Of a DNA stretch of 38,157 nt, positions 1 through 38,157 are shown piece by piece. The position numbers were made by a program, and so were the translations under genes. The stretch is from a virus. The notes under the pieces were generated by a model. That model made no database searches. It saw only the letters and a program-made list of their open reading frames with translations, and was not told the DNA's origin. The stretch lies in the IMG/VR virus record IMGVR_UViG_3300050821_001791, positions 1 through 38,157 of that record, one strand, 5' to 3'. Position 1 is the first letter of the stretch. Each line of letters begins with the position of its first letter.

Positions 1-409
<409 letters not shown>

Positions 410-426
410 TTTTCCTCCTAAAGTGA

Positions 427-480
427 ATGGCCCTTTTTACCCCACAAGAGAACCGTGTCTTGTGCCACGGCAAGGGCCAT
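427..480 (-). promoter_or_regulatory. 54-nt nested hairpin upstream of the Imm5-like gene
   Basis: ATGGCCCTT (427-435) and AAGGGCCAT (472-480) form a perfect 9-bp outer stem. Inside it CACAAGA and TCTTGTG form a perfect 7-bp stem with an 8-nt loop, separated from the outer stem by symmetrical 7-nt internal loops. It ends about 10 nt before the AGGAGG of the gene at 409, so it would sit in that gene's 5' leader. It could be a translational or processing element. No U-tract follows, so it is not a classical terminator. Confidence 0.5.
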
Positions 481-634
481 AGTGTCGGGCGTTTGACAGT
501 ATTGCACTGTCATCACTGGTATTCACCGCTCGCGGATCATGCCGCAACGCCCAAAGTTGTGCGGGGGTGGCTAGAGCCCCATGCCTGAGTAGCCGCTTGG
601 CACTACGGCCCTTAACCCCCGCAAAATCAGTCAT
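437..634 (-). CDS. Doubtful 65-codon ORF
   Basis: An ORF whose ATG (634-632) overlaps the stop of the 30-residue membrane peptide upstream. It has no Shine-Dalgarno, a basic composition and no recognisable motif. It runs straight through three inverted repeats (427-480, 494-512, 560-623), which more likely explain the conservation of this stretch. Listed because coupling to the upstream stop is possible; a structured non-coding segment is at least as likely. Confidence 0.2.
   Translation of the reverse strand: MTDFAGVKGRSAKRLLRHGALATPAQLWALRHDPRAVNTSDDSAILSNARHYGPCRGTRHGSLVG
494..512. promoter_or_regulatory. 19-bp perfect dyad (operator-like)
   Basis: TGACAGT-ATTGC-ACTGTCA is a perfect inverted repeat with 7-bp arms and a 5-nt centre, the size of a dimeric repressor site. 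It lies in the 421-626 stretch between small genes of the leftward operon. It could equally be a short RNA hairpin. Confidence 0.4.
560..623. other. 64-nt inverted repeat with branched internal pairing
   Basis: TGCGGGGGT (560-568) and ACCCCCGCA (615-623) are perfect 9-bp complements. Between them lie competing short stems, for example GGC/GCC around TCTA and GTAG/CTAC. The fold resembles a small multibranch RNA but at about 62 nt is too short for a tRNA and lacks a convincing T-arm. The strand is undecided; leftward transcription is expected. Confidence 0.4.
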
Positions 635-719
635 TTCTAAACACCATAAACACCGCCACAATCCCGCATCCCATGAGGAACGCCGCGACCTGCAAGGGCC
701 ACATCCACCATCTAGGCAT
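627..719 (-). CDS. 30-residue single-span membrane peptide
   Basis: ATG at 719-717 follows GGGAGG with a 6-nt gap and overlaps the upstream stop by 8 nt. The peptide begins MPRWWMWPLQ and continues with a hydrophobic stretch (VAAFLMGCGIVAVFMVF), ending RND. This is one membrane span and almost nothing else. The function is unknown. It is one of several such micro-membrane genes in this operon. Confidence 0.65.
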   Translation of the reverse strand: MPRWWMWPLQVAAFLMGCGIVAVFMVFRND

Positions 720-906
720 CGTTAGCCTCCCTGGTTCTGTTGATCGCTTCTACCGCTCGGCTGGCGATATTGTAAACCGTCGAAAGTTCCGGCGTTTTCG
801 TTACAATTTCCATATGCCTTTGAATGGCAAAGAGCGCGTTAATCGCCAATTTGTAGCGAAGCGTTAGGCATCCGCAATCGTCGTAATGCGTTGTGTGACT
901 TCTCAT
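712..906 (-). CDS. Small protein of unknown function
   Basis: 64 residues. The start is ATG 906-904, overlapping the HNH stop as ATGA, with AGGAAAG just upstream; a longer reading is possible but has no ribosome site. Visible features are an N-terminal HYDDCGC motif and a helical body rich in Ala, Ile and Arg. No domain was recognised. Its place between the HNH gene and a membrane peptide gives no functional clue. Confidence 0.7.
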   Translation of the reverse strand: MRSHTTHYDDCGCLTLRYKLAINALFAIQRHMEIVTKTPELSTVYNIASRAVEAINRTREANDA

Positions 907-1202
907 TTTCTTTCCTGATGACAGGGCTTGCATAGCACTCTTAATTCGCCTTCAAATAACCGATAGCACCAATTTCCGTATTCCTCAAAGTTCGAGAATT
1001 CCCCGCAGGGAATGATATGGTCAACATCCATACAGTACTTAGGCAAAGTCTTATCGCAGATAAAACAACGATAAAGAGCCCCTTTCCCTTTTCCGATTTG
1101 TGCTAAGATCAAGGCTTGTCGCCGCGCCGGACTCCACATCCATATTTGGCGCGTTGCCGTTCTAAGCTTTCCAAAGACATTCCAGGCTTTTTTCTTAGCC
1201 AT
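903..1202 (-). CDS. Small HNH-family nuclease-like protein
   Basis: 99 residues. A basic N-terminus (MAKKKAWNVFGK) is followed by a zinc/HNH signature: CFIC at about 45-48, then the His-containing core DVDHIIPCG at about 59-67, and LCKPCHQERK at the C-terminus. The paired CxxC/CxxCH plus the DH core is the compact phage HNH or recombination-endonuclease fold. It overlaps the SSB-like gene as TAATG and follows a recombination ATPase, so a role in DNA recombination or repair is likely rather than homing. Confidence 0.75.
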   Translation of the reverse strand: MAKKKAWNVFGKLRTATRQIWMWSPARRQALILAQIGKGKGALYRCFICDKTLPKYCMDVDHIIPCGEFSNFEEYGNWCYRLFEGELRVLCKPCHQERK

Positions 1203-1570
1203 TAGAATGGTATTTCGTCATTTCTGGAACTGCCTTCCGCTGCAACATCTACAGGCACAGGATTTTTAATTCGAGCGTAGATCTTTCCTTTTACATCCTC
1301 ATTAGCTATGTCACATTTTAATTTACGACCTAGGGCAAGCGTGGGCTCTACGTCGTAAGATCCAGGCTTTACTTCCTTGAATTTCAAAGCTTTAAATATC
1401 GGCCCTACAAGCCATATAGGAACCGATTCGTGATAGAGCAATCCATCATCAGTCTTAAAATCAAAATCCCAGAAGACTGTTCCTCTTGTGTTTCGTTCTG
1501 ATGGAACACCTGAACATTCCAATACTAACCCCTTTGTCTCTGGAAAAACTTGTGCTGTGTCTACAATCAT
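1202..1570 (-). CDS. SSB-like / DUF669-type single-stranded DNA-binding protein
   Basis: 122 residues. The body (VFWDFDFKTDDG, VPIWLVGPIFKALKF, LGRKLKCDIANEDVKGK) has the pattern of the DUF669 proteins found next to phage Sak-type genes. The C-terminus NDEIPF matches the acidic tail with terminal Phe that bacterial and phage SSBs use to recruit partner proteins. The ATG overlaps the stop of the ATPase gene (ATGA). The context of ATPase, SSB and HNH makes a recombination/replication module. DNA binding itself is inferred. Confidence 0.7.
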   Translation of the reverse strand: MIVDTAQVFPETKGLVLECSGVPSERNTRGTVFWDFDFKTDDGLLYHESVPIWLVGPIFKALKFKEVKPGSYDVEPTLALGRKLKCDIANEDVKGKIYARIKNPVPVDVAAEGSSRNDEIPF

Positions 1571-2631
1571 TTTTTGGCTCCTTTAGGTTCCTTTTCTTTT
1601 GCTCCATTTGCGGCCAATGCCGCCAAATCAACCGTAATCGCTTCTCTGATCTTGAGAAGTCCTGCCTGTAAAACTTCTGGTTGCATTTCCTTAATCATGG
1701 CCCAGGCATAGCCCCCGAAAGCCATCTTTAAGAGGTCAAGCTTCTTTTTCGTTTCTTCGCTTGACCGCCCAGGATATGCCGCCGTGAGCGTGCTTTCTAT
1801 TTCTTCCGTCCATACCGCTTGCTTCTTTCGGATTTCGGCTACGGCCTTCCCGTCATCTGACGAGAAAAGCCCTTCACTATTGCGGCTCATATCCACGCCA
1901 ACATGAACGCCGCCAAGGTTAAGCATTTGGATATGAGGAAGGAACGTTTCAAAGGTTGGTTTATCAAACGCTTTTCCGTCGATCTTCCCGAAACGGTCTT
2001 TGAGTATCCAGGCCCTCGGAATCCAGAATCCCGTTTTTTGGTCAATAACTTTTTCCATCTCAACGAGAAGGGAAGGCTCATAGCTCATGTTCTTTTCTGT
2101 CGCCATACGGTTACCCGTAACAATCAGTTCCTTTTTCCCATCCCGTCCCGCGACATACTCATAATCATCTTTCGATCTTCCCCCAATTATGATGTGCATT
2201 TTGGCGTTTAGGTATCGCGTAGTAAAACGGTTCCATTCAGGTTTCAAAATGGCCCAGTCCTGAAACTCTAGCTTCGTTATTCCGTTCTTTTTTCTGTAGG
2301 CTGATTGAAGCTCATCCCAAACATGCGTAACGCTCTCAGCTATCAGCACATCAGAATTAGCTTCCGCCTCTTCCACAGCAGTCATTAAGTCCTCAAAGGA
2401 TCGGCTTTTGACGCTGAACAGCTTCACGCCAGCCGGTTTAAAGAGCGTTTCAAGGACGTAATCGCTTCCGGCTTCCGTGTCGAAGAAATAGACAGGCTTC
2501 GTGCTTTTGATGAGCTTATGTAGACCTATCGCTAACAGGCTCATTGTCCATGTTTTACCTGCTCCAGCTTCCGAATAGAATCCCGATTTCAAATAACTTT
2601 GCTGTTGCGACGCTTCTTTAAATAGTGACAT
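1567..2631 (-). CDS. Sak4-like / AAA_24 RecA-fold ATPase
   Basis: 354 residues with AAGGAGG before ATG 2631. The Walker A region is SEAGAGKTW (about residues 20-28), with Ser in place of the first Gly. YFFDTEAGSDY and the Walker B-like strand DVLIAESVTHVWDEL follow, then MHIIIGGRSKDDYEY. This is the phage AAA_24 family that includes Sak4-like single-strand annealing proteins. Gene order with an SSB-like protein immediately downstream supports a recombinase role. The Lys-rich C-terminus (KEKEPKGAKK) may contact DNA. Confidence 0.8.
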   Translation of the reverse strand: MSLFKEASQQQSYLKSGFYSEAGAGKTWTMSLLAIGLHKLIKSTKPVYFFDTEAGSDYVLETLFKPAGVKLFSVKSRSFEDLMTAVEEAEANSDVLIAESVTHVWDELQSAYRKKNGITKLEFQDWAILKPEWNRFTTRYLNAKMHIIIGGRSKDDYEYVAGRDGKKELIVTGNRMATEKNMSYEPSLLVEMEKVIDQKTGFWIPRAWILKDRFGKIDGKAFDKPTFETFLPHIQMLNLGGVHVGVDMSRNSEGLFSSDDGKAVAEIRKKQAVWTEEIESTLTAAYPGRSSEETKKKLDLLKMAFGGYAWAMIKEMQPEVLQAGLLKIREAITVDLAALAANGAKEKEPKGAKK

Positions 2632-2773
2632 TTAATTCCTCCTTAATTTCGTTTTTCTCACAGTAGCACTCATAGCAATAGTGCTTTGTGCTGACCAGAT
2701 TCGTCCCGTTCTCCGTTCGGCGGCGTTCTCCGTAAAAGGCAACGGCTGTTTGACCGCAGTTATCGCACTTCAT
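2618..2773 (-). CDS. 51-residue zinc-ribbon protein
   Basis: The start is ATG 2773-2771, overlapping the preceding stop as ATGA; a longer reading to 2851 lies inside the neighbour and is rejected. CDNC near the N-terminus and CYECYC near residue 36 give a two-knuckle zinc ribbon. Its last 14 nt overlap the ATPase gene. Protein or nucleic-acid contact is plausible; the function is unknown. Confidence 0.65.
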   Translation of the reverse strand: MKCDNCGQTAVAFYGERRRTENGTNLVSTKHYCYECYCEKNEIKEELNVTI

Positions 2774-3015
2774 CGGCGTTTCACCAGGCGGTACGCTAAG
2801 GGAATCAGAAACATCATCACGCCCACCACGAGCAAACCCCATCGTTTCCAAAATGACTCAGGAGCGCGGCGGTTCGTCGCTTTCCATCCGGCGGGTTGAC
2901 TCATGCTTCGCATCATGCCTTGACGAAGCATCGAGCCCTTGAAATCATCAACGCTCATTTTGTGTAGAGGATGAGGACAGGTTTCGGGATTAGCGCACGT
3001 ATAGACTTCTTTCAT
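2770..3015 (-). CDS. Tail-anchored small membrane protein
   Basis: 81 residues from ATG 3015-3013. The N-terminus has CANPETCPHPLH, which could bind metal. The middle is polar, and the C-terminus is one hydrophobic span (WGLLVVGVMMFLIPLAYRL) followed by VKRR, the layout of a tail-anchored protein facing the cytoplasm. Longer starts run through the gene at 3020-3175 and have no ribosome site. The function is unknown. Confidence 0.6.
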   Translation of the reverse strand: MKEVYTCANPETCPHPLHKMSVDDFKGSMLRQGMMRSMSQPAGWKATNRRAPESFWKRWGLLVVGVMMFLIPLAYRLVKRR

Positions 3016-3019
3016 CGGA

Positions 3020-3175
3020 TCAGTGGTCACGGGGTAGCTCCTTATCAAGCTGTTTGACTTCGTGCCAATACACCACGTCAAGCCAAAGGTACTTCGCATA
3101 GGCAACGGCGCGGTCATATCCTTTCGCTTGCTGTAGGTCATTGTAAGCCTGTAGATGCTCAAACTGTAGGCTCAT
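3020..3175 (-). CDS. 51-residue helical protein of unknown function
   Basis: ATG 3175-3173 with AGGTGG 5 nt upstream; it overlaps the previous stop as ATGA. The product is one amphipathic helix rich in Gln, Tyr and Leu (motif AYAKYLWLDVVYWHEVKQ). It explains the segment better than the alternative frame through it, which has no ribosome site. Confidence 0.65.
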   Translation of the reverse strand: MSLQFEHLQAYNDLQQAKGYDRAVAYAKYLWLDVVYWHEVKQLDKELPRDH

Positions 3176-3255
3176 AAAAACCACCTATTCATAATAGTTC
3201 CAACGATAAAAGCCAATAGACACGCAATTACCAACAGTAAATCATGTTCCCTCAT
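3172..3255 (-). CDS. 27-residue single-span membrane peptide
   Basis: ATG 3255-3253 follows GGAGG at 7 nt and overlaps the upstream stop as ATGA. MREHD is followed by the hydrophobic stretch LLLVIACLLAFIVGTI, then NRWFL. It is a complete single-span peptide, comparable with those at 627, 36210 and 36287. The function is unknown; inner-membrane interference or antiholin-like roles are possible. Confidence 0.65.
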   Translation of the reverse strand: MREHDLLLVIACLLAFIVGTIMNRWFL

Positions 3256-3437
3256 CGTGTCGCCTCCATTTCCTTATCCCAGTATTTGCACTCGTCGCAG
3301 GGGCAATACGTCGGGATCACGTTATGCTTACTGAGGAGATGATTGATCTGCAAAGACTCCGCTAGGAATTTCCAGATATCTCTTACAGATAGTTCTTTAT
3401 TCGCGATGGAGTGCTTACTGCTTTTTCCATTGTCCAT
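3252..3437 (-). CDS. Small cysteine-motif protein
   Basis: 61 residues with AGGAGG before ATG 3437. The N-terminus is polar and Ser/Lys rich; the C-terminal half has YCPCDECKYWD, a compact metal-binding candidate. Its first 55 nt overlap the 3' end of the HNH gene in another frame, suggesting the HNH gene was inserted in front of a pre-existing ribosome site. The function is unknown. Confidence 0.65.
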   Translation of the reverse strand: MDNGKSSKHSIANKELSVRDIWKFLAESLQINHLLSKHNVIPTYCPCDECKYWDKEMEATR

Positions 3438-3874
3438 TTGAACCTCCTAATTCTAAGTCTTAATCTTTCTTCTGGCATAGCGTAAATATTGGCCCATTCT
3501 TTAAACGTTTTTCGCTCTCCATTAAATTCAATTAGCATGGCTATTTTTCTTTTGTTATTGTTTTGGGTTTTCCAATCAGTCCAACGGCAATTATTAGGTG
3601 AATAATTACCGTCATTATTAATGCGGTCTAATGTGTATTCATGGGATGGCCTTCTTCCCATATCGGAAAGAAAATTTTTATAGTTATGCAACCATCTATT
3701 GCATACCTTAATTCCTCTGCCTCCATAATTTTTATAATAACGAGATTGGGGATTATTGCAACGATCTCTCATGGATTCCCAAGAGCGGTATTCAGTACTT
3801 CTATTTCCATTTATACAATCGCCGTGCTTAATTTTTCCCCCAAGCTTTGTCTCGCTATCTATCGTCTTAGGCAT
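3383..3874 (-). CDS. HNH homing-type endonuclease
   Basis: 163 residues. Motifs include YRSWESMRDRCNNPQ, YYKNYGGRGIKVCNRW, and the HNH core YTLDRINNDGNYSPNNCRW at about residues 80-98. This is the classical free-standing phage HNH protein of the type often paired with AP2-like DNA-binding regions; the C-terminal part (FKEWANIYAMPEERLRLRI) looks like a helix-turn-helix target-binding segment. It is the first gene of the leftward operon. Its ATG lies only 5 nt after a -10 box, so the mRNA may be leaderless. Confidence 0.85.
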   Translation of the reverse strand: MPKTIDSETKLGGKIKHGDCINGNRSTEYRSWESMRDRCNNPQSRYYKNYGGRGIKVCNRWLHNYKNFLSDMGRRPSHEYTLDRINNDGNYSPNNCRWTDWKTQNNNKRKIAMLIEFNGERKTFKEWANIYAMPEERLRLRIRRFKWTMEKAVSTPSRIKNYL

Positions 3875-3879
3875 GATTT

Positions 3880-3908
3880 ATATTACCACGTATTAGGTAT
3901 GGATGCAA
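3880..3908 (-). promoter_or_regulatory. Leftward promoter
   Basis: On the minus strand TTGCAT (3908-3903), a 17-nt spacer, then TAATAT (3885-3880), followed by only 5 nt (AAATC) before ATG 3874. There is no room for a ribosome site after the expected transcription start, implying a leaderless transcript. Confidence 0.6.
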
Positions 3909-3931
3909 GCACTATTTTACCAAATACTAAG

Positions 3932-3951
3932 AATGAGTCTAAAGACCCATT
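3932..3951. promoter_or_regulatory. Central operator-like dyad
   Basis: AATGAGTCT-AA-AGACCCATT: 9-bp arms with one mismatch around an AA centre. It lies midway between the divergent promoters and touches the rightward -35 box. The position fits a repressor that controls both arms. The HTH protein at 4419 is the only candidate regulator in the window. Confidence 0.55.
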
Positions 3952-3979
3952 GATAGTATTACCTTATATGTGGTACTCT
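3950..3979 (+). promoter_or_regulatory. Rightward promoter
   Basis: TTGATA (3950-3955), 18-nt spacer, TACTCT (3974-3979), then 5 nt before ATG 3985. The -10 region matches the leftward one over the element CCTWATAYGTGGTAMT, so the two promoters share an extended sequence as well as an unusually short distance to the start codon. Confidence 0.5.
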
Positions 3980-3984
3980 TAGGC

Positions 3985-4128
3985 ATGGAAAAAACAATTT
4001 GTGCCAACCGCGAATGTCTAACCAAGTTTAAACCAAAACCTTATTGGCAACGGTTTTGCAGTCCTAAATGCCGCGACCGTATTCACTACCTAGAAAAGAA
4101 AGAAGCCAAGCAAAAGAAGGCGGCTTAA
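3985..4128 (+). CDS. 47-residue zinc-finger-like protein
   Basis: First gene of the rightward arm. MEKTICANREC and FCSPKCRDR give Cys pairs spaced like a small zinc knuckle, followed by a Lys-rich tail (EKKEAKQKKAA). The start directly follows the promoter with no Shine-Dalgarno. Similar CSxxCR peptides occur widely in phages and are thought to bind nucleic acid or protein. The function is unknown. Confidence 0.65.
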   Translation: MEKTICANRECLTKFKPKPYWQRFCSPKCRDRIHYLEKKEAKQKKAA

Positions 4129-4131
4129 CCC

Positions 4132-4422
4132 ATGAACCTCGAAGACGAAGCGGAAAAGATTGCGCTAGCTATATCAAAAGAATGGCAAATGTGTTTGCCA
4201 CGAACTGTAGATAATGCCAAAAATGCTATTGCCGCCTTCGCCAAGGCCGTCAGGACAGAGGCGTTCGAGGAATGCGCAAAGATTGCGGAATCTTGGCGAT
4301 GTCAAGATGGAGAAGCCGATCCTTGTTACCCTTGCGATTGCGGAGGAGAAATTCCGCAAGAGGCGATTCCAAAAGCAATCCGCGCCCGCGCCACAGCCGA
4401 GCGCGGGGAGGGGCGTAAGTGA
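4132..4422 (+). CDS. Phage protein of unknown function
   Basis: 96 residues, starting 3 nt after the previous stop. A helical N-terminal half (AKAVRTEAFEECAKIAESW) resembles the common phage RNEALEEAA-type helix. A Cys cluster follows (CYPCDCGGE) and then an Arg/Ala-rich C-terminus. No enzyme motif was seen. Confidence 0.65.
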   Translation: MNLEDEAEKIALAISKEWQMCLPRTVDNAKNAIAAFAKAVRTEAFEECAKIAESWRCQDGEADPCYPCDCGGEIPQEAIPKAIRARATAERGEGRK

Positions 4423-4781
4423 GAGCGTCTGAAATGTTGGAGCCTACGGGCTGTGCCGTATGCGGTGCGGCATTGACCGAAGATCATTGGCGTACTCATC
4501 ATGCTGAAAAAACAATGGTCACTTGCCCTGATTGCAAAGGCAAAAAAGAAAAGGTTTATTGGGGATGTCCAGGCTTAAAGCGCATCGTTTTGCCTTGCGA
4601 TCGGTGCGCCGGTGTTGGGATTGTTTCAAGCGATTGGGAGCTATGGAAAATTCTAGGACTCAATCTACAGATTGATCGAGAAAATAGAGATGTGTCATTA
4701 CGTGAAGAAGCCAAACGACGGAAAATGTCAGCTTCGGAATTAAGCAGAATGGAGCGTGGAATTATTAAGCCGCAGGACTAA
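4419..4781 (+). CDS. Zinc-ribbon plus XRE-like HTH regulator
   Basis: 120 residues from GTG 4419 (GTGA overlap, GGAGG upstream). The first half has Cys pairs CAVC, CPDC and CDRC, the last two like a DnaJ-type or ribbon knuckle (CPDCKGKK, PCDRCAGVG). The C-terminal 30 residues (SLREEAKRRKMSASELSRME then RGIIKP) match an XRE helix-turn-helix. It is the best candidate for the protein that binds the dyad at 3932-3951. DNA target and repressor role are inferred. Confidence 0.65.
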   Translation: MRASEMLEPTGCAVCGAALTEDHWRTHHAEKTMVTCPDCKGKKEKVYWGCPGLKRIVLPCDRCAGVGIVSSDWELWKILGLNLQIDRENRDVSLREEAKRRKMSASELSRMERGIIKPQD

Positions 4782-4815
4782 GCGACGGGCCTAACCGCCC
4801 CTCGAAGGAAAGAAG

Positions 4816-5001
4816 ATGAAAATCGGTAAAGTATTGGCAACAATCTGGATTAGCATGGATATCGCTCAAGGTGCTTTTGCTATGGCGCAAACGCATGGTC
4901 TTATCCAATATCAAATTGACGACCAAGTATTTTTTTTAGGTTTTATATTTGGTGTTATCGTTCTAATATTTCTGTGGGCTGAGCCTAAAACACAGCCCTA
5001 G
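4816..5001 (+). CDS. Small membrane protein
   Basis: 61 residues, with AGGAAAG before the ATG. A moderately hydrophobic N-terminal helix (VLATIWISMDIAQGAFAMAQ) and a strongly hydrophobic C-terminal span (VFFLGFIFGVIVLIFLW) suggest two membrane passes. The function is unknown. Confidence 0.65.
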   Translation: MKIGKVLATIWISMDIAQGAFAMAQTHGLIQYQIDDQVFFLGFIFGVIVLIFLWAEPKTQP

Positions 5002-5032
5002 CCGCCGGATGAAAGACTAAAGGAGAAATAAA

Positions 5033-5275
5033 ATGAGCAATAGATTCACCTACGTCAAGTACACTCAGGATCAGCAAAATAAACAGGAAATGTTCAAGAA
5101 ATTATTTGAAGCTGTAGAACAATTCGGAGAACATGTATTGCCGGAAGGAAGGGCGAAAGCTTTATTTTTAACCACTCTCGAAGAATCCTATATGTGGACT
5201 GGAAAGGCAATCCGTGATGAACAAATAAACATATGCATGACAGCACAGGCAGACCACAAACCTGAACGGGGATGA
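5033..5275 (+). CDS. Acb2/Tad1-hairpin-like protein, putative anti-CBASS sponge
   Basis: 80 residues with a good AAGGAG site. The layout matches the Acb2/Tad1 hairpin family: RFTY at 4-7, a Gln-rich link, a first helix, LPEGR at 36-40 (family PxSRE), then LTTLEESYMW at 46-55 (family LTKLEEAxMW) and KAIRDEQ. Members sequester cyclic di- and trinucleotides made by CBASS or Thoeris defence. Assignment rests on this pattern; ligand binding is inferred. It sits among small early genes, where anti-defence genes are expected. Confidence 0.75.
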   Translation: MSNRFTYVKYTQDQQNKQEMFKKLFEAVEQFGEHVLPEGRAKALFLTTLEESYMWTGKAIRDEQINICMTAQADHKPERG

Positions 5276-5324
5276 GCCCCCGCTGAAAGAGCCGTGAAAA
5301 CGCTGACCCCAAAAAGGAGAAATC

Positions 5325-5477
5325 ATGGAAAGTCTACAAGAAGCTGAAAACAAAGACTTCAAGATCAAATGCCAATGCGGATTTAAGGGAACGGGAAACG
5401 ACCTGATTGCGCCCAACGATGACGAAGAAGTTATCCCATGTGCTCGTTGCGGACAACCGACTTGGGAATTTGTATAG
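5325..5477 (+). CDS. 50-residue zinc-ribbon protein
   Basis: AAGGAG precedes ATG 5325. KCQCGFKGTG and PCARCGQP form a standard four-cysteine ribbon separated by an acidic loop (NDDEEV). It overlaps other open frames but is the only one with a strong ribosome site. The function is unknown. Confidence 0.65.
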   Translation: MESLQEAENKDFKIKCQCGFKGTGNDLIAPNDDEEVIPCARCGQPTWEFV

Positions 5478-5496
5478 CTCGGCGTTCTCCGACGAC

Positions 5497-5688
5497 GTGA
5501 AGATTAAATATTACTTGGAAAAGTTGAGTGATAAGTTAATAGAAGCTCATTCGTGCTTCTTTCTCCATCGTTGGACAAAATGGGAGCGCACTGAAATTGA
5601 ATTAAAAGATGTAGGTTATACCATCACAGGACAGAGACGTTATTGCCTTAATTGTGGAATTGAAAAAGCCAGAAGATTAGTATCATAA
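5497..5688 (+). CDS. Small cysteine-pair protein
   Basis: 63 residues from GTG 5497. The start was chosen because TCCGACGAC directly precedes it, exactly as it precedes the next gene's ATG at 5699; a TTG at 5470 is an alternative. The C-terminal part (FFLHRWTKWE, RYCLNCGIEKARR) is the common phage pattern of a Cys/His, a Trp-rich strand and a CxxC ribbon. Confidence 0.55.
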   Translation: MKIKYYLEKLSDKLIEAHSCFFLHRWTKWERTEIELKDVGYTITGQRRYCLNCGIEKARRLVS

Positions 5689-5698
5689 CTCCGACGAC

Positions 5699-5872
5699 AT
5701 GAACCCTGAAAAGATAATGAAAAAACGCGGTCCTAAGAGAACGAAGCCGTATTGTGAAACATGTCATCATCCCCATTATGAGCATTTCAAATATCGTTGC
5801 GGTAATGTGTACTGCACATGTGAAAAAGGAAAAGAAGAATTGCGTCTTAGTCTTTTTGAACCAAGAACATGA
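5699..5872 (+). CDS. 57-residue zinc-binding protein
   Basis: Basic N-terminus (MKKRGPKRTK), then YCETCHHPHYEH and RCGNVYCTCEKG: six Cys and four His, enough for one or two zinc sites. No Shine-Dalgarno is seen; the start shares the TCCGACGAC sequence with the preceding gene. The function is unknown; nucleic-acid binding is plausible. Confidence 0.6.
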   Translation: MNPEKIMKKRGPKRTKPYCETCHHPHYEHFKYRCGNVYCTCEKGKEELRLSLFEPRT

Positions 5873-5915
5873 CACGGCGATGACCACCACAGGCACAGAG
5901 CCTCGCGGGTAACCA

Positions 5916-6122
5916 TTGACCACAATTCTTATTTTCAAAAATGATGGAGTATGGATTGATGGGATGCAATTATGTGAATATGGATGCGTTCTATGGAAAC
6001 ATGAAAGTTGCCCCTGTAATTGCGGATGTATGCGGCTAATAGGTTGGCACTTGATCGACGAAAACCCGCGCTTTTCCATTTGTCATGATTGGGAACCGTT
6101 GACAGGGAACACGCTGTCTTGA
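5916..6122 (+). CDS. Small Cys-rich protein
   Basis: 68 residues if TTG 5916 is used; an ATG further in is possible. It is Cys rich (CEYGC, CPCNCGC and one more Cys) with the His/Trp elements WKHE, GWHLI and HDWE, like the neighbouring CxxHxW proteins. The start is weak and the call is made on composition and position. Confidence 0.45.
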   Translation: MTTILIFKNDGVWIDGMQLCEYGCVLWKHESCPCNCGCMRLIGWHLIDENPRFSICHDWEPLTGNTLS

Positions 6123-6155
6123 TTTTGTGAAATAAGTTTACTAGGATCTGAAAGA

Positions 6156-6248
6156 ATGATACCCGCTAAATCCCAATTTCCTCGGTGGCTCCGCAATCTC
6201 ACCTTAGCGGGTATCGTTGCGTCCATCGGGGGCTCAATTTATGCGTGA
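6156..6248 (+). CDS. 30-residue possible membrane peptide
   Basis: ATG 6156 with AGGA 9 nt upstream. The peptide starts MIPAKSQFPRWLRN and ends in a short hydrophobic span (LTLAGIVASIGGSIYA). Its TGA overlaps the ATG of the replication gene by 8 nt, suggesting coupling. The same DNA forms a long inverted repeat, so the open frame may be a by-product of a structured leader. Confidence 0.4.
   Translation: MIPAKSQFPRWLRNLTLAGIVASIGGSIYA
6158..6215. promoter_or_regulatory. Inverted repeat before the replication initiator gene
   Basis: GATACCCGCTAA (6158-6169) and TTAGCGGGTATC (6204-6215) are perfect 12-bp complements, extendable to 15 bp with one G-U pair. The 34-nt interior contains GGTG/CACC. 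It ends 25 nt before the replication gene start, so it could be an origin or initiator-binding dyad, or an RNA leader controlling initiator synthesis. Confidence 0.5.
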
Positions 6249-6987
6249 AGGATTCGTTTATTTGCACCGCCGTTTGATGGCCTCGGACATATGGACTGCT
6301 ACAGATCAGACCCTCAGACTCATGATTACGTGCTTGTTCATGGCAAACTGGCAAGATCAACAATGGTTCAATAAATCAACACATAAATCACAATTGATAC
6401 CACGTGGGTCCTTTGTCACGACGTTCAAAACTCTAGAAATGGCTTCCAGATTATCGTCTCAAAGCGTTCGCACTGCGCTCCTGAATCTTAGCAACATGCA
6501 ATTTCTAACACGTACAGTAACAGGAAGGGTAACACAAATAACGATTATAAAATACAATGACTATCAAGAAATACCAACACGAAAGGTAACACACAGGGGC
6601 ACAAATGAACAACATATGCCTAACACGTCATCAACACAGTTAGAAGTAATACAAGAAGTAAAAGAAAGAAAAGAAGGGGAGAGTCCCCCCGTTTTTTCTC
6701 TTTCGGAATTCGAAGAGTATTGGTCTGGCAAGGATGAACATGAGCGGTATGCGGCGCAAGTGGCAATAGGCCTAAAAGCCTATAAGTTGCCGTTTCGAAC
6801 GGAAGAGGATATTTACAATCGGATCATGGAGGGAGCACATGGAAATGTACGTGGCAAGAGCATTGATCAACAGGCTTTTGAACGATTCCGAAAAATGGGA
6901 CTTACAAAAGCGGGAGAAGGAATTGGGGAGGCCCTTGCAAGGATTCGAGGTGTGCCGAAGATTCAACCTGAAACCGGACAGCGTTAA
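6241..6987 (+). CDS. DnaD-like replication initiator / replisome organizer
   Basis: 248 residues from ATG 6241, with GGGGG upstream. The N-terminal winged-helix region (VYLHRRLMASDIW, IPRGSFVTTFKTLEMASRLS, QSVRTALLNLSNMQFL, VTQITIIKYNDYQ) is the typical phage DnaD/replisome organizer pattern. A charged linker (KERKEGESPP) and a smaller C-terminal region follow. No helicase or polymerase is encoded here, so it would recruit host machinery to the origin. The inverted repeat upstream is a candidate binding site. Confidence 0.75.
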   Translation: MREGFVYLHRRLMASDIWTATDQTLRLMITCLFMANWQDQQWFNKSTHKSQLIPRGSFVTTFKTLEMASRLSSQSVRTALLNLSNMQFLTRTVTGRVTQITIIKYNDYQEIPTRKVTHRGTNEQHMPNTSSTQLEVIQEVKERKEGESPPVFSLSEFEEYWSGKDEHERYAAQVAIGLKAYKLPFRTEEDIYNRIMEGAHGNVRGKSIDQQAFERFRKMGLTKAGEGIGEALARIRGVPKIQPETGQR

Positions 6988-7225
6988 AGAAGAGGATTCG
7001 CAAAGAATGGATTTGCTCTACTGGAAATGGAAAAAAGCTTGGGAAGTGAAATACGAAGAAATGGAAGCTAAGCGTGTTGGCGACGAACCGTTTAATGTGA
7101 ATGGGGATGATATCTTCGGGGATCTGAGGGATTGGGAACAGTTCGCGGATAAGAATTACAACCCGCAAGCGATGACGTTTGGGTGTGTTGCTGTAGCTTT
7201 GTTGCCGTTTCTGCTGTTGCACTAG
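6839..7225 (+). CDS. Protein overlapping the initiator gene, C-terminal hydrophobic segment
   Basis: 128 residues from ATG 6839, which has a strong GGAGG at 6 nt. The first 149 nt lie out of frame inside the initiator gene; a later ATG at 7006 would avoid this but has a weaker site. The middle is charged (YWKWKKAWEVKYEEMEAKR) and the C-terminus is hydrophobic (FGCVAVALLPFLLLH). No family was recognised. Confidence 0.5.
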   Translation: MEMYVARALINRLLNDSEKWDLQKREKELGRPLQGFEVCRRFNLKPDSVKEEDSQRMDLLYWKWKKAWEVKYEEMEAKRVGDEPFNVNGDDIFGDLRDWEQFADKNYNPQAMTFGCVAVALLPFLLLH

Positions 7226-7244
7226 CGGCCGGAGGGGGTAAGGG

Positions 7245-7358
7245 ATGATTGAATTTACTATTTATGCGGTTGATGAATGGATGACGGAGCGTGACAAAGA
7301 GTGCATGAAAGATCAGGTCTACGCTATTTTAATGGGCTGGGACACGGCGAATTGCTAG
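7245..7358 (+). CDS. 37-residue protein of unknown function
   Basis: GGAGGGGGTAAGGG precedes ATG 7245. A short acidic product (FTIYAVDEWMTERD) with two Cys. The ribosome site and spacing support translation; nothing indicates function. Confidence 0.5.
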   Translation: MIEFTIYAVDEWMTERDKECMKDQVYAILMGWDTANC

Positions 7359-7368
7359 GAGGGAAACC

Positions 7369-7407
7369 ATGACGAGTGTGCTAGAGAATGAGTTGGTGAT
7401 AAAATGA
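7369..7407 (+). CDS. 12-codon minicistron (possible leader peptide)
   Basis: AGGAGGG is followed by ATG 7369 and 12 codons (MTSVLENELVIK). The stop overlaps the next ATG as ATGA. Given its strong ribosome site and the weak site of the next gene, it may serve to load ribosomes by coupling. Confidence 0.3.
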   Translation: MTSVLENELVIK

Positions 7408-7547
7408 ATAAAGTTCAACCGCTTAATGCGGTGGAGGAGAAGATTAAAGAGTTAGCGAACGTCTATTCCAGTTCTCACGGGGTCTCTACGGATTGGGTGG
7501 AAGCGAAGCTTCGGGAATTGGTCGAGATGGCGAGGAAACGGGTTTAG
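7404..7547 (+). CDS. 47-residue helical protein
   Basis: ATG 7404 overlaps the preceding mini-ORF stop. Two amphipathic helices (AVEEKIKELANVYSS and STDWVEAKLRELVEMARKR) with no Cys. It may form a small helical hairpin or dimer. No family was recognised. Confidence 0.55.
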   Translation: MNKVQPLNAVEEKIKELANVYSSSHGVSTDWVEAKLRELVEMARKRV

Positions 7548-7630
7548 AAGGTGCGCTAGCATGGGTATAGATTGCGCGCTAATGGGCCTAGAATCAATTT
7601 TGTGGGTAAAAACGTAGTTGAGTAGCCTGA

Positions 7631-7768
7631 ATGCGTAGAATCGCAAATTTGGTAGTTTGTTTGAGTTTGGTTGGGTGTAGTGGGAATCGGGTACAGTTTC
7701 GGCATTCGGATAGTGGGCGGATGCGGGAGCATGTGGTGGTATCGTCGGAGTGGGAGGGGAAGATTTGA
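7631..7768 (+). CDS. Small putative lipoprotein
   Basis: 45 residues. MRRIANLVVCLSLVGCSGNR has a basic N-terminus, a hydrophobic core and a lipobox (LVGC, Cys16), so it would be exported and lipidated. The mature part is about 30 polar residues. The ribosome site is poor. Superinfection exclusion or an outer-membrane spanin subunit (Rz1-like) are possibilities; it lies far from the lysis genes, which weakens the spanin idea. Confidence 0.45.
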   Translation: MRRIANLVVCLSLVGCSGNRVQFRHSDSGRMREHVVVSSEWEGKI

Positions 7769-7793
7769 CAAACGGGCGAATTAGGGGTATATA
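7765..7793 (+). promoter_or_regulatory. Strong sigma70-type promoter
   Basis: Consensus TTGACA (7765-7770), a 17-nt spacer, then TATATA (7788-7793). The ATG of the next gene is 9 nt after the -10 box (another ATG is 4 nt after), so transcription would start at or next to the start codon. It overlaps the end of the lipoprotein ORF. Confidence 0.65.
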
Positions 7794-7802
7794 AGCAATG
7801 AA

Positions 7803-8027
7803 ATGTGGCCAACACAGTCCGTATGGGCTAGGGCAAGTTATAAGCCAAATTGCGAAGAGGTTGGGCATAGGTTTGGAATGATTCATTTCATCGCAAAACG
7901 CACTGTTTTTATGCATAAATGTAGAAGATGCGGAAAACGGGAATATAGGTCTTTCGACCTAGTAGATGGCAAGATTCTTGAGAAAAAGCTCATAATTAGC
8001 ACTCAGGAGCCAAAAGATGCGTTATAA
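7803..8027 (+). CDS. Small zinc-ribbon protein
   Basis: 74 residues. NCEEVGHRFG, then FMHKCRRCGKREYRSF: Cys/His and CxxC pairs typical of phage ribbon proteins. An ATG at 7798 in another frame gives only 27 codons, so ATG 7803 is preferred. Translation would have to start from a leaderless mRNA of the promoter at 7765. Confidence 0.6.
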   Translation: MWPTQSVWARASYKPNCEEVGHRFGMIHFIAKRTVFMHKCRRCGKREYRSFDLVDGKILEKKLIISTQEPKDAL

Positions 8028-8181
8028 TCGTTTAATATGTAATATAATCTCTGTTATCGGAAGTAATCCAACACAAGAAGAAACGAAGCGATTTAACGAT
8101 GAGTTTTGTATGGGCCTTTCAGCCCAAGAGTATGTGAATTATCAACTTCAAAAAGTGATTCGTCTTTCGGGGAGAGAGTAA
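8017..8181 (+). CDS. 54-residue protein of unknown function
   Basis: AGGAG 8 nt before ATG 8017, overlapping the preceding gene by 11 nt. Contains PTQEETKRFNDEF and LSAQEYVNYQLQKVI, two probable helices. No family was recognised. Confidence 0.55.
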   Translation: MRYNRLICNIISVIGSNPTQEETKRFNDEFCMGLSAQEYVNYQLQKVIRLSGRE

Positions 8182-8191
8182 TAACGATAGT

Positions 8192-8398
8192 ATGCCTTCA
8201 ACAAAAACTTTTTTGTATCCTGATTTAACTTTCGAAAAACTTAAAAATGAGCAATATGCTTGTTCTAAATGTGATGCCTGGCATAGTCTAGGTATTGAAC
8301 CTGTATGTCAGAAAGGTCGTCCTAGTTACGAATGGACGATTGGATGGCTTCGCTATTGTCGTTCCTGGCTTTCCGGCAAACCCGTAGGAGCGCCCTAA
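8192..8398 (+). CDS. Small cysteine-pair protein
   Basis: 68 residues, with only a weak ribosome site. YACSKCDAWHSLG and a later CQKG give a partial zinc motif; WTIGWLRYCRSWLSG follows. One more of the many Cys-pair proteins of this arm. The function is unknown. Confidence 0.55.
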   Translation: MPSTKTFLYPDLTFEKLKNEQYACSKCDAWHSLGIEPVCQKGRPSYEWTIGWLRYCRSWLSGKPVGAP

Positions 8399-8706
8399 TT
8401 TCCGCCGAGCGTGATAGTCGTAGAAAACCCCAGGAGGTGGCCGCTGAGCCTACAGCTTCCGTCGATACCGACTTCTTGGGTCTGAATGAGGATACGGGTG
8501 TAATTCCCACCGGCGGAATGACGATTGACGAGCATGTAGAAACGATGAAGCGATGGACACGAAGCGGTGAATTCGATGTTTATTGCGGCAAATGCCGGAA
8601 TGATCACAAACAAAAAGATCCCTGCGAGGAGATAACCAAGAGGATAGAAGACTGTGCGTGTGACCGTCCTTGTGGGATTTGTTGTTGCCGGAGCAGTTGG
8701 GCCTAA
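8332..8706 (+). CDS. Protein with strongly Cys-rich C-terminus; start uncertain
   Basis: Coding character is clear from about 8400 onward; the start could be ATG 8332 (inside the previous gene), GTG 8439, TTG 8476 or ATG 8518. The C-terminal 40 residues hold about ten Cys (VYCGKCRNDH, DCACDRPCGICCC), probably a metal cluster or double zinc site. Its stop overlaps the fibre gene start as TAATG. No family was recognised. Confidence 0.45.
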   Translation: MDDWMASLLSFLAFRQTRRSALISAERDSRRKPQEVAAEPTASVDTDFLGLNEDTGVIPTGGMTIDEHVETMKRWTRSGEFDVYCGKCRNDHKQKDPCEEITKRIEDCACDRPCGICCCRSSWA

Positions 8707-9953
8707 TGCCGGTACCCGGGACGTGGGACGACCCCAAGAAGAAGTTTACGGACGATCCTGGCGCGATTTATAAACCTGGAACGAGTCAGCCTGCCATAAC
8801 CATCACGAATGTCGTTGTGACAGTCACATCAACAACAGCGACCGTGACGTGGACCACGAGTCAAAACAGTACCAGCCGAATACAATACGGAATTTATCCG
8901 AATGCGTATGATCAAACAACGCCGGAGCAAGACATGAGTCCGATGGTAACGAGTCATAGCATAACGATAACGGGCTTAACGCCAAGAAGGACGTATCTTG
9001 GAAAACTATTTTCTCGGTTAGCGGGTGGAAAAGACGGAATGGGCAATAGTGTGATTGATGGGTATCTTTTTTCGCAAGGTATTCAGTTTACGACGCCAAG
9101 CACGCAATCGATGGTTTACTTAACGAGCGGAACGACCTGGAGCCAAGTGACGGATAGCGGGAACATTACGGTGGAATGTATTGGCGGCGGGGCAGGTGGG
9201 TCCATGTATCCTTCGACGCTGATAGGTGGTGGTGGTGGGGAATACCGAAAAATGGTGGTGGCGTATGCAAGTGGAAGTGTCGTTCCCATTCAGATTGGGC
9301 AGGGAGGACTAGGAGCGACGGTTGGCGGTCCTGGTGGAGATGGCACAGCCACAAAATGGAATACGTCTGTGGTAGTAGCGAATCCTGGGTTAGGCAATGG
9401 AAGTGGTGGTTCTGGTGGAACTGGAACGCTTGGCTATTCAGGAGGAGCAGGAGCGTCGGCGTTAGTGGGGGGAGGAAATGGTGGTGGTGGATCGGGAGGG
9501 CCGTTAGGCGTTGGCGGTGCTGGCGGCAGTGCAAGCACGTCTACAGGCGGCGGTGGTGGTGGTGGTAATGGTGGTGGTACGGCGGGCGGAAATTCTGCGT
9601 TAAGCGCCGTCGGTGGTTCTGGCGGCAATAACAATGCTGGAAGTGGTGGCGGAACAAGTGGCGGAAACGGAACGGTAGGTGGAGGGGGATGCGGCGGATT
9701 TGGCTCAAACGGATCGAGTTCATTTCCTGGCGGCAATGGCGGTAATGGAATTGACTTTAATGCGTCTTTCGGGTCTGGCGGTGGCGGAGGAGGAGGGGGC
9801 GGTTCCGTAACGTCAGTCAATGGTTCTGTGGGTGGCAACGGTGGCAATTACGGTGGTGGCGGCGGAGGTGGTGGATTTAGTAGCACCGGGACTAAAGGGC
9901 CTGGCGGAAACGGAGCGAATGGTTTGATTGTGATTACCTATGGCAATCCGTAA
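8706..9953 (+). CDS. FN3 plus glycine-rich fibre/adhesin-like protein
   Basis: 415 residues from ATG 8706. Residues about 25-115 are a fibronectin type III-like domain (TVTSTTATVTWTTSQNS, SHSITITGLTPRRTY). A strand-rich linker follows (MVYLTSGTTWSQV), and from about residue 155 there is a glycine-rich domain with long GGGG runs broken by Asn, Ser and Thr, ending LIVITYGNP. This matches phage glycine-rich tip domains, in which polyglycine helices display host-binding loops. Receptor binding is inferred. The gene overlaps the sugar enzyme gene by 14 nt. Confidence 0.7.
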   Translation: MPVPGTWDDPKKKFTDDPGAIYKPGTSQPAITITNVVVTVTSTTATVTWTTSQNSTSRIQYGIYPNAYDQTTPEQDMSPMVTSHSITITGLTPRRTYLGKLFSRLAGGKDGMGNSVIDGYLFSQGIQFTTPSTQSMVYLTSGTTWSQVTDSGNITVECIGGGAGGSMYPSTLIGGGGGEYRKMVVAYASGSVVPIQIGQGGLGATVGGPGGDGTATKWNTSVVVANPGLGNGSGGSGGTGTLGYSGGAGASALVGGGNGGGGSGGPLGVGGAGGSASTSTGGGGGGGNGGGTAGGNSALSAVGGSGGNNNAGSGGGTSGGNGTVGGGGCGGFGSNGSSSFPGGNGGNGIDFNASFGSGGGGGGGGGSVTSVNGSVGGNGGNYGGGGGGGGFSSTGTKGPGGNGANGLIVITYGNP

Positions 9954-11085
9954 AGTCAGTTTAGGTTATAACGCTGTTCCTAAGAGCGCAAAGACGCTAA
10001 TTCATCAGGTCTTTGAAAGCGGACAGTACAGTCCTGGACCGATGGTCAAGCAGTTTGAGCGGGAATTCGCGTATTTGCACAATACACGGTACGGGATTTT
10101 TGTGAATAGCGGTACGGATGCGCTGAGGCTAAGTCTTTTAGCGATGAAAGAGAAGTATGGCTGGCGGCAGAATGATCTTATTGCCGTCACGACTCAGACG
10201 TTTGTCGCGACGATCAATGCGATTTTGCAGGCGGGACTAAAGCCATTCTTTTTTGATGCGGGTAATCCTTGGAATTTAGAGCGGCGGTTGAATTGTAGTA
10301 GTGATCCGATCAATATTAGAGCCATGATGGTTGTGCATTTATACGGGGCTCCTGCGGATATTTATCATTATCGCCTTGCGAAAGAGAATAACTGGCCAAT
10401 CATTGAAGACAGTTGTGAAACGATTTTAAACGAAGTCAAAGGAGACGTGAGTTGTTACTCAACGTACATGGCGCATCATGTGACGACGGGAGTCGGCGGC
10501 CTCGCACTGACGAACGATCCAGAACTCAACAGATTAATTCGCAGTTACGCCAATCACGGACGTAGTAACGCCTATATTCCTGGGTACGAAGAAGTGAGGA
10601 CGAAGAGCGCACTTATTCGAAGTCGGTTCATTTTTGAGCGGAGTGGTTATAGTTGCAGAGCGACGGAGTTTGAAGCGGCGTTAGGCTTAAGTCAGATTAA
10701 AGGCCTCAACAATCAAATCAATAAACGCAGACAAGTCGCACAGAAGCTTTGTCAGGCTCTTATGAAATATAACAGTCTCTTTCATTTTCATGATCCCGGT
10801 CTCATGCCCGATCACACGTTTATGATGTTTCCGATTCTGATTAACGAACGAGAGACGATCAGTAAATACGATCTTTGCTTACACTTAGAGAATCGCGGCA
10901 TTGAGACAAGGGACATGATGCCGATCACTAATCAGCCTTGTTTTGAAGGGCTTGTGAAAGAGCAGGATTTTCCAGTGAGCGCGCACATTAACAAGAACGG
11001 GTTTTACATCGCTTGTCATCCTGGCGTAACGGATGCAGACGTGAAAACCATTAAGAACGCATTCGACAGCTACTTGCGAAAATAA
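9940..11085 (+). CDS. DegT/DnrJ/EryC1-family enzyme, ColD/RfbH-like (His in place of PLP Lys)
   Basis: 381 residues. FVNSGTDALRLSL (cofactor phosphate loop) and IIEDSCE (Asp157, pyridine contact) are family hallmarks. At the Schiff-base position the sequence is STYMAHHVTTGVGG: His179 replaces the usual Lys. That replacement marks 3-dehydrases such as ColD and RfbH, which remove a 3-hydroxyl from a nucleotide 4-keto-6-deoxysugar. The length fits ColD, and no Fe-S cysteine cluster as in RfbH is seen. Substrate supply must come from the host. An inactive relative cannot be excluded. Confidence 0.75.
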   Translation: MAIRKVSLGYNAVPKSAKTLIHQVFESGQYSPGPMVKQFEREFAYLHNTRYGIFVNSGTDALRLSLLAMKEKYGWRQNDLIAVTTQTFVATINAILQAGLKPFFFDAGNPWNLERRLNCSSDPINIRAMMVVHLYGAPADIYHYRLAKENNWPIIEDSCETILNEVKGDVSCYSTYMAHHVTTGVGGLALTNDPELNRLIRSYANHGRSNAYIPGYEEVRTKSALIRSRFIFERSGYSCRATEFEAALGLSQIKGLNNQINKRRQVAQKLCQALMKYNSLFHFHDPGLMPDHTFMMFPILINERETISKYDLCLHLENRGIETRDMMPITNQPCFEGLVKEQDFPVSAHINKNGFYIACHPGVTDADVKTIKNAFDSYLRK

Positions 11086-11102
11086 AAAAGATGTGATATA
11101 TA
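11074..11102 (+). promoter_or_regulatory. Probable promoter of the packaging/structural operon
   Basis: TTGCGA (11074-11079), 17-nt spacer, TATATA (11097-11102). It spans the end of the sugar enzyme gene and leaves a leader of about 70 nt before the terminase small subunit gene. Confidence 0.5.
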
Positions 11103-11116
11103 GGCTTAGTTCATCT

Positions 11117-11154
11117 CCGGGAAGAGACCATAAATCCGCTTTTCTCCTTCCCGG
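11117..11154 (+). promoter_or_regulatory. Leader hairpin 1
   Basis: CCGGGAAG (11117-11124) pairs perfectly with CTTCCCGG (11147-11154) around a 22-nt loop. It lies in the leader between the promoter and the terminase small subunit. No T-run follows, so it is not a simple terminator; it could stabilise RNA or bind a regulator. Confidence 0.45.
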
Positions 11155-11164
11155 GGAAATCGGT

Positions 11165-11189
11165 CGAGGTTCACAGGCGTGTGGCCTCG
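11165..11189 (+). promoter_or_regulatory. Ribosome-site-sequestering hairpin
   Basis: CGAGG (11165-11169) pairs with CCTCG (11185-11189), and CACA pairs with TGTG around the loop GGCG. The left arm contains the Shine-Dalgarno GAGG, and the GTG start (11179-11181) lies in the loop and inner stem. Folded, it would block initiation of the terminase small subunit. Confidence 0.45.
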
Positions 11190-11727
11190 CACCGTTTTGG
11201 AACGTGAGAATCTTGAATCTGCCGTTAACGACAAATCCCGCCACATTGAAATCCGTGGGAAACAAGCCATTGTTCCGCTTAAGTTTGATGAAGATGGTGA
11301 GCTCGCTACTGTTGATAAGCTCATTTTTAAGCGCCTCTCCCTCGACGATCTCCGATTTCTCAAAGTTTGGCGCGAGGCCGAATGGAACACAGAAGTCGCC
11401 ATCCAGAAGACGGCAATATCGCCGGACAAAGCCGAGCGGCTCATCAAAAAACTCGCTTGCTTTCGGCAAGAAGATGCAAGAGTTAAAGCTCTCTGCCAAA
11501 TCCCCACTCCCGACTGGATTGCCGCCAAGCACGTCGAAAACCTCTACAACCCCACATTAGAAGATTCTCAGCATAAGAGTCTGCAAGAACTCGCTAAGAT
11601 TGAAGGCGCGTACAAGCAGGTCGCTCAAACCCAAATTAATGTTTTCAATCTTCCCAAGATGGCTCCTGAAGTCGAAGCCAAGTTGAAGCAACTCGCGGAA
11701 GCGTCTATTCAGGCCGAGCAAGCATGA
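11179..11727 (+). CDS. Putative terminase small subunit
   Basis: 182 residues from GTG 11179. An N-terminal beta-like region (RHIEIRGKQAIVPLKF) is followed by a helix-turn-helix-like segment (LKVWREAEWNTEVAIQKTAI, then SPDKAERLIKKL) and an Ala/Lys-rich C-terminus. It overlaps the large subunit start by 4 nt, the usual TerS place. Assignment rests on position and helical layout, not on a diagnostic motif. Confidence 0.6.
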   Translation: MWPRTVLERENLESAVNDKSRHIEIRGKQAIVPLKFDEDGELATVDKLIFKRLSLDDLRFLKVWREAEWNTEVAIQKTAISPDKAERLIKKLACFRQEDARVKALCQIPTPDWIAAKHVENLYNPTLEDSQHKSLQELAKIEGAYKQVAQTQINVFNLPKMAPEVEAKLKQLAEASIQAEQA

Positions 11728-13196
11728 AAACCGATCCTTGGCTTTTAGCGCAGACGAGCATGAAATACTTTACGTGCAAAATTCTCAATATGAAATGGCC
11801 CATTCATTACGGCGATTGGGAAGATTTGATTTTAAATAATGATCGTCTTTTGATTCAGGCTCCGCGCGGACATGGTAAAAGTATGTTCTGGAGTATCGCT
11901 TATCCGCTTTGGCGCGTCATTCGCGGTAAGCGCGAGATTCTTCTTATTTCATATTCTGAAGATCAATGCCGAAAGCTCATTCGTGATATCCGGCAGACGA
12001 TAGAATCCAATGATTATTTAGCTCCTCTTCGTCCTACCACGAAAGAGATCTGGGGAACGGATCAACTTAGTTTTGCGAATGGGAGTTTCATATCGGGGCT
12101 TGGTTTTGGAACGTCAAGCCGTGGCCGTCATCCTGACGATATTATTGTTGATGATCCGCTTAAGGATTTGGGGGGTATGACGGATGAAGATCAAGAGAGG
12201 GCATACTTCGGAGTTATCACAGGAATGGCAATGGAAAAGACTAAGCTCGTTACGGTCGGAACTCCTGTCAATTTCGGGGATCTTCTGGAAAAACTTGAAA
12301 CGAACGAAGCCTATACAAAATGGAAAAAACCCGCCTTACAGAATGGGAAGGCCTTATTTCCTTACCTCTGGTCGGAGCAGGCCCTTGCTTTAAAGCGGAA
12401 AGAGATGGGACCCATTAACTTTGCTCGGGAATATCTTCTGCAACGGATAGATCCGGCTACCCAGCCCTTTAAGAAGCAGTTCGAAACGCTTTACACCCAA
12501 ATGCCGGATGGGATGCGATGGGCAAGGAAAGTGACGTTCTGCGATCCCGCCTATTCCAATGATGATGGCGACTATACGGCGATTGTGACCGTAGGGTTTA
12601 CGCATGGCAATCAGGCATGGGTGTTAGAAGCCAAGGGCATTCGCCGCGAAGATCCTGGCGAGATCATTAAAGAGCTGCTTCAAACGCTCGTTCATCAAAA
12701 GCCGGATGTTCTGGGGATTGAGAAACGAAAAGGACAGGCCTTGGAATACAGCTTAAGAGAAGCGATTGCCCGCTATCAGCTTTTTGATTTTAAGTATGTG
12801 GAACTCAGCCACGGTGGCCAAGCGAAGTTTTCAGATAATCGTATCGGCGGCCTTGTCGCTAGGTGGGAATCCCGAAGCATTCATATTCATCCTGATATGG
12901 GACTTTTAAGGGCCCAGATTTACGCCTATCGCGTAGACGATAAATCCAAAGAGCATGACGATTTAGTAGATGCTCTCGCCTATTGTTTCCATCCTGATCT
13001 TGTAAAACCCAATTACGGATCACAGAGCGTTCCTATGGATATAGATTCTGCGTCAATGGAAGGCAAACCGCGCTATCAGGTTGGTCAAGGCGATACCTGG
13101 AAACCCAAAGAAGTGTATCAATGGGCGAGCACGAAAACGGAACATGGCTCGCGGTGGGCTTCGATGATGGATCACCGTATTGGAGACGCGGCATGA
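11724..13196 (+). CDS. Terminase large subunit
   Basis: 490 residues. Walker A is APRGHGKS (46-53); Walker B is DDIIVDDP (138-145). The nuclease domain has CDPAYSNDDGDYTA with Asp274, then GIEKRKG with Glu333, and HDDLVDALAY with Asp413/Asp416 as metal ligands. It translocates DNA into the prohead and cuts it. The length is normal for a complete TerL. The packaging strategy (pac or cos) cannot be read from this, although a circular map suits headful packaging. Confidence 0.92.
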   Translation: MKTDPWLLAQTSMKYFTCKILNMKWPIHYGDWEDLILNNDRLLIQAPRGHGKSMFWSIAYPLWRVIRGKREILLISYSEDQCRKLIRDIRQTIESNDYLAPLRPTTKEIWGTDQLSFANGSFISGLGFGTSSRGRHPDDIIVDDPLKDLGGMTDEDQERAYFGVITGMAMEKTKLVTVGTPVNFGDLLEKLETNEAYTKWKKPALQNGKALFPYLWSEQALALKRKEMGPINFAREYLLQRIDPATQPFKKQFETLYTQMPDGMRWARKVTFCDPAYSNDDGDYTAIVTVGFTHGNQAWVLEAKGIRREDPGEIIKELLQTLVHQKPDVLGIEKRKGQALEYSLREAIARYQLFDFKYVELSHGGQAKFSDNRIGGLVARWESRSIHIHPDMGLLRAQIYAYRVDDKSKEHDDLVDALAYCFHPDLVKPNYGSQSVPMDIDSASMEGKPRYQVGQGDTWKPKEVYQWASTKTEHGSRWASMMDHRIGDAA

Positions 13197-13372
13197 AAAC
13201 CTATGAAAAGCAGATTGAGATTCAGCGCGAACTTCCGAAACTTCAGCCTAATTTTTTGATGTTTGAATGTCTTTATGGACCGCACAAAGCGGATATTTTA
13301 CATCGTGGCACAGCGTACTGCCGACAGTGTTACGACGAGCGAAACCAATTCGGCAAAACAGTTGATCCCTAG
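13193..13372 (+). CDS. Small zinc-binding protein
   Basis: 59 residues from ATG 13193 (ATGA overlap with TerL); a longer reading inside TerL is rejected. A helical start (YEKQIEIQRELPKLQ) is followed by FECLYGPHKADILHRG and YCRQCYDER, giving Cys/His then CxxC. The function is unknown; it is in the packaging cluster. Confidence 0.55.
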   Translation: MKTYEKQIEIQRELPKLQPNFLMFECLYGPHKADILHRGTAYCRQCYDERNQFGKTVDP

Positions 13373-13380
13373 GAGGCCTT

Positions 13381-14328
13381 ATGGCAAAAAAAGACATGGT
13401 AGCGGAACGAAAAGATCGTGGTGTTGATGATGAAGTGTTTGCTGGTAATGATGATGGGGCTCCTAGTAACGGGCCAAAAGAATCGGGCGGCGGAGCTGGG
13501 GAAACGACTCGATTAGCAGAAGGACCAAAAGGTCAATACCGCACTGCGGTAAGTGATAATCCTGGCAATGCGCCTTATATGGGCGGTTCAAATTCTGGAA
13601 AAGGCAATACCAAGCAGGATGATGCTGGGACTGCGAAACTTTACGCATCGCCTGATGGTGGTGGTGGCGTTGGTGACGAGCATCAGGAATCGGCTGTGGA
13701 TGGTGATGTGGACGGTTATTATCGCTCGCTTTCTCAGCGACGTCCTCCTAACTATTCCAAGAACGCCAATCTTCAAGCCAAACAGGCTCCTTTAGATTTG
13801 GCTCCTGTCGATGGTGGAGACGGGTTCGTGGGATCGAATACAGGTCCTGCCGTGAATTTCAATTACATTACGGGCAAGAAGGGTTTTTCTGAGGATATGC
13901 CGGTTTGGGAAGAGGTTTCGTCTTTCAAAGATTATCCTGATATGACGGGATCAACCACTCCTGACCAAAAAGACATTAAACCTGCTGGAGAAGATTCTCG
14001 CGATGAATTTGCGCCTTGGAAACATGTAGAGACGGACGAAGGTTTTCCGCAGACTGCATATACAGCGACTCCTAATGGCGGTACTCCTCCTGTAAACGAT
14101 GAACCAGATCAGGATGGTATTTTCGGACATATGGGTGGCAGCGGAAAAACGTCTTATAAGACAGACTTAAACGTTCAGTCTATTCCGTCAGATGAATCAG
14201 GAGATACGGATACAACGAGCTTACCGACGACGGAGTTTACGCATAACGACGGAGGCGGCGCACCGATATTTAAGTTCTCTGGTCAGACTCCACCTGAATC
14301 GCAGTATATGCCAAAACCGAGGGACTAG
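13381..14328 (+). CDS. Disordered acidic Gly/Asp-rich protein
   Basis: 315 residues with AGGAGG upstream. Composition is dominated by Gly, Asp, Pro, Ser and Thr; there are few hydrophobics, no Cys and no membrane span. Stretches such as DGGGGVGDEHQE and NDEPDQDG are typical of intrinsically disordered proteins. It lies between terminase and portal. A minor structural or scaffold-accessory role is possible. No family was recognised. Confidence 0.65.
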   Translation: MAKKDMVAERKDRGVDDEVFAGNDDGAPSNGPKESGGGAGETTRLAEGPKGQYRTAVSDNPGNAPYMGGSNSGKGNTKQDDAGTAKLYASPDGGGGVGDEHQESAVDGDVDGYYRSLSQRRPPNYSKNANLQAKQAPLDLAPVDGGDGFVGSNTGPAVNFNYITGKKGFSEDMPVWEEVSSFKDYPDMTGSTTPDQKDIKPAGEDSRDEFAPWKHVETDEGFPQTAYTATPNGGTPPVNDEPDQDGIFGHMGGSGKTSYKTDLNVQSIPSDESGDTDTTSLPTTEFTHNDGGGAPIFKFSGQTPPESQYMPKPRD

Positions 14329-14329
14329 G

Positions 14330-14539
14330 ATGGATTGGTTTAAGAGCAAAGAAGAAGAAGACCAAAAGAAAGCAGAGGAATTAGGGTTTGCTGATACGAC
14401 AGAGCGGCGCATTCATGACATTGGAAAACCCAAACCGCCTGAACCTAAATCCGAAACGCTCTGCGTTGTCGAAGGCTGTCAGAACGGAAAGGCATTGGGT
14501 CAGAATTATGTCTGTACGGATCACATAAGGACAAATTAA
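14330..14539 (+). CDS. Small zinc-binding protein before the portal
   Basis: 69 residues from ATG 14330. A highly charged N-terminus (KSKEEEDQKKAEELGF), a Lys/Pro linker, then CVVEGCQNGKALG and YVCTDHIRTN, a Cys-Cys-Cys-His zinc site. It overlaps the portal start as TAATG. The function is unknown. Confidence 0.6.
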   Translation: MDWFKSKEEEDQKKAEELGFADTTERRIHDIGKPKPPEPKSETLCVVEGCQNGKALGQNYVCTDHIRTN

Positions 14540-16746
14540 TGGTTCAAGGTCTTCCAAATCAGCCGGACGCAAACCTCTTTCCGCTTCAATCGGCGAAGCC
14601 TGGCGATAGTCAGCTTGCCATTTATCGGAAAGAGGAGCTTACGTCTTATGTAAAGAGTTTTTATCGTGCGAGCTGGGACTGGCGGTCTACTCGATACCAT
14701 GCCCAATGGGACAAGTTCGATAGAAACTACCATAGCCTTTACGATCCCGTTTTATTGGGACGTAAAGAGCCGTGGCAGTCGCATATGTTCGTCGGCGTTG
14801 CAGTGCAGAACGTCGAGATTATCGCGAACTCCATCTTCAAGATCATGTTTGCTCCTAAACCCGTTGTAGAGGTGCAAGCGGGGCCGGATGGCGATGCCTT
14901 ACAGGCGGAACTTATTCAAGATGCGACTGAATATGAGATGCATAAAGCGAAGTTTGACTTAGCGTTTTACGATTCGATGAAAGAAGCTTGTCGTTACGGA
15001 TCAGGGTTTATGAAACTCTGGTGGGAAAAGAAAGTTGATACTCGCCGCCGGAAAGTCGCGCAGACGCAGAGTCCGCAAGACTTCGCGCAGACGCTCACTC
15101 CTCAGCAATTGACAGGTCAAGCTCCGATGGGAACGCCGCCCTTTCAGGGTTTCGGAATGCAGAAACAGCAAGTCATGCTAAAGAATTGTCTAAAAGCTGA
15201 GTATGTCCATATCCGAAACGTTTTTCCTGAACCCAATACGACCACATGGGACAAGGTTTTGCATCGTGAGAAGAAATCCTATGGCTGGATTATGGACGGC
15301 ATTAAAACGGGCAAGTTCTTTAACATAGCGGCTGATTTAGAAGGGGTTGTGGAAGGAGAACGATTTGATGATGATCTTCGTACATCTAAAGCAGATCGAA
15401 AGTTTATTGACCTTACTCGCATCTGGTCTACTTACGAAAAGCGGCATACTATTTGGGAATTGGAAGCTCCCATTCCTCGCAAGTGGATTGAATTTGATAT
15501 TCCTGATGGCCCAGAAGCGGAAGAATTAGTCCCTGGCCGCGTTCTTGTGGCCTCAGGCGCGTGGCTTTTGGCTTCGATGGAGAACGAGAACGTTGAAGGC
15601 TATAACTCTATCGTCAAAGTCGATTACATCCGAACGGGAGAACCATACGGAAAAGGTGTTATTGAACTTATCTTAGACGAACAAGACGAAATCAACGAAA
15701 TCCGTAATCAGCGCGTTGATAACGTCAATTTGATCATGAACAAGATGATTGCGGTATTTGATAAAGCCATCGTCAACCGCAAAGACTTAAACTCGCAGCC
15801 TGGTGGCATTGTCCGCATCAAAGATCAGGTGTCGGATGACATACGTAAGGTCTTAACTCCTCTAGAATTCCCCGATATTTCATCGTCTGCATACAAAGAA
15901 ACGATGGAAATTGAGCGGCAGATTCAAGAACGAACGGGCGCAAACCGCGTCACGATGGGATCAAGCGGCGGTGTCCGGGATTCCAATCAGACTCTTGGCG
16001 GCATGGAACTCTTAAAGCAGATGTTTAATGAGCGTCTTGCGGCTTATGGAATGATTATTGAAAGTCAGTTTCTTGTAGAGGCTTCTGAGCGTATTTACGC
16101 TCTGATTTACGGAAATCTTCAGCCAATGGACATGAAACCTATTTTGGGCGATACGCCAGTTCAGATTGGAATGATTCAGCCGCCTCCTCCCCCTCCGCCT
16201 GTGCCTGGTCAGATGCCTTTACCACAAGCTCCGCCGATACCTCATATGGTTCCTCGGTTCCTGGCGTTTGTCTTCGTTCCACCTGAGATGGTGGCGGAAA
16301 GCTATCGCTTCCGTCCGATGGGTATATTCTCGATGGAAAACAAGATCGTTAAATCCGCACAGGTGATGGATGCGATTAAAGTTGGTACGACCTTGCCGCC
16401 TGGGAGTATGGATATCTCAGGAGCACTTCAATTTGTGCTTGAGAAGTTGCAGACCATCCCTGAAGCGAAAGCCTGGTTCCCGCCATTTCCAAACATGCCT
16501 GGAATCCCGCAAGGTCAGCCCATGATGCCCCCGCCTGGTGTCCCACCGCCAAACGGGCCAGGCGCACCGCCTCCGGGTCTTGGACCATTAGGCCCAGGAG
16601 CAGGCCCTATTCCTCCGAACCATTCGATTTCAGAGAACGCGACGCCGAGCCAGAAGATGGCGGCTCCTGGCATGAAATCTGGGCCGCGCGGCAATCAACC
16701 TAGTTTTCTACCTAGGCCGATTCGTAGACAACCGATTGCGCCATGA
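14539..16746 (+). CDS. Portal protein
   Basis: 735 residues, the size of podovirus portals. Features are an N-terminal helical region (YRASWDWRSTRYHAQWDKFD), LGRKEPWQSHMFVG, a crown/stem-type region (YGKGVIELILDEQDEINEIR, then NQRVDNVNLIMNKM), ERTGANRVTMGSSGGVRD and GGMELLKQMFNERLAAYG. A Pro-rich segment near 545-570 and a Pro/Gly-rich C-terminus follow. Portals form the dodecameric ring through which DNA passes. Position after terminase and before scaffold and capsid supports the call. Confidence 0.8.
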   Translation: MVQGLPNQPDANLFPLQSAKPGDSQLAIYRKEELTSYVKSFYRASWDWRSTRYHAQWDKFDRNYHSLYDPVLLGRKEPWQSHMFVGVAVQNVEIIANSIFKIMFAPKPVVEVQAGPDGDALQAELIQDATEYEMHKAKFDLAFYDSMKEACRYGSGFMKLWWEKKVDTRRRKVAQTQSPQDFAQTLTPQQLTGQAPMGTPPFQGFGMQKQQVMLKNCLKAEYVHIRNVFPEPNTTTWDKVLHREKKSYGWIMDGIKTGKFFNIAADLEGVVEGERFDDDLRTSKADRKFIDLTRIWSTYEKRHTIWELEAPIPRKWIEFDIPDGPEAEELVPGRVLVASGAWLLASMENENVEGYNSIVKVDYIRTGEPYGKGVIELILDEQDEINEIRNQRVDNVNLIMNKMIAVFDKAIVNRKDLNSQPGGIVRIKDQVSDDIRKVLTPLEFPDISSSAYKETMEIERQIQERTGANRVTMGSSGGVRDSNQTLGGMELLKQMFNERLAAYGMIIESQFLVEASERIYALIYGNLQPMDMKPILGDTPVQIGMIQPPPPPPPVPGQMPLPQAPPIPHMVPRFLAFVFVPPEMVAESYRFRPMGIFSMENKIVKSAQVMDAIKVGTTLPPGSMDISGALQFVLEKLQTIPEAKAWFPPFPNMPGIPQGQPMMPPPGVPPPNGPGAPPPGLGPLGPGAGPIPPNHSISENATPSQKMAAPGMKSGPRGNQPSFLPRPIRRQPIAP

Positions 16747-17102
16747 TCGCTTGGCTAAAGAACATCTTTTCGCCTATCCAGACGCAATATCAAGAAGGCG
16801 AACTTGAAGACATCAAAAGAGCTTTAGAGATTCCGTCCGTTCGTGAGCTGTGGATGGTGAGCATGGTGTCTAAGATCAAGGATTCCAATATCGCGATTGA
16901 CAGTCTTCTCGATAAACAGGACAAAGACCGCCTCTGGGAAACGGTGGCGATTGAACGCCGGACAATTTTGCGATGTTTACAAATGATTTTGGATGCGAGA
17001 GATACGCTTGAATCCGAAAAAGAAGCTCAAGAACGCCAGAACCGAGTCATGGAATCCTATCGTGGCGCGGCGGCTCCCTTGGACTTACGACAGAGTGAAT
17101 AA
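16743..17102 (+). CDS. Helical protein in the head cluster, unknown function
   Basis: 119 residues, 4-nt overlap with the portal. Mostly helical and charged (ELEDIKRALEIPSVRELW, then ERRTILRCLQMILDARDTLE). No recognised domain. Similar small helical genes between portal and scaffold occur in many podovirus-like phages, probably in head assembly. Confidence 0.6.
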   Translation: MIAWLKNIFSPIQTQYQEGELEDIKRALEIPSVRELWMVSMVSKIKDSNIAIDSLLDKQDKDRLWETVAIERRTILRCLQMILDARDTLESEKEAQERQNRVMESYRGAAAPLDLRQSE

Positions 17103-17132
17103 TCCCGCGAGGGACTCACAAAAGGAGTAATT

Positions 17133-18113
17133 ATGGAAATGATTCAAACCACCGCAGAGTTAAACAAGCAGAATCCGCCGCCTTTCGTAGCGTCACAATC
17201 GGGATCAGTTGAAAAGATGCCGACGGCGACCGAAGAAGAGCAGATCCGCGCTTTGTTTAAAGAAGCGGCTTCGCAGGGGGTAGAGGAACTCAATACGCCG
17301 ATCATTGCGCCGAAGGCTCCGCCCGTGGAACAACCTTATAGGATTGCAGATCAGCCAAACCTTCAGATACCTCAGAAGTTTCAGAAATCGGATGGGACAG
17401 TGGACGAAGATAAACTCAAGGCTTCTTCCGAGCGACTTAATGAGGCCGTAGCGCAGAAACAAAAGACAGTAGAAGAACTTCTGTCTGAGTATCAGGAACG
17501 GGAAAAGAAATTGCATGGTCTAAGCCAGCAAGCGGCAGAAATTAAACAGCAGATGCCGCCTATTCCTGTTCCTATGCCACAGGTTCAGCAAGATCCACAG
17601 GCATTAGAACAGCGTTTAAGACAAGACTTTCAGCGTGACGCACTCGATACGACAGTTAAATTAACCGATGCGATGCTTGAAGCCAAGCTCGCGCCATTTC
17701 GAGAGCGGTTCGCGCGAGAAGAGGAAATGCAGAGGGTCGCGCAGATGCGTCAAAACGTGGCGAATTTGGCACAGCAAGACCCGCGTTTTCTTGATCCGCG
17801 CTTAAATGCGATGGTCAATCAAGTCTTAGATGAAGAACCTGGCATGATGCGCTTAAAGAATCCTCATAAAGCCGCTTGGAATGAAGTCAAAGAACGGTTG
17901 CGATTGGGTGAGGCGAATATGCCTCCAGCACAGCCCAGCAATGTCACTCCGACGTTAGGGGGTGGCGCACCACCGTCTGTCTCAACGTTACCAGGGCCGA
18001 TGTCGGTTCAGAGTCTTCAAGAAATGGCGAAGCAGGTGAATCCTTATTCTCCTGAAGGTCGTCAATTAGAAGAAAGACTCAAAGACGCGACAAAGGATCT
18101 CTGGCAGTATTAG
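17133..18113 (+). CDS. Capsid assembly scaffold-like protein
   Basis: 326 residues with AAAGGAG upstream. The N-terminus is disordered, with a Pro-rich segment (APKAPPVEQPY). A long helical, Gln/Glu/Lys-rich middle follows (LLSEYQEREKKLHGLSQQAA, LEQRLRQDFQRDALDTTVKL) and then a basic-acidic C-terminal part. It lies directly before the major capsid gene, the standard place for a scaffold. Its role in prohead assembly is inferred from composition and position. Confidence 0.65.
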   Translation: MEMIQTTAELNKQNPPPFVASQSGSVEKMPTATEEEQIRALFKEAASQGVEELNTPIIAPKAPPVEQPYRIADQPNLQIPQKFQKSDGTVDEDKLKASSERLNEAVAQKQKTVEELLSEYQEREKKLHGLSQQAAEIKQQMPPIPVPMPQVQQDPQALEQRLRQDFQRDALDTTVKLTDAMLEAKLAPFRERFAREEEMQRVAQMRQNVANLAQQDPRFLDPRLNAMVNQVLDEEPGMMRLKNPHKAAWNEVKERLRLGEANMPPAQPSNVTPTLGGGAPPSVSTLPGPMSVQSLQEMAKQVNPYSPEGRQLEERLKDATKDLWQY

Positions 18114-18186
18114 CGTCCGCTTAAAATAAAGTGCTTCAAGGATTTGGGAGATAAGGCGTAACAGCTCCAAGGCCCAAATAGATTAA

Positions 18187-19230
18187 ATGGCAGACACAAA
18201 TACTAGTACAACGACTCTAAATAACCTTCTGCTCGCTTGGTTCTCGCGGAAGATTATTGCGACGCTCGTTCCAAAGACTCCGCTGATTGAATTCGCGCAA
18301 CGGGATGAACTTCCGCTTCGCACGGGTACAACGGCGCAGTTTAATGGATGGACTCGCATTAAAGGAGCTTCTTCGGCCTTGTCAGAAGGTACGGCGAACT
18401 CTTTGATTGCGCTTTCGTCTCGTAAGGTAACGGGAACTATCGCTGGATACGGACGCGGTGTAAAACTCACCGACCTTGTGACCATGACCACGATTTTTGA
18501 TTCGGTCAATGGCGCAATGGAGCGGTTAGCGGACTCTGCGGCTGAAACTGTCGAGCAAATGTGCCAAATGGGAATTTTCAAAGCCGATATCAATAAGAAT
18601 CAGGCTTCGACAACGAACATTTCTAGCTATGTCTCTTCGGTGGCTTCAGCATGGTGTGCGGTGACTGGAACTCATAACGGAGATATTCAGATGCAATTCC
18701 CCGTTGTGTTGGGTGCTTCGACGAGCCGCGTTTCTGCGGTTTCTGCAACAGCTCCAACGGTTTCCGCTCAACTATCGGTGTTTTCAGTTCGTAAAACGGT
18801 AACGACTCTTAGAAATAAGTTTGCCAAACCGTTTGCGGATGGTTACTTTGTCGGCTATGCGCATCCGACTGCGCTTCATAGCTTGATGAAGGATAACACC
18901 TGGAAAGACTGGAATCAGTATCAGAACTCGAAGGAAACGATGTACAAAGGCGAAGTCGGTATGGCTGTCAACGGGGTTCGCTTCGTTCAGTCTGCTCTTT
19001 GCCCGACATATCGCGTGGCGGCTCGTTCGGTGAACTTAACGTTCATCTTTGGTCAGCAAGCGTACGGCTTCACCTCTCTAGATGGGAACGTGAAAATGAT
19101 CGTTGCTCGTGGGCCAGATAAAAACGATCCGTTTGATCAGTTCGTTGATGTGACGTACAAGATCTATGGCGTGGCGTTAGCTCTTAACGCATCTGCCGGA
19201 AGAATCTTAGTCACGACTTCGATCATCTAA
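18187..19230 (+). CDS. Major capsid protein, N4-gp56 family
   Basis: 347 residues. The N-terminal pattern (WFSRKIIATLVPKTPLIEFA, LPLRTGTTAQFNGWTRIKG, LSEGTANSLIALSSRKVTG, then TIAGYGRGVKLTDLVTMT) is that of the N4-gp56 capsid family. Near the C-terminus GQQAYGFTSLDGNVKMI and FVDVTYKIYGVALALN fit the HK97-like fold of that family. The ribosome site is weak (AAGG 14 nt before ATG), which is surprising for an abundant protein. Confidence 0.85.
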   Translation: MADTNTSTTTLNNLLLAWFSRKIIATLVPKTPLIEFAQRDELPLRTGTTAQFNGWTRIKGASSALSEGTANSLIALSSRKVTGTIAGYGRGVKLTDLVTMTTIFDSVNGAMERLADSAAETVEQMCQMGIFKADINKNQASTTNISSYVSSVASAWCAVTGTHNGDIQMQFPVVLGASTSRVSAVSATAPTVSAQLSVFSVRKTVTTLRNKFAKPFADGYFVGYAHPTALHSLMKDNTWKDWNQYQNSKETMYKGEVGMAVNGVRFVQSALCPTYRVAARSVNLTFIFGQQAYGFTSLDGNVKMIVARGPDKNDPFDQFVDVTYKIYGVALALNASAGRILVTTSII

Positions 19231-19235
19231 AAAGC

Positions 19236-19261
19236 CCTGGGCTCTGCGAAAGCATCCCAGG
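19236..19261 (+). terminator. Hairpin after the capsid gene
   Basis: CCTGGG and CCCAGG form a 6-bp stem with a 14-nt loop 6 nt after the capsid stop. The sequence after it (CACAATTT) is only weakly T-rich, so it may attenuate or protect RNA rather than terminate fully, lowering expression of the glycosyltransferase genes relative to capsid. Confidence 0.4.
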
Positions 19262-19269
19262 CACAATTT

Positions 19270-20091
19270 ATGCGAATCAGCGTTATAACGCCTGTTTTAA
19301 ATGAGAATCCTTGGATCGGCTATTCAATAATGGCCGCTTTACCTTATGTTCATGAGTTTGTGTATGCCCTTGATGAAAAATCGAATGATGGAACGCGAGA
19401 ACTTTTGGATTATATTCGCCATCGTTATGCGTTTGAGAAGCTAAAAGTAATCGAATATCCAACGTTTCATCCTTCTAATATGAAGGCCTATAACGGTGCT
19501 TTTAATCTTTGTATTGGGCAATCGACAGGGGATGCCTGTTGGTTTTTACATCCAGACATGCTGATTACGAAATGGAGTGACTCAAAACCTGGGCCACTGG
19601 CGTGGTATACGAACGTGAGCAGTTTCGCTGGAGACTTTCAAACCAAGATCGTGAAAGGGCGGTGTGATAAATGGAAAAACATCCACGCAAAGAAGTTCGG
19701 GTTGCATTATGCGGGTGGATATGGATCTCAAAACGAGGATTTCTATCATTCGGCTATAACAGGGACAAGTTATCGGCATTTCGGGACAGACTTCGACAAA
19801 TACCCTTTCGAGGTAGCCAACTCTGGAATTAGCGTGAACCATTATTGCGAACTCAAAAGCTATAAACGCAGACTAGAAAAGATGAGATATTGCTTAAGAA
19901 GTCAGCACCCAACGTTACCAGAAGACATTCTTGATAAAACAGCGATCAATCATCAACGCGTCACTCTTGAAAAGTCGGGATCAGATGGAATGACATACGA
20001 ATACGAAAAATCAAAAGAATCAATACCAGAAATCATTACAAAATATGAGGCTGAATTTTCAGCTTTCAAAAAGGAGCTTGTTCATGGCTAA
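19270..20091 (+). CDS. GT-A-type glycosyltransferase
   Basis: 273 residues. It begins ISVITPVLNENPWI, the usual nucleotide-sugar-binding strand. DEKSNDGTRELLDYI takes the place of the family 2 NDGSxDxT motif, and FLHPDMLI is the likely metal-site loop. It is followed by MCP on one side and a small tail-type gene on the other. No export signal, so it acts in the cytoplasm. Donor and acceptor are unknown; a virion protein or host glycan are both possible. Confidence 0.7.
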   Translation: MRISVITPVLNENPWIGYSIMAALPYVHEFVYALDEKSNDGTRELLDYIRHRYAFEKLKVIEYPTFHPSNMKAYNGAFNLCIGQSTGDACWFLHPDMLITKWSDSKPGPLAWYTNVSSFAGDFQTKIVKGRCDKWKNIHAKKFGLHYAGGYGSQNEDFYHSAITGTSYRHFGTDFDKYPFEVANSGISVNHYCELKSYKRRLEKMRYCLRSQHPTLPEDILDKTAINHQRVTLEKSGSDGMTYEYEKSKESIPEIITKYEAEFSAFKKELVHG

Positions 20092-20317
20092 TCCATTCAT
20101 TGTTACACCGACTCAGTTTGGGTATGACGGAACCAATATTTATATGCAGTTCAACTTGTTTGATGGACTTCACACATTACCACCGATGCAGGCATCTTTT
20201 CCGTCTAATGTAACGGCATCAACGATTACGACTTATTTACAAAATGTAGCGAACAATCAACCAACGCTTCCTGCATCTATTGCGGCATTACTTAACGTTC
20301 CTATTCAAGGACAATAA
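20084..20317 (+). CDS. Small tail-associated protein, paralogue of 32626
   Basis: 77 residues from ATG 20084 with AAGGAG. Its middle (DGTNIYMQFNLFDGLHTLP) and C-terminal half (TYLQNVANNQP) match the gene at 32626 (DGTNIYVEAETFDGLHALP, SYLQTVANNQP) almost position for position and in length. Both copies are followed by a gene for a protein with a signal peptide. Probably a small virion component; no known family was identified. Confidence 0.6.
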   Translation: MANPFIVTPTQFGYDGTNIYMQFNLFDGLHTLPPMQASFPSNVTASTITTYLQNVANNQPTLPASIAALLNVPIQGQ

Positions 20318-20326
20318 GGGGTATAT

Positions 20327-20614
20327 ATGAAAAAAGTTATGTTCTTTGTTCTATTAGCGACAGGGTTATTTTTTATTATTCATAAGGCTCAGGCAGTTCC
20401 TTATGTTTATCAGCCTCAGAATTTTGGGTATTCCAATGTATCGATGTCTACGGGAACATTAGCTCAAGTTATTAATTCTACAGCTCCTACGCTTGGTTAT
20501 GCGATGTGGTGTGGAAATTGTGCGGCCAATGGAAATGCTGGAACTCCTTGCTATTCTACAGGTACAGCCAATTGGGGACAAATGGTTCTTTCTACAGGAA
20601 CTAGGTGTCAGTAA
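20327..20614 (+). CDS. Small secreted protein with signal peptide
   Basis: 95 residues. MKKVMFFVLLATGLFFIIHK then AQA is a clear Sec signal peptide with an AQA cleavage site. The mature part is Thr/Ser/Asn rich with four Cys (MWCGNCAANG, PCYSTG, RCQ), suited to disulfides outside the cytoplasm. No family was recognised. An exported protein between capsid and glycosyltransferase genes is unusual. Confidence 0.65.
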   Translation: MKKVMFFVLLATGLFFIIHKAQAVPYVYQPQNFGYSNVSMSTGTLAQVINSTAPTLGYAMWCGNCAANGNAGTPCYSTGTANWGQMVLSTGTRCQ

Positions 20615-22107
20615 TGAAGCCATTAATTTCGTTCGTTATCCCTGTCTACAAAAAGTCTCCTCAAGTATTCGAGAAGTGCTTAAAGAGCCTTTTCGATATG
20701 AGTTATAAGAATATCGAAGTCATTTGCGTATTTGACGGATTAAACGAAGAACTTCAGAAAGTGGCCGGAAAATATCGGACGCAGTGCGTGGTGATTCCGC
20801 ATGGCGGGGCTCCCAAGGCGCGTAATGAAGGGTTTAAGCACTCCAAGGGTCAATATGTGTCATTCTGGGACGCAGACTGTTACGCCAAGCCCGAAATGGC
20901 GAAACGATGGATTCAAGAATTTGAATCGTCTGGCGCGGATTTCGTTTATAGCGGATACGAGTTTTTAGACAAGGCTGGAACCGTGGCTTCTCATCCGTTT
21001 GATCCTTGGATGCTGACTTGCGGAAATTACATCGCGACGATGTTTCCCATGAAGCGCGAGATATTCCCTGGATTTGATGAGAGCTTAAAAGGAGCCCAGG
21101 ATTGGGATTTATGGCTCACGATTTCCGAAGCGGGGCACGTCGGTTCTTACATCGCTGGCGAAGGTTTTGTAACTGAACCGCCGAGCGCGGATTCCATTTC
21201 AGGGCAAGTGTGGAGCAATGAAAACTATCGCAAGACGTTTGATCTCGTAAAGAAAAAGCATGGCATTCCGACCAGGGATATTGTGATTTGTTCAGAAGAA
21301 GATTCCATTAAAGCATCGCATATTGCGCGACTGATTGGAAACGCTGACTTCCATGTGAATCTCGATCCTCGGCGCGGGGATTATAAGCTTGCCATTTGTT
21401 TAGGCATTAGCTTTGCCAACATTATGGCCTTTGAGAATTTAGGAACCAAGACGAAAAAGGTTCTCTACTGGCGATCAAAAGACATCGAAGCTTTTGAGCA
21501 ATATGGCCTTCTTCCGTCCATAACGCTATTGGAGAAGTTCAAGACCATCATCGACATTCATTATGTCAATGAAATGGTATCGCAGAAGCGTCTTAAGAAG
21601 ATCTTTGATTTCATGGGTTATGAGAAGCCAGAAATCCTGTCTCTTCCTTCGGACATTGAAGACGCTGAGACGAAATTGCCCGAGACGTTTAAGGTGCTTC
21701 TCGATATCGACGAAATGTATATGCCCGTCTTTCGCACAATTAAACAGGATATGCCCTATATCCAAATCGATGATTTGAATTGGAAGACCAACCCAATGGC
21801 AAAGATCGAAGATTATTCGCTTCTTTTGTCTTTCCAGAAGTTCCCGACCGTCAACGAAGGCATCAGGCGGTTCCTCATTAATGGTCGAAACGTGATTTCA
21901 AACGTCGAGGCTCATTATTGCGGGTTCTTTGACATGGCGGTGAATATGAAGGAGTTCAAATCCGAACTCATTAAGCGTATCCGTGAGGCTCGGTCATTGC
22001 CGTTTAATGCTGAAGCTCAGGATTACTATAAGACACAGGTGTCGCCGAGATTATTTGGAGAGAATATCAAATCGTTACTCCCCAAGGAATTGGAGGTCGT
22101 GGCATGA
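20614..22107 (+). CDS. Two-domain glycosyltransferase (GT2 N-terminal domain)
   Basis: 497 residues from ATG 20614 (TAATG overlap). The N-terminal 200 residues are GT2: ISFVIPVYKKSP, VICVFDGLNEEL, KARNEGFKHSKGQYVSFWDA with the DAD metal motif at 86-88, and AQDWDLWL (catalytic Asp region, 161-168). The C-terminal 280 residues look like a second Rossmann-type domain (IVICSEEDSIKASHIARLIG, KKVLYWRSKDIEAFEQYG), possibly a second transferase. The enzyme is cytoplasmic. Donor and acceptor are unknown. Confidence 0.75.
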   Translation: MKPLISFVIPVYKKSPQVFEKCLKSLFDMSYKNIEVICVFDGLNEELQKVAGKYRTQCVVIPHGGAPKARNEGFKHSKGQYVSFWDADCYAKPEMAKRWIQEFESSGADFVYSGYEFLDKAGTVASHPFDPWMLTCGNYIATMFPMKREIFPGFDESLKGAQDWDLWLTISEAGHVGSYIAGEGFVTEPPSADSISGQVWSNENYRKTFDLVKKKHGIPTRDIVICSEEDSIKASHIARLIGNADFHVNLDPRRGDYKLAICLGISFANIMAFENLGTKTKKVLYWRSKDIEAFEQYGLLPSITLLEKFKTIIDIHYVNEMVSQKRLKKIFDFMGYEKPEILSLPSDIEDAETKLPETFKVLLDIDEMYMPVFRTIKQDMPYIQIDDLNWKTNPMAKIEDYSLLLSFQKFPTVNEGIRRFLINGRNVISNVEAHYCGFFDMAVNMKEFKSELIKRIREARSLPFNAEAQDYYKTQVSPRLFGENIKSLLPKELEVVA

Positions 22108-22844
22108 AAACTCCTCGCGCTTCATTTGTCATTCCGGCTTATAACTCAGAGGCTTATTTAGCGCAAGCCATTCTTTCTTGTCGTGAACAATCGGTTAAAG
22201 ACATTGAAATCATTATTGTGAACGATGGATCTACTGATGGAACACAGGAATTAATCGAATGGCACGCGAAAGACGATTCTCGGATCGTTCCCGTTTTAGC
22301 GGATCACAAGGGACGCTCTGCCGCGCGCAATCAAGGGAACGCTATTGCGAAATCGCCTGTTATCCTTGTTTTAGATGCTGATGATATGGCTTGCAAGCAC
22401 CGTGTTCGGGATACGCTTCTTTGTTTTCAGATGAAGAATCCCGATGTGGTCTATGGGCCATTTCAGATTATGGACGAAAACGATAATGTGATTGCGACCC
22501 AGAAAGCCGGAAAAATCGATAAGAAATTATGCTTAGAAACAAAAAAGAATTTTATTGGCCATTCCACGATGGCCTATCGTAAGAATGTGACGCTTAATGT
22601 GCAGTACGACGAAGTGGATTTCTCTAGGCTTGGGTTAGACGATTGGAAGTTCCAATGGGACTGCATTTTAAAGGGCTATAAGTTTGATGTGGTTTCGCCG
22701 TATTTATCGCGTTACCGCATTTACAGTTTACCGAATCAGACCTATGGTTCTCCGACGGAGTTTTTTAGAAATGAAAAAGAAGTTCAAAAGGTGAAGGATG
22801 ACTTTATTGCAAGAATCTCCGACTCTCTCGCGCAGAAAGTCTAA
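22104..22844 (+). CDS. Family 2 glycosyltransferase
   Basis: 246 residues, 4-nt overlap with the previous gene. Canonical GT2: SFVIPAYNSEAYLAQAI, NDGSTDGTQEL (40-50), GRSAARNQGNAIAKS, DADD (91-94) and GLDDWKFQWDCI near the acceptor site. It lacks membrane helices, so it uses a soluble acceptor or works peripherally at the membrane. It forms a coupled set with the transferases on either side. Confidence 0.85.
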   Translation: MKTPRASFVIPAYNSEAYLAQAILSCREQSVKDIEIIIVNDGSTDGTQELIEWHAKDDSRIVPVLADHKGRSAARNQGNAIAKSPVILVLDADDMACKHRVRDTLLCFQMKNPDVVYGPFQIMDENDNVIATQKAGKIDKKLCLETKKNFIGHSTMAYRKNVTLNVQYDEVDFSRLGLDDWKFQWDCILKGYKFDVVSPYLSRYRIYSLPNQTYGSPTEFFRNEKEVQKVKDDFIARISDSLAQKV

Positions 22845-23910
22845 GACGTTTCGGGTCGCCTTTATTGGGACGACCGTTTCTGGAGTTATGAAGTATCGCA
22901 TGGGAAACTTTGCCTGGACGATGCGTAAGTTCCCGAACGTCGAAACGGTGCTTTGGCCATATTCGGCAGGAACGACCATGCAAAACCCGTGGCAGGTGGA
23001 CATGGGGTCTAGGCCAGATGTGATGCAGACCATTGACCATCTCTGCGATATGGCTGATGTGGTCGTCTGGCAGACACTCGATTTCCCGCATTCCTGGGAT
23101 TTGTGGCAGTCAATGAAGTTACGCCATCAAAAGCCGTTCTTAATGGAGCTTGATGATTACGTTTCGGACATTCCTCCCGATCACGATGCTTACGAGCATT
23201 ACAAAGGGACGCGCCATCACATTATCATGGCGCAAATGACTCATTCTGATGGCCTTATTGTCTCTACGCCTTATTTAGCGGAGCAATACAAAGGCCACAA
23301 CTCGAATATCTTCGTTGTTCCCAATAGCATCGACTTTAAGGAATGGAAGACGTTATGGTCGCGTAAACACGACCGAATACGTATTGGGTGGATTGGCGGG
23401 GCCACACATCGCAAAGACTTGGAAATGATCGCTCCTGCCTTAGAAAAGGTTCTTTCGAAATACTACGACCAAGACGTGTGGTTCTATTGCATTCACGGAT
23501 GTCCTGAAATATTCAAGAAATGGGATCATGTCTACCACACAACCAAATGGTCTAATATCAATCTTTATCCTCGGTTCATGAATTCCTTTAAATTCGATAT
23601 TGGTATTGCTCCTCTTGAGGACAATAACTTTAACCGCGGTAAATCGAATCTTCGATGGTTAGAATATTCAGCTCTTAAAATCCCTTCTATTGTTTCTCCT
23701 TTGCCTGATTTTGCGCGTGTCATTGAAGATGGGGTGACAGGTTTTTTAGCTTATACGGAAAAAGATTGGGTGAATCGTCTTTCTCTTTTAATTGAAGCTG
23801 AAGGTCTTAGGCGTGGTATGGGAGAACATGCCCATAAGAAGATCAAAGAAGATTTTAATGTCGTCAAAATATCGCGTGATTACTTGCATATTCTGAAGGG
23901 GTTCGCATGA
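22798..23910 (+). CDS. GT4-type (GT-B fold) glycosyltransferase
   Basis: 370 residues from ATG 22798; the first 47 nt overlap the GT2 gene. The N-terminal domain is divergent (RVAFIGTTVSGVMKYRMGNF). The C-terminal domain has IRIGWIGGATHRKDLEMI, FDIGIAPLEDNNFNRGKSNL and RWLEYSALKIPSIVSPLPDF, the GT4 donor-site E-x7-E region, then EDGVTGFLA. No export signal is present. A retaining transferase with an unknown donor. Confidence 0.85.
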   Translation: MTLLQESPTLSRRKSKTFRVAFIGTTVSGVMKYRMGNFAWTMRKFPNVETVLWPYSAGTTMQNPWQVDMGSRPDVMQTIDHLCDMADVVVWQTLDFPHSWDLWQSMKLRHQKPFLMELDDYVSDIPPDHDAYEHYKGTRHHIIMAQMTHSDGLIVSTPYLAEQYKGHNSNIFVVPNSIDFKEWKTLWSRKHDRIRIGWIGGATHRKDLEMIAPALEKVLSKYYDQDVWFYCIHGCPEIFKKWDHVYHTTKWSNINLYPRFMNSFKFDIGIAPLEDNNFNRGKSNLRWLEYSALKIPSIVSPLPDFARVIEDGVTGFLAYTEKDWVNRLSLLIEAEGLRRGMGEHAHKKIKEDFNVVKISRDYLHILKGFA

Positions 23911-24689
23911 GTTATTTCCCGACCGTTCTTTCTGATTTCCAAACTTATATATCAGGTCTTATTAATGATCCCCAGAATACTCGATATCCTTTAACTCTTA
24001 TTAATAATTTCCTAGATTTGGCTCAGCATCGCTGGAATTCAGAAGCTAAGATTTGCCGATTAACCGACTATGTAGCTTGTACCGCAAATGTGTATCGGTA
24101 TCAACTTTCAACGAATTTAACACTTATGCCGCTTATGATTATGCGCGTAACATGGAAGGGCATACCCCTTATTATCCGTTCAAAAGAATATATGGACAAA
24201 TACTCTTCGATTGATTGGACGACAACCATTGGAACTCCTCAAGAGGTGATGATTGATCTGAATTCCAACAATACAGGTCTTTCTCAGACAGGTCCTTCCA
24301 TCATTCTTCATCCCGTTCCTCAAGCTGGTGATGTTTCGAGCTATACGAATAATGTTGGTATTACGAACCAAAACCCTCTTAGTATTGAATACTTAGCCCC
24401 TCATACCACGATGGTTAATCCAACAGATCAAGCTTTTACAGTTAATGGGACATTCATAAACACATCTATTTTACCGTATGTTGCAGGTTTGGCCTTGGAC
24501 GTTTCGGCTTCTATATTAGAACCAGACCCTACTCCTGAAACAATACAGAAAGCCAAGATTTTTAGGGCACAAGCGAATGCATATTTAAGTCTTGTAATTC
24601 AGATGTATCAAGGTCTAGAGGAAGACGCGCCTCTACGATTCGGGGGCGGAAGGACTGTGCGTCCTTCTGGAATAGCGTCAACTTCTTAA
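23907..24689 (+). CDS. Head-tail adaptor / connector-like protein
   Basis: 260 residues, 4-nt overlap with the transferase upstream. The N-terminal helices FQTYISGLINDPQNTRYPLT and LINNFLDLAQHRWNSEAK are typical of phage adaptor proteins that dock under the portal. A beta-rich centre and a helical C-terminal part (ETIQKAKIFRAQANAYLSLV) follow, ending LRFGGGRTVRPSGI. Position before the large tail protein supports the role. Confidence 0.6.
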   Translation: MSYFPTVLSDFQTYISGLINDPQNTRYPLTLINNFLDLAQHRWNSEAKICRLTDYVACTANVYRYQLSTNLTLMPLMIMRVTWKGIPLIIRSKEYMDKYSSIDWTTTIGTPQEVMIDLNSNNTGLSQTGPSIILHPVPQAGDVSSYTNNVGITNQNPLSIEYLAPHTTMVNPTDQAFTVNGTFINTSILPYVAGLALDVSASILEPDPTPETIQKAKIFRAQANAYLSLVIQMYQGLEEDAPLRFGGGRTVRPSGIASTS

Positions 24690-27232
24690 AGAAAGCAACT
24701 CTTCTCGTATTAGTCCTTTCAGGCTTTGCTAAGGCCGATATTATCGTCAATTCCTTTGGCGGTGGTTTGGATACCATGGACAATCCTGCTGTTATTGATC
24801 CGTCTATGTCCCAAAGCCTATTAAACGTCAATATCCAACCCGGCGGATCAGCCGTCTTTAAACGTGATGGCTATGGGCTATTCGAGGCCCTTCCGTCAGC
24901 TTCTACGGGCCCTATTCATGGCGGATATCATTTTCAACAATCTGGTGGTAGTGACGTTCAGCTATGGGGATCAGATGCCTATTTATCTGGGTCTGTGAGT
25001 GATGCGTCAGCTGTTAAGCTTGCTACGGGAACAATAGGAGCAACGTGGCAATGTGCTGATTCTCAAGGGTTTGCCTATTGTTTTAGTTCTAGTCACGATA
25101 CACCTATTCAAACAGATGGAACTGTAGCTAATACGATCTATTTTTCTAGTGCTCCTTCTGGAACCATGGCCACTTTTACGCCGCTACAGCTTGTCGTGGC
25201 CGGAGTATCAGGAAATACTAATACTCTCTATATTTCAGCACAAAACAATTTCGCTAATTTTAATATTGGAATTCTTCCTTCAAGCTCTTTTGTCTATCCG
25301 ATTGCCGCTCCTGGTTCTCGTATTACGCATATTGCCTACTATTTTGGTAGGTTATTTTGGTGGAAAGATCAAAGTTTTGGATATGTAACTTTCACCAATC
25401 AAAACGACCCACAAGTCACCATTGTGTCAAACCAGATTGGGACACTGGATAATTCAGATGCCTTTTGGAATTCTAGTGGATTTGATGCTGGTACGATGTT
25501 TTCAGGAAGTCAGCAAGCCAACGCCAACGCAAGTCCTGGTGGGATCTTCTTTCGTGGGCAAGATAATCATTTTTATGTTTATGATGGGTATTATTTGACA
25601 CGTCTCAGTCGTCCTATCACTCCTACAGTACAGTTATCAAACCGAAGAAAAGCCAATTCATGGACACAAACAACAGCCACTGATTTTTCAGGTGGAAGTT
25701 CTTATGCTACGTATACCGACACTACAACGGTTCCTGGGCTTATACAACCGACTAATTTCACGGATTATTTCAATAACCTTGGAAATTGGAACAATGTAAG
25801 TGGAGTATGGACGGCCACTAATAATCAGGCGATTGCTAATGCAACATCAGTTTCAAGAACAGCAGAAGATTATAGCGATGTTCCAGGGCAGAGTAACATA
25901 AACCTAACCTCTTGGGACTTGTTTTCTTCGATGCATTTTGGAAGCACTAATTTAGGGGGAGATCAGGTCGAAGTTGATTATGTAGATTCTGGCTTTAATG
26001 GATATGGAATTCTTTATACGCTTGATATTGCGGGATCTCTTCTCTATGCTCAAATTATACGGCTTACTAACCACATTTATACAGCCATTAGTGCACAAAC
26101 CACAATATCCGCAGGGTTACCATATAACAATCATACATTTGATTTAAAAAGAACAGCAGGTGGAGTTTTTAGCTTATATGTCGATGGAAGCGTAATTGCT
26201 TCATCTGCAACGGATACGACATATACAGGAGTGAGTCGTGCTGATCTTCTTTATAACTATCAGGGAGGAGCCAATGGTTCATTTATTTTCAATCTATTTT
26301 CTATAGCTTCTGCGTCATCGACATACTATTCAGCTGTTAATAACGCTCCGAACATAACCACATGGGGAAGTTTTAACGCAACAACATTTAACTTCGGAGG
26401 AACACAGAACTTTCAGGTTCGAGCTTCGACAGGAAGTATCGCTGTTTCAGCATCTACTCCGTCATGGGTGAATCAGACGAATGGTGCTACGGTTCAAGCA
26501 TCGACTGGGACTTATATGCAAATGTCCGACACTTTTATATCGACATCGACCGCCTATACTGGACAAGTTCCGACGCTTAATGATTTCACTTTTAATTGGT
26601 TTGAAGGAACCGCCTCTGATAAATGTTATATCTCCTATTTTAATGATGCTATTTGGTTCTCGGTTTCAGCGGGAACGACGACATCAACCAACAATGAAAT
26701 ATTTTATTGGGATCTTTTAAATGGAGCTTGGTTGGTTTATAACATCCCATCCAATGGATTTCTAATTGAGAATAACACGCTTTATTTTGGAAGTCCGACA
26801 AATAACAACATCTATAAATTTGGCGGTGTTTCTTCGGATAATGGAGCGCCCATTAATTCTTACTGGCGATCAAAAGCATTTCTTGGTAATCAAACCTCAG
26901 AAAGTTCAAGCAATGGAACGTCTTTGACATTTGCCGCTACCGATGATCTCTTTGTCCAAAAGGAGTTCGTTCAATCTGACTTTATATTAGGTGAATCCTC
27001 AACGACTTTAACTTATACGTACACGCTTGATTCTAGTACATCGACCACTTTTAATATGAATTCCTATAGCGCAACCTCATCGCTCGTTCAGCGCAACTTC
27101 CTTTTACCTGTTGGAAAGATTGGTAAATACTATGACTTTTCAATCGGAGACAATTCTATTAACCCGAAATGGGTTTTTATGGGGCACCGAGTGAAATATA
27201 ACCCACTTAACTGGAGGCCAGTCCTTCAGTGA
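24686..27232 (+). CDS. Large beta-rich tail (nozzle-like) protein with signal peptide; start codon unclear
   Basis: About 849 residues. The frame opens at LKKATLLVLVLSGFAKA-D, a signal peptide with an AKA cleavage site, but there is no ATG, GTG or TTG before TTG 24767, which lies inside the mature part. Then come DPSMSQSLLNVNIQPGGSAV and FKRDGYGLF, as in beta-propeller tail-tube proteins, and near residue 350-520 a concanavalin/LamG-like insert (NLGNWNNVSGVWTATNNQ, FDLKRTAGGVFSLYVDG). The end (FSIGDNSINPKWVFMGHRVK) resembles tail-tip proteins. TTA could be a non-standard start, the frame could be reached by a frameshift, or a base may be wrong. Confidence 0.65.
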   Translation, partial: LKKATLLVLVLSGFAKADIIVNSFGGGLDTMDNPAVIDPSMSQSLLNVNIQPGGSAVFKRDGYGLFEALPSASTGPIHGGYHFQQSGGSDVQLWGSDAYLSGSVSDASAVKLATGTIGATWQCADSQGFAYCFSSSHDTPIQTDGTVANTIYFSSAPSGTMATFTPLQLVVAGVSGNTNTLYISAQNNFANFNIGILPSSSFVYPIAAPGSRITHIAYYFGRLFWWKDQSFGYVTFTNQNDPQVTIVSNQIGTLDNSDAFWNSSGFDAGTMFSGSQQANANASPGGIFFRGQDNHFYVYDGYYLTRLSRPITPTVQLSNRRKANSWTQTTATDFSGGSSYATYTDTTTVPGLIQPTNFTDYFNNLGNWNNVSGVWTATNNQAIANATSVSRTAEDYSDVPGQSNINLTSWDLFSSMHFGSTNLGGDQVEVDYVDSGFNGYGILYTLDIAGSLLYAQIIRLTNHIYTAISAQTTISAGLPYNNHTFDLKRTAGGVFSLYVDGSVIASSATDTTYTGVSRADLLYNYQGGANGSFIFNLFSIASASSTYYSAVNNAPNITTWGSFNATTFNFGGTQNFQVRASTGSIAVSASTPSWVNQTNGATVQASTGTYMQMSDTFISTSTAYTGQVPTLNDFTFNWFEGTASDKCYISYFNDAIWFSVSAGTTTSTNNEIFYWDLLNGAWLVYNIPSNGFLIENNTLYFGSPTNNNIYKFGGVSSDNGAPINSYWRSKAFLGNQTSESSSNGTSLTFAATDDLFVQKEFVQSDFILGESSTTLTYTYTLDSSTSTTFNMNSYSATSSLVQRNFLLPVGKIGKYYDFSIGDNSINPKWVFMGHRVKYNPLNWRPVLQ

Positions 27233-27801
27233 AAAAGTGCTTAGTCTTAATTTTTGTTTTACCTTCCATTGCCATGGGGATTGCTTGTCCTCAGTATACT
27301 TATCCACAAATACCAGGTCTTGATCAGGATATGAATAATATCTGTCATAACATTTCAAATCCAGTCCTTAATTCGGTTAGTGGAATACCACTCGGTAAGA
27401 TTGTTCAATATATAACATCAACGAATTCTTCAAATACAGCCACGTTATCAACATCTTATGTAAGTACCGCATTAACCGCAAACATTACACCTATGTATTC
27501 AACAAGCCATATACTTATTTTGGCAAGTGGTGAACTTGTTGCGACGGATAGCGGCGGAGATGCTCAGGCGGCACTTTTTAATGGAACAACGAACCTTTTC
27601 GGAGGAACAACTGCAATGTGTGATGCGCATTCAAGTGGAGGATCATCTTATGGCGGTTGCACGATGATATGGATGGATTTTCCGGCCTCAACTACACCCC
27701 AAACCTATACCGTAAAAGTTAGAGATACGAATGCTGCATCCCAGGCAATCTGGGGAACTTCAACAGAGCAATTCATTATTCTTGTGGAGGTAACGCCTTA
27801 A
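27229..27801 (+). CDS. Secreted beta-rich protein with signal peptide
   Basis: 190 residues from GTG 27229 (GTGA overlap, GGAGG upstream). VKKCLVLIFVLPSIAMGIAC is a signal peptide; a Cys near the end of the hydrophobic core could be a lipidation site, but the lipobox is poor. The mature part is Thr/Ser/Asn rich (ILILASGELVATDSGGDAQA, GGCTMIWMDFPAS, YTVKVRDTNAASQAIWGT), resembling the jelly-roll repeats of tail-fibre tips. Probably a virion-associated or exported protein. Confidence 0.65.
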   Translation: MKKCLVLIFVLPSIAMGIACPQYTYPQIPGLDQDMNNICHNISNPVLNSVSGIPLGKIVQYITSTNSSNTATLSTSYVSTALTANITPMYSTSHILILASGELVATDSGGDAQAALFNGTTNLFGGTTAMCDAHSSGGSSYGGCTMIWMDFPASTTPQTYTVKVRDTNAASQAIWGTSTEQFIILVEVTP

Positions 27802-28049
27802 TGCCCATTACTCAGATTCAGCTTGGATCAGCTACTACGACATTACAACAACTTCAACAGCAATGCGATGCGTTATCTGATCTTGTCGCTAATGCGAATG
27901 TCTATTATCAGAACGGATGGACGATTAATGTTGCAGTGGGAAACAATCAACTAACAGTTCCTATCCCATTAGCTACGCAATCGTCTATGGTTACGCAATA
28001 CGACACAATGAAAGCGAATTTAGTTAGCTTATTTAATCAGCTTCCGTAG
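27801..28049 (+). CDS. Small tail-associated protein
   Basis: 82 residues, TAATG overlap. TTTLQQLQQQCDALSDLVAN forms a helix, followed by WTINVAVGNNQLTVPIP and a C-terminal helix. It occupies a place like the 77-residue paralogues at 20084 and 32626, next to a signal-peptide gene, but sequence similarity to them is not clear. The function is unknown. Confidence 0.55.
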   Translation: MPITQIQLGSATTTLQQLQQQCDALSDLVANANVYYQNGWTINVAVGNNQLTVPIPLATQSSMVTQYDTMKANLVSLFNQLP

Positions 28050-28057
28050 GAGGAATT

Positions 28058-29254
28058 ATGGTAAGTGGATCAGGAGCAGTAAAGGGAGCAGAATACGGAT
28101 CAGTAGTTCCTTTTCTTGGAACATCTATTGGAGCGGCTGTAGGTGGTCTATTTGGTGGTGGAGGGGACAAAAACAATGTGGCAGGAAAACTTGCGGCCTG
28201 GGCCCAACCTACATTAGGGTCTTTTTCTGGGTCTAATATTCTTCCTGTTCCAGTAGGTCAAACTCCACTTACTTCGCTTCCTGCTTGGGGTGGAGCTGGA
28301 GGGTCAGGGACAGCGGCCAATGCTCAGGCGGCGGCAGATTTTGCGGCTATGGCTGGTCGCAACCCAACAGCAGAAGAACTTTCTCAATTGGTTCCGTCTT
28401 ATTTATCGGGCGATGCTAATATCTTAAACGAGACAGCAGGACGTGCACAATTATCAGCTTATTTAACCCAGCAACAACAAACACCTCAGAATATCTACAA
28501 CCAACAGCAACAGCAATTACAACAGCAGTATACGACCAATCAAAAAACAATTGATCCTCAAGTCTCTCAAACATTTCAATCTCTTTTGGGACGTGCGCCA
28601 ACGTCGGCAGAAGCTCAGTATTACGGAACTCTTATGGCTTCTGGTCAAGATCAGTACCAGATTCAGCAGGCTTTACAGCAAACCCAAGAATATCAAAACG
28701 TTCAGAACACGAACTTCCAGAATCAATTGCAAGGACAGCTTCAGCAAAGCAACTCAACTTATTTTAATCAGTATATTGCTCCTCAAATTGCGTCTACTAA
28801 TGCGCTTAATGGTGGCACACAAGGTAATTCAGGCTATCAATCTCAGCTCGCTAATGCGGCTCTTCAACAAAATCAGGGACTTCAACAGTTTTTGGGAGGA
28901 GTTACTGCTCAGAATTATCAAAATTCTACAGCGAATGCAACGAACCAATATAACCAACTTCTAGGCCAACAGTATGGTCTTCAAAATGCGGGTGTATCAA
29001 ATCAATTATCAAATCAGGCAAGTAATCAATCATATAACCAGCAATTAAGTCTCTATCAGATGCAACAACAGGCCTATAGTAACTATCTCAATAACTATGG
29101 AAAAACGAATGGTTTAAATAGTGTTCTTCAAGGGGCAATCGGAGGAGCCAGTGCGGGATCTAAATTCGGACCTTATGGCGCTATTTTTGGAGGTCTAGGT
29201 GGTGGAGTATTAGGTGGAGCTTCAGCCGCTTCTAGTGGAAACGCATACTTTTAG
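28058..29254 (+). CDS. Gln-rich internal virion / DNA ejection-like protein
   Basis: 398 residues with AGGAGG. Glycine-zipper segments at both ends (LGTSIGAAVGGLFGGGG; AIGGASAGSKFGPYGAIFGG) can insert in membranes. The middle is Gln/Asn rich with two DUF4214-like motifs (AGRNPTAEELSQLVPSYLSG; LLGRAPTSAEAQYYGTLMAS). This layout is common among podovirus ejection proteins that form a channel through the cell envelope. The role is inferred. Confidence 0.6.
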   Translation: MVSGSGAVKGAEYGSVVPFLGTSIGAAVGGLFGGGGDKNNVAGKLAAWAQPTLGSFSGSNILPVPVGQTPLTSLPAWGGAGGSGTAANAQAAADFAAMAGRNPTAEELSQLVPSYLSGDANILNETAGRAQLSAYLTQQQQTPQNIYNQQQQQLQQQYTTNQKTIDPQVSQTFQSLLGRAPTSAEAQYYGTLMASGQDQYQIQQALQQTQEYQNVQNTNFQNQLQGQLQQSNSTYFNQYIAPQIASTNALNGGTQGNSGYQSQLANAALQQNQGLQQFLGGVTAQNYQNSTANATNQYNQLLGQQYGLQNAGVSNQLSNQASNQSYNQQLSLYQMQQQAYSNYLNNYGKTNGLNSVLQGAIGGASAGSKFGPYGAIFGGLGGGVLGGASAASSGNAYF

Positions 29255-29262
29255 GAGATAAT

Positions 29263-30561
29263 ATGGCAGATCAATTCCAGATACCTCAAGCCAGCAGAAA
29301 TCCACCACAGGGGCAACCTATTGTCCCTCCTTATGATCTCATTAATCAGTATTTAAATAGACAAGCCCAAGTCCCACAAATGCTTCCCGATGCGATCAAT
29401 CAGGCGGCAGAATGGAACTTAAATCAACAGAAATTAAAAGCGCAAGCCTTTGAAGCTGGTGGCCCGTATCTTATGAATCAGCTTTATGGAGGAGGTCAGC
29501 AATCACAGCAACAACCTCCTGCACAGATGCCTCAAGTTGGAGCGCAACCGCAACAGCCAACGGGTGATAGCGATACGAATCCAAACCCTACCACTCCTCC
29601 AAACCAAGGACAGACACAAGGTGCGGTGGGTAGTCCTTCTCAGACAAATGGAAATTCTTCTGCTCAGCCATCAGCACAGACGCCTCCTAGTCAACCGCAA
29701 TGGCAACCAGGACAGCCGTTAATGCACCCGACAAGCGGATTACCTCAAACAATTCATGATCACTTAGCCAATAACGGGATCATTCAGCCGGACGCTCAAG
29801 CTCAATATCTTGCCGCGCTCGGTCTTCAACCTAGACAAGCAGGACAATTAGGGGCTATGGGTAAATTCGGTACAAGTGCGCTTCAAGGTCTTAAAACGGT
29901 CGGAGATCTTCAGCAACAGCCCCTTGCCGCTCAGAAGATGCAGAATGATATCGCCATGCAACCTACCGAAGCGGCGATCAAACAGCAACAGTTAGCGAAT
30001 GAACAACAGCAAATTCCACAAGCTAATAAAAAGACAATCGCAGAGGAAGTCAGTAAACAGGGGGCTGATTCTCAGCAGATCAGAGATCTTCAAACACTTG
30101 CTTCGAATCTTCATCAATCTATCGGTAAAGATTTAGGTATGGGTGGAAACCTTAAGGGAAGTCTTTATCAGGCGACGGGTGGCCGTTTTGGATCATCGGA
30201 TGCGGCGGCTATGCAAAATGCAACTATTCCTTTAGCAACTGGCCTAAATACGGTTCTTTCACATAGATTTAATGCCGGAGAGGTAGCGGCTTTAGGGCAA
30301 TCCCTTATTCCTCAGCCCAAAGATACGCCGCAGTATCAACAGCAGAAACTTCAGAACTTAAATAAGCTCTTAAATGTAATGGCAAGCGGTAACGAACAGA
30401 ATGTTAGGAATGTTGCTTCGGCGATAACGAGTGGAGCGATACCAAAAGTAGGGATTCCATCGTCTCAAAATTCAGCGGTTCCTCAAAAAGGACAAGTTTA
30501 TAAAGGGTATGTGTTTTTAGGCGGCGATCCATCACAACAGTCTAGTTGGAAAAAACAATGA
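29263..30561 (+). CDS. Gln/Pro-rich internal virion-like protein
   Basis: 432 residues with AGGAG upstream. A Gln/Pro/Ser-rich, disordered N-terminal third is followed by a helical middle (GSSDAAAMQNATIPLATGLN, then TVLSHRFNAGEVAALG) and a C-terminus with YKGYVFLGGDPSQQSSWKK, a motif repeatedly seen at the C-terminus of phage structural proteins. It lies between two probable ejection proteins. No enzyme motif was seen. Confidence 0.6.
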   Translation: MADQFQIPQASRNPPQGQPIVPPYDLINQYLNRQAQVPQMLPDAINQAAEWNLNQQKLKAQAFEAGGPYLMNQLYGGGQQSQQQPPAQMPQVGAQPQQPTGDSDTNPNPTTPPNQGQTQGAVGSPSQTNGNSSAQPSAQTPPSQPQWQPGQPLMHPTSGLPQTIHDHLANNGIIQPDAQAQYLAALGLQPRQAGQLGAMGKFGTSALQGLKTVGDLQQQPLAAQKMQNDIAMQPTEAAIKQQQLANEQQQIPQANKKTIAEEVSKQGADSQQIRDLQTLASNLHQSIGKDLGMGGNLKGSLYQATGGRFGSSDAAAMQNATIPLATGLNTVLSHRFNAGEVAALGQSLIPQPKDTPQYQQQKLQNLNKLLNVMASGNEQNVRNVASAITSGAIPKVGIPSSQNSAVPQKGQVYKGYVFLGGDPSQQSSWKKQ

Positions 30562-31727
30562 GTGCGCCCTGGGAAGATTTCCAACAGCAATCGGCAGGAC
30601 CTTGGAACGACTTTTATGACTCTGCGCAACCTACGCAAAATCCTCCTTCCGAATCATTAGGACAGACGGTTATGGATTCTGCAAAGCAAGTTCTTTCTGC
30701 TCCTGTAAATGCGGCCAAGAGTTTAACGCCAGAAAATATGTCTCCTTACCTTCCAGCGGCGGGTGCTGTTATAGGATCTGCGTTTGCTCCTGGTCTTGGA
30801 ACGGCGGCAGGAGCAGGATTAGGACAAATCGGAAAAAGAATGGCAGATCTTGCTTATGGTAAAGCACAACCTGGAGATGCTATGAATCCAGGTCAAGAGG
30901 CTATTTCGCCTATGGCTCAAACAGCGGCCCAAGGAATCGCGGAATATCCTCCAGTTCAAAATGCTGTATCAACGGCGGCGAATGCAGTGGGACGCGGGGC
31001 CTCTCGCGTGGGCGAAGCATTAAGCGGAGTCCCTGCTCGCGATATTCAAAATCTTTTCCAGAATCCAGGAACTCTTTTTACGGTAGGGTCAAAAGGAGCG
31101 GCAGGGCAAGCGATAGGAGATGCAAAAGCATTAGCAGGTGTTAATCCTGGAGTGACAGAAGATTCTTCTACCTTTACGCCAGAAAACATATCAAAGGCTC
31201 TAAATGTTAAGAGTACAGGTGAAGACGCTTTAAATGCTATCGCGGCAAACAAGACTGGCACTCCAGAACAATTAGGAGATGCCTTGAAGTATGTCAGCGA
31301 TCAAATAAAAACACGACTTTCAACAGGTCAAGATGCAAGCGAACTAATTAATATACAGAACCATTTAAATAACATGCTTGATCAAGTGGCTCCCGGAGTA
31401 CAGGAAGCACGGCAAGCTTATGCTCCTTTAGCTCAACGAAACAAATTTCTACAACTTGCTCCAGTAAACAAAAATGGAACCGTTTCAAAGGCAAATTTGC
31501 TCTATTTGTCGTCTCTTTTAGGTGGTCTAGGAAGTTCTGTGGGTGGCGTTTCAGGTGCGGCTGAAGCTATTGGAGCAGGAGCAGTAGCAAGGGCTCCTAT
31601 TACGACTGGAGTAGTTACTTCAGGGGCAGGAGCTTTAAATAATTTGCTTTCAAATCCACAAGCAAGACAGGCATTGTTGGCGACTTTGATGTCTAAATAC
31701 GCGGGTCAATCGCAAGGCCAACAATGA
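30558..31727 (+). CDS. Internal virion / ejection-like protein
   Basis: 389 residues from ATG 30558 (ATGA overlap). The N-terminus has APWEDFQ and GPWNDFY, W-[ED]-[DN]-F motifs common in podovirus internal proteins. A glycine-zipper segment (AAGAVIGSAFAPGLGTAAGA, then GLGQIGK) and a second hydrophobic Gly-rich stretch near 310-360 follow, with a helical middle (DQIKTRLSTGQDASELINIQ). Likely to help deliver DNA across the envelope. Confidence 0.6.
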   Translation: MSAPWEDFQQQSAGPWNDFYDSAQPTQNPPSESLGQTVMDSAKQVLSAPVNAAKSLTPENMSPYLPAAGAVIGSAFAPGLGTAAGAGLGQIGKRMADLAYGKAQPGDAMNPGQEAISPMAQTAAQGIAEYPPVQNAVSTAANAVGRGASRVGEALSGVPARDIQNLFQNPGTLFTVGSKGAAGQAIGDAKALAGVNPGVTEDSSTFTPENISKALNVKSTGEDALNAIAANKTGTPEQLGDALKYVSDQIKTRLSTGQDASELINIQNHLNNMLDQVAPGVQEARQAYAPLAQRNKFLQLAPVNKNGTVSKANLLYLSSLLGGLGSSVGGVSGAAEAIGAGAVARAPITTGVVTSGAGALNNLLSNPQARQALLATLMSKYAGQSQGQQ

Positions 31728-31813
31728 ATAACAGGATGAAGAATGGTAGATATTCCATACCTTTTTATACACCTTTTTTTAGAGCATATCAAGGAGGCAA
31801 TAGACCCATATGA
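31724..31813 (+). CDS. 29-residue coupled peptide
   Basis: ATG 31724 overlaps the previous stop and the TGA overlaps the next ATG at 31810, both as ATGA, so it bridges two genes. The sequence is aromatic and basic (GRYSIPFYTPFFRAYQGG). The AAGGAGG inside it serves the next gene. Translation is plausible; the function is unknown. Confidence 0.4.
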   Translation: MNNRMKNGRYSIPFYTPFFRAYQGGNRPI

Positions 31814-32028
31814 AACCACTCGGAAATACGCCTAGTTTCGCACGTAAAGGCATCACAATGCACGATCCATCAGGGACATACCCTACGCTAGGTCAACAAA
31901 ACAGTGCGGCAGGCTTGCCAAAAAGCGCGTCTAATCCAGAAGAAGCCGAAACCGCTAATCCGTTCCCAGAAGCGCAGGCCGGAATACCACAGCCGCAAGA
32001 TCGACTCAAGCAATTTGGGGGTTATTAA
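31810..32028 (+). CDS. Small Pro-rich protein
   Basis: 72 residues, AAGGAGG upstream. Disordered and Pro/Ala/Gln rich (SGTYPTLGQQNSAAGLPKSA), no Cys and no hydrophobic segment. The function is unknown; a minor structural component is likely from position. Confidence 0.55.
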   Translation: MKPLGNTPSFARKGITMHDPSGTYPTLGQQNSAAGLPKSASNPEEAETANPFPEAQAGIPQPQDRLKQFGGY

Positions 32029-32029
32029 G

Positions 32030-32224
32030 ATGGAAAAAACAAGGCAACAGAAGATTGATGATAGGGCTATTACGGAACATAAAGCTGTTGGCGCAGACAA
32101 CCCAGGAGGACAAGACAAGATCGATTCGCAGAGGTTTGTTCCTAACGTTCAAGACCACGCGAACCATCTTCCAAGAAAGTCTGTCATGGGACCCATCGCC
32201 AATCCTTATAAGGAGGAATGCTAA
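32030..32224 (+). CDS. Small charged protein of unknown function
   Basis: 64 residues from ATG 32030, one nucleotide after the previous stop. Polar and Asp/Gln/Lys rich (RQQKIDDRAITEHKAV, KSVMGPIANPYKEEC). No motif was recognised. It is part of a run of five small overlapping genes between ejection and fibre-like genes. Confidence 0.5.
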   Translation: MEKTRQQKIDDRAITEHKAVGADNPGGQDKIDSQRFVPNVQDHANHLPRKSVMGPIANPYKEEC

Positions 32225-32400
32225 TGCCTTGGAATGAGGTCATGAAGAAGTTCGGAGAAGGAAAGCTCCATTCAGGAACCAAGAAAGGGCCGGAAGTGGA
32301 GAACCCGAAACAGGCCGAAGCCATCATGTATTCCGAAAAGAAAGAAGCGCAAGCGGGAAAGAAAGAATATAAGCGCAAGGGGTTTTCTCATGTCGAATGA
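32224..32400 (+). CDS. DUF6496-like small protein
   Basis: 58 residues from ATG 32224 (TAATG overlap, AGGAGG upstream). MKKFGEGKLHSGTKKGPEVE followed by NPKQAEAIMYSEKKEA is the DUF6496 pattern (short FxxGKLxSG, then KQAxAIxxSE). Basic and common in phages. The function is unknown. Confidence 0.65.
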   Translation: MPWNEVMKKFGEGKLHSGTKKGPEVENPKQAEAIMYSEKKEAQAGKKEYKRKGFSHVE

Positions 32401-32626
32401 CGAAGAATCGAACGACGGAAACATGATCGAAGTCCATATCAAGATTCCTAAACCAGAACCCGCTAAGGTTATGATGGTTCATAAAGACTCGCCTACGAAA
32501 GCGGTTGGAGATGCGACTGCTTCTAAGGTGAAAAAGTTCGGGTCGGAACTTGAGAAAGATGCAGTCAATGCGGTTTCTGGATTTAAGCGTAAGGGCTTCT
32601 TTGTTAAGGACAGCCGTTCTTCGTAA
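32390..32626 (+). CDS. Small charged protein, paralogous tail to the preceding gene
   Basis: 78 residues, overlapping the previous gene by 11 nt. Acidic N-terminus (DEESNDGNMIEVHIKI), Lys-rich second half. FKRKGFFVKD near the end echoes YKRKGFSHVE at the end of the previous gene, suggesting a shared C-terminal element or local duplication. The function is unknown. Confidence 0.55.
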   Translation: MSNDEESNDGNMIEVHIKIPKPEPAKVMMVHKDSPTKAVGDATASKVKKFGSELEKDAVNAVSGFKRKGFFVKDSRSS

Positions 32627-32859
32627 TGGCCAATCCGTACCGTATCTTTATTCGAAGTATTTCGACTGATGGAACAAATATCTATGTCGAAGCAGAAACC
32701 TTTGATGGTCTTCATGCTCTACCAGCGATTCGTCCATCTTTTCTAGTTGGAACAACAGCTGCCCAGATTTCATCTTATCTTCAGACTGTAGCGAACAATC
32801 AACCTATCTTAGATCCATCTATTGGAGCATTAGTAGGTTCTTTTATTAATGGTCAATAA
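32626..32859 (+). CDS. Small tail-associated protein, paralogue of 20084
   Basis: 77 residues, TAATG overlap. MANPYRIF, DGTNIYVEAETFDGLHALP and SYLQTVANNQPILDPSIGAL correspond to the gene at 20084 in order and spacing. It overlaps the next gene, which starts with a signal peptide, just as the first copy precedes one. This indicates duplication of a two-gene unit within the structural region. Confidence 0.6.
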   Translation: MANPYRIFIRSISTDGTNIYVEAETFDGLHALPAIRPSFLVGTTAAQISSYLQTVANNQPILDPSIGALVGSFINGQ

Positions 32860-34108
32860 ACTAAAAATACTACTTATCCTTTTCGCCCCTCTTATTGTTA
32901 GAGGGGCCAACTTACAGCCTCAGGCGCAATCTCCTATGACGATAACAGTCCCTCAAAATGGGAACGTTTCAGGAATCACTATAAATCAAAATGACACAAT
33001 CAATAATTCACCAGGGCTTACAGTTAATGGTCCAACACAATTAAATGGAATTTGTACAGGAATCGGATGCGGATCGAGTGGAGGAACTTCCTTGCCTTTT
33101 CCGGCAGGCGCTACGAATTACGCGCAAATTAATCCTTCTTCTCAACAAGTAGGAGCTATTAACGTTCAGAGTTCAACATTCAGTACAGTTCAAGTCACAT
33201 CCAACACTATCCTCTCCGGCGCAACATTTTATCAAGGGGGCCAATTTAATTTATCAGACTTTACAAATGTCTCTTCTAGTATCACATTTACTGATGTGGC
33301 TGGACTTCATAATCCATTACAAGGACTCATTGATATTTTTCTTCAAAATGACTATATCGGAAAACCATTTATTACTATGGGAAGTAATAACCAATCGAAT
33401 CAAATTAAATTTTCCTCTCAATCTCCTCTTGTTTTAGGTTATGGAATGACAGCCGGACAAGAAACCGTTGGAGCCTCTGGGAGCGCAAGTCGTATTACTA
33501 ACTCCAACTCATCGAGTCAATATGTTGATTTTTGGGATGCTCAAACATATTTAACTTTGCAATCCTACAATTTCGGAGCAAATACAGCGATTATTTTTAA
33601 GCCAAATGCTGTTGATACGGTCGATATATCCACCTATGTGGTAGCTATTAAAGGACCACCTTTTCAAATTACTAATCTAACTGCAAATGCATCTATATGT
33701 ACAGATGGATCTAAATATCTAACGAACTCTTGTGGAACAAGTGGTGGTTCTGGAGCAGAACAAACCATAAGCTATCAACCTGGTCTCTTAAGTGCTGTCA
33801 ATGCCACAAAAGGGGTCTTTGGTAAATTCGTTAAAGCATCCACAGTGGACAATATTGAAGGATCAGCAATTACATTTAGTTGCGTGGCAAATCCTACTAT
33901 TACTCTTTACGAATGCGGAACTAGCGCATCATGTTCAGCTAGTCCAACAACAATAGGCACAGTGACTGTAACGTCAGCAGGAACAGTCGTAGATGGAACA
34001 ATATCCAACTCATCTATTATTGCTGGAGATTATATTGCATGGTCTATAACATCAGGAACATGCGCTAGTATTGATATCTCGGCTACTGCTCAAGTCCATG
34101 CTAATTAA
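32849..34108 (+). CDS. Secreted tail-fibre-like protein with signal peptide
   Basis: 419 residues. MVNKLKILLILFAPLIVRGA is a Sec signal peptide. The rest is Asn/Ser/Thr/Gly rich and beta (PGLTVNGPTQLNGICTGIGC, QINPSSQQVGAINVQSSTF, ANASICTDGSKYLTNSCGT), the style of phage tail-fibre shafts. There are several Cys in the mature part, mostly near the C-terminus. A GCCCCTCT/AGAGGGGC hairpin lies in the signal-peptide coding region at 32885-32907. An exported fibre is unusual; a surface-display or adhesin role is possible. Confidence 0.65.
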   Translation: MVNKLKILLILFAPLIVRGANLQPQAQSPMTITVPQNGNVSGITINQNDTINNSPGLTVNGPTQLNGICTGIGCGSSGGTSLPFPAGATNYAQINPSSQQVGAINVQSSTFSTVQVTSNTILSGATFYQGGQFNLSDFTNVSSSITFTDVAGLHNPLQGLIDIFLQNDYIGKPFITMGSNNQSNQIKFSSQSPLVLGYGMTAGQETVGASGSASRITNSNSSSQYVDFWDAQTYLTLQSYNFGANTAIIFKPNAVDTVDISTYVVAIKGPPFQITNLTANASICTDGSKYLTNSCGTSGGSGAEQTISYQPGLLSAVNATKGVFGKFVKASTVDNIEGSAITFSCVANPTITLYECGTSASCSASPTTIGTVTVTSAGTVVDGTISNSSIIAGDYIAWSITSGTCASIDISATAQVHAN

Positions 34109-34117
34109 GGAAAAATT

Positions 34118-34396
34118 ATGAAATCAAAAATTGCAACGTTTTTATTTTTGTTTTTAACTTCTTTTGTTTATGCAACACCACCTCAACAGCCTATGCCTAT
34201 TTATATTGATAATGGCGATGGAACCGTGACTCAGACTAATCAGCAACAGATCATTAATCCGACTATTTTGAATAATCAAATTGTTTTCTTACAAAATCAG
34301 GTTACGACGTTGAATGCTCAGATCGCTACTCTTCAAGTTGAACTTTTAGATATTTATAATCAAGTTCCAGCAATTCAACCTAAGAGTATACAATGA
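34118..34396 (+). CDS. Small secreted coiled-coil protein
   Basis: 92 residues, AAGGA upstream. MKSKIATFLFLFLTSFVYAT is a signal peptide (VYA cleavage). Then comes YIDNGDGTVTQTNQQQ and a coiled coil (NNQIVFLQNQVTTLNAQIAT). It could be a fibre chaperone or trimerisation subunit, or a periplasmic protein; it lies between a fibre-like gene and the lysis genes. Confidence 0.6.
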   Translation: MKSKIATFLFLFLTSFVYATPPQQPMPIYIDNGDGTVTQTNQQQIINPTILNNQIVFLQNQVTTLNAQIATLQVELLDIYNQVPAIQPKSIQ

Positions 34397-34623
34397 CTTT
34401 TCATGAATATCCCGATAGAAGACATACCGACCCTCTTATTAAAGAGTTAATTAAAGAGGTTCAAGGATTCAGAGAAGACATGAAGCCCATACGTTCTTTC
34501 ATGGAAGAAGTGGGGGCCGCTAAGAAAGCAGCTATTTGGCTAGTGGGGATATTTGCAGCGATTGGAGCGGCGATTACTTGGATACTAAACGTCAAAGATC
34601 ATCTCCACAACGGGCATGGATGA
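34393..34623 (+). CDS. Holin-like membrane protein
   Basis: 76 residues, ATGA overlap. An N-terminal charged helix (RRHTDPLIKELIKEVQGFRE) is followed by a single hydrophobic span (AIWLVGIFAAIGAAITWIL) and a short His-rich tail (KDHLHNGHG). This layout is common for XhlA-type lysis-cassette proteins and holins. The role is inferred from position before the peptidase genes. Confidence 0.6.
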   Translation: MTFHEYPDRRHTDPLIKELIKEVQGFREDMKPIRSFMEEVGAAKKAAIWLVGIFAAIGAAITWILNVKDHLHNGHG

Positions 34624-34834
34624 TCCGTCCATTTGGGTATCCACCACCCAATTATGTCGTCTTTGTCTTAAGAGAACACCGAAGCGGGAAAGTGTCATCA
34701 AAAGAAGAGAATGGGGCGGAGATTATCGATTTAAATGCGCGGATGATGACCTCTGCGAATTCACGGACATTTCGCCAAACCTCTGGACAGAAGGCGGGTA
34801 TCCGTCACGGAAAGAAGAAGGGAAGGAGATCTAA
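34616..34834 (+). CDS. Small zinc-ribbon-like protein
   Basis: 72 residues. It overlaps the holin-like gene by 8 nt and the peptidase gene as TAATG. LCRLCLKRTPKRESV and FKCADDDLCEFTDI give two Cys pairs of a ribbon. Acidic and basic patches alternate. The function is unknown; its position in the lysis region is unexplained. Confidence 0.5.
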   Translation: MDDPSIWVSTTQLCRLCLKRTPKRESVIKRREWGGDYRFKCADDDLCEFTDISPNLWTEGGYPSRKEEGKEI

Positions 34835-35181
34835 TGGGAAAATATCAGTACTTTAGTGATGAGGAAGTCGCTGGACTCCAAGATTCAACTTGCCAAAAAC
34901 TTTCGATTGCTCGTGGAATTGCTCAAGTCCCTTTTGTCATTACATGCGGATTGCGTACAGCGGCCCAAAACGCGTCTTTAAGCGAATCTGTACAGGATTC
35001 GGCACATCTGACTGGAAATGGGGTAGATCTGGCCTGTAGTGACAGCCAGACACGCTACGCGATGCTTAAGGGACTATTGGGGGCAGGATTTAACCGTATT
35101 GGAGTATATTCGGCTCATTTACATGCTGATGATAGTCCTACGCTTCCACCGAACGTTTGTTGGTATGTCCAAGGAACATGA
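34834..35181 (+). CDS. M15-family peptidase (endolysin candidate)
   Basis: 115 residues with AAGGAG upstream. VITCGLRTAAQN and DSAHLTGNGVDLACSD supply the zinc ligands His58 and Asp65; AHLHADD supplies His97 with Asp99. This is the compact M15 (VanY/L-alanoyl-D-glutamate peptidase-like) fold used by many phages to cut peptidoglycan stems. No signal peptide, so release depends on a holin. Near-complete for the family. Confidence 0.8.
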   Translation: MGKYQYFSDEEVAGLQDSTCQKLSIARGIAQVPFVITCGLRTAAQNASLSESVQDSAHLTGNGVDLACSDSQTRYAMLKGLLGAGFNRIGVYSAHLHADDSPTLPPNVCWYVQGT

Positions 35182-35537
35182 TCCATTGGATTTATCAGGA
35201 GTTCACAAAATTAAGTACCATTTTTATTATCTTTACACAATGGGTCGTACATTGGGAAGATATTGTTGACAGATTCGCAGGATGGCTGAAGCTTAGCCAT
35301 CTATATGAACGCAGAAAAGGAGAAACGAAAATGCCAGAAATAATGAGTTATTTAGGAATCATTAGCAAAATAGCCATTGAAGCGCCAGCATTATTGCCTG
35401 ATGCCATGAAAATCTTAACTGATATCGGTCAAGTCAATACGGACTTTCAGAAGCTCATTAATGACTTCAATGGAATCAAAGCCAGCGCTGCTGCGGCACC
35501 TGTAGCGGCGTCGACAACTCCTCCAACGGCGGCTTAA
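35178..35537 (+). CDS. Membrane-associated lysis-region protein with possible internal start
   Basis: 119 residues from ATG 35178 (ATGA overlap). FTKLSTIFIIFTQWVVHWED near the N-terminus is a short hydrophobic segment, then RFAGWLKLSHLYERRKG. ATG 35331, in the same frame, has a strong AAAGGAG site and would give a 68-residue form (MPEIMSYLGIISKIAIEAPA to an Ala/Pro tail). Dual-start membrane proteins are known in lysis cassettes. Whether both forms are made cannot be told. Confidence 0.55.
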   Translation: MIHWIYQEFTKLSTIFIIFTQWVVHWEDIVDRFAGWLKLSHLYERRKGETKMPEIMSYLGIISKIAIEAPALLPDAMKILTDIGQVNTDFQKLINDFNGIKASAAAAPVAASTTPPTAA

Positions 35538-35663
35538 ATGAGTCCTGTACTGATTCTCAAAATAGCTGGCGTAGCATTGGCGACATTTCTATTTGTTCAT
35601 TTTCAGGGAATGCCGTGGGGATTATTATCAGGAGCGGCCTTAGCGATGATCGTGCTTCCATAG
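35538..35663 (+). CDS. 41-residue membrane peptide (holin candidate)
   Basis: ATG 35538 follows the previous stop directly. The sequence is hydrophobic throughout: VLILKIAGVALATFLFVHF, then GMPWGLLSGAALAMIVLP, two short spans joined by a Gly/Pro turn. Small two-span peptides beside peptidoglycan hydrolases are typical class II holin or antiholin candidates. It overlaps the next gene by 49 nt if that starts at 35615. Confidence 0.55.
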   Translation: MSPVLILKIAGVALATFLFVHFQGMPWGLLSGAALAMIVLP

Positions 35664-36139
35664 TGATTTTACAGCCGGGAGATTTATTGTTGTGGAAGGT
35701 CGTTCCAGGAGCTCCCCTTATCGATCGATTGATCGGTAAAGGGGAGCAGTTGATGGGGGATCAAGTTGGTTCGATGGCTTATTATCACGTCGCTTTCGTA
35801 GCGGCAAACCCTAAGAACTACTATTCTTCTCAGCCTCCTAAAATTGACAAATTCGTGATCCCAGATCCCTTCTGGCCGAATGTTGAAATACGGAGAATTC
35901 CTGACTTAGATCCAATAAAGCTTTCACTTGTATTTCAATACGCGGAATCTAGGAGGGGAAGTTGGTATCCTTTTCTTGGGGTTTTAACGGCTGGGTGGTT
36001 GTCTGGGAATCAGGAGTTTTGTTCTCAATACGCGGAAGACTCTTTTGCTCACTACCCATTACTTTTGTCAAATAACGTACGTTTTTCGACGCCAGACGCA
36101 ATCGCTTCTTCACCTCTAGCTCTACTTGTCGATCAATAA
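35615..36139 (+). CDS. Permuted papain-like (YiiX/NlpC-P60-type) hydrolase
   Basis: 174 residues from GTG 35615 (AGGGA upstream); GTG 35663 is an alternative. LQPGDLLLW, YYHVAFVAA with His58, GSWYPFLGVLTAGW and EFCSQYAEDSF with Cys136, then TPDAIASSPLA, match the circularly permuted NlpC/P60-like family of bacterial YiiX/YebB. Members cut peptidoglycan or other amides. A second lysis enzyme or an injection-associated wall hydrolase are possible roles. Confidence 0.65.
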   Translation: MGIIIRSGLSDDRASIVILQPGDLLLWKVVPGAPLIDRLIGKGEQLMGDQVGSMAYYHVAFVAANPKNYYSSQPPKIDKFVIPDPFWPNVEIRRIPDLDPIKLSLVFQYAESRRGSWYPFLGVLTAGWLSGNQEFCSQYAEDSFAHYPLLLSNNVRFSTPDAIASSPLALLVDQ

Positions 36140-36185
36140 ACCACCTTATTTCGTTGGCGAGTTGTTCATAGTTCTTGATTTTCAT
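35949..36185 (-). CDS. Last leftward gene, antisense overlap with the hydrolase
   Basis: 78 residues with GGTGG before ATG 36185. The first half is plausible (MKIKNYEQLANEIRWFIDRQ, VELEVKKRLRL), the second half is Ser/Thr/Pro/Lys and lies antisense to the hydrolase C-terminus, with 191 nt of convergent overlap. Real coding of the first 15 codons is supported by the ribosome site; the true end is uncertain. Confidence 0.45.
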   Translation of the reverse strand: MKIKNYEQLANEIRWFIDRQVELEVKKRLRLASKNVRYLTKVMGSEQKSLPRIENKTPDSQTTTQPLKPQEKDTNFPS

Positions 36186-36209
36186 TTACCACCTACTTTT
36201 TTACGATCA

Positions 36210-36290
36210 TTAACCATATAGGATTAGAGGAATAAGGATGCATAGGAACATTCCAAAGAGTACCCACGGAATGAACTCGTCTTTATTCAT
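36210..36290 (-). CDS. 26-residue single-span membrane peptide
   Basis: ATG 36290-36288 overlaps the previous stop as ATGA. MNKDEFIPWVLFGMFLCILI then PLILYG: a polar start and one hydrophobic span. Part of the chain of micro-membrane genes. The function is unknown. Confidence 0.55.
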   Translation of the reverse strand: MNKDEFIPWVLFGMFLCILIPLILYG

Positions 36291-36376
36291 CGAAACCATC
36301 GATCAAAATAGCCTGGGACGATAAGACCGATAAAAGCCACTAGAAGAATCATGATAACAATAACGATCATTGTCAT
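36287..36376 (-). CDS. 29-residue single-span membrane peptide
   Basis: ATG 36376-36374 overlaps the previous stop as ATGA. MTMIVIVIMILLVAFIGLIV then PGYFDRWFR: a hydrophobic span followed by a basic-aromatic end that should stay in the cytoplasm. The function is unknown. Confidence 0.6.
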   Translation of the reverse strand: MTMIVIVIMILLVAFIGLIVPGYFDRWFR

Positions 36377-36630
36377 GCCGATCTTTTCTCGTAAATAGAA
36401 TGTCCTCGCCACTTAAACGGTAAGAGCGTATACCCTGGCGGCACAAGGTGAATTGACTTAGGTACGATCAAAAATTCAGACTGCGCCTTGTAATGAGTAA
36501 GGAACCTCTTGAGCTGAAAGTATTGTCGTAGGAATGATTTCGCCGACATAAAATCCCAATGGCCGCCGAAGTGGATGGATGGGGTCGGCAGCGCTAGGGC
36601 GCAGATCAGAATAGCGGATGGAACTTTCAT
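36373..36630 (-). CDS. Small protein with N-terminal signal-like segment
   Basis: 85 residues, ATGA overlap. MKVPSAILICALALPTPSIH is a short, signal-like or anchor segment. The remainder is basic and aromatic (SFLRQYFQLKRFLTHYKAQ, SIHLVPPGYTLLPFKWRGHS). No family was recognised. It could be exported or a membrane-attached early protein. Confidence 0.55.
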   Translation of the reverse strand: MKVPSAILICALALPTPSIHFGGHWDFMSAKSFLRQYFQLKRFLTHYKAQSEFLIVPKSIHLVPPGYTLLPFKWRGHSIYEKRSA

Positions 36631-36809
36631 CTGTTAATCGGATTCTGCATGGCCCGTTCAAACGTGAGACGCCCAGGATATGGCCTGTTGCATTGCCCAC
36701 AAGTGGTCATCGGCTCTTTAGGAAATACCCGGTACGGCCTTCGCGTGGTGTGTTTGCACTTACACCAAGGGCTTTTAGTCTTGCGGAGGTGTTGGATTCT
36801 TGGCTTCAT
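36627..36809 (-). CDS. Basic zinc-ribbon protein
   Basis: 60 residues, ATGA overlaps at both ends. WCKCKHTTRRPYRVF and TTCGQCNRPYPGR form a ribbon in a strongly basic context, suggesting nucleic-acid binding. The function is unknown. Confidence 0.6.
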   Translation of the reverse strand: MKPRIQHLRKTKSPWCKCKHTTRRPYRVFPKEPMTTCGQCNRPYPGRLTFERAMQNPINR

Positions 36810-37312
36810 TTCCCATCACCCTTCGCCTGGGCGAGAGCTTCTTTGAGTTTTCTAAACCTGCTATTTACAACATTTGAAAATTCTTCTTTTTTAATGGTTT
36901 CTTCTTTGAATAGTTCTTCCACCGCCGCCTGTATGCGGTCGAGCTTGATAGAGCATTTGATAAGTTCATTTGAAAGATCTGTTCTGTTTGTTAGTAACCG
37001 CTCAATCTCAGTGTTTAGATCGCTTTTCAGTAACGCGTTGATCTGCTTATCTTCCAAGTGAACTTGTTCCCAAGTACTAATGGAATTACGCGCCTCGGCC
37101 AGTTCTTTTTCCATGCGGTCGAGCTTCGCCTCTGATTTTTCTCTTCTTTTAATTTCAAGTTTTCCTGACTCACAATAAAATTCGATGTCTTTTTCAAACT
37201 TGTGAATCTGCGCCCGCGCCTCCGCGAGCTGTTTCTTAAGCTTTTTCACTTCTTTCAAAGCATCTCCACATGATCGTCTTGCTTCATCTTCGAAATGTGT
37301 TACTTCGAACAC
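36806..37312 (-). CDS. Coiled-coil protein
   Basis: 168 residues from GTG 37312, which has GGGAGG at 8 nt; longer readings to 37339 lack a site. It is nearly all helix with heptad-like patterns (LKEVKKLKKQLAEARAQIHK, then EKSEAKLDRMEKELAEA and LLKSDLNTEIERLLTNRTDL). No enzyme motif. Early phage coiled-coil proteins often bind host proteins; that is only inference here. Confidence 0.65.
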   Translation of the reverse strand: MFEVTHFEDEARRSCGDALKEVKKLKKQLAEARAQIHKFEKDIEFYCESGKLEIKRREKSEAKLDRMEKELAEARNSISTWEQVHLEDKQINALLKSDLNTEIERLLTNRTDLSNELIKCSIKLDRIQAAVEELFKEETIKKEEFSNVVNSRFRKLKEALAQAKGDGK

Positions 37313-37313
37313 G

Positions 37314-37571
37314 CTAGTCACCTCCCTGGAAGGGCTCAATGGCTTTACGCATTTCGTATTTTGAATTAGTGAAAGGCATTTCTCTGTCTACTTTTTTCGC
37401 CGCCTCCACCACATTCAGCGCTGCAATACAAGTGTCCATCAAAGGCTTCAATTTTTCGCAATCCATTTGGATATAAACCCTCGAACAGATCAATAGCACA
37501 GACTGATTTCCGCACCATTTCCGTAGTTCATCCACTTCTTTCGCGGTCAGCATCCTAGCGCGGGGGGTCAT
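37314..37571 (-). CDS. Small helical protein of unknown function
   Basis: 85 residues, ATGA overlap at 37571; an internal ATG (MLTAKEVDELRKWCG) is an alternative start 18 nt in. It has a helical composition with three Cys, and AALNVVEAAKKVDREMPF near the C-terminal third. No domain was recognised. Confidence 0.6.
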   Translation of the reverse strand: MTPRARMLTAKEVDELRKWCGNQSVLLICSRVYIQMDCEKLKPLMDTCIAALNVVEAAKKVDREMPFTNSKYEMRKAIEPFQGGD

Positions 37572-37717
37572 TCGATCACATCTAAAGTTTTCAGTAATCT
37601 TATGAGAGATTTAGTTGCTATATCAGTATGGTAGCTCGCATCCCCGCAACCCCTAAAAACAATTCCCAAGTTTTCGATAAGGTAAAAAATATCATCATAA
37701 AGATCTTCCTTTTTCAC
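37568..37717 (-). CDS. 49-residue protein, GTG start
   Basis: GTG 37717-37715 overlaps the stop of a 7-codon ORF (37714-37737) as GTGA, and its own stop overlaps the next ATG as ATGA. KKEDLYDDIFYLIENLGIVF and HTDIATKSLIRLLKTLDVIE are two good helices. A G-rich stretch precedes the start. The function is unknown. Confidence 0.55.
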   Translation of the reverse strand: MKKEDLYDDIFYLIENLGIVFRGCGDASYHTDIATKSLIRLLKTLDVIE

Positions 37718-37733
37718 CTATCCCCCCAATCGC

Positions 37734-37961
37734 TCATTTTCCGGCGGATTTGCGCCAGGCTTTTATTGCGTAGTCGTAACAAGCCCCATCCCAACTTTCT
37801 TCCGGCATTTTTTGTACAGATTGAATAACCTGCTCGGCTTTTTCAAGACGGGCGAGGATGGCGTCCATCATTTTCTTTGGTATGAGCCATGAATTATCTG
37901 TTTTATAGATTTTCTTTAGCTTCTTAATATCCTCGTCGGTAAACGGACTCGCTTTCGTCAT
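37734..37961 (-). CDS. Small helical protein of unknown function
   Basis: 75 residues, ATGA overlap with the Imm5-like gene. FTDEDIKKLKKIYKTDNSWL, ARLEKAEQVIQSV and a C-terminal CYDYAIKAWRKSAGK. The ending resembles the C-termini of many small phage proteins (AxxxWRKSAG). No function can be assigned. Confidence 0.6.
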   Translation of the reverse strand: MTKASPFTDEDIKKLKKIYKTDNSWLIPKKMMDAILARLEKAEQVIQSVQKMPEESWDGACYDYAIKAWRKSAGK

Positions 37962-38157
37962 TTTTCCTCCAACAACTTGATCCCATACTCTAAAATTTTA
38001 AATTGCATTTTAGTTCTTGCAGCGTCGGCGTAGGCGTCGGCGGCGTAGGCGTCGGCGGCGGCGGCGGCGTAGGCGTAGGCGTAGGCGGTGGTGGTGGTGG
38101 TGGCGGCGGCGTCGGCGGCGGCGGCGGCGTAGGCGTCGGCGGCGTAGGCGGCGGCGG
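37958..38157 (-). CDS. Imm5-like Ala-rich protein, C-terminal part (continues from position 1)
   Basis: Continues the frame that starts at 409: codon phase is kept when base 38157 is joined to base 1, and the total of 609 nt is an exact multiple of three. The Ala/Tyr/Asp/Thr tract ends at 38018 and is followed by ARTKMQFKILEYGIKLLEEK and a stop, the usual C-terminus of this family. The stop overlaps the next ATG as ATGA. Confidence 0.85.
   Translation of the reverse strand, partial: AAAYAADAYAAAAADAAATTTTTAYAYAYAAAAADAYAADAYADAARTKMQFKILEYGIKLLEEK
38018..38157. repeat. Low-complexity GGN/GTN triplet repeat, right half
   Basis: The same triplet composition as positions 1-100 (GGC, GTA, GTC, GGT). 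Together they give 240 nt or 80 codons. The tract is the point at which the circular map was opened, a typical place for an assembly graph to break. Confidence 0.95.

Follow-up and report, generated by a model that had tools for sequence, protein, structure and literature searches.

Sequence comparison suggests that an uncultured group of short-tailed phages places export signals on its tail nozzle and tail fibres and leaves head and internal proteins without them, and that the tail is finished outside the cell interior. We observe N-termini of the Sec signal peptide (SP) type, their conservation among relatives, a recognizable nozzle, a split between inner and outer virion parts, and a conserved cysteine pair in the nozzle. 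Tailed-phage assembly is taught as wholly cytoplasmic, and we know of no tailed phage that assembles its nozzle outside the cytoplasm.

The window, that is the whole stretch of DNA analysed here, is the IMG/VR virus record IMGVR_UViG_3300050821_001791 of 38,157 bases. Gene calls, profile matches and gene position give it a gene order of the short-tailed phage type (Table 1).

Table 1. Genes of the window that bear on the export signals, in window coordinates
Feature	Position	Strand	Remarks
TerL	11724
Portal	14539..16746	+	No SP; inner part, for contrast
Scaffold	17133..18113	+	By position; no SP
Major capsid protein (MCP)	18187..19230	+	phrog_1357, 1.5e-35; no SP
Sugar-transferase cassette with glycosyltransferases	19270-23910		Between capsid and adaptor genes
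77-aa protein	20084..20317	+	Immediately upstream of putatively exported gene 20327; paralogue of 32626
Small protein, predicted exported	20327..20614	+	SP MKKVMFFVLLATGLFFIIHKAQA^VPYVY; four mature Cys
Head-tail adaptor	23907..24689	+	By position; no SP; stop codon overlaps start of nozzle SP
Tail nozzle (T7 gp12/P22 gp10-type hub), from structure prediction	24686..27232	+	SP (L)KKATLLVLVLSGFAKA^DIIV; Foldseek matches, single copy, SP in family
Tail fibre, predicted exported	27229..27801	+	SP MKKCLVLIFVLPSIAMGIA^CPQY; orthologue with Pfam Collar
Three Q/N-rich internal virion/ejection protein candidates (28058, 29263, 30558)	28058..31727	+	No SP, no Cys
77-aa paralogue of 20084	32626..32859	+	Overlaps putatively exported gene 32849
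Spike/fibre, predicted exported	32849..34108	+	SP MVNKLKILLILFAPLIVRG^ANLQPQ; 8 mature Cys
Small protein, predicted exported	34118..34396	+	SP MKSKIATFLFLFLTSFVYA^TPPQQ; coiled-coil-like mature part; adjoins lysis genes
Holin-like membrane protein	34393..34623	+	One hydrophobic segment
Endolysin	34834..35181	+	PHROG endolysin families; no SP, no SAR segment

Signal peptides in the window

An earlier note on this DNA had described clear Sec SPs on five genes, at 20327, 24686, 27229, 32849 and 34118, and had proposed SP prediction as a check. The prediction agrees for all five, with one correction: codon 24686 is TTA, not a start codon. We used a home-made script that scores n-, h- and c-regions as a stand-in for SignalP; at its cut-off of 11.5 it recovers 11/11 classical Escherichia coli Sec SPs. 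The five N-termini score 13.1–15.6, while shuffled N-termini reach a score of at least 13 at a rate of 1e-4, and the sole pass among the ∼45 other called genes of the window is a weak one (11.6) from a minus-strand ORF at 36373. The five show the features of Sec type-I SPs, namely a positive n-region, an h-region of 8–15 residues, small residues at −3 and −1, and divergent sequence.

The same scorer found no SP in ∼75 virion proteins of T7, SP6, N4, crAss001, phiKMV, P22 and P-SSP7; the lone match in this control set is crAss001 gp27, annotated as a lysis regulatory protein. Chance hydrophobic N-termini were considered and rejected on the shuffles and the control phages. Lipoprotein (Sec/SPII) exclusion proteins such as Llp or Cor were also considered and rejected, there being no canonical lipobox in this set of proteins; a cysteine at +1 occurs only in 27229 and its L001 orthologue, again without a canonical lipobox, and most relatives have Gly, Ala, Ser or Glu there. 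The Leu/Ile/Val-rich h-regions and predicted cleavage motif would speak against the Gly/Ala-rich uncleaved segment of the SAR/signal-anchor type.

Identity of the proteins predicted to be exported

The earlier note had called some of these proteins tail-fibre-like, a description that holds for 27229 and probably for 32849; 24686 instead encodes the predicted nozzle, and 20327 and 34118 encode small proteins. Three observations lead us to identify the 24686 protein, on a structure prediction, as the tail nozzle with the T7 gp12/P22 gp10 fold: Foldseek places podovirus nozzles and hubs at the head of its PDB matches, the gene lies directly behind that of the adaptor, and there is a single copy. 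An alignment of 22 relatives (A8) yielded a usable AlphaFold model (pLDDT 66.8, core about 85); seven nozzle sequences had given a pLDDT of 31.7. The best PDB matches of this model are nozzle or hub chains of Pa223, Pan3, Carin 1, LME-1, PhiM1, A4, P-SCSP1u, P22 (gp10), Pam1, Sf6, VP1 and T7, at E-values from 2e-11 to 2e-5, with moderate TM-scores and with other beta-propellers coming next at weaker E-values. Foldseek against viral models agrees, many of the matches being named P22 gp10. Synteny supports the assignment, in that the gene directly follows the adaptor as T7 gp12 follows gp11, and no second copy occurs in the window. Sequence and profile searches (Pfam, PHROGs) gave no convincing match for the window nozzle, which also had no detectable match in 50,697 phage records or in genome contigs; by hhalign it weakly matches the API480 nozzle in its N-terminal part (E about 0.003), and does not match those of T7, SP6, phiKMV or P22. 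Within the nozzle, window positions 25690–26330 (about residues 320–530) form a hypervariable insertion between two conserved parts, different in each relative, which is possibly a receptor-facing domain.

The 27229 protein is, on homology, a tail fibre because one orthologue (L025:9247-9915) carries a Pfam Collar (Phage Tail Collar) domain (E=6.9e-20). That orthologue also matches many tail-fibre PHROGs, and cultured phages have tail fibre or structural proteins that match two further orthologues. Alignments of this post-nozzle gene show that an attachment segment, GPKYxYxDPxLDxEMxNIYHDI, is kept behind the SP and that the C-terminal part is swapped; a search with the attachment domain retrieved only members of its own family. 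The 32849 protein is likely tail-fibre-like, and an SP (MANKLRSLALVLLGTLAYG^ATLQPE) is found on its 1189-aa orthologue at L006:18177 as well. Pfam and PHROGs gave nothing convincing for this spike or for the small exported-type proteins 20327 and 34118. In one relative, Pfam recognises a polysaccharide deacetylase domain (E 7.8e-11) within the exported-type spike (L069:1147-4227).

The two 77-aa proteins of the window (20084 and 32626) belong to a family of which 8 of 11 members are immediately followed by an SP-bearing gene, the other three being near-identical records. This family may be a dedicated partner or chaperone for export or assembly.

Conservation across relatives

Searches with the nozzle and capsid proteins as queries yielded the relatives, and 16 records were read through. 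Of 23 nozzle records 22 show an SP, the ambiguous one being L151, with 25–63% protein identity for the aligned homologues. In 13 of 14 genomes the gene that follows the nozzle gene also begins with one, the fibre start codons being ordinary and lying directly before the SP, and an SP-bearing protein occupies the spike position in most relatives. TerL, portal, scaffold, MCP, adaptor, internal virion proteins and transferases have no SP in the records examined; apparent portal matches in G011–G013 (three near-identical records) are internal start codons and not real. The SP regions average 36% identity, compared to 51% for the first 50 mature residues, and are the lower of the two in 40 of 45 pairs, yet small residues at −1 and −3 persist while the rest of the SP diverges. 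Divergence with a kept signal-peptidase motif is the pattern of functional SPs, and it separates the outer tail from the inner parts. That the segments might be internal virion hydrophobic domains, an outcome the earlier note had allowed for, looks wrong on this indirect evidence: they are N-terminal, they carry the signal-peptidase motif, and they are absent from internal virion proteins.

Several of the mature parts contain cysteines, as had been noticed before (four in 20327, three in 24686, four in 27229, eight in 32849 and none in 34118). C106 and C115 of the mature nozzle occur in all 18 N-terminal domains of one alignment, and their conservation is at least 90% in 22; in the AlphaFold model the two residues face each other across strands in a predicted hairpin (104–109/112–117). 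All four cysteines of 20327 are invariant in four homologues. Two members have the N-terminal pair of 27229, which others lack as a pair. The internal virion proteins and the scaffold have no cysteine at all. Overall, cysteine number is only weakly skewed to even (11 nozzles even, 4 odd), and the window nozzle, with three, is odd. The conserved pairs, as seen in alignments and the model, fit export into an oxidising space.

SPs and signal anchors look alike and several of the h-regions are long, features that would also suit N-termini that stay uncleaved, either as membrane anchors tethering nozzle and fibres during assembly or as segments contacting the membrane at infection. We consider this unlikely, given that a short polar c-region with small −1 and −3 residues is kept while the rest diverges, that the same feature recurs on unrelated proteins (nozzle, fibre, spike and small Cys protein), and that the conserved Cys pairs are compatible with export.

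The nozzle start codon

The window nozzle has no ATG, GTG or TTG upstream of its SP in frame; the SP-coding stretch is 24686–24736, followed by the mature protein (24737–27229). Such a start is likewise missing before the SP in 8 of 23 records in all, namely the window (24566–24776), L002, L003, L004, L005, L006, L032 and L165; in the remaining nozzle records a usable canonical codon (ATG, GTG or TTG) stands at the SP or ahead of it. Near-cognate codons (ATC, ACG, CTG) stand at plausible positions in these eight records, the window having only a GTC at 24677, which is one non-canonical candidate start. Non-AUG initiation, reinitiation and frameshifting are candidate explanations.

The adaptor stop codon falls at the n-region of the SP, and the adaptor and nozzle frames are in −1 register. 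With the eight records that lack a canonical start, this arrangement would suit a −1 frameshift at the adaptor stop that yields an adaptor–SP–nozzle fusion, the hydrophobic stretch then being an internal cleavable or transmembrane linker. We rate this reading as highly improbable: no common slippery heptamer was found by eye, usable starts exist in the other records, and the downstream fibre and spike genes carry SPs behind ordinary starts.

The missing starts also bear on a reading in which the exported copies act off the virion, in surface display, superinfection receptor blocking or as decoys, and a minority of unexported, internally initiated copies builds the tail. Some phages are known to export proteins that block receptors, and an SP-less form is possible, e.g. 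from TTG 24767 in the window. Initiation there, however, would drop conserved N-terminal residues (DIIVNSFGGG in the window), no internal nozzle start is conserved, the fibre starts are normal and directly precede the SP, and a nozzle is an improbable decoy; we judge this reading quite unlikely. The earlier note had left the choice between such display or decoy functions and assembly of outer parts outside the cytoplasm, and the latter is favoured here, with SPs on outer tail proteins only and an exported-type nozzle in single copy; pure decoy or display is a misfit for an essential single-copy nozzle.

Comparison with known systems

Podovirus nozzles and hubs (T7 gp12, P22 gp10, PhiM1, VP1) share the fold, the post-adaptor position and the single copy with the nozzle described here. 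The nozzles of T7, SP6, phiKMV, P-SSP7, P22, crAss001, API480 and ctQWt234, however, have no SP, whereas the present family nearly always has an SP together with the conserved Cys pair. Neither an SP-bearing nozzle nor tail-protein export in tailed phages turned up in the literature searched, subscription journals lying mostly outside it.

By sequence, cultured podoviruses also include some with an SP on a tail fibre. BcepC6B gp19 (MKKLIAILLAVPALALG^A...) and Xanthomonas PBR31 orf35 (MKKLIALFSLFCTSAFG^A...) have a clear SP, as the fibre does here; both are annotated as tail fibre or are structural, and their C-terminal domains are related to those of the exported-type fibres of this group. Among the genes checked, the nozzle being covered for PBR31 only, each of these phages has one SP-bearing structural protein, and the PBR31 nozzle has no SP. 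Our search of the literature on the two phages found no text remarking on the fibre SP.

Podoviridae sp. ctQWt234 (MW202801) has the same gene order, including a sugar cassette between MCP and adaptor, but is a distant relative at about 20% portal and MCP identity; its strong SP is confined to a protein after the nozzle, and the nozzle has none. The earlier note had tied the SPs to the glycosyltransferases, a link that is not borne out, since the sugar/transferase cassette sits at the same place in ctQWt234, whose nozzle lacks an SP. In genome contigs, relatives of the capsid protein occur in Clostridia prophages (23–29% identity), which are most likely an outgroup; their large tail-region genes after the capsid gene have no SP, and SP-like matches at the end of these loci look like holins. 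Among the control phages, the small protein gp44 of P-SSP7 (L192:38376-38738) has a clear SP, and its record already notes a possible signal protein.

Filamentous phage coat proteins are Sec/YidC-inserted and their assembly involves the membrane. The filamentous phages thus resemble the proposal made here in having virion proteins with export signals and membrane-involving assembly; in contrast to them, the present phages have TerL, portal, nozzle and an icosahedral capsid protein without SP, and an assembly of the filamentous type is not indicated. Secreted and SAR endolysins (fOg44 Lys44, phiKMV gp45) are phage proteins exported via Sec signals (PMC6116005). Those two are lysis enzymes and not virion parts, and the endolysin of the window has no SP.

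A two-compartment assembly model

The nozzle is present in single copy and needed for the tail, and so either its SP goes unused or the tail is completed outside the cytoplasm. We infer export, cleavage, disulfide formation and docking, and lean towards a virion built in two compartments, in which exported, oxidised nozzle and appendages dock on filled heads at lysis. In this model the cytoplasm would be the assembly site of the parts made without export signals, namely head, portal, adaptor and internal ejection proteins. The nozzle, fibre 27229, spike 32849 and small protein 20327 would be exported by Sec and then cleaved by signal peptidase I, and their disulfides would form in an oxidising space (for a diderm host, the periplasm). 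At lysis the holin would open the inner membrane, and DNA-filled heads, closed by portal and adaptor, would meet the waiting nozzle and fibres, which would dock on them and complete the tail. Since the endolysin lacks an SP and a SAR segment, it presumably depends on a canonical large-hole holin; the holes made by canonical holins reach micron scale (PMC6116005), which is why we favour docking at lysis, on heads already filled. The wider proposition, that a tailed-phage lineage builds its tail machine (nozzle and appendages) outside the cytoplasm with virion completion coupled to lysis, has in our judgement about an even chance of being right.

If this model is true, some tailed phages split assembly between compartments, their tails gain disulfide stabilisation, and virion completion is tied to lysis timing; moreover, phage tail proteins could sit in the envelope of the infected cell before lysis. 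Because BcepC6B and PBR31 are in culture, their SP-bearing fibres already open part of the idea to direct laboratory tests.

Other features of the window

Upstream of TerL, the window encodes a DegT/DnrJ-type (sugar) aminotransferase (9940–11085) that is kept in relatives. The protein at 8670–9953 has an fn3-like domain and, behind it, a very Gly-rich stretch; the first 130 bases of the window likewise code for a Gly-rich stretch.
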